Source: Prevotella melaninogenica
GTDB lineage: Bacteria > Bacteroidota > Bacteroidia > Bacteroidales > Bacteroidaceae
Length of the DNA stretch: 64,000 nucleotides
Assembly: GCF_018127925.1 (NCBI RefSeq)
Contig: NZ_CP072347.1
Location: forward strand, 126,501-190,500
Direction of reading: 5' to 3'
This document shows positions 1 through 64,000 of this stretch, one piece after another. The position numbers and the translations under genes were made by a program. Every line of letters starts with the position of its first letter. The first letter of the stretch is position 1. The notes under the pieces were generated by a model. It was not told the origin of the DNA. It ran no database searches and was given only the letters and a program-made list of their open reading frames with translations.

Positions 1-726
1 ACAAACAATTTGAGCATTAAGGTTTAAACCGAATTTTTCCGAAATTGACCTGACCTGACTTTTCCTGAAAATCGACTTTAAAGCTGTTTTTACAGATAAA
101 TCAGGTTTCTCTAACAGACAGGAAATAAATGCTAAGTATTTGGCTTTAAACTTAAAATCAAAAAATAAGTGTTTTCTTTTAATGTTTAACAGGGCTGATT
201 TGACAGTTGGCGGTGGCAAGAAACTTTCAGGACCTACCTCATAGACAAGTTTCAAATCAAAAAAAGTATGATAGAAAACGGTATATGGATTGTAAAGCTT
301 CCTCGAAAATAACTTTTGTGTAGGTTCTAATTGAAGGATAATGGAACCTCCCAGAAAATTTCCAAGACTCTCAAACATCAGGATTTTGAAAATATCGGAA
401 GTAATGCCATAAGGAATATTTGACACCACTTTGAAAGGAAATTTCGGAACTGCAAAATTCCTAAAATCACAACCGACAACTTGAACATTTCGGGCATCAG
501 AAAATAATTTTCGTAAATGTTCAACCAAAGCTGTGTCGTTTTCAATAGCAACAACATTGTTGGCGATTTTTAATAAATGAACAGTAAGAAACCCCTTGCC
601 TGCCCCAATATCTAAAACCGTATCCTGATTACTTATATTTGCTTGTCTTATTGCATCTTTTATTAGCACTTTATCAATAGTAAAGTGCTGACCCGTAAAA
701 CGAACGGGCAATTTCTTTTTTGTCAT
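1..726 (-). CDS. ermF: 23S rRNA (adenine-N6) dimethyltransferase ErmF, C-terminus cut by window edge
   Basis: Reading the minus strand from the ATG at 726 gives MTKKKLPVRFTGQHFTIDKV, which I recognise as ErmF. It dimethylates an adenine in 23S rRNA domain V and so gives macrolide-lincosamide-streptogramin B resistance. The SAM-binding motif I (DIGAGKGFLT) and the NIPY-type catalytic motif (SNIPYGI) are both visible. The frame is open to base 1 and covers 242 codons; the known protein has 266 residues, so 24 residues lie outside the window. The start sits about 30 bp from the end of the adjacent IS4351-like element, the arrangement known from Tn4351 and CTnDOT, where the IS end is reported to supply the promoter. 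No damage is seen in the visible part. Confidence 0.96.
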   Translation of the reverse strand, partial: MTKKKLPVRFTGQHFTIDKVLIKDAIRQANISNQDTVLDIGAGKGFLTVHLLKIANNVVAIENDTALVEHLRKLFSDARNVQVVGCDFRNFAVPKFPFKVVSNIPYGITSDIFKILMFESLGNFLGGSIILQLEPTQKLFSRKLYNPYTVFYHTFFDLKLVYEVGPESFLPPPTVKSALLNIKRKHLFFDFKFKAKYLAFISCLLEKPDLSVKTALKSIFRKSQVRSISEKFGLNLNAQIVC

Positions 727-753
727 TAGTAACTTCTTACAGGTGAATACTTC

Positions 754-1907
754 TTGAGTTCAACTTATAAATGCAACTTTTTGGGTGCGGATAATAAGCA
801 ATAAAAACATTTATTTTTCAGAGAGGAAAGAGAGACAATGTCCCCCTTTCTCTCACTCTGAATGGATAAAGTTTGCTATCTTTGCTTTAATTGTCCGTCC
901 AAAGAAAAAAAAGTTGCAGATGAGCAAACATATAACCGAGGAACAAAGGTATGCAATTTTCTATGATGTTGCAAATACCGATGAGCAAAAAAGCAATAGC
1001 GGAAGCTATCGGAGTAGATAAAAGCACTGTTTACAGGGAGATAAAGCGCAATTGCGACGCCCGAAGTGGTAGCTATAGCATGGAGCTTGCCCAGCGAAAA
1101 GCAGACAGGCGCAAGCAGCAAAAACATCGCAAGGAAGTGCTTACACCGGCAATGAGAAAACGGATAATAAAGCTGTTGAAGAAAGGATTCAGCCCGGAGC
1201 AGATTGTCGGCAGGAGCCGCTTGGAGGGAATTGCGATGGTATCTCACGAAACGATATATCGCTGGATTTGGGAGGATAAGCGGCGGGGTGGCAAACTGCA
1301 CAAATATCTTCGCAGACAAGGTCGCAGGTATGCCAAACGTGGTTCTAAAAATGCAGGGCGAGGATTTATCCCAGGCAGGGTGGATATTGATGAGCGTCCC
1401 GAGATAGTGGAACTGAAGGAGAGATTTGGTGATTTAGAGATAGATACAATTATTGGTAAGAACCACAAAGGTGCCATTCTTACCATTAACGACAGAGCAA
1501 CAAGCAGGGTCTGGATACGCAAGTTGTCGGGAAAAGAAGCCATCCCGGTAGCTAAGATTGCAGTATGGGCACTGCGGAAAGTGAAAAACTTAATACACAC
1601 AATTACGGCTGACAATGGAAAGGAGTTTGCAAAGCACGAGGAAATTGCGCAAAAATTGGAAATAAAATTCTATTTTTGCAAACCATACCACTCATGGGAA
1701 CGTGGTGCCAATGAAAACACCAACGGGCTTATCAGGCAGTATATCCCAAAGGGTAAGGACTTTAGTGAAGTAACCAACAAACAGATTAAGTGGATTGAAA
1801 ATAAACTCAATAATCGACCTCGTAAAAGACTTGGATACCTCACGCCAAACGAAAAATTTAAACAAATTATTAATCAGAATTCTGTTGCATTTGCAAGTTG
1901 AATTCAG
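754..1907 (+). mobile_element. IS4351-like insertion sequence (IS30 family)
   Basis: The ends form an imperfect inverted repeat: TTCAACTTATAAATGCAAC at 759-777 on the left matches TTCAACTTGCAAATGCAAC read from 1902 back to 1884 on the right. Similarity extends about five bases further out on both sides, which gives a length near the 1155 bp known for IS4351. The element carries one transposase gene and lies just upstream of ermF. Exact outer bases are uncertain by a few positions, and I could not confirm a target duplication. Confidence 0.85.
920..1901 (+). pseudogene. IS30-family transposase (IS4351), frameshifted near the N-terminus
   Basis: The natural start is the ATG at 920 (MSKHITEEQRYAI). 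After 13 codons the frame must shift: the run of four T at 957-960 holds one base more than needed to read on as SMMLQIPMSKKAIAEAIGV. The joined product would be 326 residues, the IS4351 transposase length. Beyond the shift the protein looks intact: an N-terminal HTH (KKAIAEAIGVDKSTVYREIK) and a DDE catalytic core with DLEIDTIIGK, TADNGKEF and the final E region HSWERGANEN. The single extra T may be a real inactivating mutation or a homopolymer sequencing error. A programmed shift is possible but I see no slippery heptamer or stimulator. Confidence 0.85.
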
Positions 1908-2155
1908 CTTATAATAAGAAAGGAGATGAAGAATTTACTTCCCAACAGGACATTTTATTCCCTAAAGTGTTTGATGTTGATGGCATGCGAGTTTTTATTT
2001 ATTGGAAACTTCCACATCCTGTGGAAAAGCTCTATCCATATGTTGATTACAAAATACGGAAAATTTCAAAAGATACGTTAGTTATAGGGGATTATACAGA
2101 CTTTGTGTTTGTTAATGGTCATGGTAATGCCCCAAATCGGGAATTGTCAAAATAA
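1898..2155 (+). pseudogene. hypothetical ORF remnant downstream of the IS30 element
   Basis: The 85-codon reading frame starts inside the right end of the insertion sequence, so its first few codons are IS-derived. The rest includes EEFTSQQDILFPKVFDVDG and MRVFIYWKLPHPVEKLYPYV, which looks like real protein, but I do not recognise a family. It is probably the 3' part of a gene cut by the IS insertion. The last codons overlap the first copy of an imperfect repeat at 2123-2207. Confidence 0.35.
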
Positions 2156-2207
2156 AAAAATAATAAATGTGGGGTAATACTCCAAATCGGGAGTTATTGA
2201 AATAATT
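2123..2207 (+). repeat. imperfect direct repeat, two copies of about 34 bp
   Basis: The segment starting GGTAATGCCCCAAATCGGG at 2123 is repeated, with a few substitutions, as GGTAATACTCCAAATCGGG from 2173. The first copy contains the end of the preceding reading frame. The function is unknown. The 2208-2373 interval holds nothing I can name. Confidence 0.6.
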
Positions 2208-2373
2208 ATCTGATTATCAATGTACTTTCCAAAAGATAAAGTATTAGGGCAGAGTGGAAAAATCGTTGAAACTGGTCCTATGTAATCGTTCAAAGTGACC
2301 CTTTTGTATCATCCAAAGAGGGATTGGACATTCGCGGTACGATACGAGTATGGGTGTTATGATTTATCAGCAT

Positions 2374-2793
2374 TCATTCTTCTCTACTCCCAAAGGATTT
2401 TGTCAGTTGTACTGCTTGCTGTTGTAGTCTGATGAGAATTTGGGAATAGGTTTCGAGTTTGCCGAGCAGTTGTTGAGCAGTGGCAACAGAATGATAAGTA
2501 TTGAGGACTTTCACGACTTCGTTGTACAGAACTCCTATCTTATGAGCCAAGGCAACGATTTCTGAGAGTTTCTCCAAGTAAGGTTCTTTTGCAGGGTCTT
2601 GGGTGATGACCTTAAAAGATTCACCAAGAAGCCTTGCTCGGACAAAGTCGCTCTTTGTCTTTGCTCCCGACTTGCGATAGAGTCTGATAAGTTTCTGCTG
2701 GTCTTCGGAATTAGGTATTCTGATGTGCCATCTGTCCCATCGTGGGCAGGTGGCACATCTGCCGTCTGGCTTCTTTTGTTTTTGCTTCTTCAT
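2374..2793 (-). CDS. MobA-like mobilization protein (relaxosome accessory)
   Basis: This 139-residue protein is clearly homologous to the second MobA at 39965-40378: both share an RWD-W-H-R-PN opening, TKSDFVRAR-LGESFKVIT and an alpha-helical C-terminus. In Bacteroides mobilizable and conjugative transposons such small proteins bind oriT beside the relaxase. The N-terminus carries a possible small zinc knuckle (CATCPRWD). An oriT-like inverted repeat lies directly upstream at 2803-2895, as it does for the second copy. No relaxase gene follows in the expected minus-strand direction. Instead there is the insertion-sequence and ermF region, so this module probably lost its mobB or depends on the one at 38.7-40 kb. 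Confidence 0.85.
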   Translation of the reverse strand: MKKQKQKKPDGRCATCPRWDRWHIRIPNSEDQQKLIRLYRKSGAKTKSDFVRARLLGESFKVITQDPAKEPYLEKLSEIVALAHKIGVLYNEVVKVLNTYHSVATAQQLLGKLETYSQILIRLQQQAVQLTKSFGSREE

Positions 2794-2802
2794 TGCTTTC
2801 TA

Positions 2803-2895
2803 ATCACGACTTTGGAGTGATTTAATCCCCTTTCGGGGCAAGGGTCTTTGTGGTACAAATGGCAATTTGTGGTACAAAGACACACCTTGCTGATG
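2803..2895. other. oriT-like region upstream of the MobA-like gene
   Basis: The segment contains three nested structures: a TCAC/GTGA repeat around CGACTTTGGA, the hairpin CCCCTTTCGGGG at 2827-2838, and a larger arm pair GTCTTTGT...ACAAAGAC with internal GTACAAA/TTTGTGGTAC. The same order and near-identical bases occur at 40396-40490, again just upstream of mobA on the same strand. Position and conservation fit an origin of transfer, but the nick site cannot be assigned from sequence alone. Confidence 0.6.
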
Positions 2896-2924
2896 TAGAA
2901 AATGGGATTATAAGCCCCTGCTGT

Positions 2925-2979
2925 GTTACTGCATTCATTGAATACAGTAACTCGGCGTAGGCTTGCATTCGAGGAATGC
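2925..2979. repeat. pair of small palindromes
   Basis: GTTACTG (2925-2931) pairs with CAGTAAC (2945-2951), and GCATTC (2965-2970) pairs with GAATGC (2974-2979). GCATTC also occurs inside the first loop, so alternative foldings are possible. They lie between the DUF3408 gene and the oriT-like region and may be protein-binding sites or a terminator for the DUF3408 gene. Confidence 0.5.
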
Positions 2980-2985
2980 AGTAAT

Positions 2986-3495
2986 TCAGAGTTTCCTCCA
3001 TCTTTCCACATCTTCCTTGTATTGGTCGAGGTGTTCCCGCAGTACCTGTTCGACATATCCCGAAACGCTCGCTCCATGCTCACCGATTCTCCGCACCACG
3101 AAGTCTAACTTTCGTTGGGTTTCCTCTGATACATACACGGCTTTGCGGTGGCTGTTGCGAAAGGGCTGGAGATATTTCCCCTGAAACTCGGATAATTGCT
3201 TTCTGTCCTTTGTTTTTCCCATTCTTTGATGAAATTCTTCGGTAGAAGTAGCCCTTTCTGTTGGCGACAACGCTGTTTCTTGATAGGACGGTTGAGAAAA
3301 ATCCTTGTTACTCTCCTTGTCATTTTGTTCCTCAACTTTATCAACAGGCTCAAACCTTCTCTTTTCCTCTTCATAATCGAAGGGCTGGTCAAAATCGGGT
3401 AACTCTTCGGGCTTGCGGAGCTTAACGCCATAATTTCCCATATCTCTAATGGCTTGTTCCAAGCGTTGTTTCCTTTTTTCATCTATTCTTGCCAT
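2986..3495 (-). CDS. DUF3408 family protein
   Basis: The 169-residue protein has a charged, low-complexity N-terminal half (EEEKRRFEPVDKVEEQNDKE) and a C-terminal segment ERVTQRKL-type region reading VSEETQRKLDFVVRRIGEHG and VSGYVEQVLREHLDQYKED. That is the typical DUF3408 ribbon-helix-helix-like tail. The TraB protein at 41730-42260 has the same architecture. Such proteins accompany mob, integrase and tra genes in Bacteroidetes elements and probably bind DNA. The start overlaps the end of the upstream HTH gene by 13 bp, which indicates one minus-strand operon with 4087-2986. Confidence 0.8.
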   Translation of the reverse strand: MARIDEKRKQRLEQAIRDMGNYGVKLRKPEELPDFDQPFDYEEEKRRFEPVDKVEEQNDKESNKDFSQPSYQETALSPTERATSTEEFHQRMGKTKDRKQLSEFQGKYLQPFRNSHRKAVYVSEETQRKLDFVVRRIGEHGASVSGYVEQVLREHLDQYKEDVERWRKL

Positions 3496-3797
3496 AATTT
3501 CTTGGGTATCGGGTTATAGTGTTTTTCAAGCATGGCTTGTATGTCGCTCTGCTTGTAGAGTATCTTCCCTCCGATTTTGTAGAAAGGAAGCGTTCCTGAG
3601 TTTCTGTACTCTTGGAGCGTGCGTGTGCTGAGCCGTAATTGGCTGCAAACCTCCTCACCCGAAAGGTAAACCTCACCATTCAGCATCGGACGGGCGGTAG
3701 AGCAATACCGCTCCAACTTCTTCAAAGTGCCTTCCATCAGTTGTGAAAACAACTGCATCTGAGGGTCTTCCCGCGTAATGATTTCATTCTCTGCCAT
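3483..3797 (-). CDS. helix-turn-helix protein, excisionase-like
   Basis: The 104 residues hold a MerR/excisionase-type winged HTH: LSGEEVCSQLRLSTRTLQEY, then RNSGTLPFYKIGGKILYKQS and a short C-terminal helix. These small proteins are usual beside tyrosine recombinases in Bacteroidetes elements and are likely to steer excision or control the operon. It lies between a second HTH gene (3818-4087) and the DUF3408 gene it overlaps. Confidence 0.85.
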   Translation of the reverse strand: MAENEIITREDPQMQLFSQLMEGTLKKLERYCSTARPMLNGEVYLSGEEVCSQLRLSTRTLQEYRNSGTLPFYKIGGKILYKQSDIQAMLEKHYNPIPKKLWQE

Positions 3798-3817
3798 AAT
3801 TCATTCATTCTTTGATT

Positions 3818-4087
3818 TCAATCCTTGACTGCATTCAGCATTTCACAGATGTCGGTCTGTTTGTAATAACACTTATGTCCAATCATGGAGAAAGGGATTT
3901 TGCCCGTATCTCGGTATGATTGTAGGGTACGCTTGCTGATGCCTAAACGCTTGCACACGGCTTCGTTGTCGAGCCATTGCTCGGTCTTGGGAGGATTACC
4001 GATGAGTTTTTCCACACGATGGATAAAGTCTGCAAATTCGGAGCGATGTCGCTCCCACGCTTTGCGGTCGATGATAATGAGTTTCAT
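3818..4087 (-). CDS. helix-turn-helix protein, excisionase-like
   Basis: The 89-residue protein has the same HTH layout as its neighbour: DNEAVCKRLGISKRTLQSYR followed by DTGKIPFSMIGHKCYYKQTD. Two tandem paralogues of this kind are common in integrase modules of this phylum, and a recombination directionality role is the best guess. It is the first gene of the minus-strand group 4087-2374, and its upstream region contains 16-bp tandem repeats that are a plausible binding array. Confidence 0.83.
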   Translation of the reverse strand: MKLIIIDRKAWERHRSEFADFIHRVEKLIGNPPKTEQWLDNEAVCKRLGISKRTLQSYRDTGKIPFSMIGHKCYYKQTDICEMLNAVKD

Positions 4088-4360
4088 TGCCTTAATTTTG
4101 TTTTGATTACTTTATTGTTACTCAGCAAACAAACTGTTATGCAGTCCATTGCCGTACTTCTCGGGTGCAAAAGTAACCCCTCGGAAGCACCACTGCAAGA
4201 AATGAGGATAAGCAGGGAAATAGAGAGAAAGCAATAGAAAAACAAAGGAAATCCGTCTGTGTTATTGCGGTAATGAGATGAGGTGCCGGCTCGTTCCTTT
4301 TATTATCTTGTTGTTTTATCGATAATTCGATAGTTCGACAAATCGAGATGTCGAAGTGTC

Positions 4361-4424
4361 GATAGATAGTTTTATCGATAGATTATTTTGACGATATATA
4401 GTTTTGACAACAGATAGTCATGAC
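4361..4424. repeat. four tandem 16-bp repeats in the 4088-4750 intergenic region
   Basis: Units GATAGATAGTTTTATC, GATAGATTATTTTGAC, GATATATAGTTTTGAC and AACAGATAGTCATGAC follow one another without gaps at 4361, 4377, 4393 and 4409. Upstream, 4315-4360 is rich in TCGA/ATCGAT short palindromes. The 660-bp gap between the HTH and DUF1896 genes holds no gene I can support; long frames there are antisense shadows. The repeats resemble recombinase or excisionase arm sites or iterons. They also sit where the promoter of the HTH operon should be. Confidence 0.65.
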
Positions 4425-4750
4425 AACAAATTGTACAAACAATAGATTGTCCGTATTATCGTCAGTCCTATCTGTTGTTAGTTGTTACGCCTTGCGTCCA
4501 AAGAGCCTGAGTATGCCGTATTCTTGTCGTGCCTATACTCTCTACGGCAGCCCAGCCCTGCAAGGTTGGGAGAGATGAATACGACCGCATGGATATAGAA
4601 AATGGCAATACCACCTTGAAACAGAGAAATCCTGCGGTGGAGATTCTTCTCTCCATCCGCAGGACTCGACCTTGTCAGGGCAGACAGGCTGCCGTTGTAC
4701 CTTTGCACGATAAGAAACGGCATCAGGAACTTTGCGTGCGCCGCCTTTGC

Positions 4751-5236
4751 CTACAACGCCTTCAGGCTTGCTTCCTCCGTCAGTCTGACCGTTGGCAGAT
4801 TGTTGCTCTCGATGAGCAGCACTATCGTGCCTGTCAGTTCGGTGTAAAGACGGCCGTATTGCTCGTCAGAAGCCAATGTGTCCGTCAAACCGAACTTGTC
4901 GAATGTGGCTTGAACAGCCTTGTTCGACAACAGTATAGGTACGAGTTTCTCTGGGAGCGGTGCAGGAAGTTCCCTTTCAAACTCGTTTTCCAACACGGAT
5001 ATAAGCGTATCGTACTTGGAAAAGTGCAAGCCTTGATACAATGCCTCGCTTGCCATGCTCTCCGCTTCAATGTGTGTAAAGCCTTGTGCTACAGCATCGC
5101 AGTAAACTGTGAGAGCCATATCTGCCCGTGCAGTGATAAACTCCGTATCTTGCAACTTTTCGGGGTGATGCTCACTCATGTAACTTCTTAACTTCAATCG
5201 GAAGTAGGAAAGTTCCTTTTTGTTCTTCTGTTTCAT
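4751..5236 (-). CDS. DUF1896 family protein
   Basis: The 161 residues begin MKQKNKKELSYFRLKLRSYM, then EHHPEKLQD, FITARADMA and a middle AVAQGFTHIEAESMASEALY. This is the pattern I know from DUF1896 proteins carried by Bacteroides conjugative transposons. The protein is soluble and mainly helical; no function is established. It lies immediately downstream of the first integrase gene on the same strand with a 55-bp gap, so it may be cotranscribed with the recombinases. Confidence 0.8.
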   Translation of the reverse strand: MKQKNKKELSYFRLKLRSYMSEHHPEKLQDTEFITARADMALTVYCDAVAQGFTHIEAESMASEALYQGLHFSKYDTLISVLENEFERELPAPLPEKLVPILLSNKAVQATFDKFGLTDTLASDEQYGRLYTELTGTIVLLIESNNLPTVRLTEEASLKAL

Positions 5237-5291
5237 TGTTTTTCTTGTTAAAAAGTTGGACTTCTTTTTTTTGAATCATTCATTACGGCTG

Positions 5292-6575
5292 TTACATCCC
5301 AATTATGGGACTTGACTTTTTCGGTGTTCTTGACGGACACAGCCGTAAGGCTTTACGCAGTACCCTTGTATGCTCACTACCCATCAGGGGTTGCATTTCC
5401 TTGGCAATCTTGCTCTTGGTCACCCGTGCATAAATCTCGGTCGTGGAGATGAAGCGATGCCCCAGCATCTTGCTCACCGTCTCTATCGGAAGTCCGTTCT
5501 CCAGACAGATGGTCGTGGCAAAGGTGTGCCGTGCGGTGTGCGAGGTCGCTTGAGTATGCGGTGGCAGTCCTGCCTTAATACATATCTCCTGAATAGTTCT
5601 ATTGAAATTACTGTTGCTGGGAAACTCTCGAAAGAAAAGCCCCTCCCTTCGTCCGTGGCTCACAATGGCGAGTATTTTCTCGGCAACGGGCAGCAACGGG
5701 ACAATACTTCTGTTCTGTGTCTTTGTTCGACAGAGCGATATGTACCTACGCCCATCCCCGAATGTATAAACATCGTCCATTCGGAGTTTCTTTAAGTCTG
5801 AGAATGCCAGCCCCGTGAAACATCCCAAGAGGAAAATAAGTCTGCAATGGTTATCTGTCGAGCGGTGCGGACGGTAAGCCAAGAGTTTTTGCAGGTCGTC
5901 CGCCGTAAGTGCATTGCGCTCGTAGGTAGGCGTTTCTATGTCTATGAGTTCAAAAGGGTCTTCACGAACGTATCGCTCCTGCAATGCCTTGCGAATGACC
6001 TGATGCAAGTGGCGTAGGCGGTTGCCGACACTGCTTTCCTTGTTTCCCAAGTCCCGAAGCATAAAAAGGCGATAGTCCTCAAGCAAAGTCTTGTCCACCT
6101 CTGTGGGCATACAGTCTGCCCTGTCCCTTACTTGCAGGAAATGAACAAAACTCTTGTAGCTGTCCTTAAAAGCCCTGACAGTTGCCTTGCTTAATGTTCT
6201 GCCCTGCAATTCCTCCTTGTATTCACAAACGGATTGATATAGCTCCGTAAGTGTTGGCATGGGGCGACTTTGCTGCATATAACGCTCCTTGAGGTATTCC
6301 GCCGTGATATAGTTTTCTTCCCTTAATGTACGTTCATAGAGTGAATGCAAGCACTCTTCTATTGAGTTCAGTTGCAGATTGATGCCGCTTGAATTACCTG
6401 TTGTCGCCTTGATGCACCCTTTTCGGGCAAGCCACTCGTCGGGGGAAGTTTGCAACTGCGTGGAAAACGATGAGGACGTTCCATTACAGGTGATACGGCA
6501 ACGGATTACGCATAGTCCGTCTTCATTGGTCTTGCTTCTATCTATGTAGAATAGTATGGCAAATGTACTTTTCAT
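5292..6575 (-). CDS. tyrosine recombinase / integrase (first of a pair)
   Basis: A 427-residue site-specific recombinase. It has an N-terminal arm-binding domain (about residues 1-110), a SAM-like core-binding domain (about 110-215) and a C-terminal catalytic domain. Catalytic motifs are visible: beta-hairpin Lys in RTKTQNR, HTARHTF (His/Arg II), LGHRFISTTEIYAR with the nucleophilic Tyr. The usual Arg I site reads TGLAFSDL, with Ala where most family members have Arg. Loss of Arg I is known for IntDOT-type enzymes of Bacteroides. It is separated by only 12 bp from the second integrase, upstream on the same strand, and the two probably act together. Confidence 0.93.
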   Translation of the reverse strand: MKSTFAILFYIDRSKTNEDGLCVIRCRITCNGTSSSFSTQLQTSPDEWLARKGCIKATTGNSSGINLQLNSIEECLHSLYERTLREENYITAEYLKERYMQQSRPMPTLTELYQSVCEYKEELQGRTLSKATVRAFKDSYKSFVHFLQVRDRADCMPTEVDKTLLEDYRLFMLRDLGNKESSVGNRLRHLHQVIRKALQERYVREDPFELIDIETPTYERNALTADDLQKLLAYRPHRSTDNHCRLIFLLGCFTGLAFSDLKKLRMDDVYTFGDGRRYISLCRTKTQNRSIVPLLPVAEKILAIVSHGRREGLFFREFPSNSNFNRTIQEICIKAGLPPHTQATSHTARHTFATTICLENGLPIETVSKMLGHRFISTTEIYARVTKSKIAKEMQPLMGSEHTRVLRKALRLCPSRTPKKSSPIIGM

Positions 6576-6587
6576 TGTTCTGCGGTT

Positions 6588-7841
6588 TTAGTTGGTCAGT
6601 TGATAATGTGCGAGTTGTGGAAGTATTTTCTCTATGTCCAGAAAGACACGCTCGGGAGATGTCTCCGCATACACTTGCGTGGTTTTGATTTGACTGTGTC
6701 CGAGCATTTTGGAAACGCTCTCAATGGACACGCCCTCCGACAGTGTCATCTGAGATGCGAAGGTATGCCGTGCCATGTGATAGGTCAGCGTTTTCTGAAT
6801 ACCGCAAAGCCGTGCTATCTTTTTGAGGTGTATGTTTACCGTGTCGCATCCGGGTATGGGCAGCAGATACCCCTTGGGCGGTTCGTGTCGGAAAGCCCTC
6901 GTGTGAATGCCCCGATAACGCTCGATAATGGCAGTGGCTTCGGGAAGTAGGGGGATGTGGCACACGTTGCCCGTCTTTATTCTCGGCTTGCGTATCCAAG
7001 TCATTCCCGCTTCGTGAAAGACGTGCTGCTCCGTCAAGTGATACACGTCGGTATAGGAAAGCCCCGTCAGGCAGGAGAAAAGGAACATATCCCTCGACAC
7101 TTTTTCATAGCCTTGCAATTTATCTTCTCCCAAGGCTGCGATAAGACCTACCTCCTCCCTTGTGATGTAACGTGGAGTACCCACTTCCCAACGAATGGAA
7201 TGGTTGATGAAGGGATAGGTGTCAATGATGTGCCGTTTATGCAGGTCTTTGAGCAAGGAAGCCAGCATGGAGAGATAGCCAGCCGAAGTGTTGAGCTTGA
7301 ATCCCTTTTCTTTGGCGAAGTAGTCCTCCAAGTCTTTGATAAAGGCGATGTCGGCTTTCTGCACGGGAATATCCTCCACACGGTAGCGATACCTGACGAA
7401 GTTTGCCAGATGCTTGTGAAAGAGCAACAGGCATTTTAGTCTGCGTTCGCTGCGGTCTATGCCCACACGCTCACGGAAGCGGTCGATATACTCGTCTGTA
7501 TGATGCAGCAGTCCTTGTGACTCACTGTTCAGTCCGAATACAAGCTCCCGTACTCGCTCTGCCGTGATGGGAGCATCGGATTTACCCGAAAGAGACTCAT
7601 AAACCTTGTGTATGCTCACCTGAAGGCGGTCAAGTTCCTTGTTTACCGATACGGCTTCGGCACTCTTGCCCAGCAGTCGGTTTTTGCGACTGTCCCACAA
7701 ACGAGGAGTACACGAGCATTTGCAACTGAACTGTACCATAGAGCGTCCTGCGCTGATGCGTCCCATGATGGGACTTTTTCCGTTTTTGTCCTGCGTACCT
7801 CTCTTGAGGTAGAAAAGCAGCTTGAATTTTTCTTTTTCCAT
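6588..7841 (-). CDS. tyrosine recombinase / integrase (second of a pair)
   Basis: A 417-residue recombinase with the Bacteroidetes N-terminal opening (FKLLFYLKRGTQDKNGKSPI) and the CXC-type segment SCKCSCTPRLWDSRKNRLLG. Catalytic residues: Lys in PRIKTGN, YHMARHTFAS, LGHSQIKTTQVYAE with the Tyr nucleophile. As in its partner, Arg I is missing: the motif reads TGLSYTDV with Ser. It is the gene nearest to the element end at about 8.1 kb, where the host gene (the helicase) is interrupted. Its start at 7841 leaves about 260 bp for an attachment site. Confidence 0.93.
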   Translation of the reverse strand: MEKEKFKLLFYLKRGTQDKNGKSPIMGRISAGRSMVQFSCKCSCTPRLWDSRKNRLLGKSAEAVSVNKELDRLQVSIHKVYESLSGKSDAPITAERVRELVFGLNSESQGLLHHTDEYIDRFRERVGIDRSERRLKCLLLFHKHLANFVRYRYRVEDIPVQKADIAFIKDLEDYFAKEKGFKLNTSAGYLSMLASLLKDLHKRHIIDTYPFINHSIRWEVGTPRYITREEVGLIAALGEDKLQGYEKVSRDMFLFSCLTGLSYTDVYHLTEQHVFHEAGMTWIRKPRIKTGNVCHIPLLPEATAIIERYRGIHTRAFRHEPPKGYLLPIPGCDTVNIHLKKIARLCGIQKTLTYHMARHTFASQMTLSEGVSIESVSKMLGHSQIKTTQVYAETSPERVFLDIEKILPQLAHYQLTN

Positions 7842-8110
7842 TGTTTTTTACTTGCAAAATTACACTTCTTTGAGGAACTTTGAACGATGCAAAACATTGA
7901 TAATGAAAGAGAAAACTCCGTTTTAGTTACCACTTTCAGCCGTCCTTTTCCTTTCATCGTTTTTCGAACGATTTGGTAACTGAACTCCCTCCTTTTCGCT
8001 CCCTTTTCTGCCTGTTTCCTATGATGCAACCCTAAGAAGAAACAAGCAATATCCGCTGTATTTCAGTCAGATATGAGTTTTATGCCATTTTCTGCTTTCT
8101 ACTCCCATAC
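7842..8110. other. putative attachment-site end of the integrated element
   Basis: The helicase reading frame entering from the right runs normally to about ASFYAE and then ends after VWE with a stop at 8099, so foreign DNA begins at about 8105-8110. The gap from there to the integrase start has no gene I can support. It contains GCAAAATTACACTTCTTTGA and other A/T-rich segments typical of an att region. The other end of the element lies outside the window, so the core repeat cannot be read. Confidence 0.5.
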
Positions 8111-9289
8111 TTCCGCATAAAATGAAGCCAGTTCCGGAACCTTGATAAATGTTCTGAACCGTTCCTTCTGAATGATGTCGTTTGTGATGGAGAACTCGTA
8201 GTCGGTCGATTTCTTGGCAAAAACCGCTGCCCAAGCATCAAAGCTGTTGATACCTTGCTTTTCCAAAGCCTGCGGGCGGAGATACTTAAAGAGTAGATAT
8301 AGCTCTGTAAGACTGTTACTGATAGTTGTTCCCGAAAGGAAAGTCGCTCCCAAGTCCTTGCCCGACCTCTCCTGTATGGTACGAATGGCAAAGAGCATGT
8401 TTAAGGCACGCTGTGAGCCATCAGGATTGCCCAAGCCCGACACACGGTCATGGCGAGTGTTGAACATTAGGTTCTTGAATTGGTGGCTCTCATCCACGAA
8501 CAAATGGTCAATACCCATCATCTTGAAATCTACAGCATCGTCCTTACGCTCTGCGATACTGTCCTGTATGTTCTGTAACTTGGCTTCAAGCGTCTGCTTG
8601 CGCTTCTCCAAGCCTTTGAGCATCCCACGAGAGATGTCTCTTCCTTGTTGCCGCAACACTTCGAGGTTCTCTTCCACGGAGTCCAGTTCCTTCTCCATAA
8701 TCGCTTCCTGTATCTCCAAGGCCTGCGGTATCATGCCGAACTGTTCGTGCGTCAAGATAATACAGTCCCAGTCGTTGTTCTTGATGTCGTTGAAGATACG
8801 TTGGCGGTTCTGCTTATTAAAATCGTTCTTACCTGGATAGAGTACCTTAGCATTGGGATAAGCTTTCCTAAAAGTGTCGGCAATATCGAAGACGTTTGCC
8901 TTCAGCCCGATAATCATCGGCTTGTTTGAGAGTCCCAAGCGCTTCATCTCGTAGGCTGCCGTACACATAATCAAGGTCTTACCCGCACCCACCTCGTGGT
9001 CACATATACCGCCACCATTGGTCTTGAGCATCCATACGGCATCCTTCTGGCTCTTGTAGAGGTCTGCAATGCCCAATCGTCTGAGGTCAAGGTCGGGAAA
9101 CGTCTGGTGCGTGCCGTCAAAGTTGGGTCGCACAAAACAGTTGAAAAGACGATTATAACGGTCAGAGAGTTGTTGCTTGAACGTGTCAGGTGTACGTCCG
9201 AGCCAATCAATAAAGCCCTGCCTGATTTCCTCAATCTTGGCATTTGCCATCTGGATGGCATGTCCGTCCCAAATTCGGATTGTTGATTG
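8099..9289 (-). pseudogene. SNF2/DEAD-type helicase-methylase of a conjugative element, truncated at both ends
   Basis: The fragment encodes about 395 residues of the very large (near 2000-residue) helicase/N6-methylase protein typical of CTnDOT-like elements. A Walker A motif is seen in CDHEVGAGKTLIM and a DEAH-type Walker B in DHLFVDESHQFKNL, with the motif III-like TFLSGTTISNSLTE. In-frame coding continues upstream of the first Met (WDGHAIQMANAK) to about 9285, where similarity to the family stops at the edge of the restriction-modification block. The C-terminal side is cut by the integrase-bearing element. What remains cannot be a working helicase. Confidence 0.88.
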
Positions 9290-9402
9290 TAGCTATTGAA
9301 TACAAAAAGTTTCTCACATAAACCTAATATATGCTTGTGCTTTATTGTTTATATCGGTATTTTTTTGTAAGTTTGCAAGTCAAAATTTGGCGAGACAATA
9401 CG

Positions 9403-10677
9403 ATGAAGATAAGATTTATAGACCTTTTCGCAGGGATTGGCGGAATACGCAAAGGATTGGAACAAGCAATCGCAGAGCGTGCTGATGTTTCCGAGTGTGT
9501 TTTCACTTCGGAGATTAAGCCCCATGCTATAAAAGTGCTTGAGCAGAATCACCCCACAGACACGATTACAGGTGATATAACCAAAATAAATGCGGCTGAC
9601 ATTCCCGATTTCGACATTCTTTGTGCAGGTTTCCCCTGCCAGGCTTTCAGTGCAGCAGGTAATAGAAGAGGATTTGCTGATACGAGAGGAACATTATTCT
9701 TTGACGTTGAACGTATCTTATTAGAAAAGAAGCCTAAAGGATTTATTCTCGAAAACGTTGAGGGGCTGGTCAATCATGATGGCGGAAAAACTCTCAAGAT
9801 TATTTTAGACCATCTTCATTCTGCTGGTTATAAAGTTAGTCATCGTATTCTTAACTCAAAGGATTTTGGTGTACCGCAAGAACGTAAAAGAATTTATATT
9901 GTCGGGACATTGCAGAAAGCACCTGATTTAACTGATTTCCCAATAGTTCATCGTTGTATGCGTGATATTATGGAAACAGGGAAAACAGTTTCTAATACAA
10001 AATTTACCCGACTTCTCTTGAAGAATTTTACTTTAGAAGAACTTTATGGGAAATCCATCAAGGACAAGCGTGGTGGAAAAAATAATATCCATAGTTGGGA
10101 CTTACAGGTAAAAGGTCCTACGAGCAAAGCAGAACGTATGCTCTTGAATCAGATTTTAACTGAACGACGTAAGAAGAAGTGGGCAGAGTTATATGGCATT
10201 GAATGGATGGACGGAATGCCTTTGACTGCTGACATGATAGCTTCGTTCTACAAAGGAAATGATTTGCATGTCCTACTTAGTAGCCTTGAACAGAAAGGAT
10301 ATTTGAAGTATGAGTTTCCAAAGAAAAAAGTTTGGGTAACAGATGAAAACGGCAATAAAGCCAGTTACAGGGAATACGACACAACAAAGCCACAAGGTTA
10401 TAATATCGTTTCAGGGAAACTAAGTTTTGAAGTAAACAAAGTTCTTTCGCCCAATGAGGTTGCTCCAACTTTGGTTGCTATGGATATGCAGAAACTCTAT
10501 GTCCCTGACACAGGAGGAATAAGACGGCTTACTATTCGGGAGGGGTTAAGGCTCTTCGGCTATCCTGAGGATTACAAGCTTGATTTGCCAGAGAAAGAAG
10601 CTTTCGACCTGTTGGGTAACACCGTGGTTGTACCTGTCATCAAGGCAGTTGCAGCAAGACTATTAGATGCAATTTAA
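9403..10677 (+). CDS. type II DNA (cytosine-5-)-methyltransferase
   Basis: A 424-residue C5-methyltransferase. Motif I is FIDLFAGIGGIRKG at the N-terminus, motif IV is GFPCQAFSAAG with the catalytic Cys at about residue 79, motif VI is FILENVEGLV, motif VIII is QERKRIYIVG and motif X is LLGNTVVVPV. The ATG at 9403 is chosen because the motif I strand starts there; the longer frame back to 9331 adds low-complexity, non-conserved residues. It is followed 12 bp downstream by a PD-(D/E)XK endonuclease, so it protects the host against that enzyme. The target-recognition region (about residues 200-330) suggests no sequence that I can name safely. Confidence 0.95.
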   Translation: MKIRFIDLFAGIGGIRKGLEQAIAERADVSECVFTSEIKPHAIKVLEQNHPTDTITGDITKINAADIPDFDILCAGFPCQAFSAAGNRRGFADTRGTLFFDVERILLEKKPKGFILENVEGLVNHDGGKTLKIILDHLHSAGYKVSHRILNSKDFGVPQERKRIYIVGTLQKAPDLTDFPIVHRCMRDIMETGKTVSNTKFTRLLLKNFTLEELYGKSIKDKRGGKNNIHSWDLQVKGPTSKAERMLLNQILTERRKKKWAELYGIEWMDGMPLTADMIASFYKGNDLHVLLSSLEQKGYLKYEFPKKKVWVTDENGNKASYREYDTTKPQGYNIVSGKLSFEVNKVLSPNEVAPTLVAMDMQKLYVPDTGGIRRLTIREGLRLFGYPEDYKLDLPEKEAFDLLGNTVVVPVIKAVAARLLDAI

Positions 10678-10689
10678 AATATCAGATAT

Positions 10690-11421
10690 ATGGAAAAACT
10701 TACACCAGAAGAAGTCTATAATAGACTATTAGATGATTACGACATTAAAAGCCTTGATGGAAAAATCCAGTTCTTTCTTGGCGATGTAGATATTATCGTA
10801 AAACAGAAAGATGTTGTGGGAAATATTGTTCAAGAGTGGCTGGAGGGCTGGTTTAAAAAACGTGAAATAGCCTACCTGCCAAGTGATAATCCACAACTTC
10901 CCCCCGACTTCTACCTCGACCCTGACGACAAGAAACACTCTCTTTTAGAGGTCAAGGCATTCAATAGAGATGCTTCGCCTGCTTTTGATCTCGCCGACTT
11001 TACGGGTTATGCTAAAGCTATATTGAAAGAACCATGGGAACTGGATACAAAGTATTTGATATTCGGTTATAACATGTCGGACGAGGGTATTGTTACTATC
11101 AAAGACTTGTGGATAAAGAACGTTTGGGAAATAAGTCGTTCGTCGGACAAATGGGCACTCAATGTGCAGTACAAGAATGAGCAGATAAACAAGATACGTC
11201 CTGCAACATGGTATGCTAATAAGGCAAAATTCCCGTTGTTCCAAAGCCTGGAACATTATCTTTCAGCCTTAGAACAGACACTGGTTGATTACCCAGATAC
11301 AAGAGCTTTGTCCATCGGCTGGCGAAAGAAAATGCAGGATAGCTATAATGCTTTTTCTGGACGAAAGATAACCATTCCACGTTGGGAGGACATTGAGGAG
11401 ATTTATCAAGGAAAGAAATAA
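10690..11421 (+). CDS. type II restriction endonuclease, possibly NgoBV/NlaIV-like
   Basis: The 243-residue protein follows the cytosine methyltransferase by 12 bp. It contains a PD-(D/E)XK nuclease signature: PPDFYLDPDD (Pro-Asp at 72-73) followed by LLEVKAF (Glu87-Val-Lys89). From memory the overall layout and size resemble the NgoBV family, which cuts GGNNCC. That specificity is inferred, not demonstrated, because the recognition determinants cannot be read by eye. The gene is followed by a row of 22-bp repeats that ends in a strong terminator. Confidence 0.8.
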   Translation: MEKLTPEEVYNRLLDDYDIKSLDGKIQFFLGDVDIIVKQKDVVGNIVQEWLEGWFKKREIAYLPSDNPQLPPDFYLDPDDKKHSLLEVKAFNRDASPAFDLADFTGYAKAILKEPWELDTKYLIFGYNMSDEGIVTIKDLWIKNVWEISRSSDKWALNVQYKNEQINKIRPATWYANKAKFPLFQSLEHYLSALEQTLVDYPDTRALSIGWRKKMQDSYNAFSGRKITIPRWEDIEEIYQGKK

Positions 11422-11475
11422 TCGTTTTTCTTGGGAAATTCTTACCTTTCTTTCAGAAAGCTATTAAGTAATATT

Positions 11476-11562
11476 CAAAAGTTCCTAAGCTTTCGGCAAA
11501 AAGCTCTTAAGCTTTCTTCAAAAAGCTCCTAACCTTTTTCTAAAAAGCTTAGGAGCTTTTTC
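11476..11562 (+). terminator. 22-bp tandem repeats ending in a rho-independent terminator
   Basis: Three direct units resembling CAAAAAGCTCCTAAGCTTTCT begin at 11476, 11497 and 11519. A fourth, inverted unit pairs with the third: AAAAGCTCCTAA (11521-11532) with TTAGGAGCTTTTT (11549-11561), followed by TTC. The last two units form a long stable hairpin after the restriction gene. The extra direct copies suggest slippage or a repeat-mediated origin. Confidence 0.75.
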
Positions 11563-11595
11563 TTGTTAGTTCTTGGTTTGATAAAATTTTATTAC

Positions 11596-11603
11596 TATCT
11601 TTG
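11596..11603 (+). promoter_or_regulatory. predicted promoter -7 element for the HU-like gene
   Basis: TATCTTTG matches the Bacteroidales -7 consensus TAnnTTTG, and TTGG at 11573 lies at a usable distance for the -33 element. The start codon at 11692 is about 85 bp downstream. Confidence 0.6.
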
Positions 11604-11691
11604 CTGTTGGTTGCCCATGACAGCCACCTTTGTGGGTCTTATGGTCTCGACTCACGCAAGGCTAACAATGCAGACCAACTTTGTGTATACT

Positions 11692-12168
11692 ATGGCAAAC
11701 AAGCCTTTACAATTTATTCTGACTGAGCGCAAGCTCAATGTGGGCAAGGCGGGTGAGAAAACCGTACAGATTGCCCAACCTACGGGACGACACCGTGTGG
11801 ATTTCCGCAACTTCTGCGAACGTGTGTCTAAGTCTACTACTTTCAATCCACAGGAAGTGGCGGCAGTTCTTAATCTTGCTACTGAAACGGCTCGCGACAT
11901 TGTGGCTAATGGCGACATCGTGGACTTTGGCGATCTCGGTACGCTGAAGCCATCGTTCAAGAGTAAAGCCGTTGAAGTGGGTACGCCTTTCCGTGCGCAG
12001 GTGCATATCGAAAAGCCTGTGGTGCGTCTGGTGGCATCAACCAAGTACTTTACGCTGACCGATGTTGCCTATGAGCAGGTGACGAAAAAGGAGACTAAGA
12101 AGAAAGAAGAGGGCGGTATCGGGAAAAAGAAACCGGGACCAGAGCCTGAACCTGTCCCAGAACCGTAA
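11692..12168 (+). CDS. HU-like DNA-binding protein with a Lys/Glu/Pro-rich tail
   Basis: The 158-residue protein has the HU/IHF-like fold found in a large Bacteroidetes family: VSKSTTFNPQEVAAVLNLA, then DIVDFGDLGTLKPSFKSKAV with the conserved GDLG-L turn. The end is a charged tail (KKETKKKEEGGIGKKKP, then EPEPVPEP). The ATG at 11692 is preferred over the earlier frame starts because HU homology begins with NKPLQFILTERKLNV. It has its own promoter and terminator. As an architectural protein it could affect recombination or conjugation of the element, but nothing in the sequence fixes its target. Confidence 0.85.
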   Translation: MANKPLQFILTERKLNVGKAGEKTVQIAQPTGRHRVDFRNFCERVSKSTTFNPQEVAAVLNLATETARDIVANGDIVDFGDLGTLKPSFKSKAVEVGTPFRAQVHIEKPVVRLVASTKYFTLTDVAYEQVTKKETKKKEEGGIGKKKPGPEPEPVPEP

Positions 12169-12222
12169 AGTGCGCCTAACGGTTGTTGTGAAAGAATCAC
12201 AAACCTTGTGAGTAAAAGAATT

Positions 12223-12266
12223 GGCTGCTCGGGCAAAGTTGATTGCTGGAGCAGCCTTTTTCTTTT
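12223..12266 (+). terminator. rho-independent terminator after the HU-like gene
   Basis: GGCTGCTC (12223-12230) pairs perfectly with GAGCAGCC (12249-12256), followed by TTTTTCTTTTT. The distance from the HU stop codon is about 55 bp. Confidence 0.88.
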
Positions 12267-12390
12267 TAACTTCAAATGTGTGCATCCATGCCTATAGATG
12301 GGACTAAACATCGTCTTTCTGCAGATTTATGGAGGCAAGTGCGTCTGAGATGGCAGAAACGACACGGGTATCGGTATAGAAGGAGGTCGG

Positions 12391-12895
12391 CTATTTCCGT
12401 TTCTTGTTTTGTTCAAACTCAAAGGTGGTGGTATAATCATCCTTCAAAACAAGTCGGACATTGAATTTCTTGCCTGCCTTGCTGGTCAGCCCTTTAAGGA
12501 TAGGCGTACAACCAGAGCTTATCAAGTCACGGATGCTATCTTCAGAGAGAAGTATGCCGCAGACTTCACCTTCAGTCAAGTTCGACAATGAAGGTAAAAT
12601 CTGTTCATCACCATCTTCTTTCTTTTCAGCTTCTACTTCTTTACCTTTCTGTACAGCTTTCCAAACCAAAGAGATTTGTCGGTATGCCTTCCAAGTAAAG
12701 GTATTGGTGCCGTCAGTGAATCGCACCAGCATACGCTCTTCTTCTGAATTGGGTGAAAAGGCTTCGACAAAACGTGTAACAACCATTTGATAGACAGTTG
12801 CTTCGTCTGCTGACAACCTCGAAGGCGATTCTCCCGTAGGAATAATGGCATGGTGATCGGTTACTTTTGTATTGTCCACCGAATGGTGATTAAGT
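12391..12895 (-). pseudogene. topB: topoisomerase III (TopB), C-terminal part
   Basis: This minus-strand frame starts in LLNHHSVDNTKVTDHHAIIP, the conserved DHHAIIPT motif of type IA topoisomerases, and continues to the end of the protein with the LVLKDDYTTTFEFEQNKKRK tail. It has no true start: coding enters directly from the inserted DNA at 12887-12895. Joined across the insert with the 13938-14977 fragment through the common 9 bp, the frame reads ...SNPLN-HHSVDN... without a break. The wild-type gene was therefore intact before the insertion. This half alone lacks the Toprim domain and the catalytic Tyr. Confidence 0.9.
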
Positions 12896-12899
12896 AGAC

Positions 12900-13070
12900 C
12901 TCTCCGTGTGGAAGTCCGACGGAAGCATCCTCGAACTTCACAACGTCATCTCGCTACGCTACGATTTCTACGGAGGTTGGCGCAACGTAAAACTGCTCAA
13001 ATCTGGCGAAATGCGCTGCATACGCGACGTTTGCATCTTCAAAGTGAACGATTTAGAGGTATTTTTGTAA
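12900..13070 (+). pseudogene. 3' end of a phage-like gene in the topB insert
   Basis: The frame from 12900 to the TAA at 13068 reads LSVWKSDGSILELHNVISL, then YGGWRNVKLLKSGEMRCIRD and VCIFKVNDLEVFL. It has good protein character (aromatic/hydrophobic alternation, no stops) but no start, because the insert boundary cuts it. I recall similar C-termini just upstream of portal-like genes in Bacteroides prophages, which fits the portal-like 5' end at the other side of the insert. This is from memory, not a search. Confidence 0.45.
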
Positions 13071-13086
13071 TCAGATTGCCTTTAAT

Positions 13087-13203
13087 ATACCACTTTTGAG
13101 GTGGTATGTTGAATGTGTGGTGGTATTTTTCAAGGTCATTTCAGCAAATATACCACTTTTTAGGTGGTATATTTGCTTGGTGGTGGTATATTTTATACCT
13201 TTG
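13087..13203 (+). promoter_or_regulatory. duplicated operator-like palindromes and promoter of the 13234 gene
   Basis: ATACCACTTTTGAGGTGGTAT (split here as arms ATACCAC/GTGGTAT) at 13087-13107 and a matching palindrome at 13150-13170 belong to two imperfect 63-bp tandem units. Each unit also contains a further GGTGGTAT downstream of its palindrome. The second unit runs into TACCTTTG at 13196-13203, a TAnnTTTG -7 element about 30 bp before the ATG. Repeated palindromes next to a promoter suggest a repressor-controlled gene. Confidence 0.6.
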
Positions 13204-13233
13204 CAAAACGAAATTTTCAAATAGTTCTGAAAA

Positions 13234-13686
13234 ATGGAATATAAAATAACGTGCCCATTTTGCGGTGCTAATATCACCGGGAAATTATCATACGATAGAG
13301 CAATTAACCAAGAAGAAACTGTAAAGAGAGAATTCACACCTGGATATAATTGGGGTGGTAATTATCTTAAGGAAACCAAATATGTACGTCATTTTAAGGC
13401 ATTTTGCTGTAAAAAATGCTATGAAGAATATCTAAAATATGAAAGAATCACAAATAAAATGGCTTCGATAGCAATTCCCATAGGTATTATTGTCGGAATT
13501 GCATTTACTGCATATATGCGGAATATTAAAAATAGTATTGAGTTTGGTATAGATTCAATCTTTGCTTATATCGTGGGGATACTTATTGGTATTTTCGTAT
13601 GCTCTATACCTACCATGATTGTCAATTTAGCTCATCGTAAAAAAGTATCTTATAAAAAAGCATGTGAATGTAACGCTGCTGGATAG
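13234..13686 (+). CDS. small membrane protein with N-terminal zinc-ribbon-like motif
   Basis: The 150-residue protein begins MEYKITCPFCGANITGKLSY, with a CPFC and later CCKKCYEEYL pair that could form one zinc ribbon. It has two likely transmembrane helices (MASIAIPIGIIVGIAFTAYM and IFAYIVGILIGIFVCSIPTM). I do not recognise the family. It is the only complete gene in the topB insert, has its own promoter and operator-like repeats, and sits between two phage-like gene ends, so it may be a phage moron gene. An exclusion or membrane-sensing role is possible but unproven. Confidence 0.7.
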   Translation: MEYKITCPFCGANITGKLSYDRAINQEETVKREFTPGYNWGGNYLKETKYVRHFKAFCCKKCYEEYLKYERITNKMASIAIPIGIIVGIAFTAYMRNIKNSIEFGIDSIFAYIVGILIGIFVCSIPTMIVNLAHRKKVSYKKACECNAAG

Positions 13687-13762
13687 ATGTTCATCAGATA
13701 ATAACTACGTCTTTTCTAACCTCATACAGAGTCCATAACTTCGCTGAAAACAACAGCAAGTT

Positions 13763-13946
13763 ATGGACTCTCTTAATTTCAACTCAGTAGAAAGCATCCC
13801 CGGCATTGAAGCCCGCACCGCTTTCACCGTCAACTCGTCAGCCGTATTCAAGGAGGACGTTGACATCATACCGACCATGCTCAGTGACAAGTTGAGCTAT
13901 ATTCCGTGGGGAGGCAACAACCAAATGCCCTACAATATGATTAAGT
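13763..13946 (+). pseudogene. 5' end of a phage portal-like gene in the topB insert
   Basis: From the ATG at 13763 the frame reads MDSLNFNSVESIPGIEARTA, FTVNSSAVFKEDVDIIPTML and SYIPWGGNNQMPYNMIK before crossing into topB at the 9-bp repeat. The IPWG-xNN-MPYxM pattern is one I associate with N-termini of predicted portal proteins in Bacteroides prophages. That identification rests on memory only. The gene is cut after about 60 codons and cannot be functional here. Confidence 0.45.
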
Positions 13947-14977
13947 GGATTTGATAGTGGCATGCCTGTCTTACGCAGCAGGGTGGGTATTTCCTCGAAG
14001 ACATCTTCACTGATGTAACGGCTGCCTGTGCGGGGATAGGTCGTGATCTTCTTCTCATAGAGGCTCTGGGCAATCGAGAGGGTTTTGTCTGCAGAAAAGC
14101 CTTGGCGTCTGTTGGCTTCCTTCTGCAAGGCAGTGAGGTCGTACAAGAGTGGTGGCGATGTATGCGTTACCTTTCTTGCGACCGATTCCACTGTAAGCTG
14201 GCTCTGACTGCGGAGTGTAGTGAGAGCAGTCTGTGCCGTGGCTTCACTCTCATAGTCTGCACTGCCAATGGCTTTCAGCGACACGCCCTCTTTCTCCATG
14301 AGAGCGGAGAGTTTCCAATAAGGCACGGAAGAAAAATCACGGTTCTCTATGTACCGACGGCAGACCATAGCAAGTGTCGGGGTCTGTACCCGCCCCAAAG
14401 AATAGCCTCCCTTGCGTGCAATGGACAGCGCACGACTTGCATTAATACCCACGAGCCAGTCGGCTTCGCTTCTTGCCTTGGCAGAATGATAGAGATTGTC
14501 GTAACAGTTTCCAGGTTTGAGATTGGAAAGTCCCTCACGAATAGCCTTATCGGTAAGAGAACTTATCCAAAGGCGGTCAAAAGGTTTTTTACAATTAAGA
14601 TGTTGGTAGATATAGCGGAAGATGAGCTCACCTTCACGCCCTGCATCGGTGGCGACAATGATACGATCTGCCTTGTCAAAGCAGGAGCGTATCACTTTGA
14701 GTTGCTTCAAAGCTGCAGGGTCTGATACATACTCCTTGTCCTTACGTACTTGTCGTACCACTAACAGAAATGGATTGGGACGGATGGGCAGGTCTTCAGC
14801 TTTATAGGCAGAAAAACCGTAGGCTTCGGGCATGGCAAGGGCTATGAGATGTCCCATTGCCCAAGTGACGAGGTAGCCGCTGCCTTCCATATATCCGTCT
14901 TGCTTGCTCGTTGCTCCTACAATGTGGGCAATATCTCTGGCTACCGAGGGCTTCTCGGCAATAATACAAGTTGTCAT
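13938..14977 (-). pseudogene. topB: topoisomerase III (TopB), N-terminal part with active-site Tyr
   Basis: From the ATG at 14977 the protein reads TTCIIAEKPSVARDIAHIVG (Toprim Glu in AEKP) and VATDAGREGELIFRYIY (Toprim DxD region). It then has GYSLGRVQTPTLAMVCRRYI and the type IA active-site motif TTYPRTGSRYI with Tyr at about residue 314. Homology ends at SNPLN (residue 346), exactly at the 9-bp repeat; after it about 33 nonsense residues come from the insert before a stop. TopB enzymes of this kind travel with conjugative elements next to DUF3945 and helicase genes, probably to resolve strands after transfer. Confidence 0.92.
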
Positions 14978-14997
14978 AGTGCTGAATGGTTTTAAGG

Positions 14998-16407
14998 TTA
15001 CATTCTACGTCCACGGGACTTTTTCTGCTTGTTCTCGTCCTGCTTTTGCTTCTGCTCAGCAGTAGGCTGTGTCTGTCCCGTTTTCAGCGGTTCTTTCACG
15101 TCTTTGGTGGCTTCATTCGTCTTGCCATGGTTGTTTACGGCTACCTGTGTTTTGTGTTCTTCGGCTACGGCAACCACCTTTTCCTTGCCGGTTTCCTGCT
15201 TCTTGTCGGGATTCCATTTATAAAAGCGTGGTCTATTCTGTTCCTTGTCCATGCGAACATATGCGTTGAAAGGTTGTCCCTGCTTGTCCACCATATTCTT
15301 TAGATATAGTGTGCGACCGCTATCCAAAGCTTCACGCTGTTTTTCTGATAACTCTAAGCCGCAAAGCTTATGTGGAACACCTTGCTGCTGAGCCTGTTTG
15401 TGTTCCTGTCGTTCTCTTAAACTCTTGTTGTTGTCAAAGATGAACTCAATGCCCTTTCGCTCGGCATTGACTTGCAAAGTTGCATCAAAGGTCTTACCAC
15501 TCTTGGCAGTCATACCTTCCACCTTCACGGCTTTGCCTTCCACAAGTTCTTTGTACTGGGCATCAGAGAGCGTTACGCCCTTGATCTCCTTAGGGATGTT
15601 CACACGGTCGGCACGCAGGGCTATGATTTCATTCGTCTGCGGGTCAATAGAAACGTATGCAGAGAAAGGCTCTCCGTTCTTGGGTGTTACCTCGATGGTT
15701 TTACCGAGATTGCCCGTAGTGAGAAGTGCCTCCTTTTCTTCGGGAGAGAACTTGTAGCCCATATAGGGAAAGTCAAGCTGTGGTTCTTTTTTCAAAGGAT
15801 GAATTGCCAAACCGATATTGCCGTTATCGTCCGTGCGAAAAGCAAGGCGAGCTTCGGTGTAGATAGTAGTGTCTCCAATAGGTACGGCAATCGTTAAGAG
15901 ATTACTCTTCTGCCAGTTGAGCATTTTTGCCAACTCTCCACTCTGCTCCAATCGCTCACGGGTAAGTCCGAGATTGTCGAGTATCTTCCAATCCACCTTT
16001 TCGGGGTCGATAGCGGTGGCATTCTTCTGCTGGGGCAGATAGTCCTCAAAGGGAACGCCCATCTCTGCCAGTTGCTGTTTGTTTTCGGGCTTCTCACGGC
16101 TTTGTAACATAGTACGCAGGTTGTCCACGCCCTGCTCCACATTGTCAGCCAATACCTTGTACAGCCCAAAATGAGTCGGGTTATTGAACTGTTTGAGGAA
16201 GTTAGTCATGAAGTTTTTGAGGAGTCCGTCCTTGTTGTTGAACTTCAAGAACGCTGCCTGATTGGCAGCGATTGCCTCGGTGCTTTTAAGGTTTCCCTTG
16301 TCGTCAATACCAGAAATTACGGAGAGTTTTCCTGCTTCCTTTTCATTCTTCACTTCCGTGCGGTCTTCCAAGACCAGCACGTAATTGTCATTGCTGTTTG
16401 ATTCCAT
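14998..16407 (-). CDS. DUF3945/DUF4099 family protein of conjugative elements
   Basis: The 469-residue protein starts MESNSNDNYVLVLEDRTEVK. It holds a DUF4099-like segment (KVDWKILDNLGLTRERLEQS) and then three similar blocks built on the pattern L-S-x-x-Q-x-x-x-L-x-x-G-x-x (LSDAQYKELVEGKAVKVEGM, LSEKQREALDSGRTLYLKNM), which are DUF3945 repeats. The C-terminus is Gln/Lys-rich and disordered. The gene ends 20 bp before topB on the same strand, as in CTnDOT relatives. Its biochemical role is unknown; DNA transfer support is inferred from context. Confidence 0.88.
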   Translation of the reverse strand: MESNSNDNYVLVLEDRTEVKNEKEAGKLSVISGIDDKGNLKSTEAIAANQAAFLKFNNKDGLLKNFMTNFLKQFNNPTHFGLYKVLADNVEQGVDNLRTMLQSREKPENKQQLAEMGVPFEDYLPQQKNATAIDPEKVDWKILDNLGLTRERLEQSGELAKMLNWQKSNLLTIAVPIGDTTIYTEARLAFRTDDNGNIGLAIHPLKKEPQLDFPYMGYKFSPEEKEALLTTGNLGKTIEVTPKNGEPFSAYVSIDPQTNEIIALRADRVNIPKEIKGVTLSDAQYKELVEGKAVKVEGMTAKSGKTFDATLQVNAERKGIEFIFDNNKSLRERQEHKQAQQQGVPHKLCGLELSEKQREALDSGRTLYLKNMVDKQGQPFNAYVRMDKEQNRPRFYKWNPDKKQETGKEKVVAVAEEHKTQVAVNNHGKTNEATKDVKEPLKTGQTQPTAEQKQKQDENKQKKSRGRRM

Positions 16408-16591
16408 TGCTTGATAATTTTAATGATGAATACTGTTATCAAGCTGCTAAATTATAGGTATATGAAGAGATGAAAAAGTTTTCGGGTAAAGTAGGAAATA
16501 AAAGGAATTTATGGGAAACAATCTATTATGTTTAGTTTATGGTAAAGCCTAAAATATCACTTTATTAGAATATAGTTTCTATAATAAGAAA

Positions 16592-16625
16592 ATTCCCCAA
16601 TTATCACGCTGGATAAGTGGGGAAT
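16592..16625 (-). terminator. rho-independent terminator of the synthase-TetR operon
   Basis: On the minus strand ATTCCCCA (16625-16618) pairs with TGGGGAAT (16599-16592) and is followed by TTTTCTTATTAT. It lies 19 bp after the TetR stop codon. Confidence 0.8.
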
Positions 16626-16643
16626 CTCTTTGAACTGTATGGT

Positions 16644-17342
16644 TTAATCCAAACACTTTTTTATGATTTCATCGCTGATACCGTTTTCTTTCATTCTTTC
16701 AGCAACTACTTTTTTATAATTATTTACTTCATGGTTGTGGAATATCATGTGTCCAAGTTCCTCTAAGGCATTTTCTATACGTTTTCTGCCTTGCTCCGTA
16801 TTCAAGTCAATATCGGCAAACTTTGAACGGTCGCGATGGAGATTGAGATAATATATGCCACCTATAATCAATGCCGATATGGCTGATATGTCAATATCTT
16901 TAAATTTCTCTTCATAGGAATTGGCAAGAGGTAATGTGTGCATTTCCCTGAGCATAGCTGTACGAACCGTGGTCTGATTTCCTTCTGCTATTTCCCAACG
17001 CAGTAATTCCAACATTACGGATTTGTCCTGAAGTGCCTTATGTACATCCTTGAAAATACTGATATAGCCCAATTCTGAATCAGTAGGAAATGGAATATCA
17101 GTCAGGACATCCTTAAACCAATAGTCGTATCTCTTAACGAATTCATCATAAAACTCACTAAGATTATCATATCTGTTATAAAAGACAAGCGGTTCGATTC
17201 TGGCTTTCTTGATAAGTTCTGTTACCAACATTGATGCAAAGCCTTTTTTCTTGATCAGACTTTCTGCTGCCTTGATAATGTCAGCCTGTATATCGACATT
17301 TGTCCTTCTGTATCTTTTGGGTTTATTTTCTTCTTCTGCCAT
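16644..17342 (-). CDS. TetR/AcrR family regulator
   Basis: The 232-residue protein has the N-terminal TetR HTH: ADIIKAAESLIKKKGFASML, then VTELIKKARIEPLVFYNRYD, where the tyrosine-rich turn is typical. A helical ligand-binding domain follows. The ATG directly follows the TAG of the upstream oxoamine synthase, so the two genes are translationally linked. A GCTACA-AA-TGTAGC palindrome overlapping the operon promoter at 18603-18616 is a candidate operator. An inducer cannot be named; a product of the synthase would be a natural candidate. Confidence 0.87.
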   Translation of the reverse strand: MAEEENKPKRYRRTNVDIQADIIKAAESLIKKKGFASMLVTELIKKARIEPLVFYNRYDNLSEFYDEFVKRYDYWFKDVLTDIPFPTDSELGYISIFKDVHKALQDKSVMLELLRWEIAEGNQTTVRTAMLREMHTLPLANSYEEKFKDIDISAISALIIGGIYYLNLHRDRSKFADIDLNTEQGRKRIENALEELGHMIFHNHEVNNYKKVVAERMKENGISDEIIKKCLD

Positions 17343-18575
17343 CTAAAAAGGTGTTGATTTTCTAATTTCCACAAGGGCGGTCACCAATTGCTCCAACTGT
17401 ACTATTTCGTGTGAAGCCAACACACTGACTCTAAGCCGTGCTTCCTTGGTTCTTACCGCAGGATATGTGATACCGCTTACAAAGATACATCTTTTTTGTA
17501 ATTCACGTGCTATTTCATATACTTTTCTATTGTCCCTGACCATAATAGGGAATATTGCTGATACCGAACAGCCTATATCAAAGCCTTCCTCTGTCAGTCG
17601 TTTGCGCAGATAATTGACATTGGTCCACAATTTCTTGCGAATTTCAGGACGTGTCTGTATAAGTTCCAGTGCCTTCAGTGTAGATGCTGCAACCTGTGGA
17701 GTCATTGCTGCGGAAAAGACATTACTGTCAGCATAATATCTCAGATACTGAATCAGTTTTTCTGACGCGGCAACAAAACCACCGACACATCCGAAGGATT
17801 TACTGAAAGTTCCTGTAATAATATCTACTTGTCCCAAGCAATTATAATATTCGGCTGTTCCTCTGCCATTTTCTCCCATAACTCCAATACCATGGGCATC
17901 ATCCATCATAAGAAGACAATCGTGTTTCTTGCAGACTGTGATATATTCTGGGAGTTTTGACAAATCTCCATTTTGGGAATAGACCCCATCAATGATGACC
18001 AATCGAGTCTGATATTTTCCTGTTTCCCGTTCAAGAATCATGTCAAGATAGTCAATGTCATTGTGTCCTATATGTTTTACATTGGTTCCAATTAAACCAC
18101 TCGTGGCACTGGTATGGATATACGAATCAATGTAGGCTATGTCATTTTTTCCCAATATGGCACGAAGTAAACCTGCATTAGCGCCAAAGCCAGATGAAAA
18201 AAGGATGGCATCTTCTTGTCCTACAAACTTCGCTATGTCTTCCTCCAATTGTTTATGAATATCTAGATAGCCTCCTATGGCTTGTGCGGCACTTGCCCCT
18301 GTGCCATATTTCAGGACGGCATTTATGCCAGCTTCTTTAGTTTCTGATCTTTGCGACATACCAAGGTAATCATTGGAAATGTATGCGGAAACTTCACCAT
18401 CATAGCCCTCTATCTGCATCTTGGCTCCTACTCCCGTTCTTGCCATGACCCAATAACTCTTGCAGCCGAACTGCTCCATTTGGTCTATGTAGCTTTGGAA
18501 ATTTTGGCTCCGTTCGATTACATTCTCATTTGGAGTAATCTCGAAATCTTTTAATGAAATAATTTTTTTATTCAT
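17343..18575 (-). CDS. PLP-dependent alpha-oxoamine synthase (AONS/KBL/SPT/CqsA-like)
   Basis: A 410-residue class II aminotransferase-fold enzyme. The PLP lysine is in TGTFSKSFGCVGG (about Lys259), the PLP-binding Asp in MMDDAHGIGVMG, and the YGTGASAAQAIGGYLDIHKQ glycine-rich region marks the alpha-oxoamine synthase family. These enzymes condense an amino acid with an acyl thioester and release CO2. Members make biotin precursor, sphingoid bases, 2-amino-3-ketobutyrate or CqsA-type signal molecules. No biotin or sphingolipid genes are nearby, whereas a TetR gene is fused to the operon and a peptide cluster starts divergently. A signalling or specialised metabolite is therefore plausible but unproven. 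Confidence 0.85.
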   Translation of the reverse strand: MNKKIISLKDFEITPNENVIERSQNFQSYIDQMEQFGCKSYWVMARTGVGAKMQIEGYDGEVSAYISNDYLGMSQRSETKEAGINAVLKYGTGASAAQAIGGYLDIHKQLEEDIAKFVGQEDAILFSSGFGANAGLLRAILGKNDIAYIDSYIHTSATSGLIGTNVKHIGHNDIDYLDMILERETGKYQTRLVIIDGVYSQNGDLSKLPEYITVCKKHDCLLMMDDAHGIGVMGENGRGTAEYYNCLGQVDIITGTFSKSFGCVGGFVAASEKLIQYLRYYADSNVFSAAMTPQVAASTLKALELIQTRPEIRKKLWTNVNYLRKRLTEEGFDIGCSVSAIFPIMVRDNRKVYEIARELQKRCIFVSGITYPAVRTKEARLRVSVLASHEIVQLEQLVTALVEIRKSTPF

Positions 18576-18602
18576 ATAAACAATGTGTAGATAGTAAATA
18601 TA

Positions 18603-18616
18603 GCTACAAATGTAGC
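18603..18616 (-). promoter_or_regulatory. operator-like palindrome overlapping the synthase-TetR promoter
   Basis: GCTACA (18603-18608) and TGTAGC (18611-18616) form a perfect inverted repeat with a 2-bp centre. On the minus strand TACATTTG inside it (18614-18607) matches the TAnnTTTG -7 element, about 30 bp before the synthase start at 18575. A repressor bound there would block that promoter, which fits autoregulation by the TetR protein. Confidence 0.5.
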
Positions 18617-18657
18617 GAAAATATTGAGAAGTTGAAAATTTTTTGAAAAAAACCTTG

Positions 18658-18850
18658 TTTTTCTTGTTATAAACAATATAGATTTGTATATTTGCATCGT
18701 TAAGATTATAATTAGTATAATTATAGAACAGACCTTACTGTACAAAGGGAAGCAATGCCAGAAGCTATAAGAAGGCTAATCTAAACCGAACTGAAATAAT
18801 TAAAGAAGCGGTAACTGAAAAGCTACACGAGTAGGTGAAAATAAAATAAC
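18658..18850 (+). promoter_or_regulatory. promoter and conserved leader of the peptide cluster (copy 1)
   Basis: TTTTCTTGTTATAAACAATA at 18658 runs into TATATTTG (-7 type, 18687-18694). Downstream blocks AGTATAATTAT, CAGACCTTACTGTACAAAGG and GCGGTAACTGAAAAGCTACA CGAGTAGG (18809-18835) are all repeated, in the same order, upstream of the gene at 31386. Copy 1 has about 50 extra bases between the second and third blocks. Conservation of untranslated sequence through the whole leader suggests an RNA structure or binding site and not only a shared promoter. Confidence 0.65.
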
Positions 18851-18855
18851 AAAAG

Positions 18856-19023
18856 ATGAATAAAGAAATTATAGAAAATTTGCGACTTTCAGAGTTGGAA
18901 GAAGTAAAGGGAGGTCAAGCATATAGAGATTATCATTGCAGCAGTGGTGCAGAAAAAGTCGTAATAATTGAGGTTCCTACTGAAGATGGTTCAGAAGATT
19001 CTGATGGTGCCATTTACAGCTAA
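18856..19023 (+). CDS. double-glycine leader peptide, candidate RiPP/bacteriocin precursor 1
   Basis: The 55-residue ORF is MNKEIIENLRLSELEEVKGG then QAYRDYHCSSGAEKVVIIEV and an acidic, Ser/Gly tail. LSxLEEVKGG is the classical double-glycine leader cleaved by C39 peptidases, giving a core starting at QAYRDYHC. It lies 5 to 30 nt after the conserved leader and upstream of a broken C39 peptidase gene and, 8 kb further, an intact C39 ABC exporter. The core has one Cys and a highly acidic end, unlike precursor 2. It could be exported, or be a remnant of an older cluster. Confidence 0.7.
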   Translation: MNKEIIENLRLSELEEVKGGQAYRDYHCSSGAEKVVIIEVPTEDGSEDSDGAIYS

Positions 19024-19026
19024 ACA

Positions 19027-19140
19027 ATGAGCGAAGGGAGAATTAATGCTTTATTAAAAATCTACTTTAGACTTGATGCTCCAATAACAAAGAACAAAGT
19101 CATGCCATTACTTGAAATGCAGTTTTGGCATGAGTTTTAA
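19027..19140 (+). CDS. possible 37-residue small ORF after precursor 1
   Basis: The frame MSEGRINALLKIYFRLDAPI TKNKVM... begins 3 bp after the precursor stop codon and has no recognised motif. The closeness suggests translational coupling, but no homologue comes to mind and the following DNA is degraded. Low confidence. Confidence 0.25.
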   Translation: MSEGRINALLKIYFRLDAPITKNKVMPLLEMQFWHEF

Positions 19141-19696
19141 CCCCAACCATCATAAAGTGCAATTTCTGATAGTGCTCATTTCAATTTTGGCATAGATTAT
19201 TAATTACCTAATTTTATACGAAATGCAATATGTTATTTTAAATAGAGCGTACTCGGTGAGAAATGAGGCAACCTGCTCATACATCGTAAGAAAGAATATG
19301 TTTGTTAATTCTGAGTAATTATCAGACAATATATACAATTCCTCCATTTCTTGGATATATCATAACCAATATTGGGAAAAGAGTTATGAACAATCTATTG
19401 TTGAAATAGGAAAAGACCTCAACATTAATGTCGCAACATTAAAAAGTTTCATGTCTCAAATTGTAGAGCAATCGAGTAAATCTATAACTTTTATGGGGGG
19501 AATATTAGTTTTCCCTGAACAGTTATTAATATTTTCAAATCAAAAAGATGATACTCTATATTTTATGTAACAGACTTCTCTCCGAAGAATCCTTATGTGT
19601 AATGTTGGCTACAAACACCATTGGAAATAAATTTTATGGTAACAGAGAAAAGCAACACAAATCGCATCTACATCCGCAGCAAGTTCAAGGGAACAG
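19141..19696 (+). other. degenerate stretch with a broken reading frame
   Basis: No intact gene is visible. One frame is protein-like from 19319 to the stop at 19568 (pieces SISWIYHNQYWEKSYEQSIV and EQSSKSITFMGGILVFPEQL) but has no start codon. A short MFVNSE frame from 19298 ends in a TAA just before it. This looks like a pseudogene of unknown family. From 19636 another short frame (MVTEKSNTNRIYIRSKFKG) leads toward the C39 fragment. The region is probably the remains of a former peptide gene cluster. Confidence 0.4.
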
Positions 19697-19705
19697 GTGC
19701 TGGTA

Positions 19706-19927
19706 ATGAGGAGAAAATACGATTACAATGAGGCGATTACCTTTTTTAGACAATCAGATTCTATGATGTGTGGTACCACTTGCTTACAGATGATATGTAA
19801 ATATTACGGTAAGAACTTTAGCCAAGCTTTCTTGTCTAGCATATGTTATGCAACTACAGAAGGTATTTCTATGTTGGGAATAAAAGAAGCTGCTGAGAAA
19901 TTTGGCATTAAAACTATAGGACTTTAA
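19706..19927 (+). pseudogene. truncated C39 peptidase (exporter N-terminus)
   Basis: The product reads FFRQSDSMMCGTTCLQMICK, YYGKNFSQAFLSSICYATTE and ISMLGIKEAAEKFGIKTIGL and then stops. This is the Cys-containing half of the C39 double-glycine peptidase domain and closely resembles the first 65 residues of the intact exporter at 26910. The His and Asp of the catalytic triad and the whole transporter are missing. It is best explained as the remainder of a second exporter gene. Confidence 0.8.
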
Positions 19928-20082
19928 TGGAAACATAAGAATACTTCTTTCGCCTATAGGTAATAAGAATATAACGTAAAGTGTGATGTTTGATAGCGAT
20001 GGAGCAAGTAGTAAGGAAATAAAAGAGGGTGTTTCAAAATAGACTAAAGATATAAATGTAAAATTATAAGGAAATTATCAAA

Positions 20083-22392
20083 ATGGTACAAAAAATGAGG
20101 CATATTTTTATGATGATCCTGTTTCTGATGTTTTCCAAAGGAGTATACTCTCAAGTGAGTGTAAGAGGAAACATTATTGATGAAAACGACAAGGAAGTAA
20201 TTGGATGTTCAGTCAGAATTCTGTCGACAGATTCGACATTCTTGTCTGGCGGCGTAACCAATGATGTGGGTGAATTTCATATTAAAAATATTCAATCGAA
20301 TAACTTTATCGTTCATCTGTCATATATAGGCTATGAAGACCAATATATTACCTGTAATAATGCATCGGATGATGTTGATATGGGAAAGATTAAACTGATG
20401 GTATTGCCAAAGACTTTAGGAGAGGTAAAAGTTGTTGGTAGTAATAAAATTCAGAAAATTGACAGACAGATACTTATTCCTAGTAGTCTGCAACGGAAGG
20501 CATCCAGTAATGGACTTTTGTTACTGCAGAATTTAAGTCTTCCACGCATTGAGATTAATTCTATTAACAATAGTATAGAGATGACTACAGGAGGGACAGT
20601 TGAATTACAAATTAATGGAGTAAAGGCAAAGCTTCCTGAGGTGAAATCTCTAAGACCAGACGATATAGCAAAGGTGGAATACCATGATAATCCGGGATTG
20701 CGTTATGGAAATGTGGGAGCTGTCATTAATATTATTCTGAAACGGAGGAACTCAGGTGGAAATTTCTCAGTCGATTTAACCAATGGCATAAATAAAGTTG
20801 GAACAGGAGATTATAATGTTTCCGCTAATTATCATTTTGGAAGTTCGTCTTTCAAGTTTATATCTAATTGGGAACGCAGAGATTTGAAATGGATACGTGA
20901 AAATGTTGAAACCTTTAATGGAACTGCAACTCCACTATACAATGTGGAAACAGGCTTGCCTACAAAGGTAAAGTATGACAGGATGAATTTCCTATTAGGT
21001 TATGACTATAATAAAAATAACCATCTACTCAGTATTAACTATAGACAGTCATATATGGATATGCCTTATTCCATATCAGACAGAGAATCCGAACTTACAA
21101 GTGCTGGACAGGAATATAAAATATCCGATCATGAAAAGTCGAGGGAAAATATACCTTCATTAGATATTTATTACCAGACAGAATTGGCTAAAGGAAAGAA
21201 TCTGTTTATTGACGTGGTAGGAACCTATATAAAAACTAAGAATAATAGGCATTTTGTTCAGAGAGGAGTAAATTCTGTTGAGGAATATGCATCACAGACA
21301 AAAGGTGATAAATATTCGCTCATCGCTGAGGCTATTTATGAGCAAAAGATTAAAAATTCCATGTTATCACTTGGCATAAAACATAATCAGGCCTTCGTTT
21401 CCAATAATTATGGTGGAACCATCAATGCGAATATAAGCATGCGAACAGCTGAGACCTATGGGTATGTGGAATTTATGTCTAAGGTAGGGAAATTGGTATA
21501 CACCATGGGTAGTGGTGTAATGAGAACATATAACAGTCAGGGAGATGTAAGCCAGAGTAAAATTATTTTTCGGCCAACACTTAAATTATCATACAATCTG
21601 ACCAAGAATTTACTTGTTAGATACACTGGCTATATTTCAGGTTATTCTCCATCATTATCAGATATGAATGATGTGAGTCAGAATATAGATAATTATCAAG
21701 TTAGACGAGGAAATCCTAATCTTAAGACAGTAAAATTCGTTTCTAATGATTTGACTATCAACTGGAAGTACAAATGGTTGGATTTGGATTATCTTATCAG
21801 ATACAGCTTTGATGATAAGCCATTAATGGAAACGACATTGTTCGAGAATAATAAGTATATACGTACAATGGAAAATCAGAGGGGTTTTCATCGATTGCAG
21901 AATAATTTAAATCTGAAGCTGACTCCGTTCGGTGAAAATCTTCAGGTTAATATCAGCACATACTTGAACAGATACATAAGTGAGGGAAATAATTATACCC
22001 ACACCTATTCTGATTTTGGTGTAAATGGTTCTGTTACCTTTTTGAAAGGGAATTGGTTCCTGATGGCCAGTGCCAGCAAAGGGCATAAAATACTATGGGG
22101 AGAGACTTTAACCAAGGAGGAGACTCTACATTCAATATCTATCGGCTATAATAAGGATAACTGGGGCATACAAGCTCAGGTGTTGAATCCTTTCAGTAGC
22201 AAGTATAGTCAGTATGTAGAGAACTGGTCGAAGCTAGCTCCTTACAGGCAGGATGCTTTTTCGCATGACCTGAACAGAATATTCATGCTTGAAGCATATA
22301 TCAACGTAGACTTCGGTAAACACAAGAACAATGTAAACAAACGAATAAATAATAGTGATACCAATTCTGGCATTTTGTCAGGAAGCAAATAG
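20083..22392 (+). CDS. TonB-dependent-receptor-like outer membrane beta-barrel protein
   Basis: The 769-residue protein has a signal peptide (MRHIFMMILFLMFSKGVYSQ). Next comes a carboxypeptidase-like regulatory (CarbopepD_reg-2) domain (VRGNIIDENDKEVIGCSVRI), then a plug-like region (ITTGG-type segment MTTGGTVELQINGVKAKLPE, YGNVGAVINIILKRRNSGGN) and a long alternating barrel of the OMP_b-brl_3 kind. It lacks a clear TonB box. In this setting it could be an outer-membrane exit or uptake partner for the modified peptide, or a self-receptor. It starts a block of AT-rich plus-strand genes but is 110 bp from precursor 2, so it may be transcribed separately. Confidence 0.83.
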   Translation: MVQKMRHIFMMILFLMFSKGVYSQVSVRGNIIDENDKEVIGCSVRILSTDSTFLSGGVTNDVGEFHIKNIQSNNFIVHLSYIGYEDQYITCNNASDDVDMGKIKLMVLPKTLGEVKVVGSNKIQKIDRQILIPSSLQRKASSNGLLLLQNLSLPRIEINSINNSIEMTTGGTVELQINGVKAKLPEVKSLRPDDIAKVEYHDNPGLRYGNVGAVINIILKRRNSGGNFSVDLTNGINKVGTGDYNVSANYHFGSSSFKFISNWERRDLKWIRENVETFNGTATPLYNVETGLPTKVKYDRMNFLLGYDYNKNNHLLSINYRQSYMDMPYSISDRESELTSAGQEYKISDHEKSRENIPSLDIYYQTELAKGKNLFIDVVGTYIKTKNNRHFVQRGVNSVEEYASQTKGDKYSLIAEAIYEQKIKNSMLSLGIKHNQAFVSNNYGGTINANISMRTAETYGYVEFMSKVGKLVYTMGSGVMRTYNSQGDVSQSKIIFRPTLKLSYNLTKNLLVRYTGYISGYSPSLSDMNDVSQNIDNYQVRRGNPNLKTVKFVSNDLTINWKYKWLDLDYLIRYSFDDKPLMETTLFENNKYIRTMENQRGFHRLQNNLNLKLTPFGENLQVNISTYLNRYISEGNNYTHTYSDFGVNGSVTFLKGNWFLMASASKGHKILWGETLTKEETLHSISIGYNKDNWGIQAQVLNPFSSKYSQYVENWSKLAPYRQDAFSHDLNRIFMLEAYINVDFGKHKNNVNKRINNSDTNSGILSGSK

Positions 22393-22504
22393 AAGGTATA
22401 GCTATGATTGATTAGATATTTAATTTATGCGCATTTTAAATATAAAAATAGAGGTAGCTGAAAATCTATAAAAGAGTAAGCATACAACTTTAATCCTTAA
22501 AAAA

Positions 22505-22663
22505 ATGGAAAAGAAAATTTTAAAATCAATGGAAAGTATTCCAATGATGTCTGAGAGTGATTTTGACTGTCTTATTCTAAACGATGACCAAGCAGATGAG
22601 ATTTATGGCGGAAAAGGAAAATGGATATGTGGAGGAGTTTATAATAACTGTGTAAATTGTTAG
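22505..22663 (+). CDS. candidate radical-SAM RiPP precursor with double-glycine leader
   Basis: The 52-residue ORF reads MEKKILKSMESIPMMSESDF, DCLILNDDQADEIYGG, then the core KGKWICGGVYNNCVNC. The leader is acidic with a double-Gly end at residues 35-36, the site expected for the C39 exporter downstream. The 16-residue core holds three Cys, Trp, Tyr and three Asn, all plausible modification targets. A radical SAM/SPASM enzyme begins 79 bp downstream after an inverted repeat. The position, leader and partners make a precursor role likely; the final chemistry is unknown. Confidence 0.8.
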   Translation: MEKKILKSMESIPMMSESDFDCLILNDDQADEIYGGKGKWICGGVYNNCVNC

Positions 22664-22680
22664 AATAACTAAATTCACAA

Positions 22681-22722
22681 TTTGAGGGTGCTGGCTTACT
22701 TCATAAACTCAGTACCCTCAAA
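22681..22722 (+). promoter_or_regulatory. inverted repeat between precursor and maturase, possible attenuator
   Basis: TTTGAGGGT (22681-22689) pairs perfectly with ACCCTCAAA (22714-22722). The loop is 24 nt and no long U tract follows, only AATAAATTAAAATATTTTAT. Such a hairpin could reduce read-through, giving more precursor than enzyme, or protect the short precursor mRNA. Confidence 0.6.
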
Positions 22723-22741
22723 TAAATTAAAATATTTTATT

Positions 22742-24100
22742 ATGAAGAATCTAACCAAGCTTAAACTTTCGAAATATGCATTTATGTCTGCTCCTCGCAA
22801 TGATGTTTATCTTATTTTCTCTGGAAGATCTGGTAAAAATATTAGATTATCCTGTAAGTCATTTGATGCAATTAAACATAATAGGTTAGATATAATATCC
22901 GACGATACTCTCTACTTATTAAGGAATGTAAAGGTCCTTGTACCAGAGAATGAAGATGAATTTGCGGAAATTAATAAAGAAAATCATGAGAAATTAAGAA
23001 GGCAGGCAAATTTTAGAAAAGAAAATCTTTATTTATCTATTCAGCCATCAGCTTCTTGTCAATTAGCATGTGATTATTGTGGGCAAGAGCACAAAAAGGC
23101 TAAAATCTCAGCTGACAACATCCATCTAGTTCTTAACAGAATTAGGATGAAATTGAAAACGCATACATATAAATTATTGGAGATAGGTTGGTTTGGTGGA
23201 GAGCCATTGACCGCATGGACAGAAATGCGCCATATAAACCGCAATATAAAAGATCTGACTTCAAGTGAAGATATTCGTTATATAAGTCATATAACTACAA
23301 ATGGATATGCCCTAACTTTGCACAAATACATTTCATTGAAAAATGAATTTAATTGTAAGCGAATTGAAATAACTTTAGATGGCAGTAAAGAATTTCACGA
23401 TATCCATCGTTTTACAATTAATCATAGTGGGTCTTTTGATAGAATTTTTTCCAATCTAATTAATATTATAAATAGTCCTGATTACGATAAAGATCAATGT
23501 TTTATATCTGTAAGATGTAATGTGGATGAGAAAAATATTGAAGGTGTTATTCCTCTTCTAAAATCCCTTTATGATCATAACGCTCAAGATAAGATATTTT
23601 TTTATGTCGCGAATGTTGTCTCTTGGGCTAAGAATGGTGCTGGAGTAGAAAATACTTGGAAAAAGATAGGTGAGAAATCAACTGAATATCTTTTGTATAT
23701 GTTGGACCATGGTTTTAAAACAGAGATTTTGCCAGAAAGAGAAGGTCCATACATGTGTCTCGGGACAATAAGAGATTCAGAAATGTATGATGCATATGGA
23801 AATATCTTTGATTGTTCTGAAACATCATATTCTTCTACCTATTCCAAAGGACCTTTCGCATTAGGAAATCTAAGAAATCAGAAAAATTTGAAATATAATA
23901 GCATTCTCAAAGATGTTCCTGAGATGCTAATGAATGGTAAGTTTGAAAAATGTCGTGTCTGTAAATTCTATCCACTTTGTGGTGGATTGTGCCCTCTAGC
24001 TTTAGTTGAGAATGAGCCTAGATGTCCATCGTTTATCTATAATATTGAAGATAGAATGCTTATTCAGATGTTGTATAATTATAAGGGGAAAGGAAAGTAA
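22742..24100 (+). CDS. radical SAM/SPASM peptide maturase
   Basis: A 452-residue enzyme with the radical SAM cluster motif SCQLACDYCGQ (Cys106, Cys110, Cys113) followed by the GWFGGEPL motif that contacts SAM. The C-terminal SPASM domain has Cys in YMCLGTIRDSE, NIFDCSE and the dense CRVCKFYPLCGGLCP cluster, which should bind one or two auxiliary 4Fe-4S clusters. Residues 1-90 look like a peptide-recognition (RRE-like) part, but I cannot confirm this. SPASM enzymes act on ribosomal peptides, forming thioether, C-C or epimerised products. The ATG at 22742 is preferred over a TTG at 22682 that lies in the inverted repeat. Its TAA overlaps the next ATG (TAATG). Confidence 0.92.
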   Translation: MKNLTKLKLSKYAFMSAPRNDVYLIFSGRSGKNIRLSCKSFDAIKHNRLDIISDDTLYLLRNVKVLVPENEDEFAEINKENHEKLRRQANFRKENLYLSIQPSASCQLACDYCGQEHKKAKISADNIHLVLNRIRMKLKTHTYKLLEIGWFGGEPLTAWTEMRHINRNIKDLTSSEDIRYISHITTNGYALTLHKYISLKNEFNCKRIEITLDGSKEFHDIHRFTINHSGSFDRIFSNLINIINSPDYDKDQCFISVRCNVDEKNIEGVIPLLKSLYDHNAQDKIFFYVANVVSWAKNGAGVENTWKKIGEKSTEYLLYMLDHGFKTEILPEREGPYMCLGTIRDSEMYDAYGNIFDCSETSYSSTYSKGPFALGNLRNQKNLKYNSILKDVPEMLMNGKFEKCRVCKFYPLCGGLCPLALVENEPRCPSFIYNIEDRMLIQMLYNYKGKGK

Positions 24101-25392
24101 TGAATATTTTACAAACATACTATGATGATCGTATACATGAGCATGGATTAGATATTTCTGGAAGATATTTAAATTCTGTCACAAACTGGTTGTCCATTGC
24201 GTATAGCTGTTTAACACTGAAAAAGAATAATCAAAAATCACCATTGTTTTTTTATGGTGATTCTGATATTGTGCATATACTTCAGGATTTATTCAAATTG
24301 CCATATGATGAATATAATAGTTTTAATAGTCATATCTTAGAGGGTAATAAATATTATTGTCTTCCCAAGATAATAACATATTCTTTACAGAATGCTCCTT
24401 TTATCCATATTGATACTGATATATTTGTAAATAATCCATTTCCTCAATATTGGGATAAGTCGGATTTAATAGCTCAACATCAAGAACATGATTCCACCTT
24501 TTATAAGTTAGTATATGATTATCTTAAAGAAAGTAAAGTTAAATTATTAGATATCCAGAAAGTTTGCATAGATGGAAGCTATATTAACTCTTATAATCTG
24601 GGAATAGTGGGGGGATGTGATATTAATTTCTTTAAAGAGTATATACAATGTATTAAAAAGTTCATGACCATTAATCACAGGAATATGTATTCTGCGGAAC
24701 AAAAATGTCTTTTTAATGTTGTATTTGAACAGTGGATGTTTTATGCTCTGGCAAAATATAGAAATGAACCTGTATCCACATTTTATCATGAAATTGTAAA
24801 AGACTTTGTAATGCCGAATGGCTTTGTCCCTGAAAGGATAGTTAATCAATACCCTATAGATTTTATACATATCATGGAACATAAGAAACATGTGAGATGT
24901 AATAGTTTTGTTGCACGAAATATGCTTTTAGAGTTCCCTGACACGTATGAACGAATTTTAAAAGAGTGTTATAAAAATGGAATAGATGTCCCACAGTTAT
25001 CTGTGCCCAAGAAAGTTACCCAAGATCAATTAAAACAACAAATATTTTTAAATCAAATTAATCAGGATTCATCTTTTTTATTGAATCTAAAATTACAATT
25101 ATCTCCTTATATTCAGTTTTTAGAACTGTCTAACAAGCAAAAAGAGGTCTTAAAAAAGAAAAATGCAGATGGGAGCAAAATTGGTCAATATCTGAATATT
25201 AAAGCTTTTGATGCTTATATGGGGATATACCACAATTATCTTTATTCTAAAAATCTTTCATCAATTCTCTGGAATTTTAAAAGTCCTAGGAATATAGATG
25301 ATATTTTAAGATCTATCCCTGAGAATAGTAAGAAAGCTTTTATATTCTTTATTAAACAAGCTATCTTTGATAATATATTAATTTGCATATGA
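24100..25392 (+). CDS. glycosyltransferase-like protein with DxD motif (first of a pair)
   Basis: The 430-residue protein opens MNILQTYYDD and has FIHIDTDIFVNNPF with Asp-Thr-Asp at 105-107, the metal-binding motif of GT-A glycosyltransferases. Its neighbour is a paralogue with the same spacing (HVDCDWF at 105-107). Other shared landmarks are NWLSIA, the LPK-x-x-TYS segment before the DxD and the GxxGGxDI segment (GIVGGCDINFFKEY). I believe it belongs to a Bacteroidetes DUF family (possibly DUF6734) without known chemistry. It overlaps both neighbours by 1 to 4 bp, so it works with the radical SAM enzyme. Sugar transfer to the peptide is the obvious hypothesis. Confidence 0.65.
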   Translation: MNILQTYYDDRIHEHGLDISGRYLNSVTNWLSIAYSCLTLKKNNQKSPLFFYGDSDIVHILQDLFKLPYDEYNSFNSHILEGNKYYCLPKIITYSLQNAPFIHIDTDIFVNNPFPQYWDKSDLIAQHQEHDSTFYKLVYDYLKESKVKLLDIQKVCIDGSYINSYNLGIVGGCDINFFKEYIQCIKKFMTINHRNMYSAEQKCLFNVVFEQWMFYALAKYRNEPVSTFYHEIVKDFVMPNGFVPERIVNQYPIDFIHIMEHKKHVRCNSFVARNMLLEFPDTYERILKECYKNGIDVPQLSVPKKVTQDQLKQQIFLNQINQDSSFLLNLKLQLSPYIQFLELSNKQKEVLKKKNADGSKIGQYLNIKAFDAYMGIYHNYLYSKNLSSILWNFKSPRNIDDILRSIPENSKKAFIFFIKQAIFDNILICI

Positions 25393-26900
25393 ATATAATT
25401 CAAACATTTTATAGTTATACAGATGGAGACCCTTTATTTGATAACGCAGGTTTTTTAAGTGCTGAATTTAATTGGCTAAGCATTGCTTTAAGTTGCGTTT
25501 TATTGAAACAGCATTTTGGAAAGGTTACATTATATTGCAACCATAAAGTCCGTATATTGGTAGAAGAACTTCATATTCCTTATACTAATATTGTTGAAAT
25601 TCCTGATTTTATGGAAAATTATGAAGGATATAATTTATGGGCTTTACCTAAAGTCTATACATATAGCATGCAGAGAGAACCATTCTTACATGTCGATTGT
25701 GACTGGTTTATGTTTGAAAAATTATCTGATGATTTTTTGTCATCGGATTTATTTGCACAGAATATTGAATATGATGATCAGTTTTATAATCGTAAGTGCA
25801 TAGAGAGATTTATACATGCAGGGGGAGTCGTTCCTCAATGTGTGAATGCAGAATTATCTGCTCCAATTTGTAGGGTCGCTAATGCTGGGATTTTAGGCGG
25901 GAATGATATTGATTTTATAAAGAGATATGTTAATCAAGTTTATTCTTTTATAAAGAAAAATGATAGAGTTCTAAAAGTAACGAAAGATGGATTTATAAAT
26001 TCTTTTTATGAGCAAATGTTTTTTTATACTATGGCGAGGGAGGAAAATAAATCAGTAAACTATTGTACTAGGGGAGATAAGCTTAGTACTAAGTTTGATT
26101 GGCTTGATATTGATTTTACATGTAAACCAAAATACGGGTATATGCATTTACTCGCTTCTTTAAAACGATCTATTAATGCTCAGATTTTTGTTTCTCAATA
26201 CCTTAGAAATATAGCTCCAGATTTATACAAAAATATTATACAAACGTATATTAATCGAGGAGGTCACACTATTATTAACTATTTTGATATATGCTGTGAT
26301 TTGTGTATAAACAATCTTAGAACAAACGATTTAATATTTTCAGAAACGAAAAAGTATTTAAAGATATATACTCCTATATCAAAAGAAGGTTTAGATTCCT
26401 ATATTACTAAATCTAATTATAAGGAAGATAATTTGTTATCAAAGATTTTCTGTATAGATTTAATGAGGTATAATGCAGAAAAAAACTTAGTAAAGAATTA
26501 TCAAGAAATTTGTAGTGTAAATGATAAAAACATCACATTTTTTTGGAAGGAGGATCTTTTAAAGAAAAATAAGTTGAAATTAAATAATCAATTTTCATTC
26601 ATTGAACTTTCTCAAGATATCTATAAATATCTTTTTCCAAATTACCATTTTCCATCTAGGAATCCTATCATGGCTTTCTTGAAGGATCCATTAATTTTAA
26701 AAGTAAAAGATGTTTTGTTAAGGGGAATTGGTGCGGAAATAATTAGATATATGTGGACTGTATCCGAAGCAACTGCCCCTCAAATTATAAACCACATACA
26801 ATTAGAACTAAAAGATGATGATGTGAGAAGTGACTCAGAGTTGATAATGAAGTATATTATTTCATTTATTACGAACAATGTGTTGCTGTGTGATGAATAA
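25389..26900 (+). CDS. glycosyltransferase-like protein with DxD motif (second of a pair)
   Basis: About 503 residues, starting MNIIQTFYSYTDGDPLFDNA at the ATG that overlaps the previous stop as ATGA. The N-terminal 300 residues match the first paralogue (FNWLSIALSCVLL, LPKVYTYSMQREPFLHVDCD, AGILGGNDIDFIKRYVNQVY). The C-terminal 200 residues are extra and unlike it: a Lys-rich alpha-helical region with no motif I know. The first paralogue also has its own C-terminal extension of about 130 residues. Two enzymes with one precursor might add two sugars, or one might be a substrate-binding partner. Confidence 0.62.
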   Translation: MNIIQTFYSYTDGDPLFDNAGFLSAEFNWLSIALSCVLLKQHFGKVTLYCNHKVRILVEELHIPYTNIVEIPDFMENYEGYNLWALPKVYTYSMQREPFLHVDCDWFMFEKLSDDFLSSDLFAQNIEYDDQFYNRKCIERFIHAGGVVPQCVNAELSAPICRVANAGILGGNDIDFIKRYVNQVYSFIKKNDRVLKVTKDGFINSFYEQMFFYTMAREENKSVNYCTRGDKLSTKFDWLDIDFTCKPKYGYMHLLASLKRSINAQIFVSQYLRNIAPDLYKNIIQTYINRGGHTIINYFDICCDLCINNLRTNDLIFSETKKYLKIYTPISKEGLDSYITKSNYKEDNLLSKIFCIDLMRYNAEKNLVKNYQEICSVNDKNITFFWKEDLLKKNKLKLNNQFSFIELSQDIYKYLFPNYHFPSRNPIMAFLKDPLILKVKDVLLRGIGAEIIRYMWTVSEATAPQIINHIQLELKDDDVRSDSELIMKYIISFITNNVLLCDE

Positions 26901-26909
26901 TCTCTGAAA

Positions 26910-29105
26910 ATGAATAAGAATTTCATTATTTGTAAACAATATGATTCAATGCAATGTGGGATTGCATGTTTGGCTATGATATGCAAATATTATGGCAAGA
27001 AATATTCAATGGATTGTCTTAACCAGTTATGTTTTGCAACTACAGAAGGTGTCTCTCTATTGAGTATTACTAGGGCTGCAGAGACACTTGGATTTAAGAC
27101 TGTTGGAGCTAGGTGTGAGGTAAGTAATCTGGTTAATAAGAATCTCCCCTGCATCCTCCACTGGAATCAGAACCATTTTGTAGTGCTGTATAAATTGAAG
27201 AAAGGCAAGACATTCTATATTGCTGACCCAGGAAAAGGACTCATTAGGTATAAGCTTGAGGAGTTTAAGGAGCACTGGATTAGTACAAAGCAGGACGGAG
27301 CGGAGAAAGGAGTAGCTGTGTTCCTATATCCGACGGAAAAATTCTATAAGCGAAAAGACATAGACAGGAGGGAGGAACACCTGTTTAAGTTCCTCTTTGG
27401 TTACATCAAAAAGTACAAAAAATACTTTGGGCAGATCGTACTGGGCTTATTTGTAGGTTGCCTTCTGCAGCTTATCCTCCCTTTCCTCACGCAGTCAATC
27501 GTGGATGTGGGCATTAAAAACCAGAACATCGGTTTTATATGGCTGATACTCTTAGGGCAACTGATGCTTACCGTGAGCCGTACTGCCATCGACTTTATTC
27601 GCCGTTGGCTGCTGTTGCATATTTCGCTGCGCATAAACATCTCATTGGTAAGCGACTTTTTCATCAAACTTTTGAAGCTGCCAATGTCGTTCTTCGATAC
27701 AAAATTGATGGGTGACCTCATGCAACGCATGGGCGACCACAGTAGGGTGAACACGTTTCTGACGCAACAGACGCTCAGTATCGTATTCTCACTCTTCACC
27801 TTTGTGGTGTTCAGCATCGTACTGCTATTCTATAATTGGCTCGTCTTTGCCATCTTCATGCTTGGCAGTCTGCTTTATGGCGGTTGGCTTGCACTCTTCC
27901 TCAGGCGCAGAAAGGTACTCGACTACGAACTCTTTGAGCAACAAGCTATCAACAACAATAAAACCTACGAGTTTATCACCTCCATGCAGGAAATAAAGCT
28001 CCAAGACTGCGAGCAGCGCAGACGCTGGGAATGGGAAGACGTGCAGGCAGACCTCTTTGGAGTGCAGATGAAATCGCTGAAACTCCAGCAGACACAGGAG
28101 GCTGGCAGCATCTTCATCAACGAACTAAAGAACATTGTCATCACGGTAGTGGCAGCAACAGCCGTCATTCATGGACAACTCACGCTGGGTATGATGCTTG
28201 CCGTGCAGTACATCATAGGACAACTTAACTCGCCCGTGGAACAGTTGATGAGTTTCTTCTACTCCGTACAAGATGTAAAGATAAGCCTTGAACGTATCAA
28301 CGAAATCCACCGTATGGACGATGAGAACGGAAAGCAAGGATTGGAAACCTCTGTGAAAGAAGAGGATAAGGGCATAGACCTTGAAAACGTAAACTTCAAA
28401 TACGACCCACACGCACTGAAGATCATCATTGATGATGTGAGCCTCACTATCCCCAAAGGTAAGGTAACTGCCATTGTGGGCGCATCGGGAAGCGGTAAGA
28501 CCACCCTCATCAAACTGATGTTAGGCTATTATCCTGTATTGGAAGGACAAATCACCATTGGCGGAACAGATGTGAACACACTCAATAAGAAATGGTGGCG
28601 CAGACAATGTGGTGTGGTGATGCAAGACGGTGTCATCTTCTCTGAATCCATTGCACGCAACATTGCCGTTGATGATGGAGAGATTGACAAGGAGCGGTTG
28701 CAAAGGGCAGCCGAAATAGCTTGTATTCATAACTATGTAATGGGACTTCCCTTAAAATACAACACTAAGATTGGTCGCGATGGCGTTGGTTTGAGCCAAG
28801 GACAGAAACAGCGTATCTTGATAGCAAGAGCCGTGTACAAGAACCCCGATTATATTTTCCTTGATGAAGCCACCAACTCGCTCGATGCCAATAACGAGCG
28901 CATGATTGTGGAGCATCTGGATGAGTTCTACAAAGGCAAGACCGTGGTTATCGTGGCTCACCGATTAAGTACGGTGAAGAATGCTGATCAAATAGTGGTA
29001 TTGGATAAAGGCAAGGTGGTAGAAATTGGCAACCACGAAGCACTCACGGCAAAGCAGGGTGCATACTATAACCTTGTAAAGAATCAATTGGAATTGGGCA
29101 ACTAA
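26910..29105 (+). CDS. C39-peptidase-containing ABC exporter (bacteriocin type)
   Basis: A 731-residue fusion. The N-terminal C39 peptidase has Gln15-Cys16 in DSMQCGIACLAMICKYYGKK, His90 in NQNHFVVLY and Asp107 in YIADPGKG. It should cut after the double-Gly of the precursors. Next is a six-helix transmembrane domain (residues about 160-440) and then an ATPase with Walker A GASGSGKTT (about 523-531), signature LSQGQKQR (about 627) and Walker B YIFLDEATNSLD. It resembles PCAT transporters. GC content rises after about 27100 compared with the genes before it, so the 3' part may have another history. It sits 9 bp after the glycosyltransferase-like gene and 17 bp before a HlyD-like gene. Confidence 0.95.
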   Translation: MNKNFIICKQYDSMQCGIACLAMICKYYGKKYSMDCLNQLCFATTEGVSLLSITRAAETLGFKTVGARCEVSNLVNKNLPCILHWNQNHFVVLYKLKKGKTFYIADPGKGLIRYKLEEFKEHWISTKQDGAEKGVAVFLYPTEKFYKRKDIDRREEHLFKFLFGYIKKYKKYFGQIVLGLFVGCLLQLILPFLTQSIVDVGIKNQNIGFIWLILLGQLMLTVSRTAIDFIRRWLLLHISLRINISLVSDFFIKLLKLPMSFFDTKLMGDLMQRMGDHSRVNTFLTQQTLSIVFSLFTFVVFSIVLLFYNWLVFAIFMLGSLLYGGWLALFLRRRKVLDYELFEQQAINNNKTYEFITSMQEIKLQDCEQRRRWEWEDVQADLFGVQMKSLKLQQTQEAGSIFINELKNIVITVVAATAVIHGQLTLGMMLAVQYIIGQLNSPVEQLMSFFYSVQDVKISLERINEIHRMDDENGKQGLETSVKEEDKGIDLENVNFKYDPHALKIIIDDVSLTIPKGKVTAIVGASGSGKTTLIKLMLGYYPVLEGQITIGGTDVNTLNKKWWRRQCGVVMQDGVIFSESIARNIAVDDGEIDKERLQRAAEIACIHNYVMGLPLKYNTKIGRDGVGLSQGQKQRILIARAVYKNPDYIFLDEATNSLDANNERMIVEHLDEFYKGKTVVIVAHRLSTVKNADQIVVLDKGKVVEIGNHEALTAKQGAYYNLVKNQLELGN

Positions 29106-29122
29106 CAGCAGAAAGGAATATT

Positions 29123-29602
29123 ATGTCAGACAACAAGATAGAACTCCGTAGCGAGAAAGTAAGGCATATCATTGGCGAGATACCATCAAGGATTGTCCGT
29201 TATGGTATCACGATTATCACCATTGTGATGTTGGGACTACTGATAGGCGCATATTTTATACCTTATCCCGAAACCATCAGTGCAAAGGTGCAGATGACAA
29301 ATGCCTATCAAGGCGCAATAACCATTCCATATAAATATGTGAATACGATAGCAAGAGGAATGACGGCAAACATTGAGTTTGAGGGTTACGATGCAGAAAC
29401 ATACGGAGTTGCAAATGCTGTAATAACAGCCACATCGCATATACCCTTACAAACGGAAGCTGGTAGTGTATTCACGGCACAGGTAAGGATAACGGATTAC
29501 AAGTATAATCTTGTAAGCGGGATGACAGGCACGGTATCTATACTTGAAAGTAATGAAAGCGTACTTCAAAGGATTGTCAAGAGAATAACAAATATCATAT
29601 GA
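29123..29602 (+). CDS. very short HlyD-like membrane fusion protein
   Basis: The 159 residues start with a cytoplasmic tail, one transmembrane helix (YGITIITIVMLGLLIGAYFI) and the PYPETISAKVQM beta-strand of HlyD-family adaptors. They then jump directly to the C-terminal beta-barrel and macroglobulin-like part (YVNTIARGMTANIEFEGYDA, VRITDYKYNLVSGMTGTVSI). The long coiled-coil hairpin and lipoyl halves, normally about 250 residues, are absent. Both junction halves are in frame, so either the gene suffered a clean internal deletion or this is a natural mini-adaptor. It completes the peptide export operon. Confidence 0.8.
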   Translation: MSDNKIELRSEKVRHIIGEIPSRIVRYGITIITIVMLGLLIGAYFIPYPETISAKVQMTNAYQGAITIPYKYVNTIARGMTANIEFEGYDAETYGVANAVITATSHIPLQTEAGSVFTAQVRITDYKYNLVSGMTGTVSILESNESVLQRIVKRITNII

Positions 29603-29640
29603 TTTCCTTTTTAATCGTAATAAAACAGTGAAAGAGAGGA

Positions 29641-29775
29641 ATGTCCAGATTGAGTGTTAAATTTTTATGTCCATATTGCAGTTCAACGGAAATGATTAAA
29701 AGTGGGAAGAATAGCAATGATAAACAATACTGCCAATGCAAACATTACTCCAGATATTTTAGGTTCTTCCGTTAA
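29641..29775 (+). pseudogene. IS1-type InsA zinc-ribbon remnant
   Basis: The 44-codon frame reads LSVKFLCPYCSSTEMIKSGK, then QYCQCKHYSRYFRFFR before a stop. The CPYC-CQC zinc ribbon is the N-terminus of IS1-family transposase A. Nothing else of the IS is visible. The following stretch 29776-30250 contains no gene I can support; frames there are short and antisense. Confidence 0.6.
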
Positions 29776-30253
29776 ATGAGTGGATGCTTTTCGCATAGCT
29801 TTAACGGAAAAACCGAGTTTATTCATTAAACAAAAATACAGTCAAGACTGTCAATGTCTATTCTATTATCACCCTCCAACACCGCACCCTTTTTCATTTT
29901 AACACTTCAAAATGTAGATAAGGGTCTGAAAAATCATTACATAATTCAGATTAAAACATCTATAAATAAAGATAAAAACACGTATAAAAAGTAAGTTTAC
30001 AACTAACAGAAAATCAATTAGTTATAAAGTTGTGTAAGAAAAGGTGCTTAGTTGGACTTCAAAAGGGTGTTAGTACCACTCCAAAAGAGCATCTTTTGGC
30101 TTGCAATTAGGTGTCTTTTAGAAGCCAAAAGAGCATGTATTGCAAACGCTACCGAAACCGCAAGGGCAGGCTCTCGGAAAGTGAGATTATGACCATTTTG
30201 GTATGCTATCATTTCGGCGCATATCGCAATTTCAAGGAGTATTATTTGAATTG

Positions 30254-30630
30254 GGTCAAAGGGGTGATGCATCAAGCAGGAACTCTTTGAGAGCCTATTC
30301 GGTCAATGTATCCAACTCGTTCATGGGCTCAAGGCTAAGATGAAGAATAAACTGATGGCTATGTGGGACAAAATCATGCTGAGGAAAAGAAACATTATCG
30401 AGTGCATTAACGAACTACTCAAGAACAAAGCCAACCTTGTTCACTCAAGACACCGCTCGATACACAACTTTATCATGAACTTGTGTTCTGCCCTTACAGC
30501 ATACTGCTTCTCTGAGAACAAGCCAGAGGCACTGCCAGTGTATGTGGGAAATCAAGGCAGTTGGAACTTTTATCATGCTAAACTTATCCCGAATTCACGT
30601 AACAATAGACAAACCTTTTACAGTGAATAA
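30254..30630 (+). pseudogene. IS982-family transposase, C-terminal remnant with right end
   Basis: The plus-strand frame KQELFESLFGQCIQLVHGLK, then MKNKLMAMWDKIMLRKRNII and HSRHRSIHNFIMNLCSALTA is the C-terminal region of IS982-family transposases (LRKR-x-x-IE-x-IN and HSRHRS are diagnostic). The N-terminal two thirds are gone. TTATCCCGAATTCACGT near 30590 is the likely right terminal repeat, complementary to the ACGCGAGTTCGGGATAA end of another fragment at 57740. The last codons run past the IS end. Confidence 0.75.
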
Positions 30631-30675
30631 AGGGTCTATAATAGATATCTCAATAAAAAATAGATAGTAAAAAAC

Positions 30676-31014
30676 TATTCTTTAATTAGATGTGCCAATG
30701 CAGAATCAGCCTTGATGCGCTTGACCTCTGCATTCACAAGCGACAATATTTCTTTTTCTCCTTACGATAATTGGCTTCAATAGTTTCTTTGAGATTATCG
30801 GAGCCATCTTTGTTTTGAAGTCTGCGATTGTGGATATAGACTGATAAACTTTCATTTCAGCGGAAACTTTAGCAATATCCACGACAATATCGGCATGGAA
30901 AATCTTTTGGTCAATACGTTCATCGAAATTATCGGATACTACACCTTCAAACATACCCTGACCCGTTGGCGGAATTAAGGCCGAATTTACCAAGTCTTTT
31001 GAAAAGAATTGCAT
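30676..31014 (-). pseudogene. duplicate 3' fragment of the coupling protein gene (traG/mobC)
   Basis: The product GQGMFEGVVSDNFDERIDQK, KVSAEMKVYQSISTIADF matches the C-terminal part of the coupling protein at 36614-38620. A 1-bp loss after ADF and a second shift further on break the frame, and only with both corrected does it read on as NLKETIEANYRKEKEI...LIKE to about 30676. The copy is as far diverged as a different element's gene. It marks the junction of two cargo blocks. Confidence 0.8.
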
Positions 31015-31236
31015 ATATTAAGTATTTTTGCGAAATCCGCATATAAGTTGTGCATACGGATTATTAAACTTAGCGTGTTGCTTATTACTAAGTTACAAAA
31101 CCTCTTTTATATGCAACTTTTCTTGCATATTAATTTATCCTTTAATTTAATTCCGCCAACGAGTTATATATAGTTAATAATATAGCAAATATAGTGAAAA
31201 TACTAAGGAAATACAAATTTTTGAAAATAAAATAAC

Positions 31237-31368
31237 TATTTTCTTGTTATAAACAATATCTATTTGTATATTTGCGACAAGAAAAGGAAAATGTCATTTT
31301 AGTATAATTATCTATCAGACCATACTGTAAAAAGGAGCGGAAGCCGAAAAGCTTACGAGTAGGCCCTA
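31237..31368 (+). promoter_or_regulatory. promoter and conserved leader of the lipase/pseudo-astacin operon (copy 2)
   Basis: TTTTCTTGTTATAAACAATA (31239) leads to TATATTTG (31268-31275), followed by AGTATAATTAT, CAGACCATACTGTAAAAAGG and GCGGAAGCCGAAAAGCTTAC GAGTAGG (31337-31363). These are the same blocks in the same order as at 18658-18850, though the genes downstream are unrelated. The start codon at 31386 follows after a short AT-rich spacer. 31015-31236 has no gene. Confidence 0.65.
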
Positions 31369-31385
31369 ACTTACCTTAATTAGAT

Positions 31386-34300
31386 ATGAACATACATACT
31401 TTAAAAGTAACGGCAATTCTTTCCGTATTTCTATTTCTTTGTATGCCGACAATGGCACAACAAAGAGGTAAAGATGAGAGCTTAAGGAAAGTCTTAGATA
31501 AAATGTTTGCGCACATTGACAAAAATAAAGTGCCAACAGGACTATTAAGAGATTATGCAGAAGAGTATGAAGATCTTGATATATTTACGGGAATAGTGCC
31601 CTTAACAGAACATAACGCTGCTGATTATGTAAGATTTGGCTATTTGTTGTCAACAATTAAGTCTGCAGATTTAATAGGTGTAGTAAGTAAAGACATAGAT
31701 GTTTTTTTCCGTCAAAAAAAATCTTATTATGAGAATAACTCTATATCATTAAGTCTTGCATTGTACAAATATTCTCAAATTAAGGAAAATGCATTAAAAG
31801 ATGGATTAATAACCTACAAAAACGATCAAGTATATACTACAAATAAAGATCCATATAAGCAAGGTTACCTGTTTGCTTGTAGTTCACTCGTAGAAAACAC
31901 AACTGAATCTTCTGTTGTCATAAGTTTGCCCCAAAGTAACCTTTTGACTAACATACATTTAAGTAAACTTGAAATAAATATTGGAAATGGCTTTCAGGAA
32001 ATTGGAGGGAATAAAAAGGTAAAAGCGAATTTACAACAAGGAAGAAATGAAATAATAATAAAGGCAACATTGGATAATGGACAATCATTATTATCCCACA
32101 TGTTTATAACAAAATTAGAACGTAAGCCTGATGGATTAACAAGATCTTCTGAATACAGCTTTCTCTCCAATCCCCTTTCAGATACAATAGTTATAGACGG
32201 AGATGATTATCGTGGTATATCTACAAAAGCAGAAGTTACATATTGTTTATCAGGTGATCATACAACTATTGTGAAACCTTTTATTATTGTAGAAGGCTTT
32301 GATCCTAGATTACCTAACAAGCCTAAAGGCTTTACGCATTACAATAATGTCGTTGCTCCAAATTCTTTCTTAGAAATGTTAAGAGAAGGTTTTGGCTATG
32401 ATCTTGTATATGTAGATTGGAAGAGCTCTGGAGAATATATTCAGGCAAATGCATATACATTGATATCTGTTATTAACTGGATAAATGAGCAGAAAGCTAT
32501 ATCTAATAGCAAAGAAAAAAACACAATAATCGGGCATAGTATGGGAGGGCTTATCATAAGATATGCTCTTAAAACAATGGAGGATAGGAATATCAAGCAC
32601 CAAACTCAGACTTATATAAGTTATGATGCTCCACATTTAGGTGCTTATGTTCCTTTGGGAGTCCTATATGGTTATAAAGCTATTCGCGACTGGTGCGCAG
32701 ATAAAAAATTTCTTAAATCTGTAATAAAAACATTTAGTGGTAATAAATTTAATGTGGATGAGTTAATACAATTGGGAAATTCATTGGCATATTCAAGTGC
32801 TACAGCCCAATTATTGGTTGATTATGTAAACCCAGAGGGAAATTTGGATAATCGGGAATATATATTATGGCAAAAGGAACTCTCTAAATTAGGATTCCCT
32901 AAAGGTGATAATGGGCATGGACTAAACATGTTTGCTATAGCTAATGGTTCATATAAGGAACCGATTATTCCTGATCATTATTTATCAGCCGATGCCAATG
33001 CAGGAATAGGCTCACTCGACATTCTAACACCATTAAATCCATTTATTTATGGACTTTCATTGAATGATATAACCGCAGCACTAGTTAGCATGATACCTGG
33101 TAAAACAAAGGTAGATGCCGACATAAAAATCTCTCCTGCTAAAAAAGTTGGAGATGAAGTTACTTATTTTAGAATAAAAATTAAGAAAAAATTTCTTTGG
33201 ATAGGACTCACTATTAGTCACACTAACTTTAGCTTTGATAGATACTATCCCAACATACCGCTCTATGATACTTATCCCAGTTCAAAATACGATGTAAGGG
33301 GATTCACAGGTAATCTAGATGGTAATCTTGGAGATAAGTTGAATGTTCCTGATATTCTATTGCAAAGAGATATTTTTGTTAAGCCTAAAGCTATCCCTTT
33401 TGTTCCAACCTCTAGTGCCTTGGCTATAGGGTCAGGATTAACTCATAACCCTGAGCTTTATAAAGCTGAACCGCAAAGTATGGCCAGTGCTTTTGGCAAA
33501 AACTATTTTGTTAATAATGAAAGTCAAGAACACTCTTCTTTTTTAAAAGAAAAGCAAGTAAATAAGTGGATATTATCAAGGTTCTCTACTCTAATCGTTG
33601 GACCTATAAATGCTTATACCAATGCCCAATATTTCTTGACGAACGCTATAGGGGTGACAAGTTGGAGCACAGATAATTCAAAGATTGCGACTATTAATTC
33701 AAGTGGAATACTTACCGCAAAGGGGAAAGGAATTTGCTTTGTAGAGGCATCTAATAATGGAATTAAATATAGTATGCCAATAGTCGTAGGTAATCCAAGA
33801 TACATACTTAAGGGTTCTTACAGTCCAGGAGGCTATTTGCTTAAAGCTGAATGTCTTGATAATGAATTTAAAAACTCACAGGATCTTATAAATGACGCTT
33901 TCAAATTCAAATGGGGTATTAAGTATGGCAATAGCCCAATAGAATGGATAGAAAACACTAAACCTGAAATTCTTTTTAGACAAACTTCAGATAACGAATA
34001 CTGTGTTTGTTTTCTTGAAGTTTTGAATAGTCAAGGCGAACGAGTATCTATGCAAAATATGGAAATCAGTTCTCTGAATATTTATGATATTGAAAATTCT
34101 ACTTTCTACATAGACAGGAGTGGTAATTTATATGATGGAATAAAAAATAAATATGATTTTGACTATGCCAGCATATATTTCTCTCGCAAGAAAAATATTA
34201 GCAAAGCATTTGATGATAGTTCTTGGGATGCCATAACTGCGTTGTCAGTTGATCCTATTGGTAAATATAAAGAAGTTACTATTAACGAGGGAAGTATTCT

Positions 34301-34460
34301 TTTGAAGGATATGTTTGCAGAAGATGCTATAGAGTATATGAAGGCGCATTCAGAAGAAGGACAACAGTATATTTATACAATTGTACTTCTAAATTATGAA
34401 AATAAGTCTTTACAGTATATCCCTATTAGAGTTATCTACAAAAGTGATATTAACAAATAA
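31386..34460 (+). CDS. exported lipase/esterase-like alpha/beta hydrolase with Ig-like region
   Basis: The 1024-residue protein has a Sec signal peptide (MNIHTLKVTAILSVFLFLCM PTMAQQ). It contains an alpha/beta hydrolase segment with the nucleophile elbow IIGHSMGGLII (Ser about 385) after IIVEGFDPRLPNKPKGF, and a conserved YDAPHLGAYVPLG segment that is typical of PGAP1/lipase-like enzymes. Farther on is a bacterial Ig-like group 2 pattern (VTSWSTDNSKIATINSSGIL). The substrate is unknown; an ester in a lipid or a peptidoglycan-linked molecule is possible. It is the first gene of a four-gene plus-strand set with 11 to 25 bp gaps. Confidence 0.75.
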   Translation: MNIHTLKVTAILSVFLFLCMPTMAQQRGKDESLRKVLDKMFAHIDKNKVPTGLLRDYAEEYEDLDIFTGIVPLTEHNAADYVRFGYLLSTIKSADLIGVVSKDIDVFFRQKKSYYENNSISLSLALYKYSQIKENALKDGLITYKNDQVYTTNKDPYKQGYLFACSSLVENTTESSVVISLPQSNLLTNIHLSKLEINIGNGFQEIGGNKKVKANLQQGRNEIIIKATLDNGQSLLSHMFITKLERKPDGLTRSSEYSFLSNPLSDTIVIDGDDYRGISTKAEVTYCLSGDHTTIVKPFIIVEGFDPRLPNKPKGFTHYNNVVAPNSFLEMLREGFGYDLVYVDWKSSGEYIQANAYTLISVINWINEQKAISNSKEKNTIIGHSMGGLIIRYALKTMEDRNIKHQTQTYISYDAPHLGAYVPLGVLYGYKAIRDWCADKKFLKSVIKTFSGNKFNVDELIQLGNSLAYSSATAQLLVDYVNPEGNLDNREYILWQKELSKLGFPKGDNGHGLNMFAIANGSYKEPIIPDHYLSADANAGIGSLDILTPLNPFIYGLSLNDITAALVSMIPGKTKVDADIKISPAKKVGDEVTYFRIKIKKKFLWIGLTISHTNFSFDRYYPNIPLYDTYPSSKYDVRGFTGNLDGNLGDKLNVPDILLQRDIFVKPKAIPFVPTSSALAIGSGLTHNPELYKAEPQSMASAFGKNYFVNNESQEHSSFLKEKQVNKWILSRFSTLIVGPINAYTNAQYFLTNAIGVTSWSTDNSKIATINSSGILTAKGKGICFVEASNNGIKYSMPIVVGNPRYILKGSYSPGGYLLKAECLDNEFKNSQDLINDAFKFKWGIKYGNSPIEWIENTKPEILFRQTSDNEYCVCFLEVLNSQGERVSMQNMEISSLNIYDIENSTFYIDRSGNLYDGIKNKYDFDYASIYFSRKKNISKAFDDSSWDAITALSVDPIGKYKEVTINEGSILLKDMFAEDAIEYMKAHSEEGQQYIYTIVLLNYENKSLQYIPIRVIYKSDINK

Positions 34461-34471
34461 AGAATAGAATT

Positions 34472-35107
34472 ATGATAAAGTTTTTAAAAGTCTCTTTAAT
34501 ATTGTTATGCAATATTTTCCTTCTTTCAAGTTGTATGAAAGAAGTGGAAGGATATGATACCTTTGCAACGATAACGCTGAATGGAGAAGTATATAAGAAT
34601 TATGATTCTTGGAACTGGCTGCGTAGCTCATACAATCCTGTCTTTTTATCAATATTGGGATGTGAGGAACAACTGACAGAATTGGACCTATATCTCCGAA
34701 AACAACCAGACAATCGTTCGAATCATGCATATTCTCTTGATATCGTCTTTGATTCACCGTTGAAGAAACTAAAGTTAAAAGAGCCTTATACTATAGTTTC
34801 TACTGAAGACACTTTACTCTATAAGAATAAACGTTTGGATTTTTACAAAAAGATATGGGAGGACAGGCGACATCTCCCTACATTTGGTAGCGGAGGAGTT
34901 TGCATTTTAAGAACAGTAACTGGACATATAAGAACGGCGGTAGTCACCTCTCTTTCAGGTACCTGTGTACTCAATAATTATGATAAAAAAGGGTTCGCTC
35001 ATGGATATCTAAAACTTTCAGGCATTTGGCCTACAGGTGAAAGATGTAATCTTGAAGGAGATTTTACTGCACATGCTGGAGGCCCTGAAGATATAGAACA
35101 AAAATAA
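34472..35107 (+). CDS. lipoprotein of unknown function
   Basis: The 211-residue product has a lipoprotein signal ending LLSSCMKEVEGYDTF, with the lipobox Cys at about residue 21. The mature part is beta-rich without known motif (FATITLNGEVYKNYDSWNWL, TFGSGGVCILRTVTGHIRTA). It begins 11 bp after the lipase-like gene and is followed 17 bp later by another lipoprotein. A role as partner, anchor or immunity factor for the exported neighbours is possible. Confidence 0.65.
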   Translation: MIKFLKVSLILLCNIFLLSSCMKEVEGYDTFATITLNGEVYKNYDSWNWLRSSYNPVFLSILGCEEQLTELDLYLRKQPDNRSNHAYSLDIVFDSPLKKLKLKEPYTIVSTEDTLLYKNKRLDFYKKIWEDRRHLPTFGSGGVCILRTVTGHIRTAVVTSLSGTCVLNNYDKKGFAHGYLKLSGIWPTGERCNLEGDFTAHAGGPEDIEQK

Positions 35108-35124
35108 TTTTAAATTTATCCTAA

Positions 35125-35451
35125 ATGAAAAAAATAAATATAATACTCATAATGATATATGTCATTTTTGCAACCTCTTGCAATGATAACGTTATAGAGG
35201 ATATAGACAATAATATGACTGAATATCAGAAAGAAAATAAGCCAAGGAGCAATAAAGAAAACATATATATGGAGCAAACTGATCATATAGCTATGCTTAC
35301 AAGACTTGTTTGGTTTGATAAAGGCAGTAGTAAATACATCCTAGCCTTATCAAAAGAAGATGCATATAAGATGGGCTTCACGCTAAACGAATATCTTTCT
35401 GTAGAAAATTATGTAAAAACTCTCAATCAAATAAAAGTATTACACAAATAA
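35125..35451 (+). CDS. small lipoprotein
   Basis: The 108-residue protein has a lipoprotein signal (MKKINIILIMIYVIFATSCN) and a short mature domain (LVWFDKGSSKYILALSKEDA, YKMGFTLNEYLSVENYVKTL). It resembles nothing I know. Together with the previous gene it sits between the lipase-like and the pseudo-astacin proteins. Confidence 0.6.
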   Translation: MKKINIILIMIYVIFATSCNDNVIEDIDNNMTEYQKENKPRSNKENIYMEQTDHIAMLTRLVWFDKGSSKYILALSKEDAYKMGFTLNEYLSVENYVKTLNQIKVLHK

Positions 35452-35473
35452 AAACCAATCAAATTATTGTATT

Positions 35474-36589
35474 ATGAAAAGAAAAGTATTTTTGGGGTTG
35501 ATAGTAATTATTGCTATCTGCTCATCGTATTCATGTTCAAATGATGAGACTGTTGAAGGTACAGTCGAAGATATTTCTATATCTCAATCGTCTCCAGAGT
35601 TTGTTGCAAAACTATCAGAACAACAAAAGATTAATATCCAGAAAACAGGAGAAGCATTCTTGCAGAATCAGCAAAGACATGCTTTTAATGCAACAATAGA
35701 CAAAGATATACCTACGAGATATGGCATATATTCTTTTCCTCAAACCGAAACGCGAGCCGTTGGCATTTGGGGGTCATATCCTGCACAATATTGGACAATG
35801 ATTAGACTTAGAAAAGCAAAAGTTGTAGGAGGTGAGGTTTTGGCACCGCACATAAGAAGAGCAATCAATGAAGCTGTAAATGAAATTGAAAAAAATACAA
35901 ATGTAAGGTTTTATAATTCGGAAGGCGAGCCAGAAGTGCTTGCTAGATATGGTATAAAACTACCTAATGTTTCAATAGGATACGACCTCAGTAAGTATGA
36001 AGGAACGGGTAGTTTTGGTCTTGTTGGTGGGGAGCAGTTTATTAGTATTCCTCAGACATTTAATGATGACAAATATAAGTTAGGGGCAGCTGGCTATAAG
36101 CAATTAGTCGCATTCTTGTTACATGCTTTCTGTAATGCTGCAGGCATGTTCAATGAACAACAACGCCCTGATAGAGATAAGTATGTCACAATCTACCGAG
36201 ATAATATCAAAGATGGCTATCAAGCATATTTTGAGAAGTGTGGCAGAAACTATATAATGAATGGCTCTTTCGATAAGAATTCTATTACTATAGCATCTTC
36301 TAAGGCATATAGCAAGAATGGTAATCCTACTATTAAATTAATAAGTGGAGGAGAAATTCTGAAGAATCTGACCTTATCCGATTTAGATAAGTACTTTTTA
36401 AATCAGCACTACTTACCATATATAGCTCGAAAAGACAACTATACAGAACTTGATAGTATCGTCTATATTGATGGCAGAAAATTAACAGACGAAGAAAGAT
36501 TAAGAATACAACATCAACTCAACCAACAACGCGGCTTATTTGGTGAACCTTCTGCTAAAGGTAGATCTCCACGAAGAATTCCTTGGTAA
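35474..36589 (+). CDS. astacin-like (M12A) lipoprotein with a destroyed zinc site
   Basis: The 371-residue lipoprotein (signal ending CSSYSC) aligns by eye to astacin proteases: TRYGIYSFPQTETRAVGIWG, VGGEQFISIP, then LLHAFCNAAGMFNEQQRPDR DKYVTI. Active astacins have HExxHxxGxxHExxRxDRD. Here His217 remains, but the catalytic Glu is Ala and the second and third zinc His are both Asn (H-A-x-x-N-x-x-G-x-x-N-E). The rest, including the RPDRD-YV-I segment, is well conserved. A non-catalytic binding role, perhaps as a decoy, anchor or inhibitor, is the best reading. Confidence 0.8.
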   Translation: MKRKVFLGLIVIIAICSSYSCSNDETVEGTVEDISISQSSPEFVAKLSEQQKINIQKTGEAFLQNQQRHAFNATIDKDIPTRYGIYSFPQTETRAVGIWGSYPAQYWTMIRLRKAKVVGGEVLAPHIRRAINEAVNEIEKNTNVRFYNSEGEPEVLARYGIKLPNVSIGYDLSKYEGTGSFGLVGGEQFISIPQTFNDDKYKLGAAGYKQLVAFLLHAFCNAAGMFNEQQRPDRDKYVTIYRDNIKDGYQAYFEKCGRNYIMNGSFDKNSITIASSKAYSKNGNPTIKLISGGEILKNLTLSDLDKYFLNQHYLPYIARKDNYTELDSIVYIDGRKLTDEERLRIQHQLNQQRGLFGEPSAKGRSPRRIPW

Positions 36590-36613
36590 TATATAATTCT
36601 GTAACCAACAGAA

Positions 36614-38620
36614 CTATATTCCTTTTAATAAAACACTTAGTTGTGGATTATTCTTGATACGTTCAATCTCCGTATCTACAAGAGTTAGAACATCTTGTTT
36701 GACACATTTATAGTTGGCTTCGATAGTCTCTTTGAGATTGTCGGAGCCATCTTCGTTTATGAAGTCTGCGATAGTGGGTATAGACTGATAAACTTTCATT
36801 TCAGCAGAGACTTTGGCACTATCCACCACAATCTCAGCATGGAAAATCTTCTGCTCAATTCGCTCATCAAAGTTGTCGGACACAGCACCCACAAACATCC
36901 CCTGCGTGAGGTTGCTGATTTTCGATGCAGGGATAAGGCTATCCATCTGTGTGGAGATAGATGTGGATTTGTCATTGCGGTTGATGGTCATAGACTGCCG
37001 TTGCTGAAGCACCTTTCCGAAACGTTCTGAGAGAGTCTTGGCTGTTTCCCCAACTACCTGCCCGGAAAACACATTGCCCACAGTATTCTGTATCACCTTA
37101 CTCTCCTTGTCCCCATAATCACGGGTAAGTTGTGAGAAGTCCTGAAAGCCCAAACATACGGCAACCTTATTGCTTCGTGCAGTAGCTATGAGGTTGTCAA
37201 GCCCACGAAAGTAGATAGTCGGCAACTCATCGATAATCACCGATGATTTGAGTTGCTTCTTCTTGTTGATGAGCTTCACGATACGGCTGTTGTATAGACC
37301 AAGTGCTGCAGAATAGATATTCTGACGATCGGGGTTGTTACCCACAACAAGGACTTTCGGCTCATTAGGGTTATTGATATCAAGCGAGAAATCATCGCCT
37401 GTCATCACCCAATAAAGAGCTGGTGAAATCATACGCGAAAGCGGTATCTTGGCACTGGCAATCTGTCCCTGCAACTGATCCTGCGCTCCACCCTCCCATG
37501 CGTCCATAAAAGGAGAAAGGTAGTTGGCAAGTTCATCGTAGGAAGTGAGTATAGGAAATATCTGTGCGTAGGGACGGTTAAGAAATTCGATGGCATGGGG
37601 AAACGTGCAATACTTCCCGTCCTCATAGATTTTCAGAAACCAAATGATGGCAGCCAGCAAGATAATCGGTGACTCTACAAAGAAATCTCCCTGCTTTTGT
37701 ATCCACGAACGGTTCAAGTTGAGCATGATGGTGTAGGCACTTTCGTAAGCGTCCGATATATCCGTCATAAAGGCAGGATTGATAGGATTGCACCGATGCG
37801 ATTTCCTCGGATCGTCAAAGTTGATTACATAGAACTGTGGTTTTACCTTGTAGGCATCTAAATTATGAAGCAGGTGATTGTAAGCTATCTCTGAAAGGTC
37901 GGGAAACTTATAGTCGTAGATGTACATGGCAAAGCCTTTCTCTATCTGCTGCTTGATGTAATTGTTCACGATAGCGTAAGACTTACCCGACCCCGGTGTG
38001 CCGAGTACCATCGAGGCGCGGAAGGGATTGACTACGTTAATCCAGCCATTATTCCACTTCTTCTTATAGTAAAAACGTGTAGGCAGATTGACAGAATACT
38101 CATTCTCCATCAGTCGGGTTTCCTGCATGAAGCTCTCATTCTCCGTATTGAACACATCGTCCATCAGGTTGTTTTTCAGCAGTCGGCTCATCCATACACC
38201 TGCCATCAGCAGGCAGATATAACCCACGGACAGTATGAAGATATATAGAGTAGCTGCCCCAACCTTGCCGATGGGCAGTGCCAGCAGCCACCAATTGAGA
38301 AAGAAAAAGACAAAGCCAGAGAAAAGTACCATCCAAATCTTCGACCAAGTGATTTTCTCCTCTTTCACGCCCTTTGTTCCAAGGCAGGACAAAGCGAGAA
38401 ATACCACACAAAAGAGTTTCGTCCAGAGGATGGACGAGAACAAGCCTGTGGTACGTTGGAAGTTTATTAGTATCTTGTTGATGATACCGAGCGTGAAGTG
38501 CCACTCGTGAAACGCTTCGTAGCAGAACCAATAACAGTTGATAAGGAGGAATATCACCGATATGCCCCGCATAAAGTCCATAACTTTACCCAATGCTCTT
38601 AAATCATCTTCTTGTGCCAT
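36614..38620 (-). CDS. mobC: type IV coupling protein (VirD4/TraG-like, MobC)
   Basis: About 668 residues. N-terminal transmembrane helices are followed by the Walker A motif VLGTPGSGKSYAIVNNYIKQ and Walker B SSVIIDELPTIYFRGLDNLI, then NKVAVCLGFQDFSQLTRDYG of the VirD4 family. It docks the relaxase-bound DNA to the transfer channel and pumps it. The ATG at 38620 is preferred; a frame back to 38683 would include the G/C-rich palindrome and look non-native. The gene follows mobB, and its 3' end was copied to 30676-31014. Confidence 0.92.
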   Translation of the reverse strand: MAQEDDLRALGKVMDFMRGISVIFLLINCYWFCYEAFHEWHFTLGIINKILINFQRTTGLFSSILWTKLFCVVFLALSCLGTKGVKEEKITWSKIWMVLFSGFVFFFLNWWLLALPIGKVGAATLYIFILSVGYICLLMAGVWMSRLLKNNLMDDVFNTENESFMQETRLMENEYSVNLPTRFYYKKKWNNGWINVVNPFRASMVLGTPGSGKSYAIVNNYIKQQIEKGFAMYIYDYKFPDLSEIAYNHLLHNLDAYKVKPQFYVINFDDPRKSHRCNPINPAFMTDISDAYESAYTIMLNLNRSWIQKQGDFFVESPIILLAAIIWFLKIYEDGKYCTFPHAIEFLNRPYAQIFPILTSYDELANYLSPFMDAWEGGAQDQLQGQIASAKIPLSRMISPALYWVMTGDDFSLDINNPNEPKVLVVGNNPDRQNIYSAALGLYNSRIVKLINKKKQLKSSVIIDELPTIYFRGLDNLIATARSNKVAVCLGFQDFSQLTRDYGDKESKVIQNTVGNVFSGQVVGETAKTLSERFGKVLQQRQSMTINRNDKSTSISTQMDSLIPASKISNLTQGMFVGAVSDNFDERIEQKIFHAEIVVDSAKVSAEMKVYQSIPTIADFINEDGSDNLKETIEANYKCVKQDVLTLVDTEIERIKNNPQLSVLLKGI

Positions 38621-38648
38621 AATGCTATGTTTTTGTAGCCTCCCCCAA

Positions 38649-38667
38649 CCCCCTCCGAAGGGAGGGG
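38649..38667. repeat. G/C-rich palindrome between mobB and the coupling protein
   Basis: CCCCCTCC (38649-38656) pairs with GGGAGGGG around a GAA loop. It stands out in the AT-rich surroundings. Short palindromes of this kind (encoding SPPFGGGWG in one frame) recur in Bacteroidales intergenic regions, from memory, and could be an insertion hairpin. Confidence 0.55.
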
Positions 38668-38687
38668 AGTTGGAAATGCTCATTTAT

Positions 38688-39968
38688 TTAACGTTTTCTT
38701 CGTCTAATATTTACCTTACTTAGTTTTCGGAGCTTACGCTGCCACGCCGCCTCCTTCCAATCATCGTTGCCCGTAGGTAGGAAAGAACCATCTGCCATAT
38801 CTTCAAAGAGTTCATCAATAAGGTTATCGCTTTCCTCCGTATTTTGCTGCGAAGATTGAACGGTTGCCGATTGTTCCAAACAGACAGAAGGACTGCCATA
38901 CAGCGTCTTGTCCAAGAATGGGTTATGCGTTGGATTAGAGAAATAGGTGTTGAATACATTGGCGGCATATCCCTTACCCAATCGAGAACCATTGAGCGCA
39001 ATGCCCGCTTTATCATCAATAAAGGTAATGCCATAGATACGACCGCTTTCGTTCTTTCGGATTACCACACGCAAGCCTTGTTCCTCCAATCTTTGCCGAA
39101 GTTCTTTCTCCGTATTGGGAGAGGTACGCATAGTTTTTAACACTTTGTTCCTGACGGTTGGTATCAGTGGTTTGACGTTTTGTTTCGACTTCTGCATCCT
39201 GTTCTGTACGGCAGTATAGCCCACACCACGACCGATGTCCGAGGCGTGGATGGGTGTGCCTACCTTGTCGCCCTTATCATCAGTTGGAACATAAACCAGT
39301 CCGTCATACTTCTTTCCCCGAAACTCCGTCTTCACTTCTTCTACTGCAAGATGGTATCGGGAAAGAATGGCATTCAGCTCTCCTAATGAACAGAACTTAT
39401 AATGTTTCAGCACCATGCGAAGGGCACTTGCCACCTGCTCCTTAATATTTTCTTTACTTATGTCCACCTTGGGCGTTTCTACTTCCTCCTTATTGCTGAC
39501 CTTTGAACTCGGAATAAGATTGTACTTCCTTTCCAAGGTATCAGTAATCTGCTTGCTCCTTCGCTTTTCAAATTTATCGTTGATTTTCTTTCCTTCACTA
39601 TCCACCCGAAGCGATACGATGTGTATATGCTCACGGGCGATGTCGTTGTGCTTGAACACGATGTAGGGTTGTTTTCCGTAGCCGAGTGCTTCCATATACT
39701 CCTTGGCAATCTGCATAAGTGTTTCATTGGAGAATTTCTCGTCTGGGTGAGGATTGAGGGAGCAATGGAACACCGTCTTCTTCGTTCGGCATTTCTCTGG
39801 GATAAGTGCTTGCATATCGGCAAACACCTCTGCCATCGTATAAGTTCCCTCTTTGTTTTGATACAAGCCTTGGGCAAGGAGAATGCTTGCTTCCCCTTTC
39901 TCCACCTTTTTGAAGTTGTAGCCGAGTGCTCCTCCAAGGTTTTCTGTGGCAGATATTTTGGCAATCAT
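38688..39968 (-). CDS. mobB: relaxase/mobilization nuclease MobB
   Basis: A 426-residue relaxase. It opens MIAKISATENLGGALGYNFK KVEKGEA, where Tyr17 is the likely strand-nicking residue, and carries the three-histidine metal motif in HNDIAREHIHIVSLRV, preceded by FHCSLNPHPDE. It cuts one strand at oriT and stays bound to the 5' end during transfer. The gene overlaps the upstream mobA stop by 4 bp. The C-terminal part is a less conserved helical domain. Confidence 0.93.
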   Translation of the reverse strand: MIAKISATENLGGALGYNFKKVEKGEASILLAQGLYQNKEGTYTMAEVFADMQALIPEKCRTKKTVFHCSLNPHPDEKFSNETLMQIAKEYMEALGYGKQPYIVFKHNDIAREHIHIVSLRVDSEGKKINDKFEKRRSKQITDTLERKYNLIPSSKVSNKEEVETPKVDISKENIKEQVASALRMVLKHYKFCSLGELNAILSRYHLAVEEVKTEFRGKKYDGLVYVPTDDKGDKVGTPIHASDIGRGVGYTAVQNRMQKSKQNVKPLIPTVRNKVLKTMRTSPNTEKELRQRLEEQGLRVVIRKNESGRIYGITFIDDKAGIALNGSRLGKGYAANVFNTYFSNPTHNPFLDKTLYGSPSVCLEQSATVQSSQQNTEESDNLIDELFEDMADGSFLPTGNDDWKEAAWQRKLRKLSKVNIRRRKR

Positions 39969-40378
39969 TTCTTACGGTAGTCTATGGTAAGACTGTTAGC
40001 CTGTTCCTGCAAGACTATGATTTGAGCAGACAATTTCTCCAACTTTTCAAGCAGTATCTGTGCAGTTTTTACGCTGTGATAGCTGTTGATGGCACGCACA
40101 GTTTGGTTATACAGCACGCCGATCTTATGAATTTGTGCCGTCAGTTCCGAGAGTTTTCGGTAATATTCTACGGCAGATTTATCCACCGTAATCACCTTGA
40201 AACTCTCTCCAAGAATGCGAGCGCGTACGAAATCCGACTTGGTTTCTGCGCCCGAACGCTGAAACAAATCTATCGCCCTTTGCTGGTCTTTGGGGTTGGG
40301 CAACCGTACATGCCAGTTGTCCCAACGGGGCTTTTCTGCTTGTTTCCGTTCTGAACCATGTTCCGTTTCCTTATTCAT
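39965..40378 (-). CDS. mobA: MobA mobilization protein
   Basis: A 137-residue relaxosome accessory protein with RWDNWHVRLPNPKDQQRAID and TKSDFVRARILGESFKVITV, homologous to the copy at 2374-2793. Its gene overlaps mobB by 4 bp and is preceded by a matching oriT-like region. It probably binds near oriT and assists MobB. Confidence 0.88.
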   Translation of the reverse strand: MNKETEHGSERKQAEKPRWDNWHVRLPNPKDQQRAIDLFQRSGAETKSDFVRARILGESFKVITVDKSAVEYYRKLSELTAQIHKIGVLYNQTVRAINSYHSVKTAQILLEKLEKLSAQIIVLQEQANSLTIDYRKK

Positions 40379-40395
40379 ATCCGTTTTATCTTCTA

Positions 40396-40490
40396 ATTAC
40401 GACTTTGGAGTAATTCATTCCCCCTTCGGGGCAAGGGTCTTTGTGGTACAAACAGCGGTTTGTGTTACAAAGACACACCTTGCTAATATC
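40396..40490. other. oriT-like region upstream of mobA (second copy)
   Basis: The bases ATTACGACTTTGGAGTAAT, the hairpin CCCCTTCGGGG and the GTCTTTGTGGTACAAA... TACAAAGACACACCTTGC block all match the 2803-2895 copy in order and spacing. Position upstream of mobAB fits the CTnDOT-type origin of transfer. Confidence 0.65.
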
Positions 40491-40803
40491 AAGAGTTGAT
40501 ACAATTGAAGTATCCACCCTTTTGGGGTGTCTGCTTCGGGATATTACCTCCATGTATTATTCTCGCCTGCAAAGTTACGGCGAGTTTTCAAATATCTCAT
40601 TATCAATGATATTCACTCTTTTTCCTTGTATTTCCCTGTACTTCACAGGTAGTTGAAACTTAGGATAAAACCTTGTTATTTTGCAAGCAGATTCAGTTGA
40701 AAGACAGCTTGAAACCTGTATGGATAAAGAGTCCAAAATAATGATTTCAACTTCAAAAATCTCAATCAAGAAAGGTTTGAACTGCGGATGGTTTTATGTT
40801 TTT

Positions 40804-40858
40804 GAGCTGAGTCAAAATTGAGCTGGGTCAAAACCAGACTTTTAGGTCGAGTCAAAAA
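40804..40858. repeat. three GTCAAAA repeats upstream of traA
   Basis: GAGCTGAGTCAAAA (40804), GAGCTGGGTCAAAA (40820) and GGTCGAGTCAAAAA (40845) lie in the 445-bp gap between oriT and traA. No gene is seen in that gap, 40491-40935. Spaced direct repeats upstream of a transfer operon are candidate activator or repressor sites. Confidence 0.5.
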
Positions 40859-40935
40859 TATGGTTTCAACAACAAATATGACATGACTTGTCAGTCAAGA
40901 CATAAATCAACTTATAACATAAGTAACAACCAACT

Positions 40936-41733
40936 ATGAATATGGAAAAGAAAAAAAACAATCCCATCTATCTGGGCTTCGCCTCACAGAAAGGCGGAGT
41001 TGGCAAAAGCAGCCTTGCCGAAGTTCTGGCTTCCATACTATATTACGAAAAGAACATCTCCCTTGCCGTCGTGGACTGTGACGGTACGCAGGAATCGTTC
41101 TACAAACTCCGCGAACGCGACAGAGACCTTATCGAGTCCTCGCCCGAAATGAGCAAAGAGCTTCATGAACGCCTGTCGCGCTACGGCAAGAAATCATACC
41201 ATATCGTCAGAAGCAAGCCGGAAAGAGCCGTTTCCGATGTCATGAAATACCTTCGTAAAATGAAGACGGAACCGCAACTGATTATCTTTGACTTTCCTGG
41301 TCATGCCCTTACCAGTGCCATGATGGATTTGTCCATTACGATGGACTATATCATCTCACCTATAGAAGCCGACCCACAGTCGCTGGCATCGAGTTTTGCA
41401 TACGCCAAGACAATCAGGGACTTGGGCATCGGTTTCGAAGGCTCACGCATTCAGGACTTCTTCCTGCTTTGGAACAAAATCAACCGCAGTGCCAGTACCA
41501 CGGTCATCGACCTGTTTAGTCAGAATGCTGAGGAACAGGGACTGCCGATTTTCGATACCCGTATCTACAACTCCGTCCGATTCAGCAGGGAATTAGCACA
41601 AGGGGGTGTCAAAGGTGTATTCCGCTGCTCCTACCTGCCCCCTGCACCTGCTCTCCGTCCTCAGACTGGAGTGGATGAGTGGGTAATGGAGGTCATGGAG
41701 AAACTCAACCTGAAAACTGAGAACGGCGTATGA
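40936..41733 (+). CDS. traA: ParA/MinD-like ATPase TraA of conjugative transposons
   Basis: The 265-residue protein has the deviant Walker A FASQKGGVGKSSLAEVLAS and the VDCDGTQES and IIFDFPGHA motifs of ParA ATPases. It leads the plus-strand transfer operon and overlaps the DUF3408 gene by 4 bp. In CTnDOT relatives TraA precedes TraB; a role in positioning the element or transfer apparatus is inferred from the family. Confidence 0.9.
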   Translation: MNMEKKKNNPIYLGFASQKGGVGKSSLAEVLASILYYEKNISLAVVDCDGTQESFYKLRERDRDLIESSPEMSKELHERLSRYGKKSYHIVRSKPERAVSDVMKYLRKMKTEPQLIIFDFPGHALTSAMMDLSITMDYIISPIEADPQSLASSFAYAKTIRDLGIGFEGSRIQDFFLLWNKINRSASTTVIDLFSQNAEEQGLPIFDTRIYNSVRFSRELAQGGVKGVFRCSYLPPAPALRPQTGVDEWVMEVMEKLNLKTENGV

Positions 41734-42260
41734 AATCACTGAAAGAGCAACGTGAAAAGCTGCTTCAAGCGAAATTGGAGGAGATGGCAGATATTGGTGT
41801 CAAGAAGCGCACAGAGGAGAACACACCAGACTTTGACGACCCCATAGATTTGGATGATGATTCTGACTCTGTGGAAGAAGATGTAAGTGCCTCTCTTTCT
41901 AAAATTGACGAACAGGAGGAAATACCGGAAGAAACTTCGTTTAATGGCAACAATGCCAAAACAGCGCAGCTCTCGAAAAGAAAGAGAAATACCAGAACGA
42001 AGGATTCTTCCCCAGCAATGGACTTTCCTGAATACGAACAGCGATTTCTGACGGGTGTCCGCAACGGGCGCAACAAGTCGGGCTTCAGTATCCATACTGA
42101 GATACTCCAGATACTGCGTGATGTGCTGAACGACATCAGATCGGAGGCTTCCATCACGGGGTATATTGAGAATATCCTTCTCGATCATTTGAAAACATAT
42201 CAGGATTTGTTGAACCATACCGCCTCACAGCGCAGGCGCGATAAAACCATAGACTTATGA
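41730..42260 (+). CDS. traB: TraB, DUF3408 family
   Basis: The 176-residue protein has an acidic N-terminal half and a conserved tail (YEQRFLTGVRNGRNKSGFSI, GYIENILLDHLKTYQDLL) as in DUF3408. It overlaps traA and traD by 4 bp each, so all three are translationally coupled. It may be a ribbon-helix-helix DNA-binding partner of the TraA ATPase. Confidence 0.83.
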   Translation: MKSLKEQREKLLQAKLEEMADIGVKKRTEENTPDFDDPIDLDDDSDSVEEDVSASLSKIDEQEEIPEETSFNGNNAKTAQLSKRKRNTRTKDSSPAMDFPEYEQRFLTGVRNGRNKSGFSIHTEILQILRDVLNDIRSEASITGYIENILLDHLKTYQDLLNHTASQRRRDKTIDL

Positions 42261-43015
42261 TAATCAATTTATTGTTAGGCGCATTGCTTCTGCTGGGTAT
42301 AGCGTGGATAGCTCTCGGCATCGCATACTTTTGGAGGTTATTTCAAGATTTGGCAGCCCAATCAGGGAAGAATACACCGAAACAGAAAGGAAACGAGCAC
42401 GGCACAAGTCTCAAGACATCCGTTTCCCAAGAGCAGATTGACAATGCACGTCACGTTTTGGTGGGCAGGAGTAAACCTTTCGTTTCCCCGTCTATCTCCG
42501 AAGTTCCCGCTGTTTCCTCCTCTGAAAATCCTGATGAAAAACCTGATACTTTTGCAGAGAAAAACTCATCTGTATCCGAAGAAACAAAAGAAGTGGAAGG
42601 TACAGATGAGGACAATGAAATGCAGGTTGACTATACGATGGACGAATCGGACGAAGACACTATCATCCGTGAGGAACTGCAGATTGCAGACGATTCTTTA
42701 CCCGAAGTCTCACCATCCGCCATTCTTACAAGGGACTTGTCCCGTGTAAACGGCTGGCACAGAAATGACGATACACTTGATGAGGAAAACGAAACCGAAG
42801 TGCAGGATACACTGCAAAGCATACAGGGCACACAGCTAATGGACTATATCAAAGAGACAACGCTCAAGCAGGAGAAAGACCATCAAAAGCTACTTACTGC
42901 CATCCGTAAAGCAGAAATGACGAACGAAGAAACAATATCTCCCGAGTCTGATTCTGCACAAGAGAATAGCGATGCATCGGAAGAAGCCGAGCGTCCACTT
43001 TCATACTATCTGTAA
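42257..43015 (+). CDS. traD: TraD, small membrane-anchored transfer protein
   Basis: The 252-residue protein has one N-terminal transmembrane helix (LLLGALLLLGIAWIALGIAY) and a long acidic soluble region. The end has KETTLKQEKDHQKLLTAIRK, a segment I associate with TraD of CTnDOT-like elements. Its mechanistic role is not established. An inverted repeat (43051-43112) follows before traE. Confidence 0.7.
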   Translation: MIINLLLGALLLLGIAWIALGIAYFWRLFQDLAAQSGKNTPKQKGNEHGTSLKTSVSQEQIDNARHVLVGRSKPFVSPSISEVPAVSSSENPDEKPDTFAEKNSSVSEETKEVEGTDEDNEMQVDYTMDESDEDTIIREELQIADDSLPEVSPSAILTRDLSRVNGWHRNDDTLDEENETEVQDTLQSIQGTQLMDYIKETTLKQEKDHQKLLTAIRKAEMTNEETISPESDSAQENSDASEEAERPLSYYL

Positions 43016-43050
43016 AACTATTGTTTTTGTTCATATTGTACAGTGTTCGA

Positions 43051-43112
43051 GGGGTGGCTCAAAAGTAAAACAATCAAACTATATCAGTCATACAATAAAA
43101 CCGAGCCACCCC
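43051..43112. repeat. inverted repeat between traD and traE
   Basis: GGGGTGGCTC (43051-43060) pairs perfectly with GAGCCACCCC (43103-43112) around a 42-nt AT-rich loop. It may slow read-through or be an inserted palindrome; a second set of G/C-rich palindromes lies between traJ and traK. Confidence 0.65.
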
Positions 43113-43169
43113 TTACCACCTCTATCCAAAAGAACATAATTCATTTAACAACATAAAATAAAAAGAACA

Positions 43170-43469
43170 ATGAACAACAAAAAGAAAATCACAATGCTAC
43201 TCCTGACAGCTACCGCCATAGGAGCATACGCACAAGGCAACGGCATTGCCGGTATCAATGAAGCTACAAAAATGGTAACCTCCTACTTCGATTCCGGCAC
43301 GAAACTCATTTATGCCGTAGGGGCGGTAGTGGGGTTGATTGGAGGCATTAAAGTGTACAACAAGTTCTCAAGTGGTGACCCCGATACGAGCAAGACCGCA
43401 GCCTCTTGGTTCGGTGCATGTATCTTCCTCATCGTGGCTGCTACTATCTTGAGAAGTTTCTTCCTGTAA
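43170..43469 (+). CDS. traE: TraE, DUF4134 family, pilin-like membrane protein
   Basis: The 99-residue protein has a signal-like N-terminus (MLLLTATAIGAYAQGNGIAG) and two hydrophobic helices (IYAVGAVVGLIGGIKVYNKF, WFGACIFLIVAATILRSFFL), the layout of VirB2-type proteins. DUF4134 members occupy this place in the operon, directly before TraF. Confidence 0.87.
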   Translation: MNNKKKITMLLLTATAIGAYAQGNGIAGINEATKMVTSYFDSGTKLIYAVGAVVGLIGGIKVYNKFSSGDPDTSKTAASWFGACIFLIVAATILRSFFL

Positions 43470-43473
43470 GGCG

Positions 43474-43809
43474 ATGGCAGCATTTGAAATCAACAAGGGT
43501 GTAGGCCGGACGGTAGAGTTCAAGGGCTTGAAGGCACAGTACCTCTTCCTCTTTGCAGGAGGACTGCTGGCAGTTTTTATTCTTGTGGTCATTCTCTATC
43601 TCTGCGGCATCAGTCAGATAGCCTGTCTTGTCATAGGTGTAGTGGGTGCCAGCCTTGTGGTATGGCAAACGTTCACCATGAATAGAAAGTACGGGCAATA
43701 CGGGCTGATGAAAAAGGGAGCAGTGCGTATGCACCCACGCTACCTTGTGAACCGCCGTACGGTCTGCCACCTTATCCGTAACCTTCAACCAAAGATAGCG
43801 AAGAAATGA
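43474..43809 (+). CDS. traF: TraF, DUF4133 family, VirB3-like
   Basis: A 111-residue membrane protein (FLFAGGLLAVFILVVILYLC, IACLVIGVVGASLVVWQTF) with a conserved YGQYGLMKKGAVRMHPRYLV segment typical of DUF4133. It is expected to act as the VirB3 part of the channel. The start is 4 bp after traE and the stop overlaps traG. Confidence 0.88.
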   Translation: MAAFEINKGVGRTVEFKGLKAQYLFLFAGGLLAVFILVVILYLCGISQIACLVIGVVGASLVVWQTFTMNRKYGQYGLMKKGAVRMHPRYLVNRRTVCHLIRNLQPKIAKK

Positions 43810-46319
43810 GAAACAAAAGCAAGATAACAACTTTGGAGTCAAAGTTCCCGCTGCTCTCCATCGAGCAGGGGTGTATGGTGAGCAAGGATGCAGATATCAC
43901 GGTAGCTTTCCGTGTGGAACTGCCCGAACTCTTCACCGTTACCTCTACAGAATATGAGGCAATGCACTCTGCCTGGCATAAGGCAATCAAGGTGTTACCC
44001 AATTACAGCATCGTACACAAGCAGGACTGGTTCATTAAGGAAGACTATCAAGGAAAGCTCGCTGATGGCGGACTGAGTTTCCTTGCCCGTGCATCTGAAC
44101 GGCACTTCAACGAACGTCCGTATCTCCACCACTCAGTCTATCTCTTCCTGACCAAGACGAATAAGCAGCGTATGGCACAACAGAGCAATTTTTCTTCGCT
44201 CTGCCGTGGACACCTGTTGCCCAAGGAAATCACCAACAAGGATGAGGTGATGAAGTTCATGGAAGCAGTAGACCAGTTTGAGCGTATCATCAACGATACC
44301 GAACAGATAAGGATTATCCGCATGACTGAAGACGAGTTAGTTGGCACAAATGAAAAGGGCGGTCTGCTTGACCGTTACTTCTCCCTTTCTGAAGAAGGAC
44401 ATGCTTCATTGGAGGACATCCGTCTGAGCGCAGACCTTGTACGTGTAGGCGACAATCAGCTGTGCCTGCATACGCTTTCCGATACGGATGACCTGCCGAC
44501 AACGGTCAGCACAGACAGCCGATATGAGCGATTATCGACCGACCGAAGCGACTGCCGCCTTTCCTTTGCCTCACCTGTAGGACTAATGCTACCCTGTAAC
44601 CATATCTATAACCAGTACCTCTTCATAGAGGATAGCGACGCCAATCTTGAACGCTTCGAGAAGCAGGCAAGGAATATGCACTCGCTGGCACGCTACAGCC
44701 GTAGCAACCAAATCAACGAGGAATGGATACAGGAGTATCTCAACATCGCCCACTCACAGGGGCTGACCTCTATCCGTGCCCACTTCAACGTACTGGCATG
44801 GAGCAGCGATAAGGAAGAACTTCGCCAGATCAAGAATGACGTGGGCTCTGCACTTGCTCTTATGGAATGCCACCCACGCCACAATACCATTGATGCGGCA
44901 ACGCTCTACTGGGCAGGTATTCCCGGCAATGCCGCAGACTTCCCAGCAGAAGAGTCGTTCTATACTTTCATCGAGCCTGCCCTCTGCTTCTTTACAGCAG
45001 AGACGAACTATAAGGATTCGCTCTCTCCCTTTGGTATCAAGATGGCAGACCGCCTTTCGGGAAAACCTGTTCATCTGGACATCTCGGACTTACCAATGAA
45101 AAAGGGAGTCATCACCAACCGTAACAAGTTCATCTTGGGTCCTTCGGGTAGTGGTAAGTCTTTTTTCACCAACCACATGGTTCGTCAGTATTACGAGCAG
45201 GGGGCGCACGTCCTCTTGGTCGATACGGGTAACTCATATCAAGGCTTGTGTGAACTTATCCACCGCAAGACTAAGGGCAAGGATGGTGTGTATTTCACCT
45301 ATACCAATGAAAGTCCGATATCTTTCAACCCCTTTTATACGGATGATTACTTCTTCGATGTAGAGAAAAGGGAGAGTATCTGCACGTTATTACTTACACT
45401 TTGGAAGAGTGCTGATGAGCATATTACTAAGACCGAGGCAGGCGAACTTGGTTCTGCTGTAAACTCCTATATCGAGCTTATATGTGCTGACCATAGCGTT
45501 ACACCCTGTTTCAATACCTTCTATGAGTATCTGCGGGACGTGTACCGCAAGGATATGGAAAAGCGTGACATCAAGGTAACACTCTCGGACTTCAATATTA
45601 ACAACCTCTTAACAACATTAAAGCAATACTATCGTGGCGGTCGTTATGATTTCCTGCTGAACTCGGGCAAGAACATCGACCTGCTCTCTAAACGCTTCAT
45701 CGTCTTTGAAATCGACCAAGTAAAGGATAACAAGGACCTCTTTCCTGTGGTAACGATTATCATCATGGAGGCTTTTATCAACAAAATGCGCCGATTAAAA
45801 GGTATCCGCAAGATGATACTCATTGAGGAAGCATGGAAAGCCATCGCTTCGGCAAACATGGCAGACTACATCAAGTATTTATATAAGACGGTGAGAAAGT
45901 ATTTCGGGGAAGCCATTGTTGTAACGCAGGAGGTGGACGATATCATCCAGTCTCCGATTGTCAAGGAGAGCATCATCAACAACTCCGACTGCAAGATACT
46001 GCTCGACCAGCGCAAATATATGACCAAGTTCGATGGCATACAGGCGATGCTCGGTCTTTCGGAAAAGGAAAAGAGCCAGATCCTCTCTATCAATCAGAAC
46101 AACGACCCGAACCGACTCTACAAGGAAGTGTGGATAGGCTTGGGCGGTATGCAGAGTGCTGTCTATGCTACGGAGGTAAGTATGGAGGAATACCTTACCT
46201 ACACCACGGAGGAAACCGAGAAGGTGGAGGTGATGAACAGGGCAGCACAGCTCGGTGGAGATATCGAAACGGCTATCCGTCAGCTTGCCATAGAGAAAAG
46301 AAACAATAAAAAGAAATAA
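43806..46319 (+). CDS. traG: TraG, VirB4-like conjugation ATPase
   Basis: The 837-residue protein has Walker A FILGPSGSGKSFFTNHMVRQ and Walker B IRKMILIEEAWKAIASANMA, with the AxTQEVDDI segment (VVTQEVDDIIQSPIVKESII) of VirB4 ATPases. It powers assembly and DNA passage at the inner membrane. The gene overlaps traF by 4 bp and is followed by traI. Its length is normal for the family and no damage is seen. Confidence 0.95.
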   Translation: MRNKSKITTLESKFPLLSIEQGCMVSKDADITVAFRVELPELFTVTSTEYEAMHSAWHKAIKVLPNYSIVHKQDWFIKEDYQGKLADGGLSFLARASERHFNERPYLHHSVYLFLTKTNKQRMAQQSNFSSLCRGHLLPKEITNKDEVMKFMEAVDQFERIINDTEQIRIIRMTEDELVGTNEKGGLLDRYFSLSEEGHASLEDIRLSADLVRVGDNQLCLHTLSDTDDLPTTVSTDSRYERLSTDRSDCRLSFASPVGLMLPCNHIYNQYLFIEDSDANLERFEKQARNMHSLARYSRSNQINEEWIQEYLNIAHSQGLTSIRAHFNVLAWSSDKEELRQIKNDVGSALALMECHPRHNTIDAATLYWAGIPGNAADFPAEESFYTFIEPALCFFTAETNYKDSLSPFGIKMADRLSGKPVHLDISDLPMKKGVITNRNKFILGPSGSGKSFFTNHMVRQYYEQGAHVLLVDTGNSYQGLCELIHRKTKGKDGVYFTYTNESPISFNPFYTDDYFFDVEKRESICTLLLTLWKSADEHITKTEAGELGSAVNSYIELICADHSVTPCFNTFYEYLRDVYRKDMEKRDIKVTLSDFNINNLLTTLKQYYRGGRYDFLLNSGKNIDLLSKRFIVFEIDQVKDNKDLFPVVTIIIMEAFINKMRRLKGIRKMILIEEAWKAIASANMADYIKYLYKTVRKYFGEAIVVTQEVDDIIQSPIVKESIINNSDCKILLDQRKYMTKFDGIQAMLGLSEKEKSQILSINQNNDPNRLYKEVWIGLGGMQSAVYATEVSMEEYLTYTTEETEKVEVMNRAAQLGGDIETAIRQLAIEKRNNKKK

Positions 46320-46346
46320 GTACAAACCATCAAAACTATAGTAACA

Positions 46347-46976
46347 ATGAAAAAGTACATTTTCATGGCTCTCTTAGGATTGAGCCTTTCTGTTCCCAAA
46401 GCCCACGCACAGTGGGTAGTAACCGACCCTGGCAATTTTGCCGGCAACATCGTCAATTCGGTCAAGGAGATAGCCACCGCCTCGAAGACGGTGAAGAATA
46501 CCCTTGACGGCTTTAAGGAGGTGGAGAAGCTTTACAACGACACCAAGAAGTATTACGATGCCCTGAAGAAGGTAAGCAATCTTATCGGCGATGCCTACAA
46601 GGTCAAGGAGTGCATTCTGATGGTGGGCGATATTTCGGAGATTTATGTTACCTCGTATAAGAAAATGCTCTCGGACAAGAACTTCCGCCCTTCAGAGCTT
46701 GCTGCAATGGCTTCGGGCTATGCCAAACTCTTGGAGCAGAGCGGTGAGAGTCTCAAGGAACTAAAGTCTATTGTCAAGAGTAATGTCTTCTCGATGAACG
46801 ACCACGAACGAATGCAGGCAATCGACCGTATCTATACTACGCTTCGGGAAAATCGCTCGCTCGTATCCTACTATACAAGGAAAAACATCTCTGTGAGCTA
46901 TGTGCGTGCAAGGGAGAAGAACAACCTTGCCTCTGTTAAGGCACTCTATGGTAATACGGCAAGCAGGTATTGGTAA
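46347..46976 (+). CDS. traI: TraI, DUF4141 family, VirB5-like
   Basis: A 209-residue exported protein (MKKYIFMALLGLSLSVPKAH AQW signal peptide) with a helical mature part (FAGNIVNSVKEIATASKTVK, NEKEKLYNDTKKYYD-type region). DUF4141 proteins hold the VirB5-like place between the VirB4 and VirB6 genes, so it may be a minor pilus or periplasmic component. Confidence 0.87.
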   Translation: MKKYIFMALLGLSLSVPKAHAQWVVTDPGNFAGNIVNSVKEIATASKTVKNTLDGFKEVEKLYNDTKKYYDALKKVSNLIGDAYKVKECILMVGDISEIYVTSYKKMLSDKNFRPSELAAMASGYAKLLEQSGESLKELKSIVKSNVFSMNDHERMQAIDRIYTTLRENRSLVSYYTRKNISVSYVRAREKNNLASVKALYGNTASRYW

Positions 46977-47031
46977 ATCCACAGACTAAAAAAGAACTTG
47001 AAAGAACTTTCATAAAAAAACACTTTTGCTT

Positions 47032-48069
47032 ATGGATTTTGCCAGTTTACATGAGCTGCTACGCTCAACCTATGATGAGATGATGCCGCTCTGTGCCCAG
47101 ATGACGGGCATTGCCAAAGGCATTGCGGGCTTGGGAGCACTCTTTTATATAGCCCTTCGGGTATGGGCTTCCATTGCCCGTGCCGAGGCGATAGATGTTT
47201 TTCCGCTTCTCCGACCTTTTGTCTTAGGCTTTTGCATTATGTTCTTCCCGACAGTCGTACTGGGTACGATGAATGCCGTTCTCTCGCCCGTAGTGCAGGG
47301 AACGGAGATGATGGTACACCAGCAGGAGGGGAACCTTGCAGAGCTTACTGCCAAGCGAGACAAGTTGCAAGAGGAAGCCTACCTTAGAAATCCTGAAACA
47401 GCCTACCTTGTCTCCAACGAGAAGTTCGATGAGAAGATAGAGGAAATGGGCATCATCGGACCTGAAGATGCTGTGACGATAGCGGGTATGTATGCCGAGC
47501 GTGCTGCCTATCAGACCAAGCAATGGATTATGAAGATGGTACACGACCTTTTAGAACTCCTGTTCCATGCTGCAGGGCTTATCATCGACACACTGCGCAC
47601 CTTCATACTCATCGTCCTTGCCATTCTCGGTCCGATAGTCTTCGGCATTGCCGTATGGGATGGTCTTTCAGGCTCACTTACGGCATGGTTCTCACGCTAT
47701 ATATCGGTCTACCTGTGGCTGCCTGTTAGCTCTATTCTTACGGCACTGCTTACGAAAATACAGGTGCTGATGATAGAGAAGGATATCGAAGCGCTCAGTG
47801 ACCCTAACTACCTGCCTGATTCGGGGACGTGGTACTACATCGTCTTCTTCCTTATCGGTATTGTAGGCTACTTCTGTGTACCTACCGTGGCAGGCTGGAT
47901 TATCGAAGCGGGAGGTGGTATCGGCTCATACGGTCGCAACGTCAATCAGACAGCGCAGCATGGTGCGCAAGGCGCATATACCGGTGGCAAGGCTGCTATG
48001 GCTGGCGCGGGTGCTGCTGTGGGAAATGTCGGTGGACGTATCAAGGGTGCACTGCTCAAAGGGAAATGA
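47032..48069 (+). CDS. traJ: TraJ, VirB6-like polytopic channel protein
   Basis: The 345-residue protein has at least five transmembrane helices, including LGALFYIALRVWASIARA, FVLGFCIMFFPTVVLGTM, LIIDTLRTFILIVLAILGPI and YIVFFLIGIVGYFCVPTVAG, and a Gly/Ala-rich end. The ATG at 47032 fits better than a TTG at 47026. It likely forms the inner-membrane part of the channel. Confidence 0.88.
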   Translation: MDFASLHELLRSTYDEMMPLCAQMTGIAKGIAGLGALFYIALRVWASIARAEAIDVFPLLRPFVLGFCIMFFPTVVLGTMNAVLSPVVQGTEMMVHQQEGNLAELTAKRDKLQEEAYLRNPETAYLVSNEKFDEKIEEMGIIGPEDAVTIAGMYAERAAYQTKQWIMKMVHDLLELLFHAAGLIIDTLRTFILIVLAILGPIVFGIAVWDGLSGSLTAWFSRYISVYLWLPVSSILTALLTKIQVLMIEKDIEALSDPNYLPDSGTWYYIVFFLIGIVGYFCVPTVAGWIIEAGGGIGSYGRNVNQTAQHGAQGAYTGGKAAMAGAGAAVGNVGGRIKGALLKGK

Positions 48070-48107
48070 AACAAGCCACATAATGGACACTAAGCCCCTC
48101 GATTTGT

Positions 48108-48167
48108 ACCCCACTCGTGGGGTATCGCAAGGGGGCACTCGTGGGGTACGAGCACACCCCACGAGTG
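48108..48167. repeat. cluster of G/C-rich palindromes between traJ and traK
   Basis: ACCCCACTCGTGGGGT (48108-48123) is a perfect palindrome. CACTCGTGGGGT (48136-48147) then pairs with ACCCCACGAGTG (48156-48167). Together three copies of one 12- to 16-bp unit lie in a 200-bp gap within the operon. They can fold in competing ways and may stabilise or partly terminate the mRNA. No gene starts until 48269. Confidence 0.7.
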
Positions 48168-48268
48168 GGGTGCGGAAAGGGATATTAATGGGTGGAAAAT
48201 CCCGTACCCTTACTCTGCTACCAAACAACGATTACAGATTAAACAGAAAGAACATTAAACAAAAAGAA

Positions 48269-48892
48269 ATGGAATTTAAATCACTCACAAATATCGAGAC
48301 CTCATTCAGGCAGATACGGCTCTATGCCTTTGTCTTTGCCATCGTCTGCGTGGCAGTAAGCGGTTATGCTGTCTATGCCTCATACAGCTTCGCAAAGGAG
48401 CAGAGGGAGAAAATCTATGTGCTTGATCAGGGTAAGTCACTCATGCTTGCCCTCAGTCAGGATGCAAGTCGTAACCGCCCTGTAGAGGCAAGGGAGCATG
48501 TACGTCGTTTCCATGAGCTGTTCTTCACCATTGCACCCGACAAGGATGCCATCGAGAAGAATATGGAACGTGCCTTTGTGCTGTGTGACAAGTCGGCTTT
48601 CAACTATTACAAAGACTTGGCAGAGAAGGGCTATTATAACCGTGCCATATCGGGTAATGTCAATCAGCGCATAGAGGTGGACTCTATCCACTGCAACTTT
48701 AATACTTACCCTTATGCGGTAACGACCTATGCAAGGGAGTTTATCGTCCGTCAGAGTAATGTTACAGAGCGCAGTCTTGTTACGACCTGCACGTTGCAGA
48801 ACTCAGTCCGTTCAGACAACAATCCGCAGGGCTTCCTAATGGAGAACTTCCTCGTCAAGGAGAACAGGGACATACAGACCTATAAACGATAA
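48269..48892 (+). CDS. traK: TraK, VirB8-like transfer protein
   Basis: The 207-residue protein begins MEFKSLTNIETSFRQIRLYA with one transmembrane helix (FVFAIVCVAVSGYAVYASYS) and a soluble domain (NRPVEAREHVRRFHELFFTI, RSLVTTCTLQNSVRSDNNPQ). This N-in bitopic layout matches TraK of CTnDOT and VirB8-like proteins. The ATG at 48269 is the start known for the family; a longer frame upstream covers the palindromes and is not native. Confidence 0.87.
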   Translation: MEFKSLTNIETSFRQIRLYAFVFAIVCVAVSGYAVYASYSFAKEQREKIYVLDQGKSLMLALSQDASRNRPVEAREHVRRFHELFFTIAPDKDAIEKNMERAFVLCDKSAFNYYKDLAEKGYYNRAISGNVNQRIEVDSIHCNFNTYPYAVTTYAREFIVRQSNVTERSLVTTCTLQNSVRSDNNPQGFLMENFLVKENRDIQTYKR

Positions 48893-48896
48893 GGCT

Positions 48897-49199
48897 ATGG
48901 CAAGGAAAAGAAACTTTTTACTCTCACGTCAATATCTGCGCTTTCACCTGTGGCTCCGCCATCGTTGTGAAAGACTTACGATAAGGCAGAGAAAGGAAAT
49001 CGTCTATGGGCTGAGTTTCATCTATCTGCTCTGCTCGCTTTGGATGATAGCACAGTTTTTCCTTCCTCCAAAGAAAGAAAAACTACCCATTCCCACGGGA
49101 AAGCTGACGGACAGTCCGATACGGACAGACAGTACTTTACAAGAGTTACACGGCAATTTTTATCTACAACATCATCAAACAATCAAAGAAAATGGATAA
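48897..49199 (+). CDS. traL: TraL, small membrane protein
   Basis: A 100-residue protein with one central helix (VYGLSFIYLLCSLWMIAQFF) and basic N-terminus, in the TraL position. It starts 4 bp after traK and overlaps traM by 8 bp. Function in the channel is unknown. Confidence 0.75.
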   Translation: MARKRNFLLSRQYLRFHLWLRHRCERLTIRQRKEIVYGLSFIYLLCSLWMIAQFFLPPKKEKLPIPTGKLTDSPIRTDSTLQELHGNFYLQHHQTIKENG

Positions 49200-50460
49200 T
49201 AAACAGAAAGAACAAATGAAAAAAGGCTTGGTCTTCGGAGGACTGGGACTGCTGTTTGCCCTCTCAATGTGGTTTATCTTTGCACCTTCGGGCAAGGATA
49301 AGACTGCTGCGGAGCAGGGACTCAATGACAGCATTCCGCAGGCAACGACAGAAAAACTGACGGAGAACAAGCTCAAAGCCTATGAATTAGGCGACAAGGC
49401 ACACGAGGAGGAACAGACCCGCGAGGAGATGGGCAGGCTATCGGACTATTTCGCACAGAACACTGCTCCATCAGAGGAGCAGCGTGCAGAGACAGCTGCT
49501 TCTACGGCAAAGATAGAAAACTCCATGCATCGCTATGAGGAGAATAATCGCCTCTTGAACTCCTTTTACGCTCCCGACCCACACGAGCAGGAGCGGGAAG
49601 CCCTGCGCTCGGAGATAGATAACCTTAAAAAGGAACTCTCTGCCAAAGACAGCAGGGAGGATAATGAAGAGAAACGGCAGCTTGCCTTGATGGAAAAGAG
49701 CTATCAGATGGCAGCGAAGTATCTCCCTAAAGCATCAACTCCACCTACCTTCAATAATAGTCTGACTGCTGAAAAAGAGAAGACGGAAGGGGCAGCAGGC
49801 GGCTTTGAAGCCGCTAAGGGCAAGACCATGCAGAATGAGAAGCCTGCAATGGAAGTGCTGCCGGAGCGTAGGCAGATAGTATCCTCACTAGATCAGCCTA
49901 TGAGTGATGTGTACTTTATGGAGGAATACGGCAAGAAGGCTCGCAATATGGGTTTTCATTCGCTTGCAAGCACGGCTGTACCTACAATGCACAATACGCT
50001 GAAAGTCGTCGTGGATAGGACTACTGTTCTTAAGGAGGGTGACAATGTGGTACTCCGTCTGCTGGAAACTGCTAAGGTACAGGGACTGCACATTCCACGA
50101 CAGAGCCGACTCATAGCAGTTGCCAAGATAGAAGGTAACCGTATGCATCTGCTTGTCAAAAGCATAGAAGTGGACGGGCATATCATAGCCGTCAAGCTCT
50201 CGGCATATGACACAGACGGACAGGAGGGAGTGTATATACCAGGCTCGGAGGACATCAATGCGCTTAAGGAAGTTGGGGCGAACATCGGTGGTTCAATGGG
50301 CACATCCTTTACCTTCGCTTCCTCTGCCAAAGACCAAATTATCTCAGAGGCTGCCCGTGGGGTGATGCAGGGCGCAAGTCAGCTGCTTCAGAAGAAACTG
50401 CGAACCGTCAAGATTACGCTCAAGGGTGGCTACCGCCTTTTCTTGGTTCAGTCCAAATAA
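49192..50460 (+). CDS. traM: TraM, VirB10-like transfer protein
   Basis: The 422-residue protein has an N-terminal helix (GLVFGGLGLLFALSMWFIFA), a long Glu/Ala-rich periplasmic linker and a C-terminal beta domain (TTVLKEGDNVVLRLLETAKV, IPRQSRLIAVAKIEGNRMHL). The RLLE and IPxxxxLIAVAKIEGNR motifs are those of the DUF3714/TraM C-terminus. It probably spans the envelope like VirB10 and contacts TraN. Confidence 0.9.
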   Translation: MDNKQKEQMKKGLVFGGLGLLFALSMWFIFAPSGKDKTAAEQGLNDSIPQATTEKLTENKLKAYELGDKAHEEEQTREEMGRLSDYFAQNTAPSEEQRAETAASTAKIENSMHRYEENNRLLNSFYAPDPHEQEREALRSEIDNLKKELSAKDSREDNEEKRQLALMEKSYQMAAKYLPKASTPPTFNNSLTAEKEKTEGAAGGFEAAKGKTMQNEKPAMEVLPERRQIVSSLDQPMSDVYFMEEYGKKARNMGFHSLASTAVPTMHNTLKVVVDRTTVLKEGDNVVLRLLETAKVQGLHIPRQSRLIAVAKIEGNRMHLLVKSIEVDGHIIAVKLSAYDTDGQEGVYIPGSEDINALKEVGANIGGSMGTSFTFASSAKDQIISEAARGVMQGASQLLQKKLRTVKITLKGGYRLFLVQSK

Positions 50461-50508
50461 AACAATCGAAAAAGATAAGTAAAAAATAACATCAAATCAA
50501 TAGCAACA

Positions 50509-51459
50509 ATGAAGAAAATTATTTTATCAATGGCTATGCTTGCCATGGTGGGAGTAACAGCCACTGCACAGGAAAACAATGATGGTCTGACACCAAGCCG
50601 TCCGCTTACTTCGGGAGAGCTTTTTCAAGGTATGAGCGGTGCCATACCAACGGGGCGTGTCGTACTGCCGTATGGTCTTGACGTTACTTTTGATAAGACC
50701 GTGCATCTTATCTTTCCTTCTGCTATTCGCTATGTAGACTTAGGTTCACAGAACATCATCGCAGGGAAAGCGGAGGATGCGGAGAACGTACTGCGTGTAA
50801 AGGCTGCCGTGAAAGACTTTGAGACGGAAACCAATATGAGTGTCATCTGTGAGAACGGCTCGTTTTATGCTTTCAACGTAAAATATGCCGATGAGCCAGA
50901 GAAGTTAAGTATCGAGATGAAAGACTTTCTTTCCACGACGGAAGGTAGGCTGCCAAGCAATCGCTCTGACATTTACTTTAAGGAACTCGGTAATGAGTCG
51001 CCCGTATTAGTAAAGCTGATGATGCAGACTATCTATCAGAATGACAGACGCTGCATCAAGCACATCGGTGCACAGCAGTTTGGCATGAAGTTTCTGCTTC
51101 GTGGCTTGTATGCCCATAACGGCTTGCTGTATTTCCACACCCGTATGGAAAACGGCACAAATATGCCGTACTCAGTGGATTTTATTACATTTAAGGTGGT
51201 TGATAAGAAGATGGCAAAGCGCACCGCTATACAGGAACAGGTGTTGCAGCCGCTTCGTGCCTATCATCAGGTGATGCAGGTGCGTGGCATGGGCAGTGAA
51301 CACACAGTGTTTGCGCTCGAGCAGTTTTCTCTGGCGGAAGACAAGCAGCTTGAAGTGACGCTCTATGAAAGAAATGGCGGTCGTACGCTGACCTTTTATG
51401 TGACTTCAGAAGACCTGCAGCTGGCAAAGAAGATTGATAACCTCAAACTGAAATGGTAG
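50509..51459 (+). CDS. traN: TraN, DUF4138 family, VirB9-like
   Basis: A 316-residue exported protein (signal MKKIILSMAMLAMVGVTATA) with a conserved VTFDKTVHLIFPSAIRYVDL start and GSQNIIAGKAEDAENVLRVK. These are hallmarks of the TraN/DUF4138 family, which acts in the outer-membrane part of the transfer complex. The stop overlaps the start region of traO. Confidence 0.9.
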   Translation: MKKIILSMAMLAMVGVTATAQENNDGLTPSRPLTSGELFQGMSGAIPTGRVVLPYGLDVTFDKTVHLIFPSAIRYVDLGSQNIIAGKAEDAENVLRVKAAVKDFETETNMSVICENGSFYAFNVKYADEPEKLSIEMKDFLSTTEGRLPSNRSDIYFKELGNESPVLVKLMMQTIYQNDRRCIKHIGAQQFGMKFLLRGLYAHNGLLYFHTRMENGTNMPYSVDFITFKVVDKKMAKRTAIQEQVLQPLRAYHQVMQVRGMGSEHTVFALEQFSLAEDKQLEVTLYERNGGRTLTFYVTSEDLQLAKKIDNLKLKW

Positions 51460-51464
51460 ACATT

Positions 51465-52046
51465 ATGAAGAAGAAAATCATTTTATCGGTTTGTGCAGCG
51501 GTGGCAATGGCTTTTAGCTTGCCAACGCAAGCACAGCGACTGATACCCAAGCAAAGGGGAATAGAGGTCGTAGGGAGTGTTCCGCTTATCAAGGGTGAAA
51601 AGTTCCTTGCTGCTGACAATTTTGGCATGGGAGCATCACTCACCCGATATTTGGGGCGTGAGAACTATACCTTTGTTATGGCAGAGTATGAACAGCAGAA
51701 TATGCCGTACCGAGATTATAACGTAAAACTCAAGGATGCACTCTTACAGGTGGGCTATATGCACCCTGTTCTCTCCGACAGGGGTAAGAACGTGCTTCTT
51801 TATGGTGGCATATCCGCCTTGGGTGGCTATGAGCAGCTGAACGAGGACAAGAAGCTGCTGCCCGATGGGGCGACACTGCTCGACCGCTCCCGCTTTGTCT
51901 ATGGCGGTGCCGTGCATGGCTCGGTGGAAGTGTTCCTGACGGACAAGGTTCTCTTTCTTATAAAGGCGCAGGGACGGTTCCTCTTTGGAACGGACGTGCA
52001 TCGTTTTCGTCCGGCTGTTTCTGCTGGACTAAGGTTTAACTTTTAA
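51465..52046 (+). CDS. traO: TraO, exported outer-membrane-type transfer protein
   Basis: About 193 residues from the ATG at 51465 (signal MKKKIILSVCAAVAMAFSLP). The mature part has beta strands typical of a small barrel: MGASLTRYLGRENYTFVMAE, YGGAVHGSVEVFLTDKVLFL and an aromatic end LRFNF. An ATG at 51453 inside the traN stop is possible but would spoil the signal peptide. Confidence 0.85.
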   Translation: MKKKIILSVCAAVAMAFSLPTQAQRLIPKQRGIEVVGSVPLIKGEKFLAADNFGMGASLTRYLGRENYTFVMAEYEQQNMPYRDYNVKLKDALLQVGYMHPVLSDRGKNVLLYGGISALGGYEQLNEDKKLLPDGATLLDRSRFVYGGAVHGSVEVFLTDKVLFLIKAQGRFLFGTDVHRFRPAVSAGLRFNF

Positions 52047-52058
52047 GTAGAAGAAAAG

Positions 52059-52517
52059 ATGAAGAAGATATTGAATACGATATGGGTAATGGGTGTGCTG
52101 ACCCTTGCCGTGTTTTGCCTATCTGCTTGTGATAGGGAGTTGGATGTTCAGCAGTCTTATCCGTTTACGGTGGAGACAATGCCGGTTCAAAAGGACATCA
52201 TAAGGGGGCAGACAGCTGAGATACGCTGCATGCTGAAGCGAGGCGGTGAGTTTGCCGACACTCGCTATACAATACGTTACTTCCAGTCTGATGGCAAGGG
52301 CTTGCTAAGAAATGACAATGGTACTGTCTTCAAGCCAAACGATCGCTATCCGCTGACGAAGGATGTGTTTCGCTTGTACTATACCTCGCTCTCATCTGAT
52401 CGCCAGACGATTGATGTATACGTGGAGGATAGTTTCGGTAAGGTTCAGCAGCTGACCTTTAGTTTTAACAACGAACGAGAAGAAGGCAAGGACAAGCCTG
52501 CATCTTCACGCCACTAA
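52059..52517 (+). CDS. traQ: TraQ, DUF3872 family lipoprotein
   Basis: The 152-residue protein has a lipoprotein signal (VMGVLTLAVFCLSACDRELD) and DVQQSYPFTVETMPVQKDI and AEIRCMLKRGGEFADTRYTI, typical of DUF3872. The traP gene normally between traO and traQ is absent here. It is 12 bp after traO and 11 bp before the lysozyme gene. Confidence 0.85.
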   Translation: MKKILNTIWVMGVLTLAVFCLSACDRELDVQQSYPFTVETMPVQKDIIRGQTAEIRCMLKRGGEFADTRYTIRYFQSDGKGLLRNDNGTVFKPNDRYPLTKDVFRLYYTSLSSDRQTIDVYVEDSFGKVQQLTFSFNNEREEGKDKPASSRH

Positions 52518-52528
52518 GACTGTAATTG

Positions 52529-53035
52529 ATGCGAACGATAAATTCTTTCATTTTACTTTGTGTATTCTGCCTGTTCTGTCAGCCGACCCTTGCTCAGCGG
52601 AGGGTGCGGCTGGCAGACTTGCCACCTTTTGAGCGTGCGGTAGTTGTTGTGAAATACTTTGAGGGTATGCACGGCTGGAAGAATTATCCGTATGTTGGCT
52701 ATGGGCATCAGCTGCAGCCAAGAGAACGTTTCACGGCGGATATGACGGAACGGCAGGCGGACTCCCTGCTGCGTGCCGACCTTTGGAAATGCTTTGAACA
52801 CTTCAAAGGGTATAGGAAAGATGCGTTACTGCTGACCTTGCTTGCCTACAATGTGGGCGCAGGGCGACTGCTTGGTTATGGTAAGCACCCCAAGAGTAGG
52901 CTGCTACGAAAGATAGAGGCAGGAGATAGGAATTTCTACCGTGAATTTGTCTCTTTCTGTCGATACAAGGGCAAAGTTCTCAGAGGACTTGTCAAACGAC
53001 GAAAGGTGGAGTTTGCCCTGTTTTATATACCCTGA
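52529..53035 (+). CDS. conjugation-associated lysozyme (GH24-like)
   Basis: The 168-residue exported protein (signal RTINSFILLCVFCLFCQPTL) has the phage-lysozyme-type active-site region: FEGMHGWKNYPYVGYGHQLQ with the Glu and Gly-x-Tyr-Thr-like region, and LLLTLLAYNVGAGRLLGYGK. Such enzymes locally open peptidoglycan for the transfer machine. It closes the tra operon ahead of the terminator at 53045-53081. Confidence 0.88.
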   Translation: MRTINSFILLCVFCLFCQPTLAQRRVRLADLPPFERAVVVVKYFEGMHGWKNYPYVGYGHQLQPRERFTADMTERQADSLLRADLWKCFEHFKGYRKDALLLTLLAYNVGAGRLLGYGKHPKSRLLRKIEAGDRNFYREFVSFCRYKGKVLRGLVKRRKVEFALFYIP

Positions 53036-53044
53036 TTTTCAAAT

Positions 53045-53091
53045 ACGCCTCTTGCTACATTTTTATGCTTGCAAGGGGCGTATTCTGCTCG
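53045..53091 (+). terminator. terminator of the tra operon
   Basis: ACGCCTCTTGC (53045-53055) pairs with GCAAGGGGCGT (53071-53081), a near-perfect 11-bp stem. The downstream TTCTGCTCGTTTTATT is only moderately T-rich. It stands 10 bp after the lysozyme stop codon. Confidence 0.78.
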
Positions 53092-53120
53092 TTTTATTCG
53101 TCTTCCTCGTTAAGAATGAG

Positions 53121-53128
53121 TAACTTTG
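53121..53128 (+). promoter_or_regulatory. predicted promoter -7 element for the 53154 gene
   Basis: TAACTTTG fits TAnnTTTG and lies 26 bp before the ATG. No clear -33 box is seen. Confidence 0.55.
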
Positions 53129-53153
53129 CAGGAAAATTATTAAACTACATATT

Positions 53154-53504
53154 ATGCTTCAAGGAGATAACATAACAATACGAAAGGTACACGGAATTGC
53201 GGATACTGACCTGCAGAAAATTAAAGCATTTCTACAAGGAGCAGTGTATTCTTGGTGTATAACTCGCAATGATGAATGGTTCTGTGCGAGGAATTTTATA
53301 GGAGGAGATAATTATTACTGGGAACATTATCCTTTGGGAATCCTCTATTTTCGTCATATAGATGCAGGTTATGACCATGATTATGCTTTTGACCAGGCTG
53401 CAAAAGATGCCGGTAAGATATTGAAAAGTGTTCTGCAAGAAGATAATCGGCTCTTTGAAACTGAGGGCGGTTATACTCGCCGTTATCGTTGGAAGAAACA
53501 ATAA
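53154..53504 (+). CDS. conserved hypothetical protein of 116 residues
   Basis: The product reads MLQGDNITIRKVHGIADTDL, AVYSWCITRNDEWFCARNFI, HYPLGILYFRHIDAGYDHDY with a short helical end. It has good protein character and its own promoter. I recall similar small proteins in Bacteroidales accessory regions but cannot name a family. It lies between the tra operon terminator and the 5S rRNA gene. Confidence 0.65.
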   Translation: MLQGDNITIRKVHGIADTDLQKIKAFLQGAVYSWCITRNDEWFCARNFIGGDNYYWEHYPLGILYFRHIDAGYDHDYAFDQAAKDAGKILKSVLQEDNRLFETEGGYTRRYRWKKQ

Positions 53505-53513
53505 AATATAAAA

Positions 53514-53617
<104 letters not shown>

Positions 53618-53630
53618 ACGTCCACTAAAT

Positions 53631-53673
53631 GAGTTCGGGACGTAAAACCAATAACGGTAGAACTCTTTATTTT
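53631..53673 (+). terminator. weak hairpin-plus-T terminator after the 5S gene
   Basis: GAGTTC (53631-53636) pairs with GAACTC (53660-53665), with an inner CGT/ACG pair, followed by TTTATTTT. The stem is short for the loop size. Confidence 0.5.
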
Positions 53674-53718
53674 AATGAATTATCTAAAATGAAGAAAATT
53701 GTATTTTTCAGAAAGTAG

Positions 53719-54000
53719 GTGATTGATTTAAGTAAAAAACTTAGTCAATCCCTACAAGGATTGTCCTCTGACAAGTCTGTGATGATTGTATGTAGCAATA
53801 TAATTCCACTAATTGTCGGACTCTTTAATCCAATAGCAGGTATAATAGCTACGGCTGTTGTAATGTGCTATTAGTTGTATAACAGCAAGGATGCCAATAA
53901 GAAGGTTGTGATAGTATCTAACAATATGATTCCTCTGATTGTTGGTTTGATAAATCCAATAGCAGGTATAATATCAACAATGATTTTGACTTGCTTTTAG
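53719..54000 (+). other. tandem 126-bp repeat encoding two hydrophobic micro-ORFs in one frame
   Basis: From a GTG at 53719 the frame reads VIDLSKKLSQSLQGLSSDKS, then MIVCSNIIPLIVGLFNPIAG IIATAVVMCY and a TAG at 53872. The same frame goes on LYNSKDANKKVVIVSNN and MIPLIVGLINPIAGIISTMI LTCF to a TAG at 53998. Both units share the IIPLIVGL-NPIAGI core, and their stop regions TAGTTGTATAAC and TAGTTGTTTAAC also match, so the unit was duplicated as 126 bp. Each may be a one-helix membrane peptide, possibly toxin- or holin-like. A strong terminator follows. Confidence 0.5.
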
Positions 54001-54038
54001 TTGTTTAACAACAAAAAAGGAACAGATTAAGTTTCCGG

Positions 54039-54068
54039 AGCGGAGCAACGTGTTTGTTCCGCTTTTTT
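54039..54068 (+). terminator. strong rho-independent terminator
   Basis: AGCGGAGCAA (54039-54048) pairs with TTGTTCCGCT (54054-54063) with one G-U, followed by TTTTTT. It closes the micro-ORF region. The stretch 54069-54293 has no gene I can support. Confidence 0.85.
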
Positions 54069-54293
54069 CATAAGATACCTCAATTCCGCAGTATTTTTTC
54101 TTGTGAGAAAATTTTATATGTTGAAATGTCTTTTTGGGGCTCTATATGTTGATATGAGGTGCGTCGGTGTTTCTTGGGTCTTTTCTAAGCATACAATCCC
54201 CCTCCCAAACCAATGGGGAAGTATGATAACCACAAAGAAATACTGTTTATTCAATGAAGACTTCAGCGTAGTAGGTTTTATTTGTATATAGGT

Positions 54294-54882
54294 TCAGAAC
54301 GGCCTTCCAGCGCGCACCCATTTTGCTGGCACGCTGACAAAATACAGGATAAAGGCTTTCAGCCTGCTTGTCTTTTTCAATGGCTTGACCTTATCGCTGA
54401 TATGACGGACGAAATAGAGATAGAAGTTCTTCGGCATGGCGGTAACCATCATGAAAACCATGTTCTCAGCCATAAAGGAAAAGGGCAGATGCGACCATCC
54501 GAAGTCATTATTCTGTATGTCGAAGTTCTTTTCGCTTGCTCCACGCTCATTATAAAATGTAATGATGTCTTTCTCGGTAAACATCTAGTTATTGGTAAGT
54601 ATACAGCGGTATGTGTATATAACTCCGAAGATATCTGTCTGTTGCTTGCCATCCTTGTCTTTCAAAGCCCAACTTTGAGAAAACGTCCATAATATGATAA
54701 ATTCCACCGAAAGAAGTGATATTCTCGTTTTTAATTGCTACCTTTGCTATGTTAGTTTTTTGCTTACTTGTTATGTTTGCAGCACCAAGATAGGTGAAAT
54801 TTCTGACATATCCAAGTGTTTTGAGAACTTTGTTTCTCAGACACTTGGAGTTCTCATAAGAATTTATGCTGCGGAATTAAGG
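54294..54882 (-). mobile_element. IS1380-family remnant A with internal deletion
   Basis: On the minus strand the right end carries the transposase N-terminus AKVAIKNENITSFGGIYHIM DVFSKLGFE, with its start ATG changed to ATA. It then jumps to the C-terminus MFTEKDIITFYNERGASEKN FDIQNNDFGW, KTSRLKAFILYFVSVPAKWV. The whole middle is missing. The outer end is CCTTAATTCCGCAGCATAAA read from 54882, and a hairpin CCAAGTG...CACTTGG lies just inside. The MBL-fold gene starts 22 bp beyond the end. Confidence 0.8.
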
Positions 54883-54904
54883 TATAACTAATTTTATACA
54901 AATA

Positions 54905-56017
54905 ATGATTCAAAGATTTTTTCACCCAATAGGCCAGGGGGCCTTTTACTCCGAAAGACACACGTTTTGCAATATCAATATCGTGTATGATTGTGGTACG
55001 ACAGACCCAAGTTCACAAGCCAAACAAAGAGTAGTAAGTCAGAGTTTTAGAAAAGATGATGTAATTCACATTCTCTTTATCTCTCATTTTGACAAAGACC
55101 ATATCTCATTGATAGATACATTGAAGAAAGCGGTCAAGAGAATTGAGAGGGTTGTGATACCGCTTCTTCATGATGAAGAAAAGGATTTCCTATCCGGAAT
55201 ATATTGGGCTTTAGGGGAAAGCCGTTTAGCAAATTTGGTGAGCAATCCAAATGAATTCTTTGGAGAAGAAACTAAGATTATTGAAGTACAACCAAGCTCT
55301 GATACGGAGATAGGAGAAATCTCCTCCTTGAATGTGTCAGAAATAGATGAGCCTAGAACAGAAATACCAAGCGGAACTCCGCTGACCATAAAAGGTTTCA
55401 ACGATTATTGGGTGTACATTCCCTTTAATTATGAGTATAAAAATAGGAACAACCAGTTTCTATCTGAATTGCAAAAAGAAGGTATTGATGTCGGCAGATT
55501 GAAAATGGACCCCTATTACATTCTTGAGGAAAATGAGAAAATAAAGAATATCTATAAGAGCAAGGAGATTAGCGGTAACATTAACGAAAACTCGATGTTC
55601 TTATATTCAGGACCATCCTGTAAAAAATTAGGCATACATTTTGGGAGAATGAAATACTATTGTAAAGACTTTTTTAGATGTTGTTTTGATTATCTCTCCC
55701 ATCCTTGCCATTCACATAGAGTTGCTTGTCTATACACTGGTGATGGTGATTTGAATAAAGTGAAGGTTAGAACTATATACAGAACATATTGGGACTTAAT
55801 AGGAACTATACAAATTCCTCATCATGGAAGTTCGGCATCGTTTAATGCAGACGCCCTTGACAATGTATGTTTCCTATGCCCTATCTCTGTAGGAAACGAA
55901 AATTCTTATGGACATCCCTCTCAAAAGGTTATTAGTGAGATACTCTTAAAAAGAAGTTGTCCTATACTTGTAACAGAGAATGTGGATAGTACTTTCGTTG
56001 AAATAATTAAATGCTAA
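54905..56017 (+). CDS. MBL-fold (ComEC-like) metallohydrolase
   Basis: The 370-residue protein has the metallo-beta-lactamase metal motif ILFISHFDKDHISLID (His61, Asp63, Asp65, His66), the later TGDGDLNKV Asp and IPHHGSSAS His motifs typical of ComEC/Rec2-type nuclease domains, and INIVYDCGTTDPSS before the first motif. No membrane helices are present, so it is a free-standing enzyme. It stands alone behind an IS1380 end. Such stand-alone MBL proteins occur in defence islands; a nuclease role is a guess. Confidence 0.82.
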   Translation: MIQRFFHPIGQGAFYSERHTFCNINIVYDCGTTDPSSQAKQRVVSQSFRKDDVIHILFISHFDKDHISLIDTLKKAVKRIERVVIPLLHDEEKDFLSGIYWALGESRLANLVSNPNEFFGEETKIIEVQPSSDTEIGEISSLNVSEIDEPRTEIPSGTPLTIKGFNDYWVYIPFNYEYKNRNNQFLSELQKEGIDVGRLKMDPYYILEENEKIKNIYKSKEISGNINENSMFLYSGPSCKKLGIHFGRMKYYCKDFFRCCFDYLSHPCHSHRVACLYTGDGDLNKVKVRTIYRTYWDLIGTIQIPHHGSSASFNADALDNVCFLCPISVGNENSYGHPSQKVISEILLKRSCPILVTENVDSTFVEIIKC

Positions 56018-56098
56018 CTATTGGAAGCTCCGAATAATAACGAACGAAATAATATGATTGTTTTGCTCGTTTTTTATCTACAAGTGTAAAACAATACT

Positions 56099-56600
56099 CC
56101 GTTAATTTTTATGCTGCATCAGCAGCGAAACTAAATATATCATTTATCTTTTCTTTATTAATGGCGTGTTCGGGTTTTTCTCGAACACGTCAATAATTCG
56201 TTGCGCGTAATAGGCATTGCTCATCTTCGCTTTAAGGCGACCGATGGACGTACCAAGTTCCTTGCGCATAATTTTCGCCACATTGAGTGCTGTGAATGAA
56301 GAGAGAGCCAAAAATACTTCCATAACAGAATGTTTTGCCGCTACTTCCACGTTTGCCCAATACAGATTCGGTAAGTTTTTCAAAGTCCAACTTTGAGAAA
56401 ACGTCCATGATATGATAAATTCCACCGAAGGAAGTGATATTCTCGTTTTTAATTACTACCTTTGGCATGTCAGATTTTTGCTTACTTGTTATGTTTGCAG
56501 CACCAAGATAGGTGAAATTTCTGACATATCCAAGTGTTTTGAAAACTTTGTTTCTCAGACACTTGGAGTTCTCACAAGAATTTATGCTGCGGAATTAAGG
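56099..56600 (-). mobile_element. 0.5 kb IS1380-type deletion derivative B
   Basis: It is about 89 percent like copy C (57886-58389) over its full 502 bp. It ends CCTTAATTCCGCAGCATAAA (minus strand from 56600) and CCGTTAATTTTTATGCTGCA (plus strand from 56099). The remaining coding reads AKVVIKNENITSFGGIYHIM, VLGKRGSSGKTFCYGSIFGS and then, out of frame, ALNVAKIMRKELGTSIGRLK. It lacks the catalytic middle. The DUF2971 gene follows on the plus strand. Confidence 0.8.
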
Positions 56601-56728
56601 TCTCTTTGAAACAAGCAGGCGACCAAAAGAAAAGAAGCAAAAGAATGTCTCTGACAAAATGTCATATTTTTATCTTTCTGGCATTTTTTTTGCAAAGAAA
56701 ATACGCAATTCAAACAATTATCAATCTC

Positions 56729-57496
56729 ATGAATCAATATTGCAGAACCGAAAAAATGAGAGGGCTCAATCCGGACACTTATGTTTATAAGTATATCCGA
56801 TTGGAGTATTTGCTTTCAATGCTGAAAGACCAAAAACTCCGTGTAGACAAAGTGAGTACATGGGAGGACCCTTATGAGAACTTTTTTATGAAAGAAGATT
56901 TCTATACTTATGCTTCTTTCTACAAAAATAATGTCTCAATAAGTACTGAAGATATCTCAAAACGACTATATGGACAGAGCTGGACACTTAAAGAGGAGTC
57001 TGATGCTATGTGGCGTATATATTCTAGCAAAGAAGGGAGGATAAAGGAAAAAGCTGTTAAGGTAAAAATAAAAGTAGATTCTCTTTTCAGTCTTGTATAT
57101 ACTGAAGACCACTGTATGGCAACAACAAGTATTGGAGAAGTGCAATATAAAACAGCAAATGAAATCGAAGAATGGAGAAACAGTTTGGAGAAGAAGAATC
57201 CCTCTATTGATTTCCCTAAGTTTTCAGAAAAATGTCTGTTTATGAAACGAGATTCTTTCCAGCATGAAGAAGAGGTGCGAATAATAATATCCGAGGCTAC
57301 GGATAAGCCTGTAAAAGACTTCCTTGAATTTGATATTCCTAATATTAATATTTTTGAAGAATTCATATTAGATCCACGTCTTAATCAGGAGGATATTAAG
57401 GAAGCTATTCAGTTGATTTCTGGTTGTGGAGTTAAGAAAGAGCTGATAGAACGTTCTATATTGTATGATTTTGTTCCCAAATCTATCAAACTATAG
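56729..57496 (+). CDS. DUF2971 family protein
   Basis: About 255 residues with LNPDTYVYKYIRLEYLLSML, KLRVDKVSTWEDPYENFFMK and a later RDSFQHEEEVRIIISEA segment, the conserved pattern of DUF2971 (Y-K-Y near the N-terminus, F-x-D-P-x-E, H-x-x-E-x-E-x-R). Function is unknown, but the family is often found in phage-defence neighbourhoods. The ATG at 56729 is chosen because family similarity begins shortly after it; upstream residues back to 56606 are low-complexity. A MITE-like repeat follows. Confidence 0.78.
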   Translation: MNQYCRTEKMRGLNPDTYVYKYIRLEYLLSMLKDQKLRVDKVSTWEDPYENFFMKEDFYTYASFYKNNVSISTEDISKRLYGQSWTLKEESDAMWRIYSSKEGRIKEKAVKVKIKVDSLFSLVYTEDHCMATTSIGEVQYKTANEIEEWRNSLEKKNPSIDFPKFSEKCLFMKRDSFQHEEEVRIIISEATDKPVKDFLEFDIPNINIFEEFILDPRLNQEDIKEAIQLISGCGVKKELIERSILYDFVPKSIKL

Positions 57497-57516
57497 AAGT
57501 TATAACCTTTAGAGTT

Positions 57517-57698
57517 GAGGGTGTGTCAAAATGCAAATACCATTTTGAAAATCTTACAGTTTGAAACAATCCAATTAAATATGACCATTTTTGTACTCGG
57601 TTTTGAGTAAAGAAATGATCTTTTCTTTGTCTTTAAAAGAATCCTACTTATAGATTGAAAGTTGTCAAGTTATTATTTTGCTTTTTGACACATCCTCT
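57517..57698. mobile_element. 182-bp MITE-like element
   Basis: GAGGGTGTGTCAAAATGCAAA at the left (written here as GAGGGTGTGTCAAAA from 57517) and GCTTTTTGACACATCCTC at the right (57680-57697) form a terminal inverted repeat of about 20 bp. No coding sequence lies between. No target duplication was recognised. Confidence 0.55.
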
Positions 57699-57736
57699 TT
57701 TTGAATAACGGAATATTATCGTGCGGAACCTAGATT

Positions 57737-57885
57737 ATACGCGAGTTCGGGATAAAAAAAGCTTGAAAAAGTTGGTAATCTCGTCAAAAATTCGTATCCT
57801 TATAGGTGAAAATCAATAGATTACAAGATTTTTGAACGATGATTACCAAGGACAAATTTACTGAAATTTTCTGTATAACAATAGT
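57737..57885 (+). pseudogene. IS982-family left end with transposase N-terminus
   Basis: ATACGCGAGTTCGGGATAA at 57738 is the complement of the IS982-like right end at about 30590. After about 100 bp the frame MITKDKFTEIFCI starts (IS982 transposases begin MITKDKVTEIFCI), but it is broken at 57886 by the start of IS1380-type copy C. This shows that copy C inserted into an older IS982-like element. Confidence 0.7.
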
Positions 57886-58389
57886 CCGTTAAATATTATA
57901 CTGCATCATCAGCGAAACTAAATATATCATTTATCCTTTCTTTATTTAATGGCGTGTTCGGGCTTTTCTCGAACGCGTCAATAATTCGTTGCGTGTAATA
58001 GGCATTAATCATCTTCGCTTTAAGGCGACCGATGGACGTACCAAGTTCCTTGCACATAATTTTCGCCACATTGAGTGCTGTGAATGAAGAGAGAGAGCCG
58101 AAAATACTTCCATGGCTGAATGCTTTGCCGCTACTTCCACGTTTGCCCAATACAGATTTGGTAAGTTTTTCAAAGCCCAACTTTGAGAAAACGTCCATAA
58201 ATGATAAATTCCACCGAAAGAAGTGATATTCTCGTTTTTAATAGCTATCTTTGCCATGTCAGTTTTTTGCTTACTTGTTATGTTTGCAGCACCAAGATAG
58301 GTGAAAATTCTGACATATCCAAGTGTTTTGAGAACTTTGTTTTTCAGGCACTTGGAGTTCTCACAAGAATTTATGCTGCGGAATTAAGG
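57886..58389 (-). mobile_element. 0.5 kb IS1380-type deletion derivative C
   Basis: A 504-bp copy with the same two ends as copy B. Its minus-strand frame stays open: MDVFSKLGFEKLTKSVLGKR, SSGKAFSHGSIFGSLSSFTA, LNVAKIMCKELGTSIGRLKA and KSPNTPLNKERINDIFSFAD, i.e. N- and C-terminal transposase parts fused in frame. The inner hairpin CCAAGTG...CACTTGG is degenerate on one arm (GGCACTTGG). A membrane-protein gene begins 6 bp beyond the right end. Confidence 0.8.
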
Positions 58390-58395
58390 AATTTT

Positions 58396-59058
58396 ATGTA
58401 TTACCATAACTTAATACTTGTTCAAGATAAAATGAATGAAATCATCGAATATATTTTAGGAAAAGAGAATCTTCTTTTGGATATCTTCACCATTGTTTTC
58501 ACTGTTATGTATTCATTATCTGTAATTCGCTTGTTAGGAAAGCTGAAAGCTCGAAAATTAGAACGGAAAAAGATATTTATTAATACTTTTATTAAGGGTA
58601 TATCAGATAATACTATTGCAAATTCAACTGATTTATTGAATATATATTCTGGAATAACAAAATTGAGTCCCGAAGATTTAACAAACAGACAGGACTTAAA
58701 TAAATGGCTTAGGGAGATTCTTGCTAAACTTATAAATAAAGAAGTTGGACAGGATTTAGTACAAGATAAAGTAATAGAAATAAAGGAAAAAATTACGAAT
58801 TTCATTAAAGAAAACGAAACCACTAATCCTTATACAGACTTGCCAGATACAGAGCGAAGTATAATTAATGATTTGAGTGCATTTAATAAGTTAGGTGACC
58901 AAAATTCTATAAATAGAAAACTAAGCGAATTGAGTAGTGTTATTATTACTAGACATGAACAACAGAAGAAAATTGAAAATTTGAATAAATGGTCTATTCC
59001 GTTAGCAATTATAGGAATGGTTTTGACTATCATATTTGGGATTTTATCTATAATCTAA
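58396..59058 (+). CDS. hypothetical membrane protein with two terminal helices
   Basis: From the ATG at 58396 about 220 residues: an N-terminal helix (LLLDIFTIVFTVMYSLSVIR), a long charged helical middle (KEVGQ...KIEIKEKITNFIKENETT-like, probably coiled coil) and a C-terminal helix (WSIPLAIIGMVLTIIFGILS). I do not recognise a family. An alternative start is Met at 58432. The layout, a cytoplasmic helical core between membrane anchors, recalls membrane effectors of abortive infection systems, but this is speculation. Confidence 0.65.
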   Translation: MYYHNLILVQDKMNEIIEYILGKENLLLDIFTIVFTVMYSLSVIRLLGKLKARKLERKKIFINTFIKGISDNTIANSTDLLNIYSGITKLSPEDLTNRQDLNKWLREILAKLINKEVGQDLVQDKVIEIKEKITNFIKENETTNPYTDLPDTERSIINDLSAFNKLGDQNSINRKLSELSSVIITRHEQQKKIENLNKWSIPLAIIGMVLTIIFGILSII

Positions 59059-59217
59059 CGTTAGTTTGATTAATTTGAACAAGTCTTGACTATTACAATT
59101 AATTCAATTTACCAAATTATTAACAACAATGTTTTCATCGAGTTCACGTCAAATATGTACTTTTTGATTATCGATTAAAGTATTTGGTATGCAAATAGAG
59201 TTTTGCAGAGTTCAATA

Positions 59218-59562
59218 TTATAGAGATTTCGTAATCAAATGAGTAGTGATATCCTTGGGTACATGAGAACCACCACAGAAGTAGATACTCATGAGAGAAC
59301 GGATGATTTCGCTGTACTGATAACCGAACGATCTACACCTTAGACCGAGGGTGGAGTCAAATTGCTCCATGATTGAAAATAATCCCCCAAAAGGAGTGAG
59401 TCTCTCAGATTTAATTTGTATCTTCGCCATGTCTATCGTCGGATCCTCTTGTTTTTTGCAACACTAAGATAAGTGAAAATTCTGACATGGCAAAATCCTG
59501 AGCAACTTTTTGTTGCTCAAGTACTTAAAAAGTTTAATTTATAATAGTGTTGCGGAATTAAG
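59218..59562 (-). mobile_element. IS1380-family remnant D
   Basis: The minus strand from about 59430 reads MAKIQIKSERLTPFGGLFSI MEQFDSTLGLRCRSFGYQYS EIIRSLMSIYFCGG, the N-terminus of classic IS1380 transposases, with about ten residues missing after MEQFD. The rest of the IS is gone. Its outer end CTTAATTCCGCAACACTATT and an inner hairpin TGAGCAAC...GTTGCTCA replace those of copies A to C, so it is a separate subfamily. 59059-59217 contains nothing I can name. Confidence 0.8.
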
Positions 59563-59569
59563 AAAAAAT

Positions 59570-60103
59570 ATGAATTCACAGTTTCCAATACTTGCATTAA
59601 ACAGTAACATTACGCAGCTCATCAAAAAAATCCCTTCCGGTGGCATTTTAGAAAATATCAAGGAAGGACTTAACAATGAAATTCGTTTTATAGACCAAGA
59701 TTGTCCTATTTCAGATGTTGCTAAAATAGTAAAGTTTTCAATGGATGGAAAAAGTTATGTTAGCCTGTCTGCAGCATACTGTCAATATCTATGGCTAATG
59801 TGCAGCATAATTATAAGAGAAATGGATTTATCTGTGGTTATGGAGGAGTGCAAACGATGTGGTGTTACTTTAGAGCAATTTATAGAAGGCACAAAGCAAG
59901 CGGTAAGTCTTTCTCAAGAACAAGTTTTGGAACAGATTCCTTTAGAATATAAAGGGATAAATATAGAACAGTATATTGATTACTTAAAACGAATTCCTGA
60001 ACTATTAAATATCGAAGAGTTTTGTAAACTACAAAAATATTATATAAAATTATTGGTCGAATTGATGGGGCAAGAAACGTTTAATTTAGGGAATTTCAGT
60101 TAA
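59570..60103 (+). pseudogene. N-terminal part of a Lit/U49-like protease
   Basis: The 177-residue frame begins 8 bp after the IS1380 end: MNSQFPILALNSNITQLIKK, YVSLSAAYCQYLWLMCSIII, LNIEEFCKLQKYYIKLLVEL and a final ETFNLGNFS. The YVSLSxAYCQYLWxM segment resembles the region before the protease motif of Lit-type (peptidase U49) proteins. The HExxH half is found beyond the IS1182-like element, at 61712-62269. The two parts do not join perfectly at the ends, so some bases were lost or the IS boundary lies inside the apparent reading frame. Confidence 0.55.
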
Positions 60104-60276
60104 TTCCCTCTTAGAGCTCTCCAAGGCAGCCAAAAACTGCATTCTTTTCCTTGGAGAAGGTCCCAGAAAAAGAATATGCTGTGTTATTTGTTCAAAAATC
60201 TCAAATAATGAGTCATATGAGCACACCTGCCCTTTCCATACTATCTATGGACTTGTAAAATTATCCTTAAGTTTTA

Positions 60277-61644
60277 TTAGGCAGCCTTCTTCACCCTCCG
60301 AGCCATCTCCCTTGCGGCAAGAATGGCAGCATTTGCTGTATGGATTCCGAAGAAGAGTAGTAGCCTCTCGCTAAACATATTGCGTGCCTTGATGCGTCCA
60401 AGGCTATAGTGTTGCTTTTGATTTCCAAAGCTACCCTCCATTACCGTAGCTCTGAGGTTTCCAATAATCTTTCTCGCTGTCTTGAGACATTCAGCTTCTT
60501 CTTTGGGTCTTGGACCTTTTCTAGTGAAACAGGTCGTTATGCCTTTTTCTGTACACATAGTGCGGTTGGCATTGTTGGCGTATATGGAATCGGCACCTAC
60601 ACGCTTGACTTTGATTCCCGTCAAAGATTCTTGATATTCTATACATAGCTTAAGACGGACACCCTCGTTGAATGCCTCAAAGCTGTGGTGCTCTATGAAT
60701 GATATGCCGTCTATCTGTATGTTGTTGACCTTTGCCCCAAACTCTACACGCTTGTTTTCCTTGCCTCTGACAATAGGACGGAGGTAGGGGCGGTCGATGC
60801 TGACGATACGGTGCTTGACTTCCTTGCCGGAGAATAGTTCTGACTGTTGGAGGCATACCTCACGCACAGCGGACAGCCGCTTTTCTTGTTCTGCCGACAG
60901 ACAGATGCAAGGACTGTACTGTTTACGCAGACGATTCCATTGGGACAGGAGTTTGGACAGAAGCCTCAGGAGTCTTCTCCTGAGCTTGCGCGTGGACGAG
61001 GCTGTGTGCTTGCGCTGCTTAGCGTATGCAAGCCTGGCCTTGTCAATATTATTATACTTGCTTCTCGGAATACGCTCTGAGAGGTGTTTACACTCGGAGA
61101 CCAGCAGAGTGTGAAGCCAATAACAACACTCCCAGAGCAGCTTGATATCCGTAGGAAAACGCAGGTAGCTCTCGTAACAGGTTGCATCCGTCAAGCACAG
61201 GTCTTTGTCTTTAAGGTTGTCTTTCCATTTGGCATACAATATGCCCTGAAAGCTGTCTATGTCAAGAAACTGACCAAGACGATTGCGTATGGCACTTACA
61301 ATCTTTCCATCCTTGATGGGACAGGAGGGGTCTATCAGAACACCACAGAACATCTGCATGTGGATGCTTCCGTTAAGCATTTCTATCAGACCATCGTCAG
61401 ACAGACCTGTGTATGACTTAAGGAACATTAGGGCTATTTCTCCTTCACCCGAGAAAAGAGGCTTTTTGCCTCGCTTGCTCTTATGGCTAAGGTTCGTATA
61501 CTCTGCTGCCAACTCCTTTAGTGGGAGCTGGGAATGAATGCGTCCAAGTTCGCTTTGTGCAAAGCTTTCACGATAGCTCTGTAAAAAATCGAACTCTGTA
61601 AAGGGCAAAGTTGGTGTTATATCAGAAATTTTTTGTATCTTCAC
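60277..61644 (-). CDS. IS1182/IS5-like transposase
   Basis: The 455-residue transposase opens MKIQKISDITPTLPFTEFDF and shows the IS1182-type order: LCLTDATCYESYLRFPTDIK with the first catalytic Asp, VKRVGADSIYANNANRTMC with the second, and ATVMEGSFGNQKQHYSLGRI with the final Glu (the G-x-Y-G-like EGSFGNQK motif). No frame break is seen, so it could be active. The element probably spans about 60.1-61.7 kb; I could not find matching terminal repeats. A hairpin of CCCCCGA/TCGGGGG lies at about 61667-61700. Confidence 0.88.
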   Translation of the reverse strand: MKIQKISDITPTLPFTEFDFLQSYRESFAQSELGRIHSQLPLKELAAEYTNLSHKSKRGKKPLFSGEGEIALMFLKSYTGLSDDGLIEMLNGSIHMQMFCGVLIDPSCPIKDGKIVSAIRNRLGQFLDIDSFQGILYAKWKDNLKDKDLCLTDATCYESYLRFPTDIKLLWECCYWLHTLLVSECKHLSERIPRSKYNNIDKARLAYAKQRKHTASSTRKLRRRLLRLLSKLLSQWNRLRKQYSPCICLSAEQEKRLSAVREVCLQQSELFSGKEVKHRIVSIDRPYLRPIVRGKENKRVEFGAKVNNIQIDGISFIEHHSFEAFNEGVRLKLCIEYQESLTGIKVKRVGADSIYANNANRTMCTEKGITTCFTRKGPRPKEEAECLKTARKIIGNLRATVMEGSFGNQKQHYSLGRIKARNMFSERLLLFFGIHTANAAILAAREMARRVKKAA

Positions 61645-61711
61645 GACGATTTATTTTAAGTTTTCCCCCGATTCTGCCCGTGATGGGTCGTTCGGGGGAT
61701 TTTATGTAAAG

Positions 61712-62269
61712 GTACAAATAATATATTATGCTGACAAACAATTAGTTAGAAAAATTCTGAATATCCCTAATTTAGGTGATTTCTCTGCAATTGATGTCAA
61801 TACACCGTATGGGGAGAAAATTAACTCTGTTTATTGCTTTGGAATTTGTTTTATTCTTCTACACGAGGTATCACATTTTGCTCTTGGGCATCTTGATAAA
61901 GTAAGCCCTGCTATACAAGATGAAGTAGAAGCAGACTTTTCATCTTTTGGGAGTATTTACTCTGACATATCTGAAAATGAAAAGTTTTCTGCAAATTGTG
62001 GGGTCCTTTGTGCTCTGTTCTCACTTCTTTACCTAAATCCAACAATTGAACCTGATAATATCCACCCCACAGAGGACGAGAGAATTTTTAAGGTCTATGA
62101 GTGTATAAAAAATGATAATCCAAAATACATAGTAATATTGGTTCAGTTTTTTAAGTATTGGGCAGAAATTTATCAGATAATCGATTTTCCTCCCAATCTA
62201 CAAAACACAGAGGATTCCGTAGATAGGATTAAGGATTTTCTTACAGAGTATAAGAAGATAAAAGCGTGA
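61712..62269 (+). pseudogene. C-terminal protease half of a Lit/U49-like abortive infection protein
   Basis: The frame has no start codon. It reads YYADKQLVRKILNIPNLGDF, then NSVYCFGICFILLHEVSHFA LGHLDKVSPAIQDEVEADFS. HEVSH with a downstream E-x-E-A-D is the zinc-protease signature of the U49 family, whose founder Lit cleaves EF-Tu during T4 infection. The frame runs to a TGA at 62267. It was separated from its N-terminal part by the IS1182-like insertion and should now be inactive. Confidence 0.7.
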
Positions 62270-62344
62270 TATTATTGATGTTTCTGCGACTTTCTTTTGC
62301 TTCTTTTCTTTGGTCGCCTACTCGTTCAAAGAAAAAGAAAAGAA

Positions 62345-62370
62345 GCCACGCAAGTTTGAGGTTGCGTGGC
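62345..62370 (-). terminator. terminator of the PcfJ-like operon
   Basis: GCCACGCAA pairs with TTGCGTGGC across an 8-nt loop. On the minus strand the hairpin is followed by TTCTTTTCTTTTTC. It is 9 bp past the last minus-strand gene. Confidence 0.85.
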
Positions 62371-62378
62371 TCATTGTG

Positions 62379-62597
62379 TTAGGATTTTTCAATAGTTTCA
62401 ATTATCCGTTCTTCGGGGTGGGTATCAAAAGCCCAGTTGATTTGTTCATCGGGCAGGATGCTGTGTACTCCTCTGCCCATCACCATACCACAATCTTCAA
62501 GGATTTTACGCTCGGCTTCCTCTCGGTTTGTGGCTGCTACCTCAAATACTCCTTCAAAAATGTATTGGGTGCGTACTCTGTAAACATTCCTTTCCAT
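62379..62597 (-). CDS. small conserved protein of conjugative elements
   Basis: From the ATG at 62597 the 72 residues read MERNVYRVRTQYIFEGVFEV, ATNREEAERKILEDCGMVMG and end TIEKS. The EAE-x-x-I-x-x-x-CG pattern suggests a small alpha/beta fold. The start is 4 bp after the previous stop, so the genes are coupled. I do not recognise a named family. Confidence 0.65.
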   Translation of the reverse strand: MERNVYRVRTQYIFEGVFEVAATNREEAERKILEDCGMVMGRGVHSILPDEQINWAFDTHPEERIIETIEKS

Positions 62598-62601
62598 ATC
62601 T

Positions 62602-62856
62602 TCAAAATTCAGCAATGAGTAATCTGTGTTCCATTGGCTCACCATTGGATAACCTACGATGGGTGAGCCAAAAATGGTGCGCTCCGTAACCATAGACAAA
62701 GAACTTGTCAAGTTCCGTTTCTTGGGAGATTTGGAGGAGTGCGGTCTGCAATTCCTCCTTGTTCTCGGCTATGCTTATGGCGTTGATAACTCTCACGATA
62801 ATATTGGGGATTTCGTCTGCCCAATTATGAATAATGTCTTCTATCTGTACTTTCAT
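62602..62856 (-). CDS. small hypothetical protein
   Basis: The 84 residues start MKVQIEDIIHNWADEIPNII, then VINAISIAENKEELQTALLQ and end HRLLIAEF. Helical at the start; no known motif. It lies 25 bp after the PcfJ-like gene and 4 bp before the next small gene. Confidence 0.6.
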   Translation of the reverse strand: MKVQIEDIIHNWADEIPNIIVRVINAISIAENKEELQTALLQISQETELDKFFVYGYGAHHFWLTHRRLSNGEPMEHRLLIAEF

Positions 62857-62881
62857 ACTCCTTTATTTAATGGCTCATACT

Positions 62882-64000
62882 TTATGCGGTTGCTTTCATT
62901 CTTCGGCTTATAAGACCTCGATTAGCATTCACAAGGTTTACTATCTGCTCATGATATGCAGTATTCTTGTTGCACACCCCACGACTTTGCACCACTTCCA
63001 AAGTTCGTAAAGATACTTCAATGGTTTCTATTCGCTTGCCTTCAATGGTAGCCGAGAGGATAAGGGAGTCCTCCTTGAGGTAATAGGCGTTGGAAAATAC
63101 GCAATGATGCATTGATACACCTTCTTCCAAATGCTCCTGCACGCTCTCTAATACGTGGACTTGGATAGTGCCGTCCGTGAAACAGATACCGAAAAACTTG
63201 GATTTAAGTTCCTTGAAGCGTTTCTCATCTTCGATTGCCTTCTGCTGCTTCTTTTCTATCTCCTCCCTTTCACGCACTCTGAGAAGTTCCTCGTGTCTGC
63301 GGTCGTGTTCGCCTTTAAGGTCTGTTGGGCATAAATATTTTGGATTATGAATATCCTTACCTAATCTTCTAAGTGTATCTACATAATCATTCCAAAGAGA
63401 AATGTCTGCTATCTCATAGCCGTTACGGACTGCAATCTTGTAAGATTGCCATAGTTCTTCAAAAGTTCTCTTGTTGCCAAGAAAGTAACGTAAATGCTCT
63501 GTGCGACCTGCTTTTAGCAATGTTTCCACTCGGCTGTCTGTAAGTAATGCAGGAATAAACTTAGTAGGCACGATGCCATAGAAATTATCCTTAAAACCAT
63601 TTCTGCGAAGTATGTCTGTAACCTTGAACTTCGGATATATGGGTGAGTAGGCAATATGCTGATAGGCTTCATTATCGTTGCGTATCGCCATAGGACTATA
63701 ATAGGAAAAGGTATCAACATAGTGTCCCAATACCCTCTGTATGGCAACCACAGCTTTTCGTCCCTGCATATTCCACCAATATTGCCCAATCTCAATTATA
63801 GAAGTCTGTGCTTTGTAACCTTTCTCCATACCCACAATAAGTAGGAACATACGTAATACTTGAAACTCTCCACAAGTGGTAAGTAAGGTGAAATACTGCT
63901 TCTGCTGCAACTTGCGCTCGTATGTTTCCTTGACCTGCAACTTTGCCCTGCAATGAGGGCAAGTGCAAGTTTCTCTATGTTTGTCCATTACCCAACTATG
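62882..64000 (-). CDS. PcfJ-like protein, N-terminus outside the window
   Basis: The visible 372 codons include a zinc-ribbon part TCTCPHCRAKLQVKETYERK, the long middle WWNMQGRKAVVAIQRVLGHY and a C-terminal catalytic-like region EHLEEGVSMHHCVFSNAYYL, EGKRIETIEVSLRTLEVVQS, which is the PcfJ family signature in Bacteroidetes elements. The codons upstream of the first Met read HSW-V, matching a CGHSW-type knuckle of the family, so the protein probably begins beyond base 64000. Function unknown; the family travels with conjugation genes. Confidence 0.82.
   Translation of the reverse strand, partial: HSWVMDKHRETCTCPHCRAKLQVKETYERKLQQKQYFTLLTTCGEFQVLRMFLLIVGMEKGYKAQTSIIEIGQYWWNMQGRKAVVAIQRVLGHYVDTFSYYSPMAIRNDNEAYQHIAYSPIYPKFKVTDILRRNGFKDNFYGIVPTKFIPALLTDSRVETLLKAGRTEHLRYFLGNKRTFEELWQSYKIAVRNGYEIADISLWNDYVDTLRRLGKDIHNPKYLCPTDLKGEHDRRHEELLRVREREEIEKKQQKAIEDEKRFKELKSKFFGICFTDGTIQVHVLESVQEHLEEGVSMHHCVFSNAYYLKEDSLILSATIEGKRIETIEVSLRTLEVVQSRGVCNKNTAYHEQIVNLVNANRGLISRRMKATA

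Follow-up and report, generated by a model that had tools for sequence, protein, structure and literature searches.

A RiPP-type operon with two DUF6734 proteins in Prevotella melaninogenica, and the association of DUF6734 with double-Gly peptides

In this study, we analysed a stretch of 64,000 nucleotides from Prevotella melaninogenica (the window) and found that DUF6734 (PF20508), a family whose function is unassigned in Pfam and whose name was not found in the literature searched, is associated with double-Gly peptides, a link that is new. The initial annotation had reported a RiPP-type operon in the window, and that observation is confirmed here. Our best explanation, to which we give a probability of about 60% as a whole, is a RiPP operon in which a Cys-rich core would be modified by a radical SAM enzyme, would then receive two sugars from two DUF6734 enzymes of GT-A type and would leave through a C39 exporter, the operon being an exchangeable cassette inside a conjugative element. 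The features concerned are as follows.

18590..18748, + strand: repeat resembling a promoter (TAnnTTTG), left edge of the cassette, from sequence comparison
18696..30741, no strand: region swapped for another DUF6734 cassette in P. histicola L145, from flank identity
18856..19023, + strand: second double-Gly leader ORF, 55 aa (weak lant_leader_L1a match, E 0.0096, under cut-off)
19643..19924, + strand: fragment of a C39 exporter N-terminus (57-59% identity to relatives' exporters)
20083..22392, + strand: outer-membrane beta-barrel with CarboxypepD_reg, TonB-receptor-like (OMP_b-brl_3, 6.4e-13)
22505..22663, + strand: RiPP precursor with double-Gly leader and core KGKWICGGVYNNCVNC (motif scan and conservation in relatives)
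22742..24100, + strand: radical SAM/SPASM-type maturase (Pfam, NCBIfam and structure-homologue profile match)
24100..25392, + strand: DUF6734 protein a, predicted GT-A-like glycosyltransferase with C-terminal module (PF20508, 1.5e-51)
25389..26900, + strand: DUF6734 protein b, predicted GT-A-like glycosyltransferase with C-terminal module (PF20508, 7.6e-69)
26910..29105, + strand: C39 peptidase-containing ABC exporter (PCAT) (Pfam, NCBIfam)
29123..29602, + strand: short HlyD-like adaptor, 159 aa (TIGR01843, partial)

The operon runs from the double-Gly precursor through the maturase, the two DxD proteins and the C39 exporter to the HlyD-like protein, with the barrel gene upstream, and this order recurs in 7 of 398 same-genus genomes, its own included and two of them clipped by contig ends. 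Successive genes from the maturase on are separated by -1, -4, 9 and 17 bp, in keeping with the overlaps or gaps of less than 20 bp described initially. Every part named at that time was recovered, but the barrel gene had been left out and is to be added to the unit. A protein of similar size occupies the barrel position in L051, L200 (split), L201 and L203; the domain matches are those of the window barrel, which is only 21% identical to its L203 counterpart. Three domains were recognised in the exporter (C39, ABC membrane and ATPase), and the match of the adaptor is confined to the HlyD end (E 7.7e-8, positions 316-413 of a profile of 422). Both are as first described; the adaptor measures 159 aa in the window, 159 aa in L051 and 157 aa in L203. 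The range 18658..29602 additionally contains the second double-Gly ORF, which had no relative among the loci compared and may be a separate precursor or a remnant, and the C39 fragment, a probable cassette remnant. These two pieces just upstream, together with the split exporter and barrel genes of the relative L200, would suit a broken or silent island that perhaps yields no product in this strain. We consider this very improbable, given that all seven operon genes of the window are full-length open frames, that spacing is tight from the maturase on and that both DUF6734 proteins keep their key residues.

The precursor, as the initial annotation had claimed, is a 52-residue peptide with a double-Gly leader (ending ...DQADEIYGG) and a core with three Cys. 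A motif scan of 505 short ORFs in the window gave 7 matches, of which only those at 18856 and 22505 have real-looking leaders, and the precursor lies upstream of the maturase in all six operons that have DNA there (the window's included), so it stands beyond chance; this conservation beside the maturase had been set as a test of the proposal, which the locus passes. Four distinct cores occur among the six operons, and each contains two Asn-Cys pairs, a pattern that is based on these four related cores. A Gly-Gly leader peptide adjoins a modifying enzyme and a C39 exporter, as is expected of a RiPP locus. The reading of the locus as a putative operon that makes and exports a RiPP, its precursor being conserved in relatives, is supported. 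It does not classify as a lanthipeptide locus, as the core has no Ser/Thr and no operon protein has a dehydratase or LanC match in Pfam.

The maturase ORF opens at TTG 22682, and the alignment of its relatives begins at an ATG at about 22742, which places the gap between precursor and maturase near 78 bp. The CX3CX2C motif noted previously is present (CQLACDYC), with a Pfam match to Radical_SAM (E 1.3e-9). The SPASM label fared less evenly: it is given by a CX2CX5CX3C...C cysteine pattern and by NCBIfam neighbours only, whereas Pfam showed no SPASM domain even with the E limit set at 1. The top NCBIfam match is the TIGR04463 group of radical SAM/SPASM maturases, of which the enzyme is not a member (169 bits against a cut-off of 525), and it falls far below the score cut-offs of all 25 NCBIfam matches listed. 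Homology to CteB (5wgg) extends over about 150 residues (E 5.1e-7). Because this ranthipeptide maturase is the nearest solved relative, the one or two bonds that the enzyme would form on the Cys-rich core are most likely thioethers from Cys. The maturase also resembles families that form cyclophanes (YhhB, 54 bits; DynA, 69 bits, which we take to be a cyclophane former), and a link from an aromatic side chain to another side chain may be an alternative product. A plasmid search with the maturase gave 50 records, every one below 60% identity; in the two neighbourhoods compared, those of R. etli and Methylomagnum, the precursors are unlike that of the window.

Both DxD proteins belong to DUF6734, at 176 and 232.7 bits against a gathering cut-off of 27 bits. 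The DxD motif had been placed at residues 105-107 of each, which holds for protein a (105/107); in protein b it is at 103/105 counted from ATG 25389, most likely the true start, and at 105/107 counted from TTG 25383. Across 117 aligned DUF6734 members (duplicates among loci included), H-x-D-x-D, a later His and two Lys are present in 117 of 117, with E in 114, Q in 115, the N of NxG in 111 and the G of HxxGxxK in 100, and the key residues are intact in both window proteins. The motif order DxD, N-x-G, (E/D)-Q, H-x-x-G-x-x-K is that of GT8/LgtC. Profile comparison is suggestive of kinship with GT8: hhalign of DUF6734 against 22 GT8 sequences (22 of 25 listed GT8 loci; L167, L168 and L225 left out) gave E 0.025 at an HH probability of 1.9%, below usual significance, with the best of 24 decoys at E 0.12. 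Of 200 column shuffles one reached the score, and of 200 block shuffles none did. Reversing the DUF6734 profile gave an almost equal score (24.4 against 25.4), but across 22 columns instead of 165. With a smaller GT8 profile of 9 sequences E was 0.074; a Caps_synth profile (4 of 6 loci) gave a decoy-like E of 0.5, and global alignment mode no match to GT8 (E 0.87). The earlier description of the pair as glycosyltransferase-like is thus upheld by motif order and suggested by profile comparison, but plain searches gave it no match: hmmsearch of the PDB with DUF6734 returned two irrelevant matches (best E 0.071) and no glycosyltransferase, Pfam at a loose threshold returned neither a glycosyltransferase nor GT8 (PF01501) for 17 DUF6734 members, and PF01501 has no match in the window's genome.

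This silence of the plain searches favours an alternative in which the RiPP cluster is real but DUF6734 transfers another nucleotide-activated group, or serves as a scaffold with LanC-like proteins. Short DUF6734 forms point the same way, as LanC-like proteins adjoin 11 of 35 non-redundant loci and NRPS-like genes 9 of 35. We nevertheless regard it as unlikely, since the HxDxD and HxxGxxK-type residues are invariant and in GT8 order, and since in L072 a DUF6734 protein appears, on reading its sequence, to run into a GT2 domain.

Neighbourhoods in other genomes show how far the association extends. Confirmed in 250 stretches of a genome collection and present in 16 of the 395 genomes sampled from the phylum, DUF6734 has carriers that, judging by organism names, presumably live in gut, oral and marine habitats; no viral contig was found with the first DUF6734 protein as query. 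A same-strand double-Gly peptide lies nearby in 45 of 102 loci, an opposite-strand one in 1 of 102; within 3 kb at the 78 non-redundant loci, the counts are 35 and 1. Of the 43 non-redundant loci with long forms (at least 400 aa), 28 have such a peptide on the same strand against 1 on the opposite strand, and of the 35 with short forms 7 have one; binning by extension beyond the domain gave 25 of 39 long and 10 of 39 short, with L051 misplaced as short and the conclusion unchanged. These counts are approximate, as the double-Gly pattern is a custom rule that misses L057 and L058 and is false for L054 and L132. Likewise, the PCAT, HlyD, VKOR and LanC groups were formed by clustering on similarity (representatives of VKOR and LanC Pfam-checked; the HlyD label excludes the window's short adaptor), and NRPS, ABC, GT2 and injection-system labels are readings of sequence. 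The earlier operon-specific view was too narrow: in many Bacteroidota DUF6734 is a neighbour of double-Gly peptides, and only 9 of the 102 loci had a detected radical SAM gene. DUF6734 thus seems to be a wide-ranging family of peptide-tailoring proteins, in most cases with no detected radical SAM partner. A common C-terminal module occurs in fusion with DUF6734 or with LanC-like proteins, and also on its own (E 8e-7; 6.5e-7 and 1.4e-7, the latter two with length bins by extension beyond the domain). The C-terminal regions of the window group match it weakly (E 0.007 and 0.046), not at all when taken singly, and show no match between themselves (E 0.31).

The acceptor bears on a further alternative. 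Ser/Thr is ruled out in the window, whose core has neither, which would leave Cys, Asn, Tyr, Trp or Lys to carry any sugar. Glycocins are exported through C39 transporters, as the operon also implies for its product. Their enzymes SunS and ThuS are S-glycosyltransferases of unusual GT-A fold with Cys as acceptor, according to the available part of PMC10373908. Together with a core of three Cys and no Ser/Thr, this gives some footing to a scheme in which both DUF6734 enzymes would place sugars on Cys sulfur and the maturase would introduce no cross-link but, for example, an epimerisation. That scheme seems doubtful to us: the nearest maturase families cross-link peptides or have Cys-rich targets, and not every core near DUF6734 has Cys. 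Five of 47 such cores lack it, of which three remain (L119, L130 and L139), and it is doubtful that the family uses Cys as its only acceptor. As to the other two, the L071 core is clipped by its locus and the complete version in L210 does contain Cys, and L132 probably holds no precursor, reading as a helix-turn-helix protein.

Under our preferred reading, radical SAM modification followed by sugar transfer, the 36-residue leader would be read by the maturase and probably also by the two DUF6734 proteins through their C-terminal modules. After bond formation, each DUF6734 enzyme, GT-A-type with a GT8-like architecture, would add one sugar at its own site, possibly the two Asn-Cys pairs common to all four cores; two sugars may be one option among others. 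Cleavage behind the Gly-Gly motif would fall to the C39 domain, and the product would leave by way of the ABC exporter, the short adaptor and the outer-membrane barrel. We tentatively extend this, with low confidence, to DUF6734 as phylum-wide peptide glycosyltransferases with an exchangeable leader or partner module, glycosylating here two Asn-Cys sites of a cross-linked peptide, a hybrid class with no Ser/Thr acceptor.

Known systems share parts of this arrangement. Ranthipeptides and sactipeptides (CteB, PapB-type) likewise combine a radical SAM enzyme with SPASM-type cysteines, a Cys-rich core and a leader, whereas the window operon adds two DUF6734 enzymes. Glycocins (SunS, ThuS, PalS) have in common a GT-A-type enzyme, here proposed, acting on a small Cys peptide (available part of PMC10373908), but the window has a radical SAM maturase and enzymes that plain searches do not link to glycosyltransferases. 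The Bacteroidales RiPP clusters BGC1-9 share a PCAT, double-Gly precursor, outer-membrane protein and radical SAM, with glycosyltransferases in BGC3 and BGC9, whereas 'duf' occurs 0 times, and no DxD protein pair is described, in the available text of PMC10352776.

The window's flanks are shared with P. histicola L145 (13941-18695 at 92% and 30742-35067 at 98% identity), and between them P. histicola has another DUF6734 cassette at that position. The repeat at the left edge, whose TAnnTTTG we take to be a promoter consensus, has one further copy at 31170-31345 and two in the P. histicola element. The swap illustrates how a mobile element trades one peptide pathway for another at a single slot. 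If our reading is true, one experiment on DUF6734 would assign a function to the whole family and give access to a group of peptides from gut, oral and marine bacteria that may escape genome mining.

The gene set that the initial annotation had proposed as a RiPP system, comprising a radical SAM maturase, two DxD glycosyltransferase-like proteins, a three-Cys precursor and a C39 exporter, is present in the window, with all genes on the plus strand. Both DxD proteins are members of DUF6734, a Pfam family of unknown function. The operon and the barrel gene upstream of it are as follows:

20083-22392, plus strand: outer-membrane barrel protein (Pfam/NCBIfam)
22505-22663, plus strand: precursor, 52 residues
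about 22742 to 24100, plus strand: radical SAM maturase (Pfam/NCBIfam; start from alignment to relatives)
24100-25392, plus strand: DUF6734 a, DxD protein (Pfam DUF6734, 176 bits, cut-off 27)
25389-26900, plus strand: DUF6734 b, DxD protein (Pfam DUF6734, 232.7 bits, cut-off 27; start from alignment to relatives)
26910-29105, plus strand: C39 ABC exporter (Pfam/NCBIfam)
29123-29602, plus strand: HlyD-like protein, 159 residues (partial Pfam/NCBIfam support)

In the retrieved text of PMC10352776, glycosyltransferases occur in two of nine Bacteroidales clusters, and no DxD pair is described. No paper naming DUF6734 or PF20508 was found among open-licence literature, which does not prove their absence from print.

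Using DUF6734 b as the query, we searched 398 same-genus genomes (our own included) and found tandem DUF6734 genes of the window type in seven: our own, G397, G423, G612, G616, G648 and G830. Each of the seven has the maturase gene immediately 5' of the pair and the exporter gene 3' of it; the contig of G612 ends within the exporter gene, and in G830 (locus L200) both the barrel gene (3372-5671) and the exporter gene (10405-12605) are broken into two ORFs. DNA spanning the precursor position upstream of the maturase is available for six of the seven, and the precursor is kept beside the maturase, whole in five of these six, in three different sequences. The G612 contig starts at the leader end and holds that end with a fourth core, KFICFGNYNNCSFGNCA, read by eye. 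All four cores (KGKWICGGVYNNCVNC, AEWGYYGNCSFGNCH, KFVCFGGYNNCSFGNCA and KFICFGNYNNCSFGNCA) contain two Asn-Cys pairs, spaced one or three residues. The G397 DNA ends immediately before the maturase and, since its opening 125 bases are 96% identical to window 59441-59562, insertion-type sequence may adjoin the gene there. Compared with the corresponding proteins of two fetched loci, L051 and L203 respectively, amino-acid identity is 47% and 21% for the barrel (assigned in L203 from position and size), 52% and 42% for the precursor, 56% and 53% for the maturase, 39% and 39% for DUF6734 a, 44% and 41% for DUF6734 b, 86% and 79% for the exporter, and 86% and 37% for the adaptor. In both comparisons the exporter is tightly kept; the biosynthetic parts diverge. 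The adaptor is 157-159 aa in the window, L051 (2468-2947) and L203 (5008-5481), and that of the window aligns with no more than the end of the standard HlyD profile. In L109, L116 and L117, too, the exporter is followed by small proteins. Adjoining the P. lacticifex operon is another double-Gly peptide, accompanied by a radical SAM gene of its own (L203 965-2506).

DUF6734 is present in 7 of 149 relatives and 16 of 395 genomes of the phylum (our own included in each), and was not found in 14 control genomes. A collection scan yielded 250 confirmed stretches, the best 80 of which, with 22 others, make up 102 loci. Among these 102 (best 80 of 250 plus 22), 45 loci have a double-Gly peptide, as defined by a motif rule of our own, no more than 3 kb from DUF6734 on the same strand, and one has it on the opposite strand; beyond 5 kb, the counts are seven and two. 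Thinning this same set below 70% identity left 78 loci, 43 with long forms (at least 400 aa) and 35 with short forms. The long forms have a double-Gly peptide on the same strand in 28 loci and on the opposite strand in one, and 23 of the long-form loci have a C39 exporter no more than 5 kb away; for the short forms the peptide counts are seven and zero, and the neighbours include an exporter (6), LanC-like (11) and NRPS-like (9) proteins. Neither peptide nor exporter accompanies DUF6734 in 8 of the long-form and 27 of the short-form loci. With a profile of our own that may miss distant members, 9 of the 102 loci (best 80 of 250 plus 22) were found to contain a radical SAM gene; the combination occurs in loci of the window order, in records titled Prevotella, Bacteroides, Bacteroidales and Azobacteroides, and in one titled Lachnospiraceae. 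By these neighbour counts, long DUF6734 is linked broadly with double-Gly peptides, and the combination with radical SAM forms one branch of that association. Loci L066-L070 hold a short-form branch from one genus, with tandem pairs in three of the five; their neighbours read, by sequence, like a contractile injection system, and no double-Gly peptide was found there.

The C-terminal region of long DUF6734 proteins has a match in the C-terminal region of LanC-like proteins whose genes follow those of short DUF6734 (E 8e-7; decoys 0.22 or worse, the LanC group itself excepted). It also matches ten separate proteins of 180-255 aa, each encoded immediately downstream of a short DUF6734 gene (E 6.5e-7, and 1.4e-7 between these ten and the LanC part; best of 23 decoys 0.09). 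Fused to either enzyme or free, the module behaves as a leader- or partner-binding part would. Examples are found in L120 (10885-12906) and other LanC-like loci and in L059 (8759-9301); the L120 LanC-like protein seems, by eye, to be without the usual zinc ligands. For the window group, the C-terminal parts give E 0.0005 and 0.013 against the LanC part; five decoy pairings gave 0.19 to 0.47. Their match to the module is weak (E 0.007 and 0.046) and they do not match one another (E 0.31), so the module is putative in the window proteins.

Across 117 of the 118 DUF6734 domains from the 102 loci (best 80 of 250 plus 22; one short domain dropped, identical loci kept), the invariant residues are the His and both Asp of H-x-D-x-D, two Gly, two Lys and a His further along; an E-Q pair is nearly invariant (E in 114, Q in 115). 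GT8 enzymes with solved structures (LgtC, 1g9r; 3tzt) have their motifs in matching order: LDxD, N-x-G, D-Q, then a His with the Lys of KPW six positions after it. In LgtC, residues of these motifs bind metal and nucleotide. Plain searches of PDB, and of Pfam at a loose threshold, found no glycosyltransferase. When DUF6734 was compared profile to profile with 22 GT8 proteins of the phylum, the match (E 0.025, HH probability 1.9%) ranked above each of 24 decoy families, the best of which reached E 0.12. With columns of more than 50% gaps removed, the score was 25.36 (E 0.011, 165 columns), a value attained once in 200 column shuffles and never in 200 block shuffles; the reversed profile scored 24.4 over 22 columns. 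The comparison is suggestive of a link to GT8, short of proof. DUF6734 lies within long single proteins in L072 (433-2397) and L206 (1468-3531); in the L072 protein, the part after it looks by sequence like a GT2 glycosyltransferase domain.

The closest solved relative of the maturase is 5wgg (E 5.1e-7), the ranthipeptide maturase CteB; in the retrieved text of PMC10352776, CteB-type enzymes are said to join Cys and Thr by thioethers. Its NCBIfam neighbours are Cys-rich-target, thioether and also cyclophane-forming maturases. We favour an order in which the maturase would cross-link Cys of the core, each DUF6734 protein would transfer one sugar, and C39 cleavage and export would follow. The window core has three Cys, two Asn-Cys pairs and neither Ser nor Thr, so acceptors would have to be Cys, Asn, Tyr, Trp or Lys; the retrieved text of PMC10373908 reports RiPP glycosylation on Cys, Ser, Thr, Tyr and Trp. 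On one reading, Cys would serve for cross-links and the adjoining Asn for sugars; the main rival is S-glycosylation.

Over L145, a Prevotella histicola JCM 15637 locus, window 13941-18695 is 92% and 30742-35067 98% identical. In place of the 12.0 kb between these flanks, L145 has 11.6 kb that encode a different double-Gly peptide, a C39 exporter, a single DUF6734, a VKOR-type protein and, at the barrel position, a protein of 929 aa. At the left cassette edge lies a promoter-like repeat of about 150 bp, with a second copy at 31170-31345. Just after the repeat lies a second double-Gly ORF (18856-19023; leader LSELEEVKGG and a 35-residue tail), without a relative among the fetched loci, which is either a precursor in its own right or a remnant. 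A C39 fragment beside this ORF, upstream of the operon, looks like a leftover. The repeat also precedes a 1024-aa protein with a serine-esterase/LCAT-like domain (31386-34460). A helicase-like gene (minus strand) and a C5 cytosine DNA methylase (plus strand) adjoin each other at 8099-10677 and may belong to a restriction or defence unit that the element carries. Given the integrases, relaxase, TraG-type and TraM genes in its surroundings, the cassette occupies a swappable peptide slot of a conjugative element.
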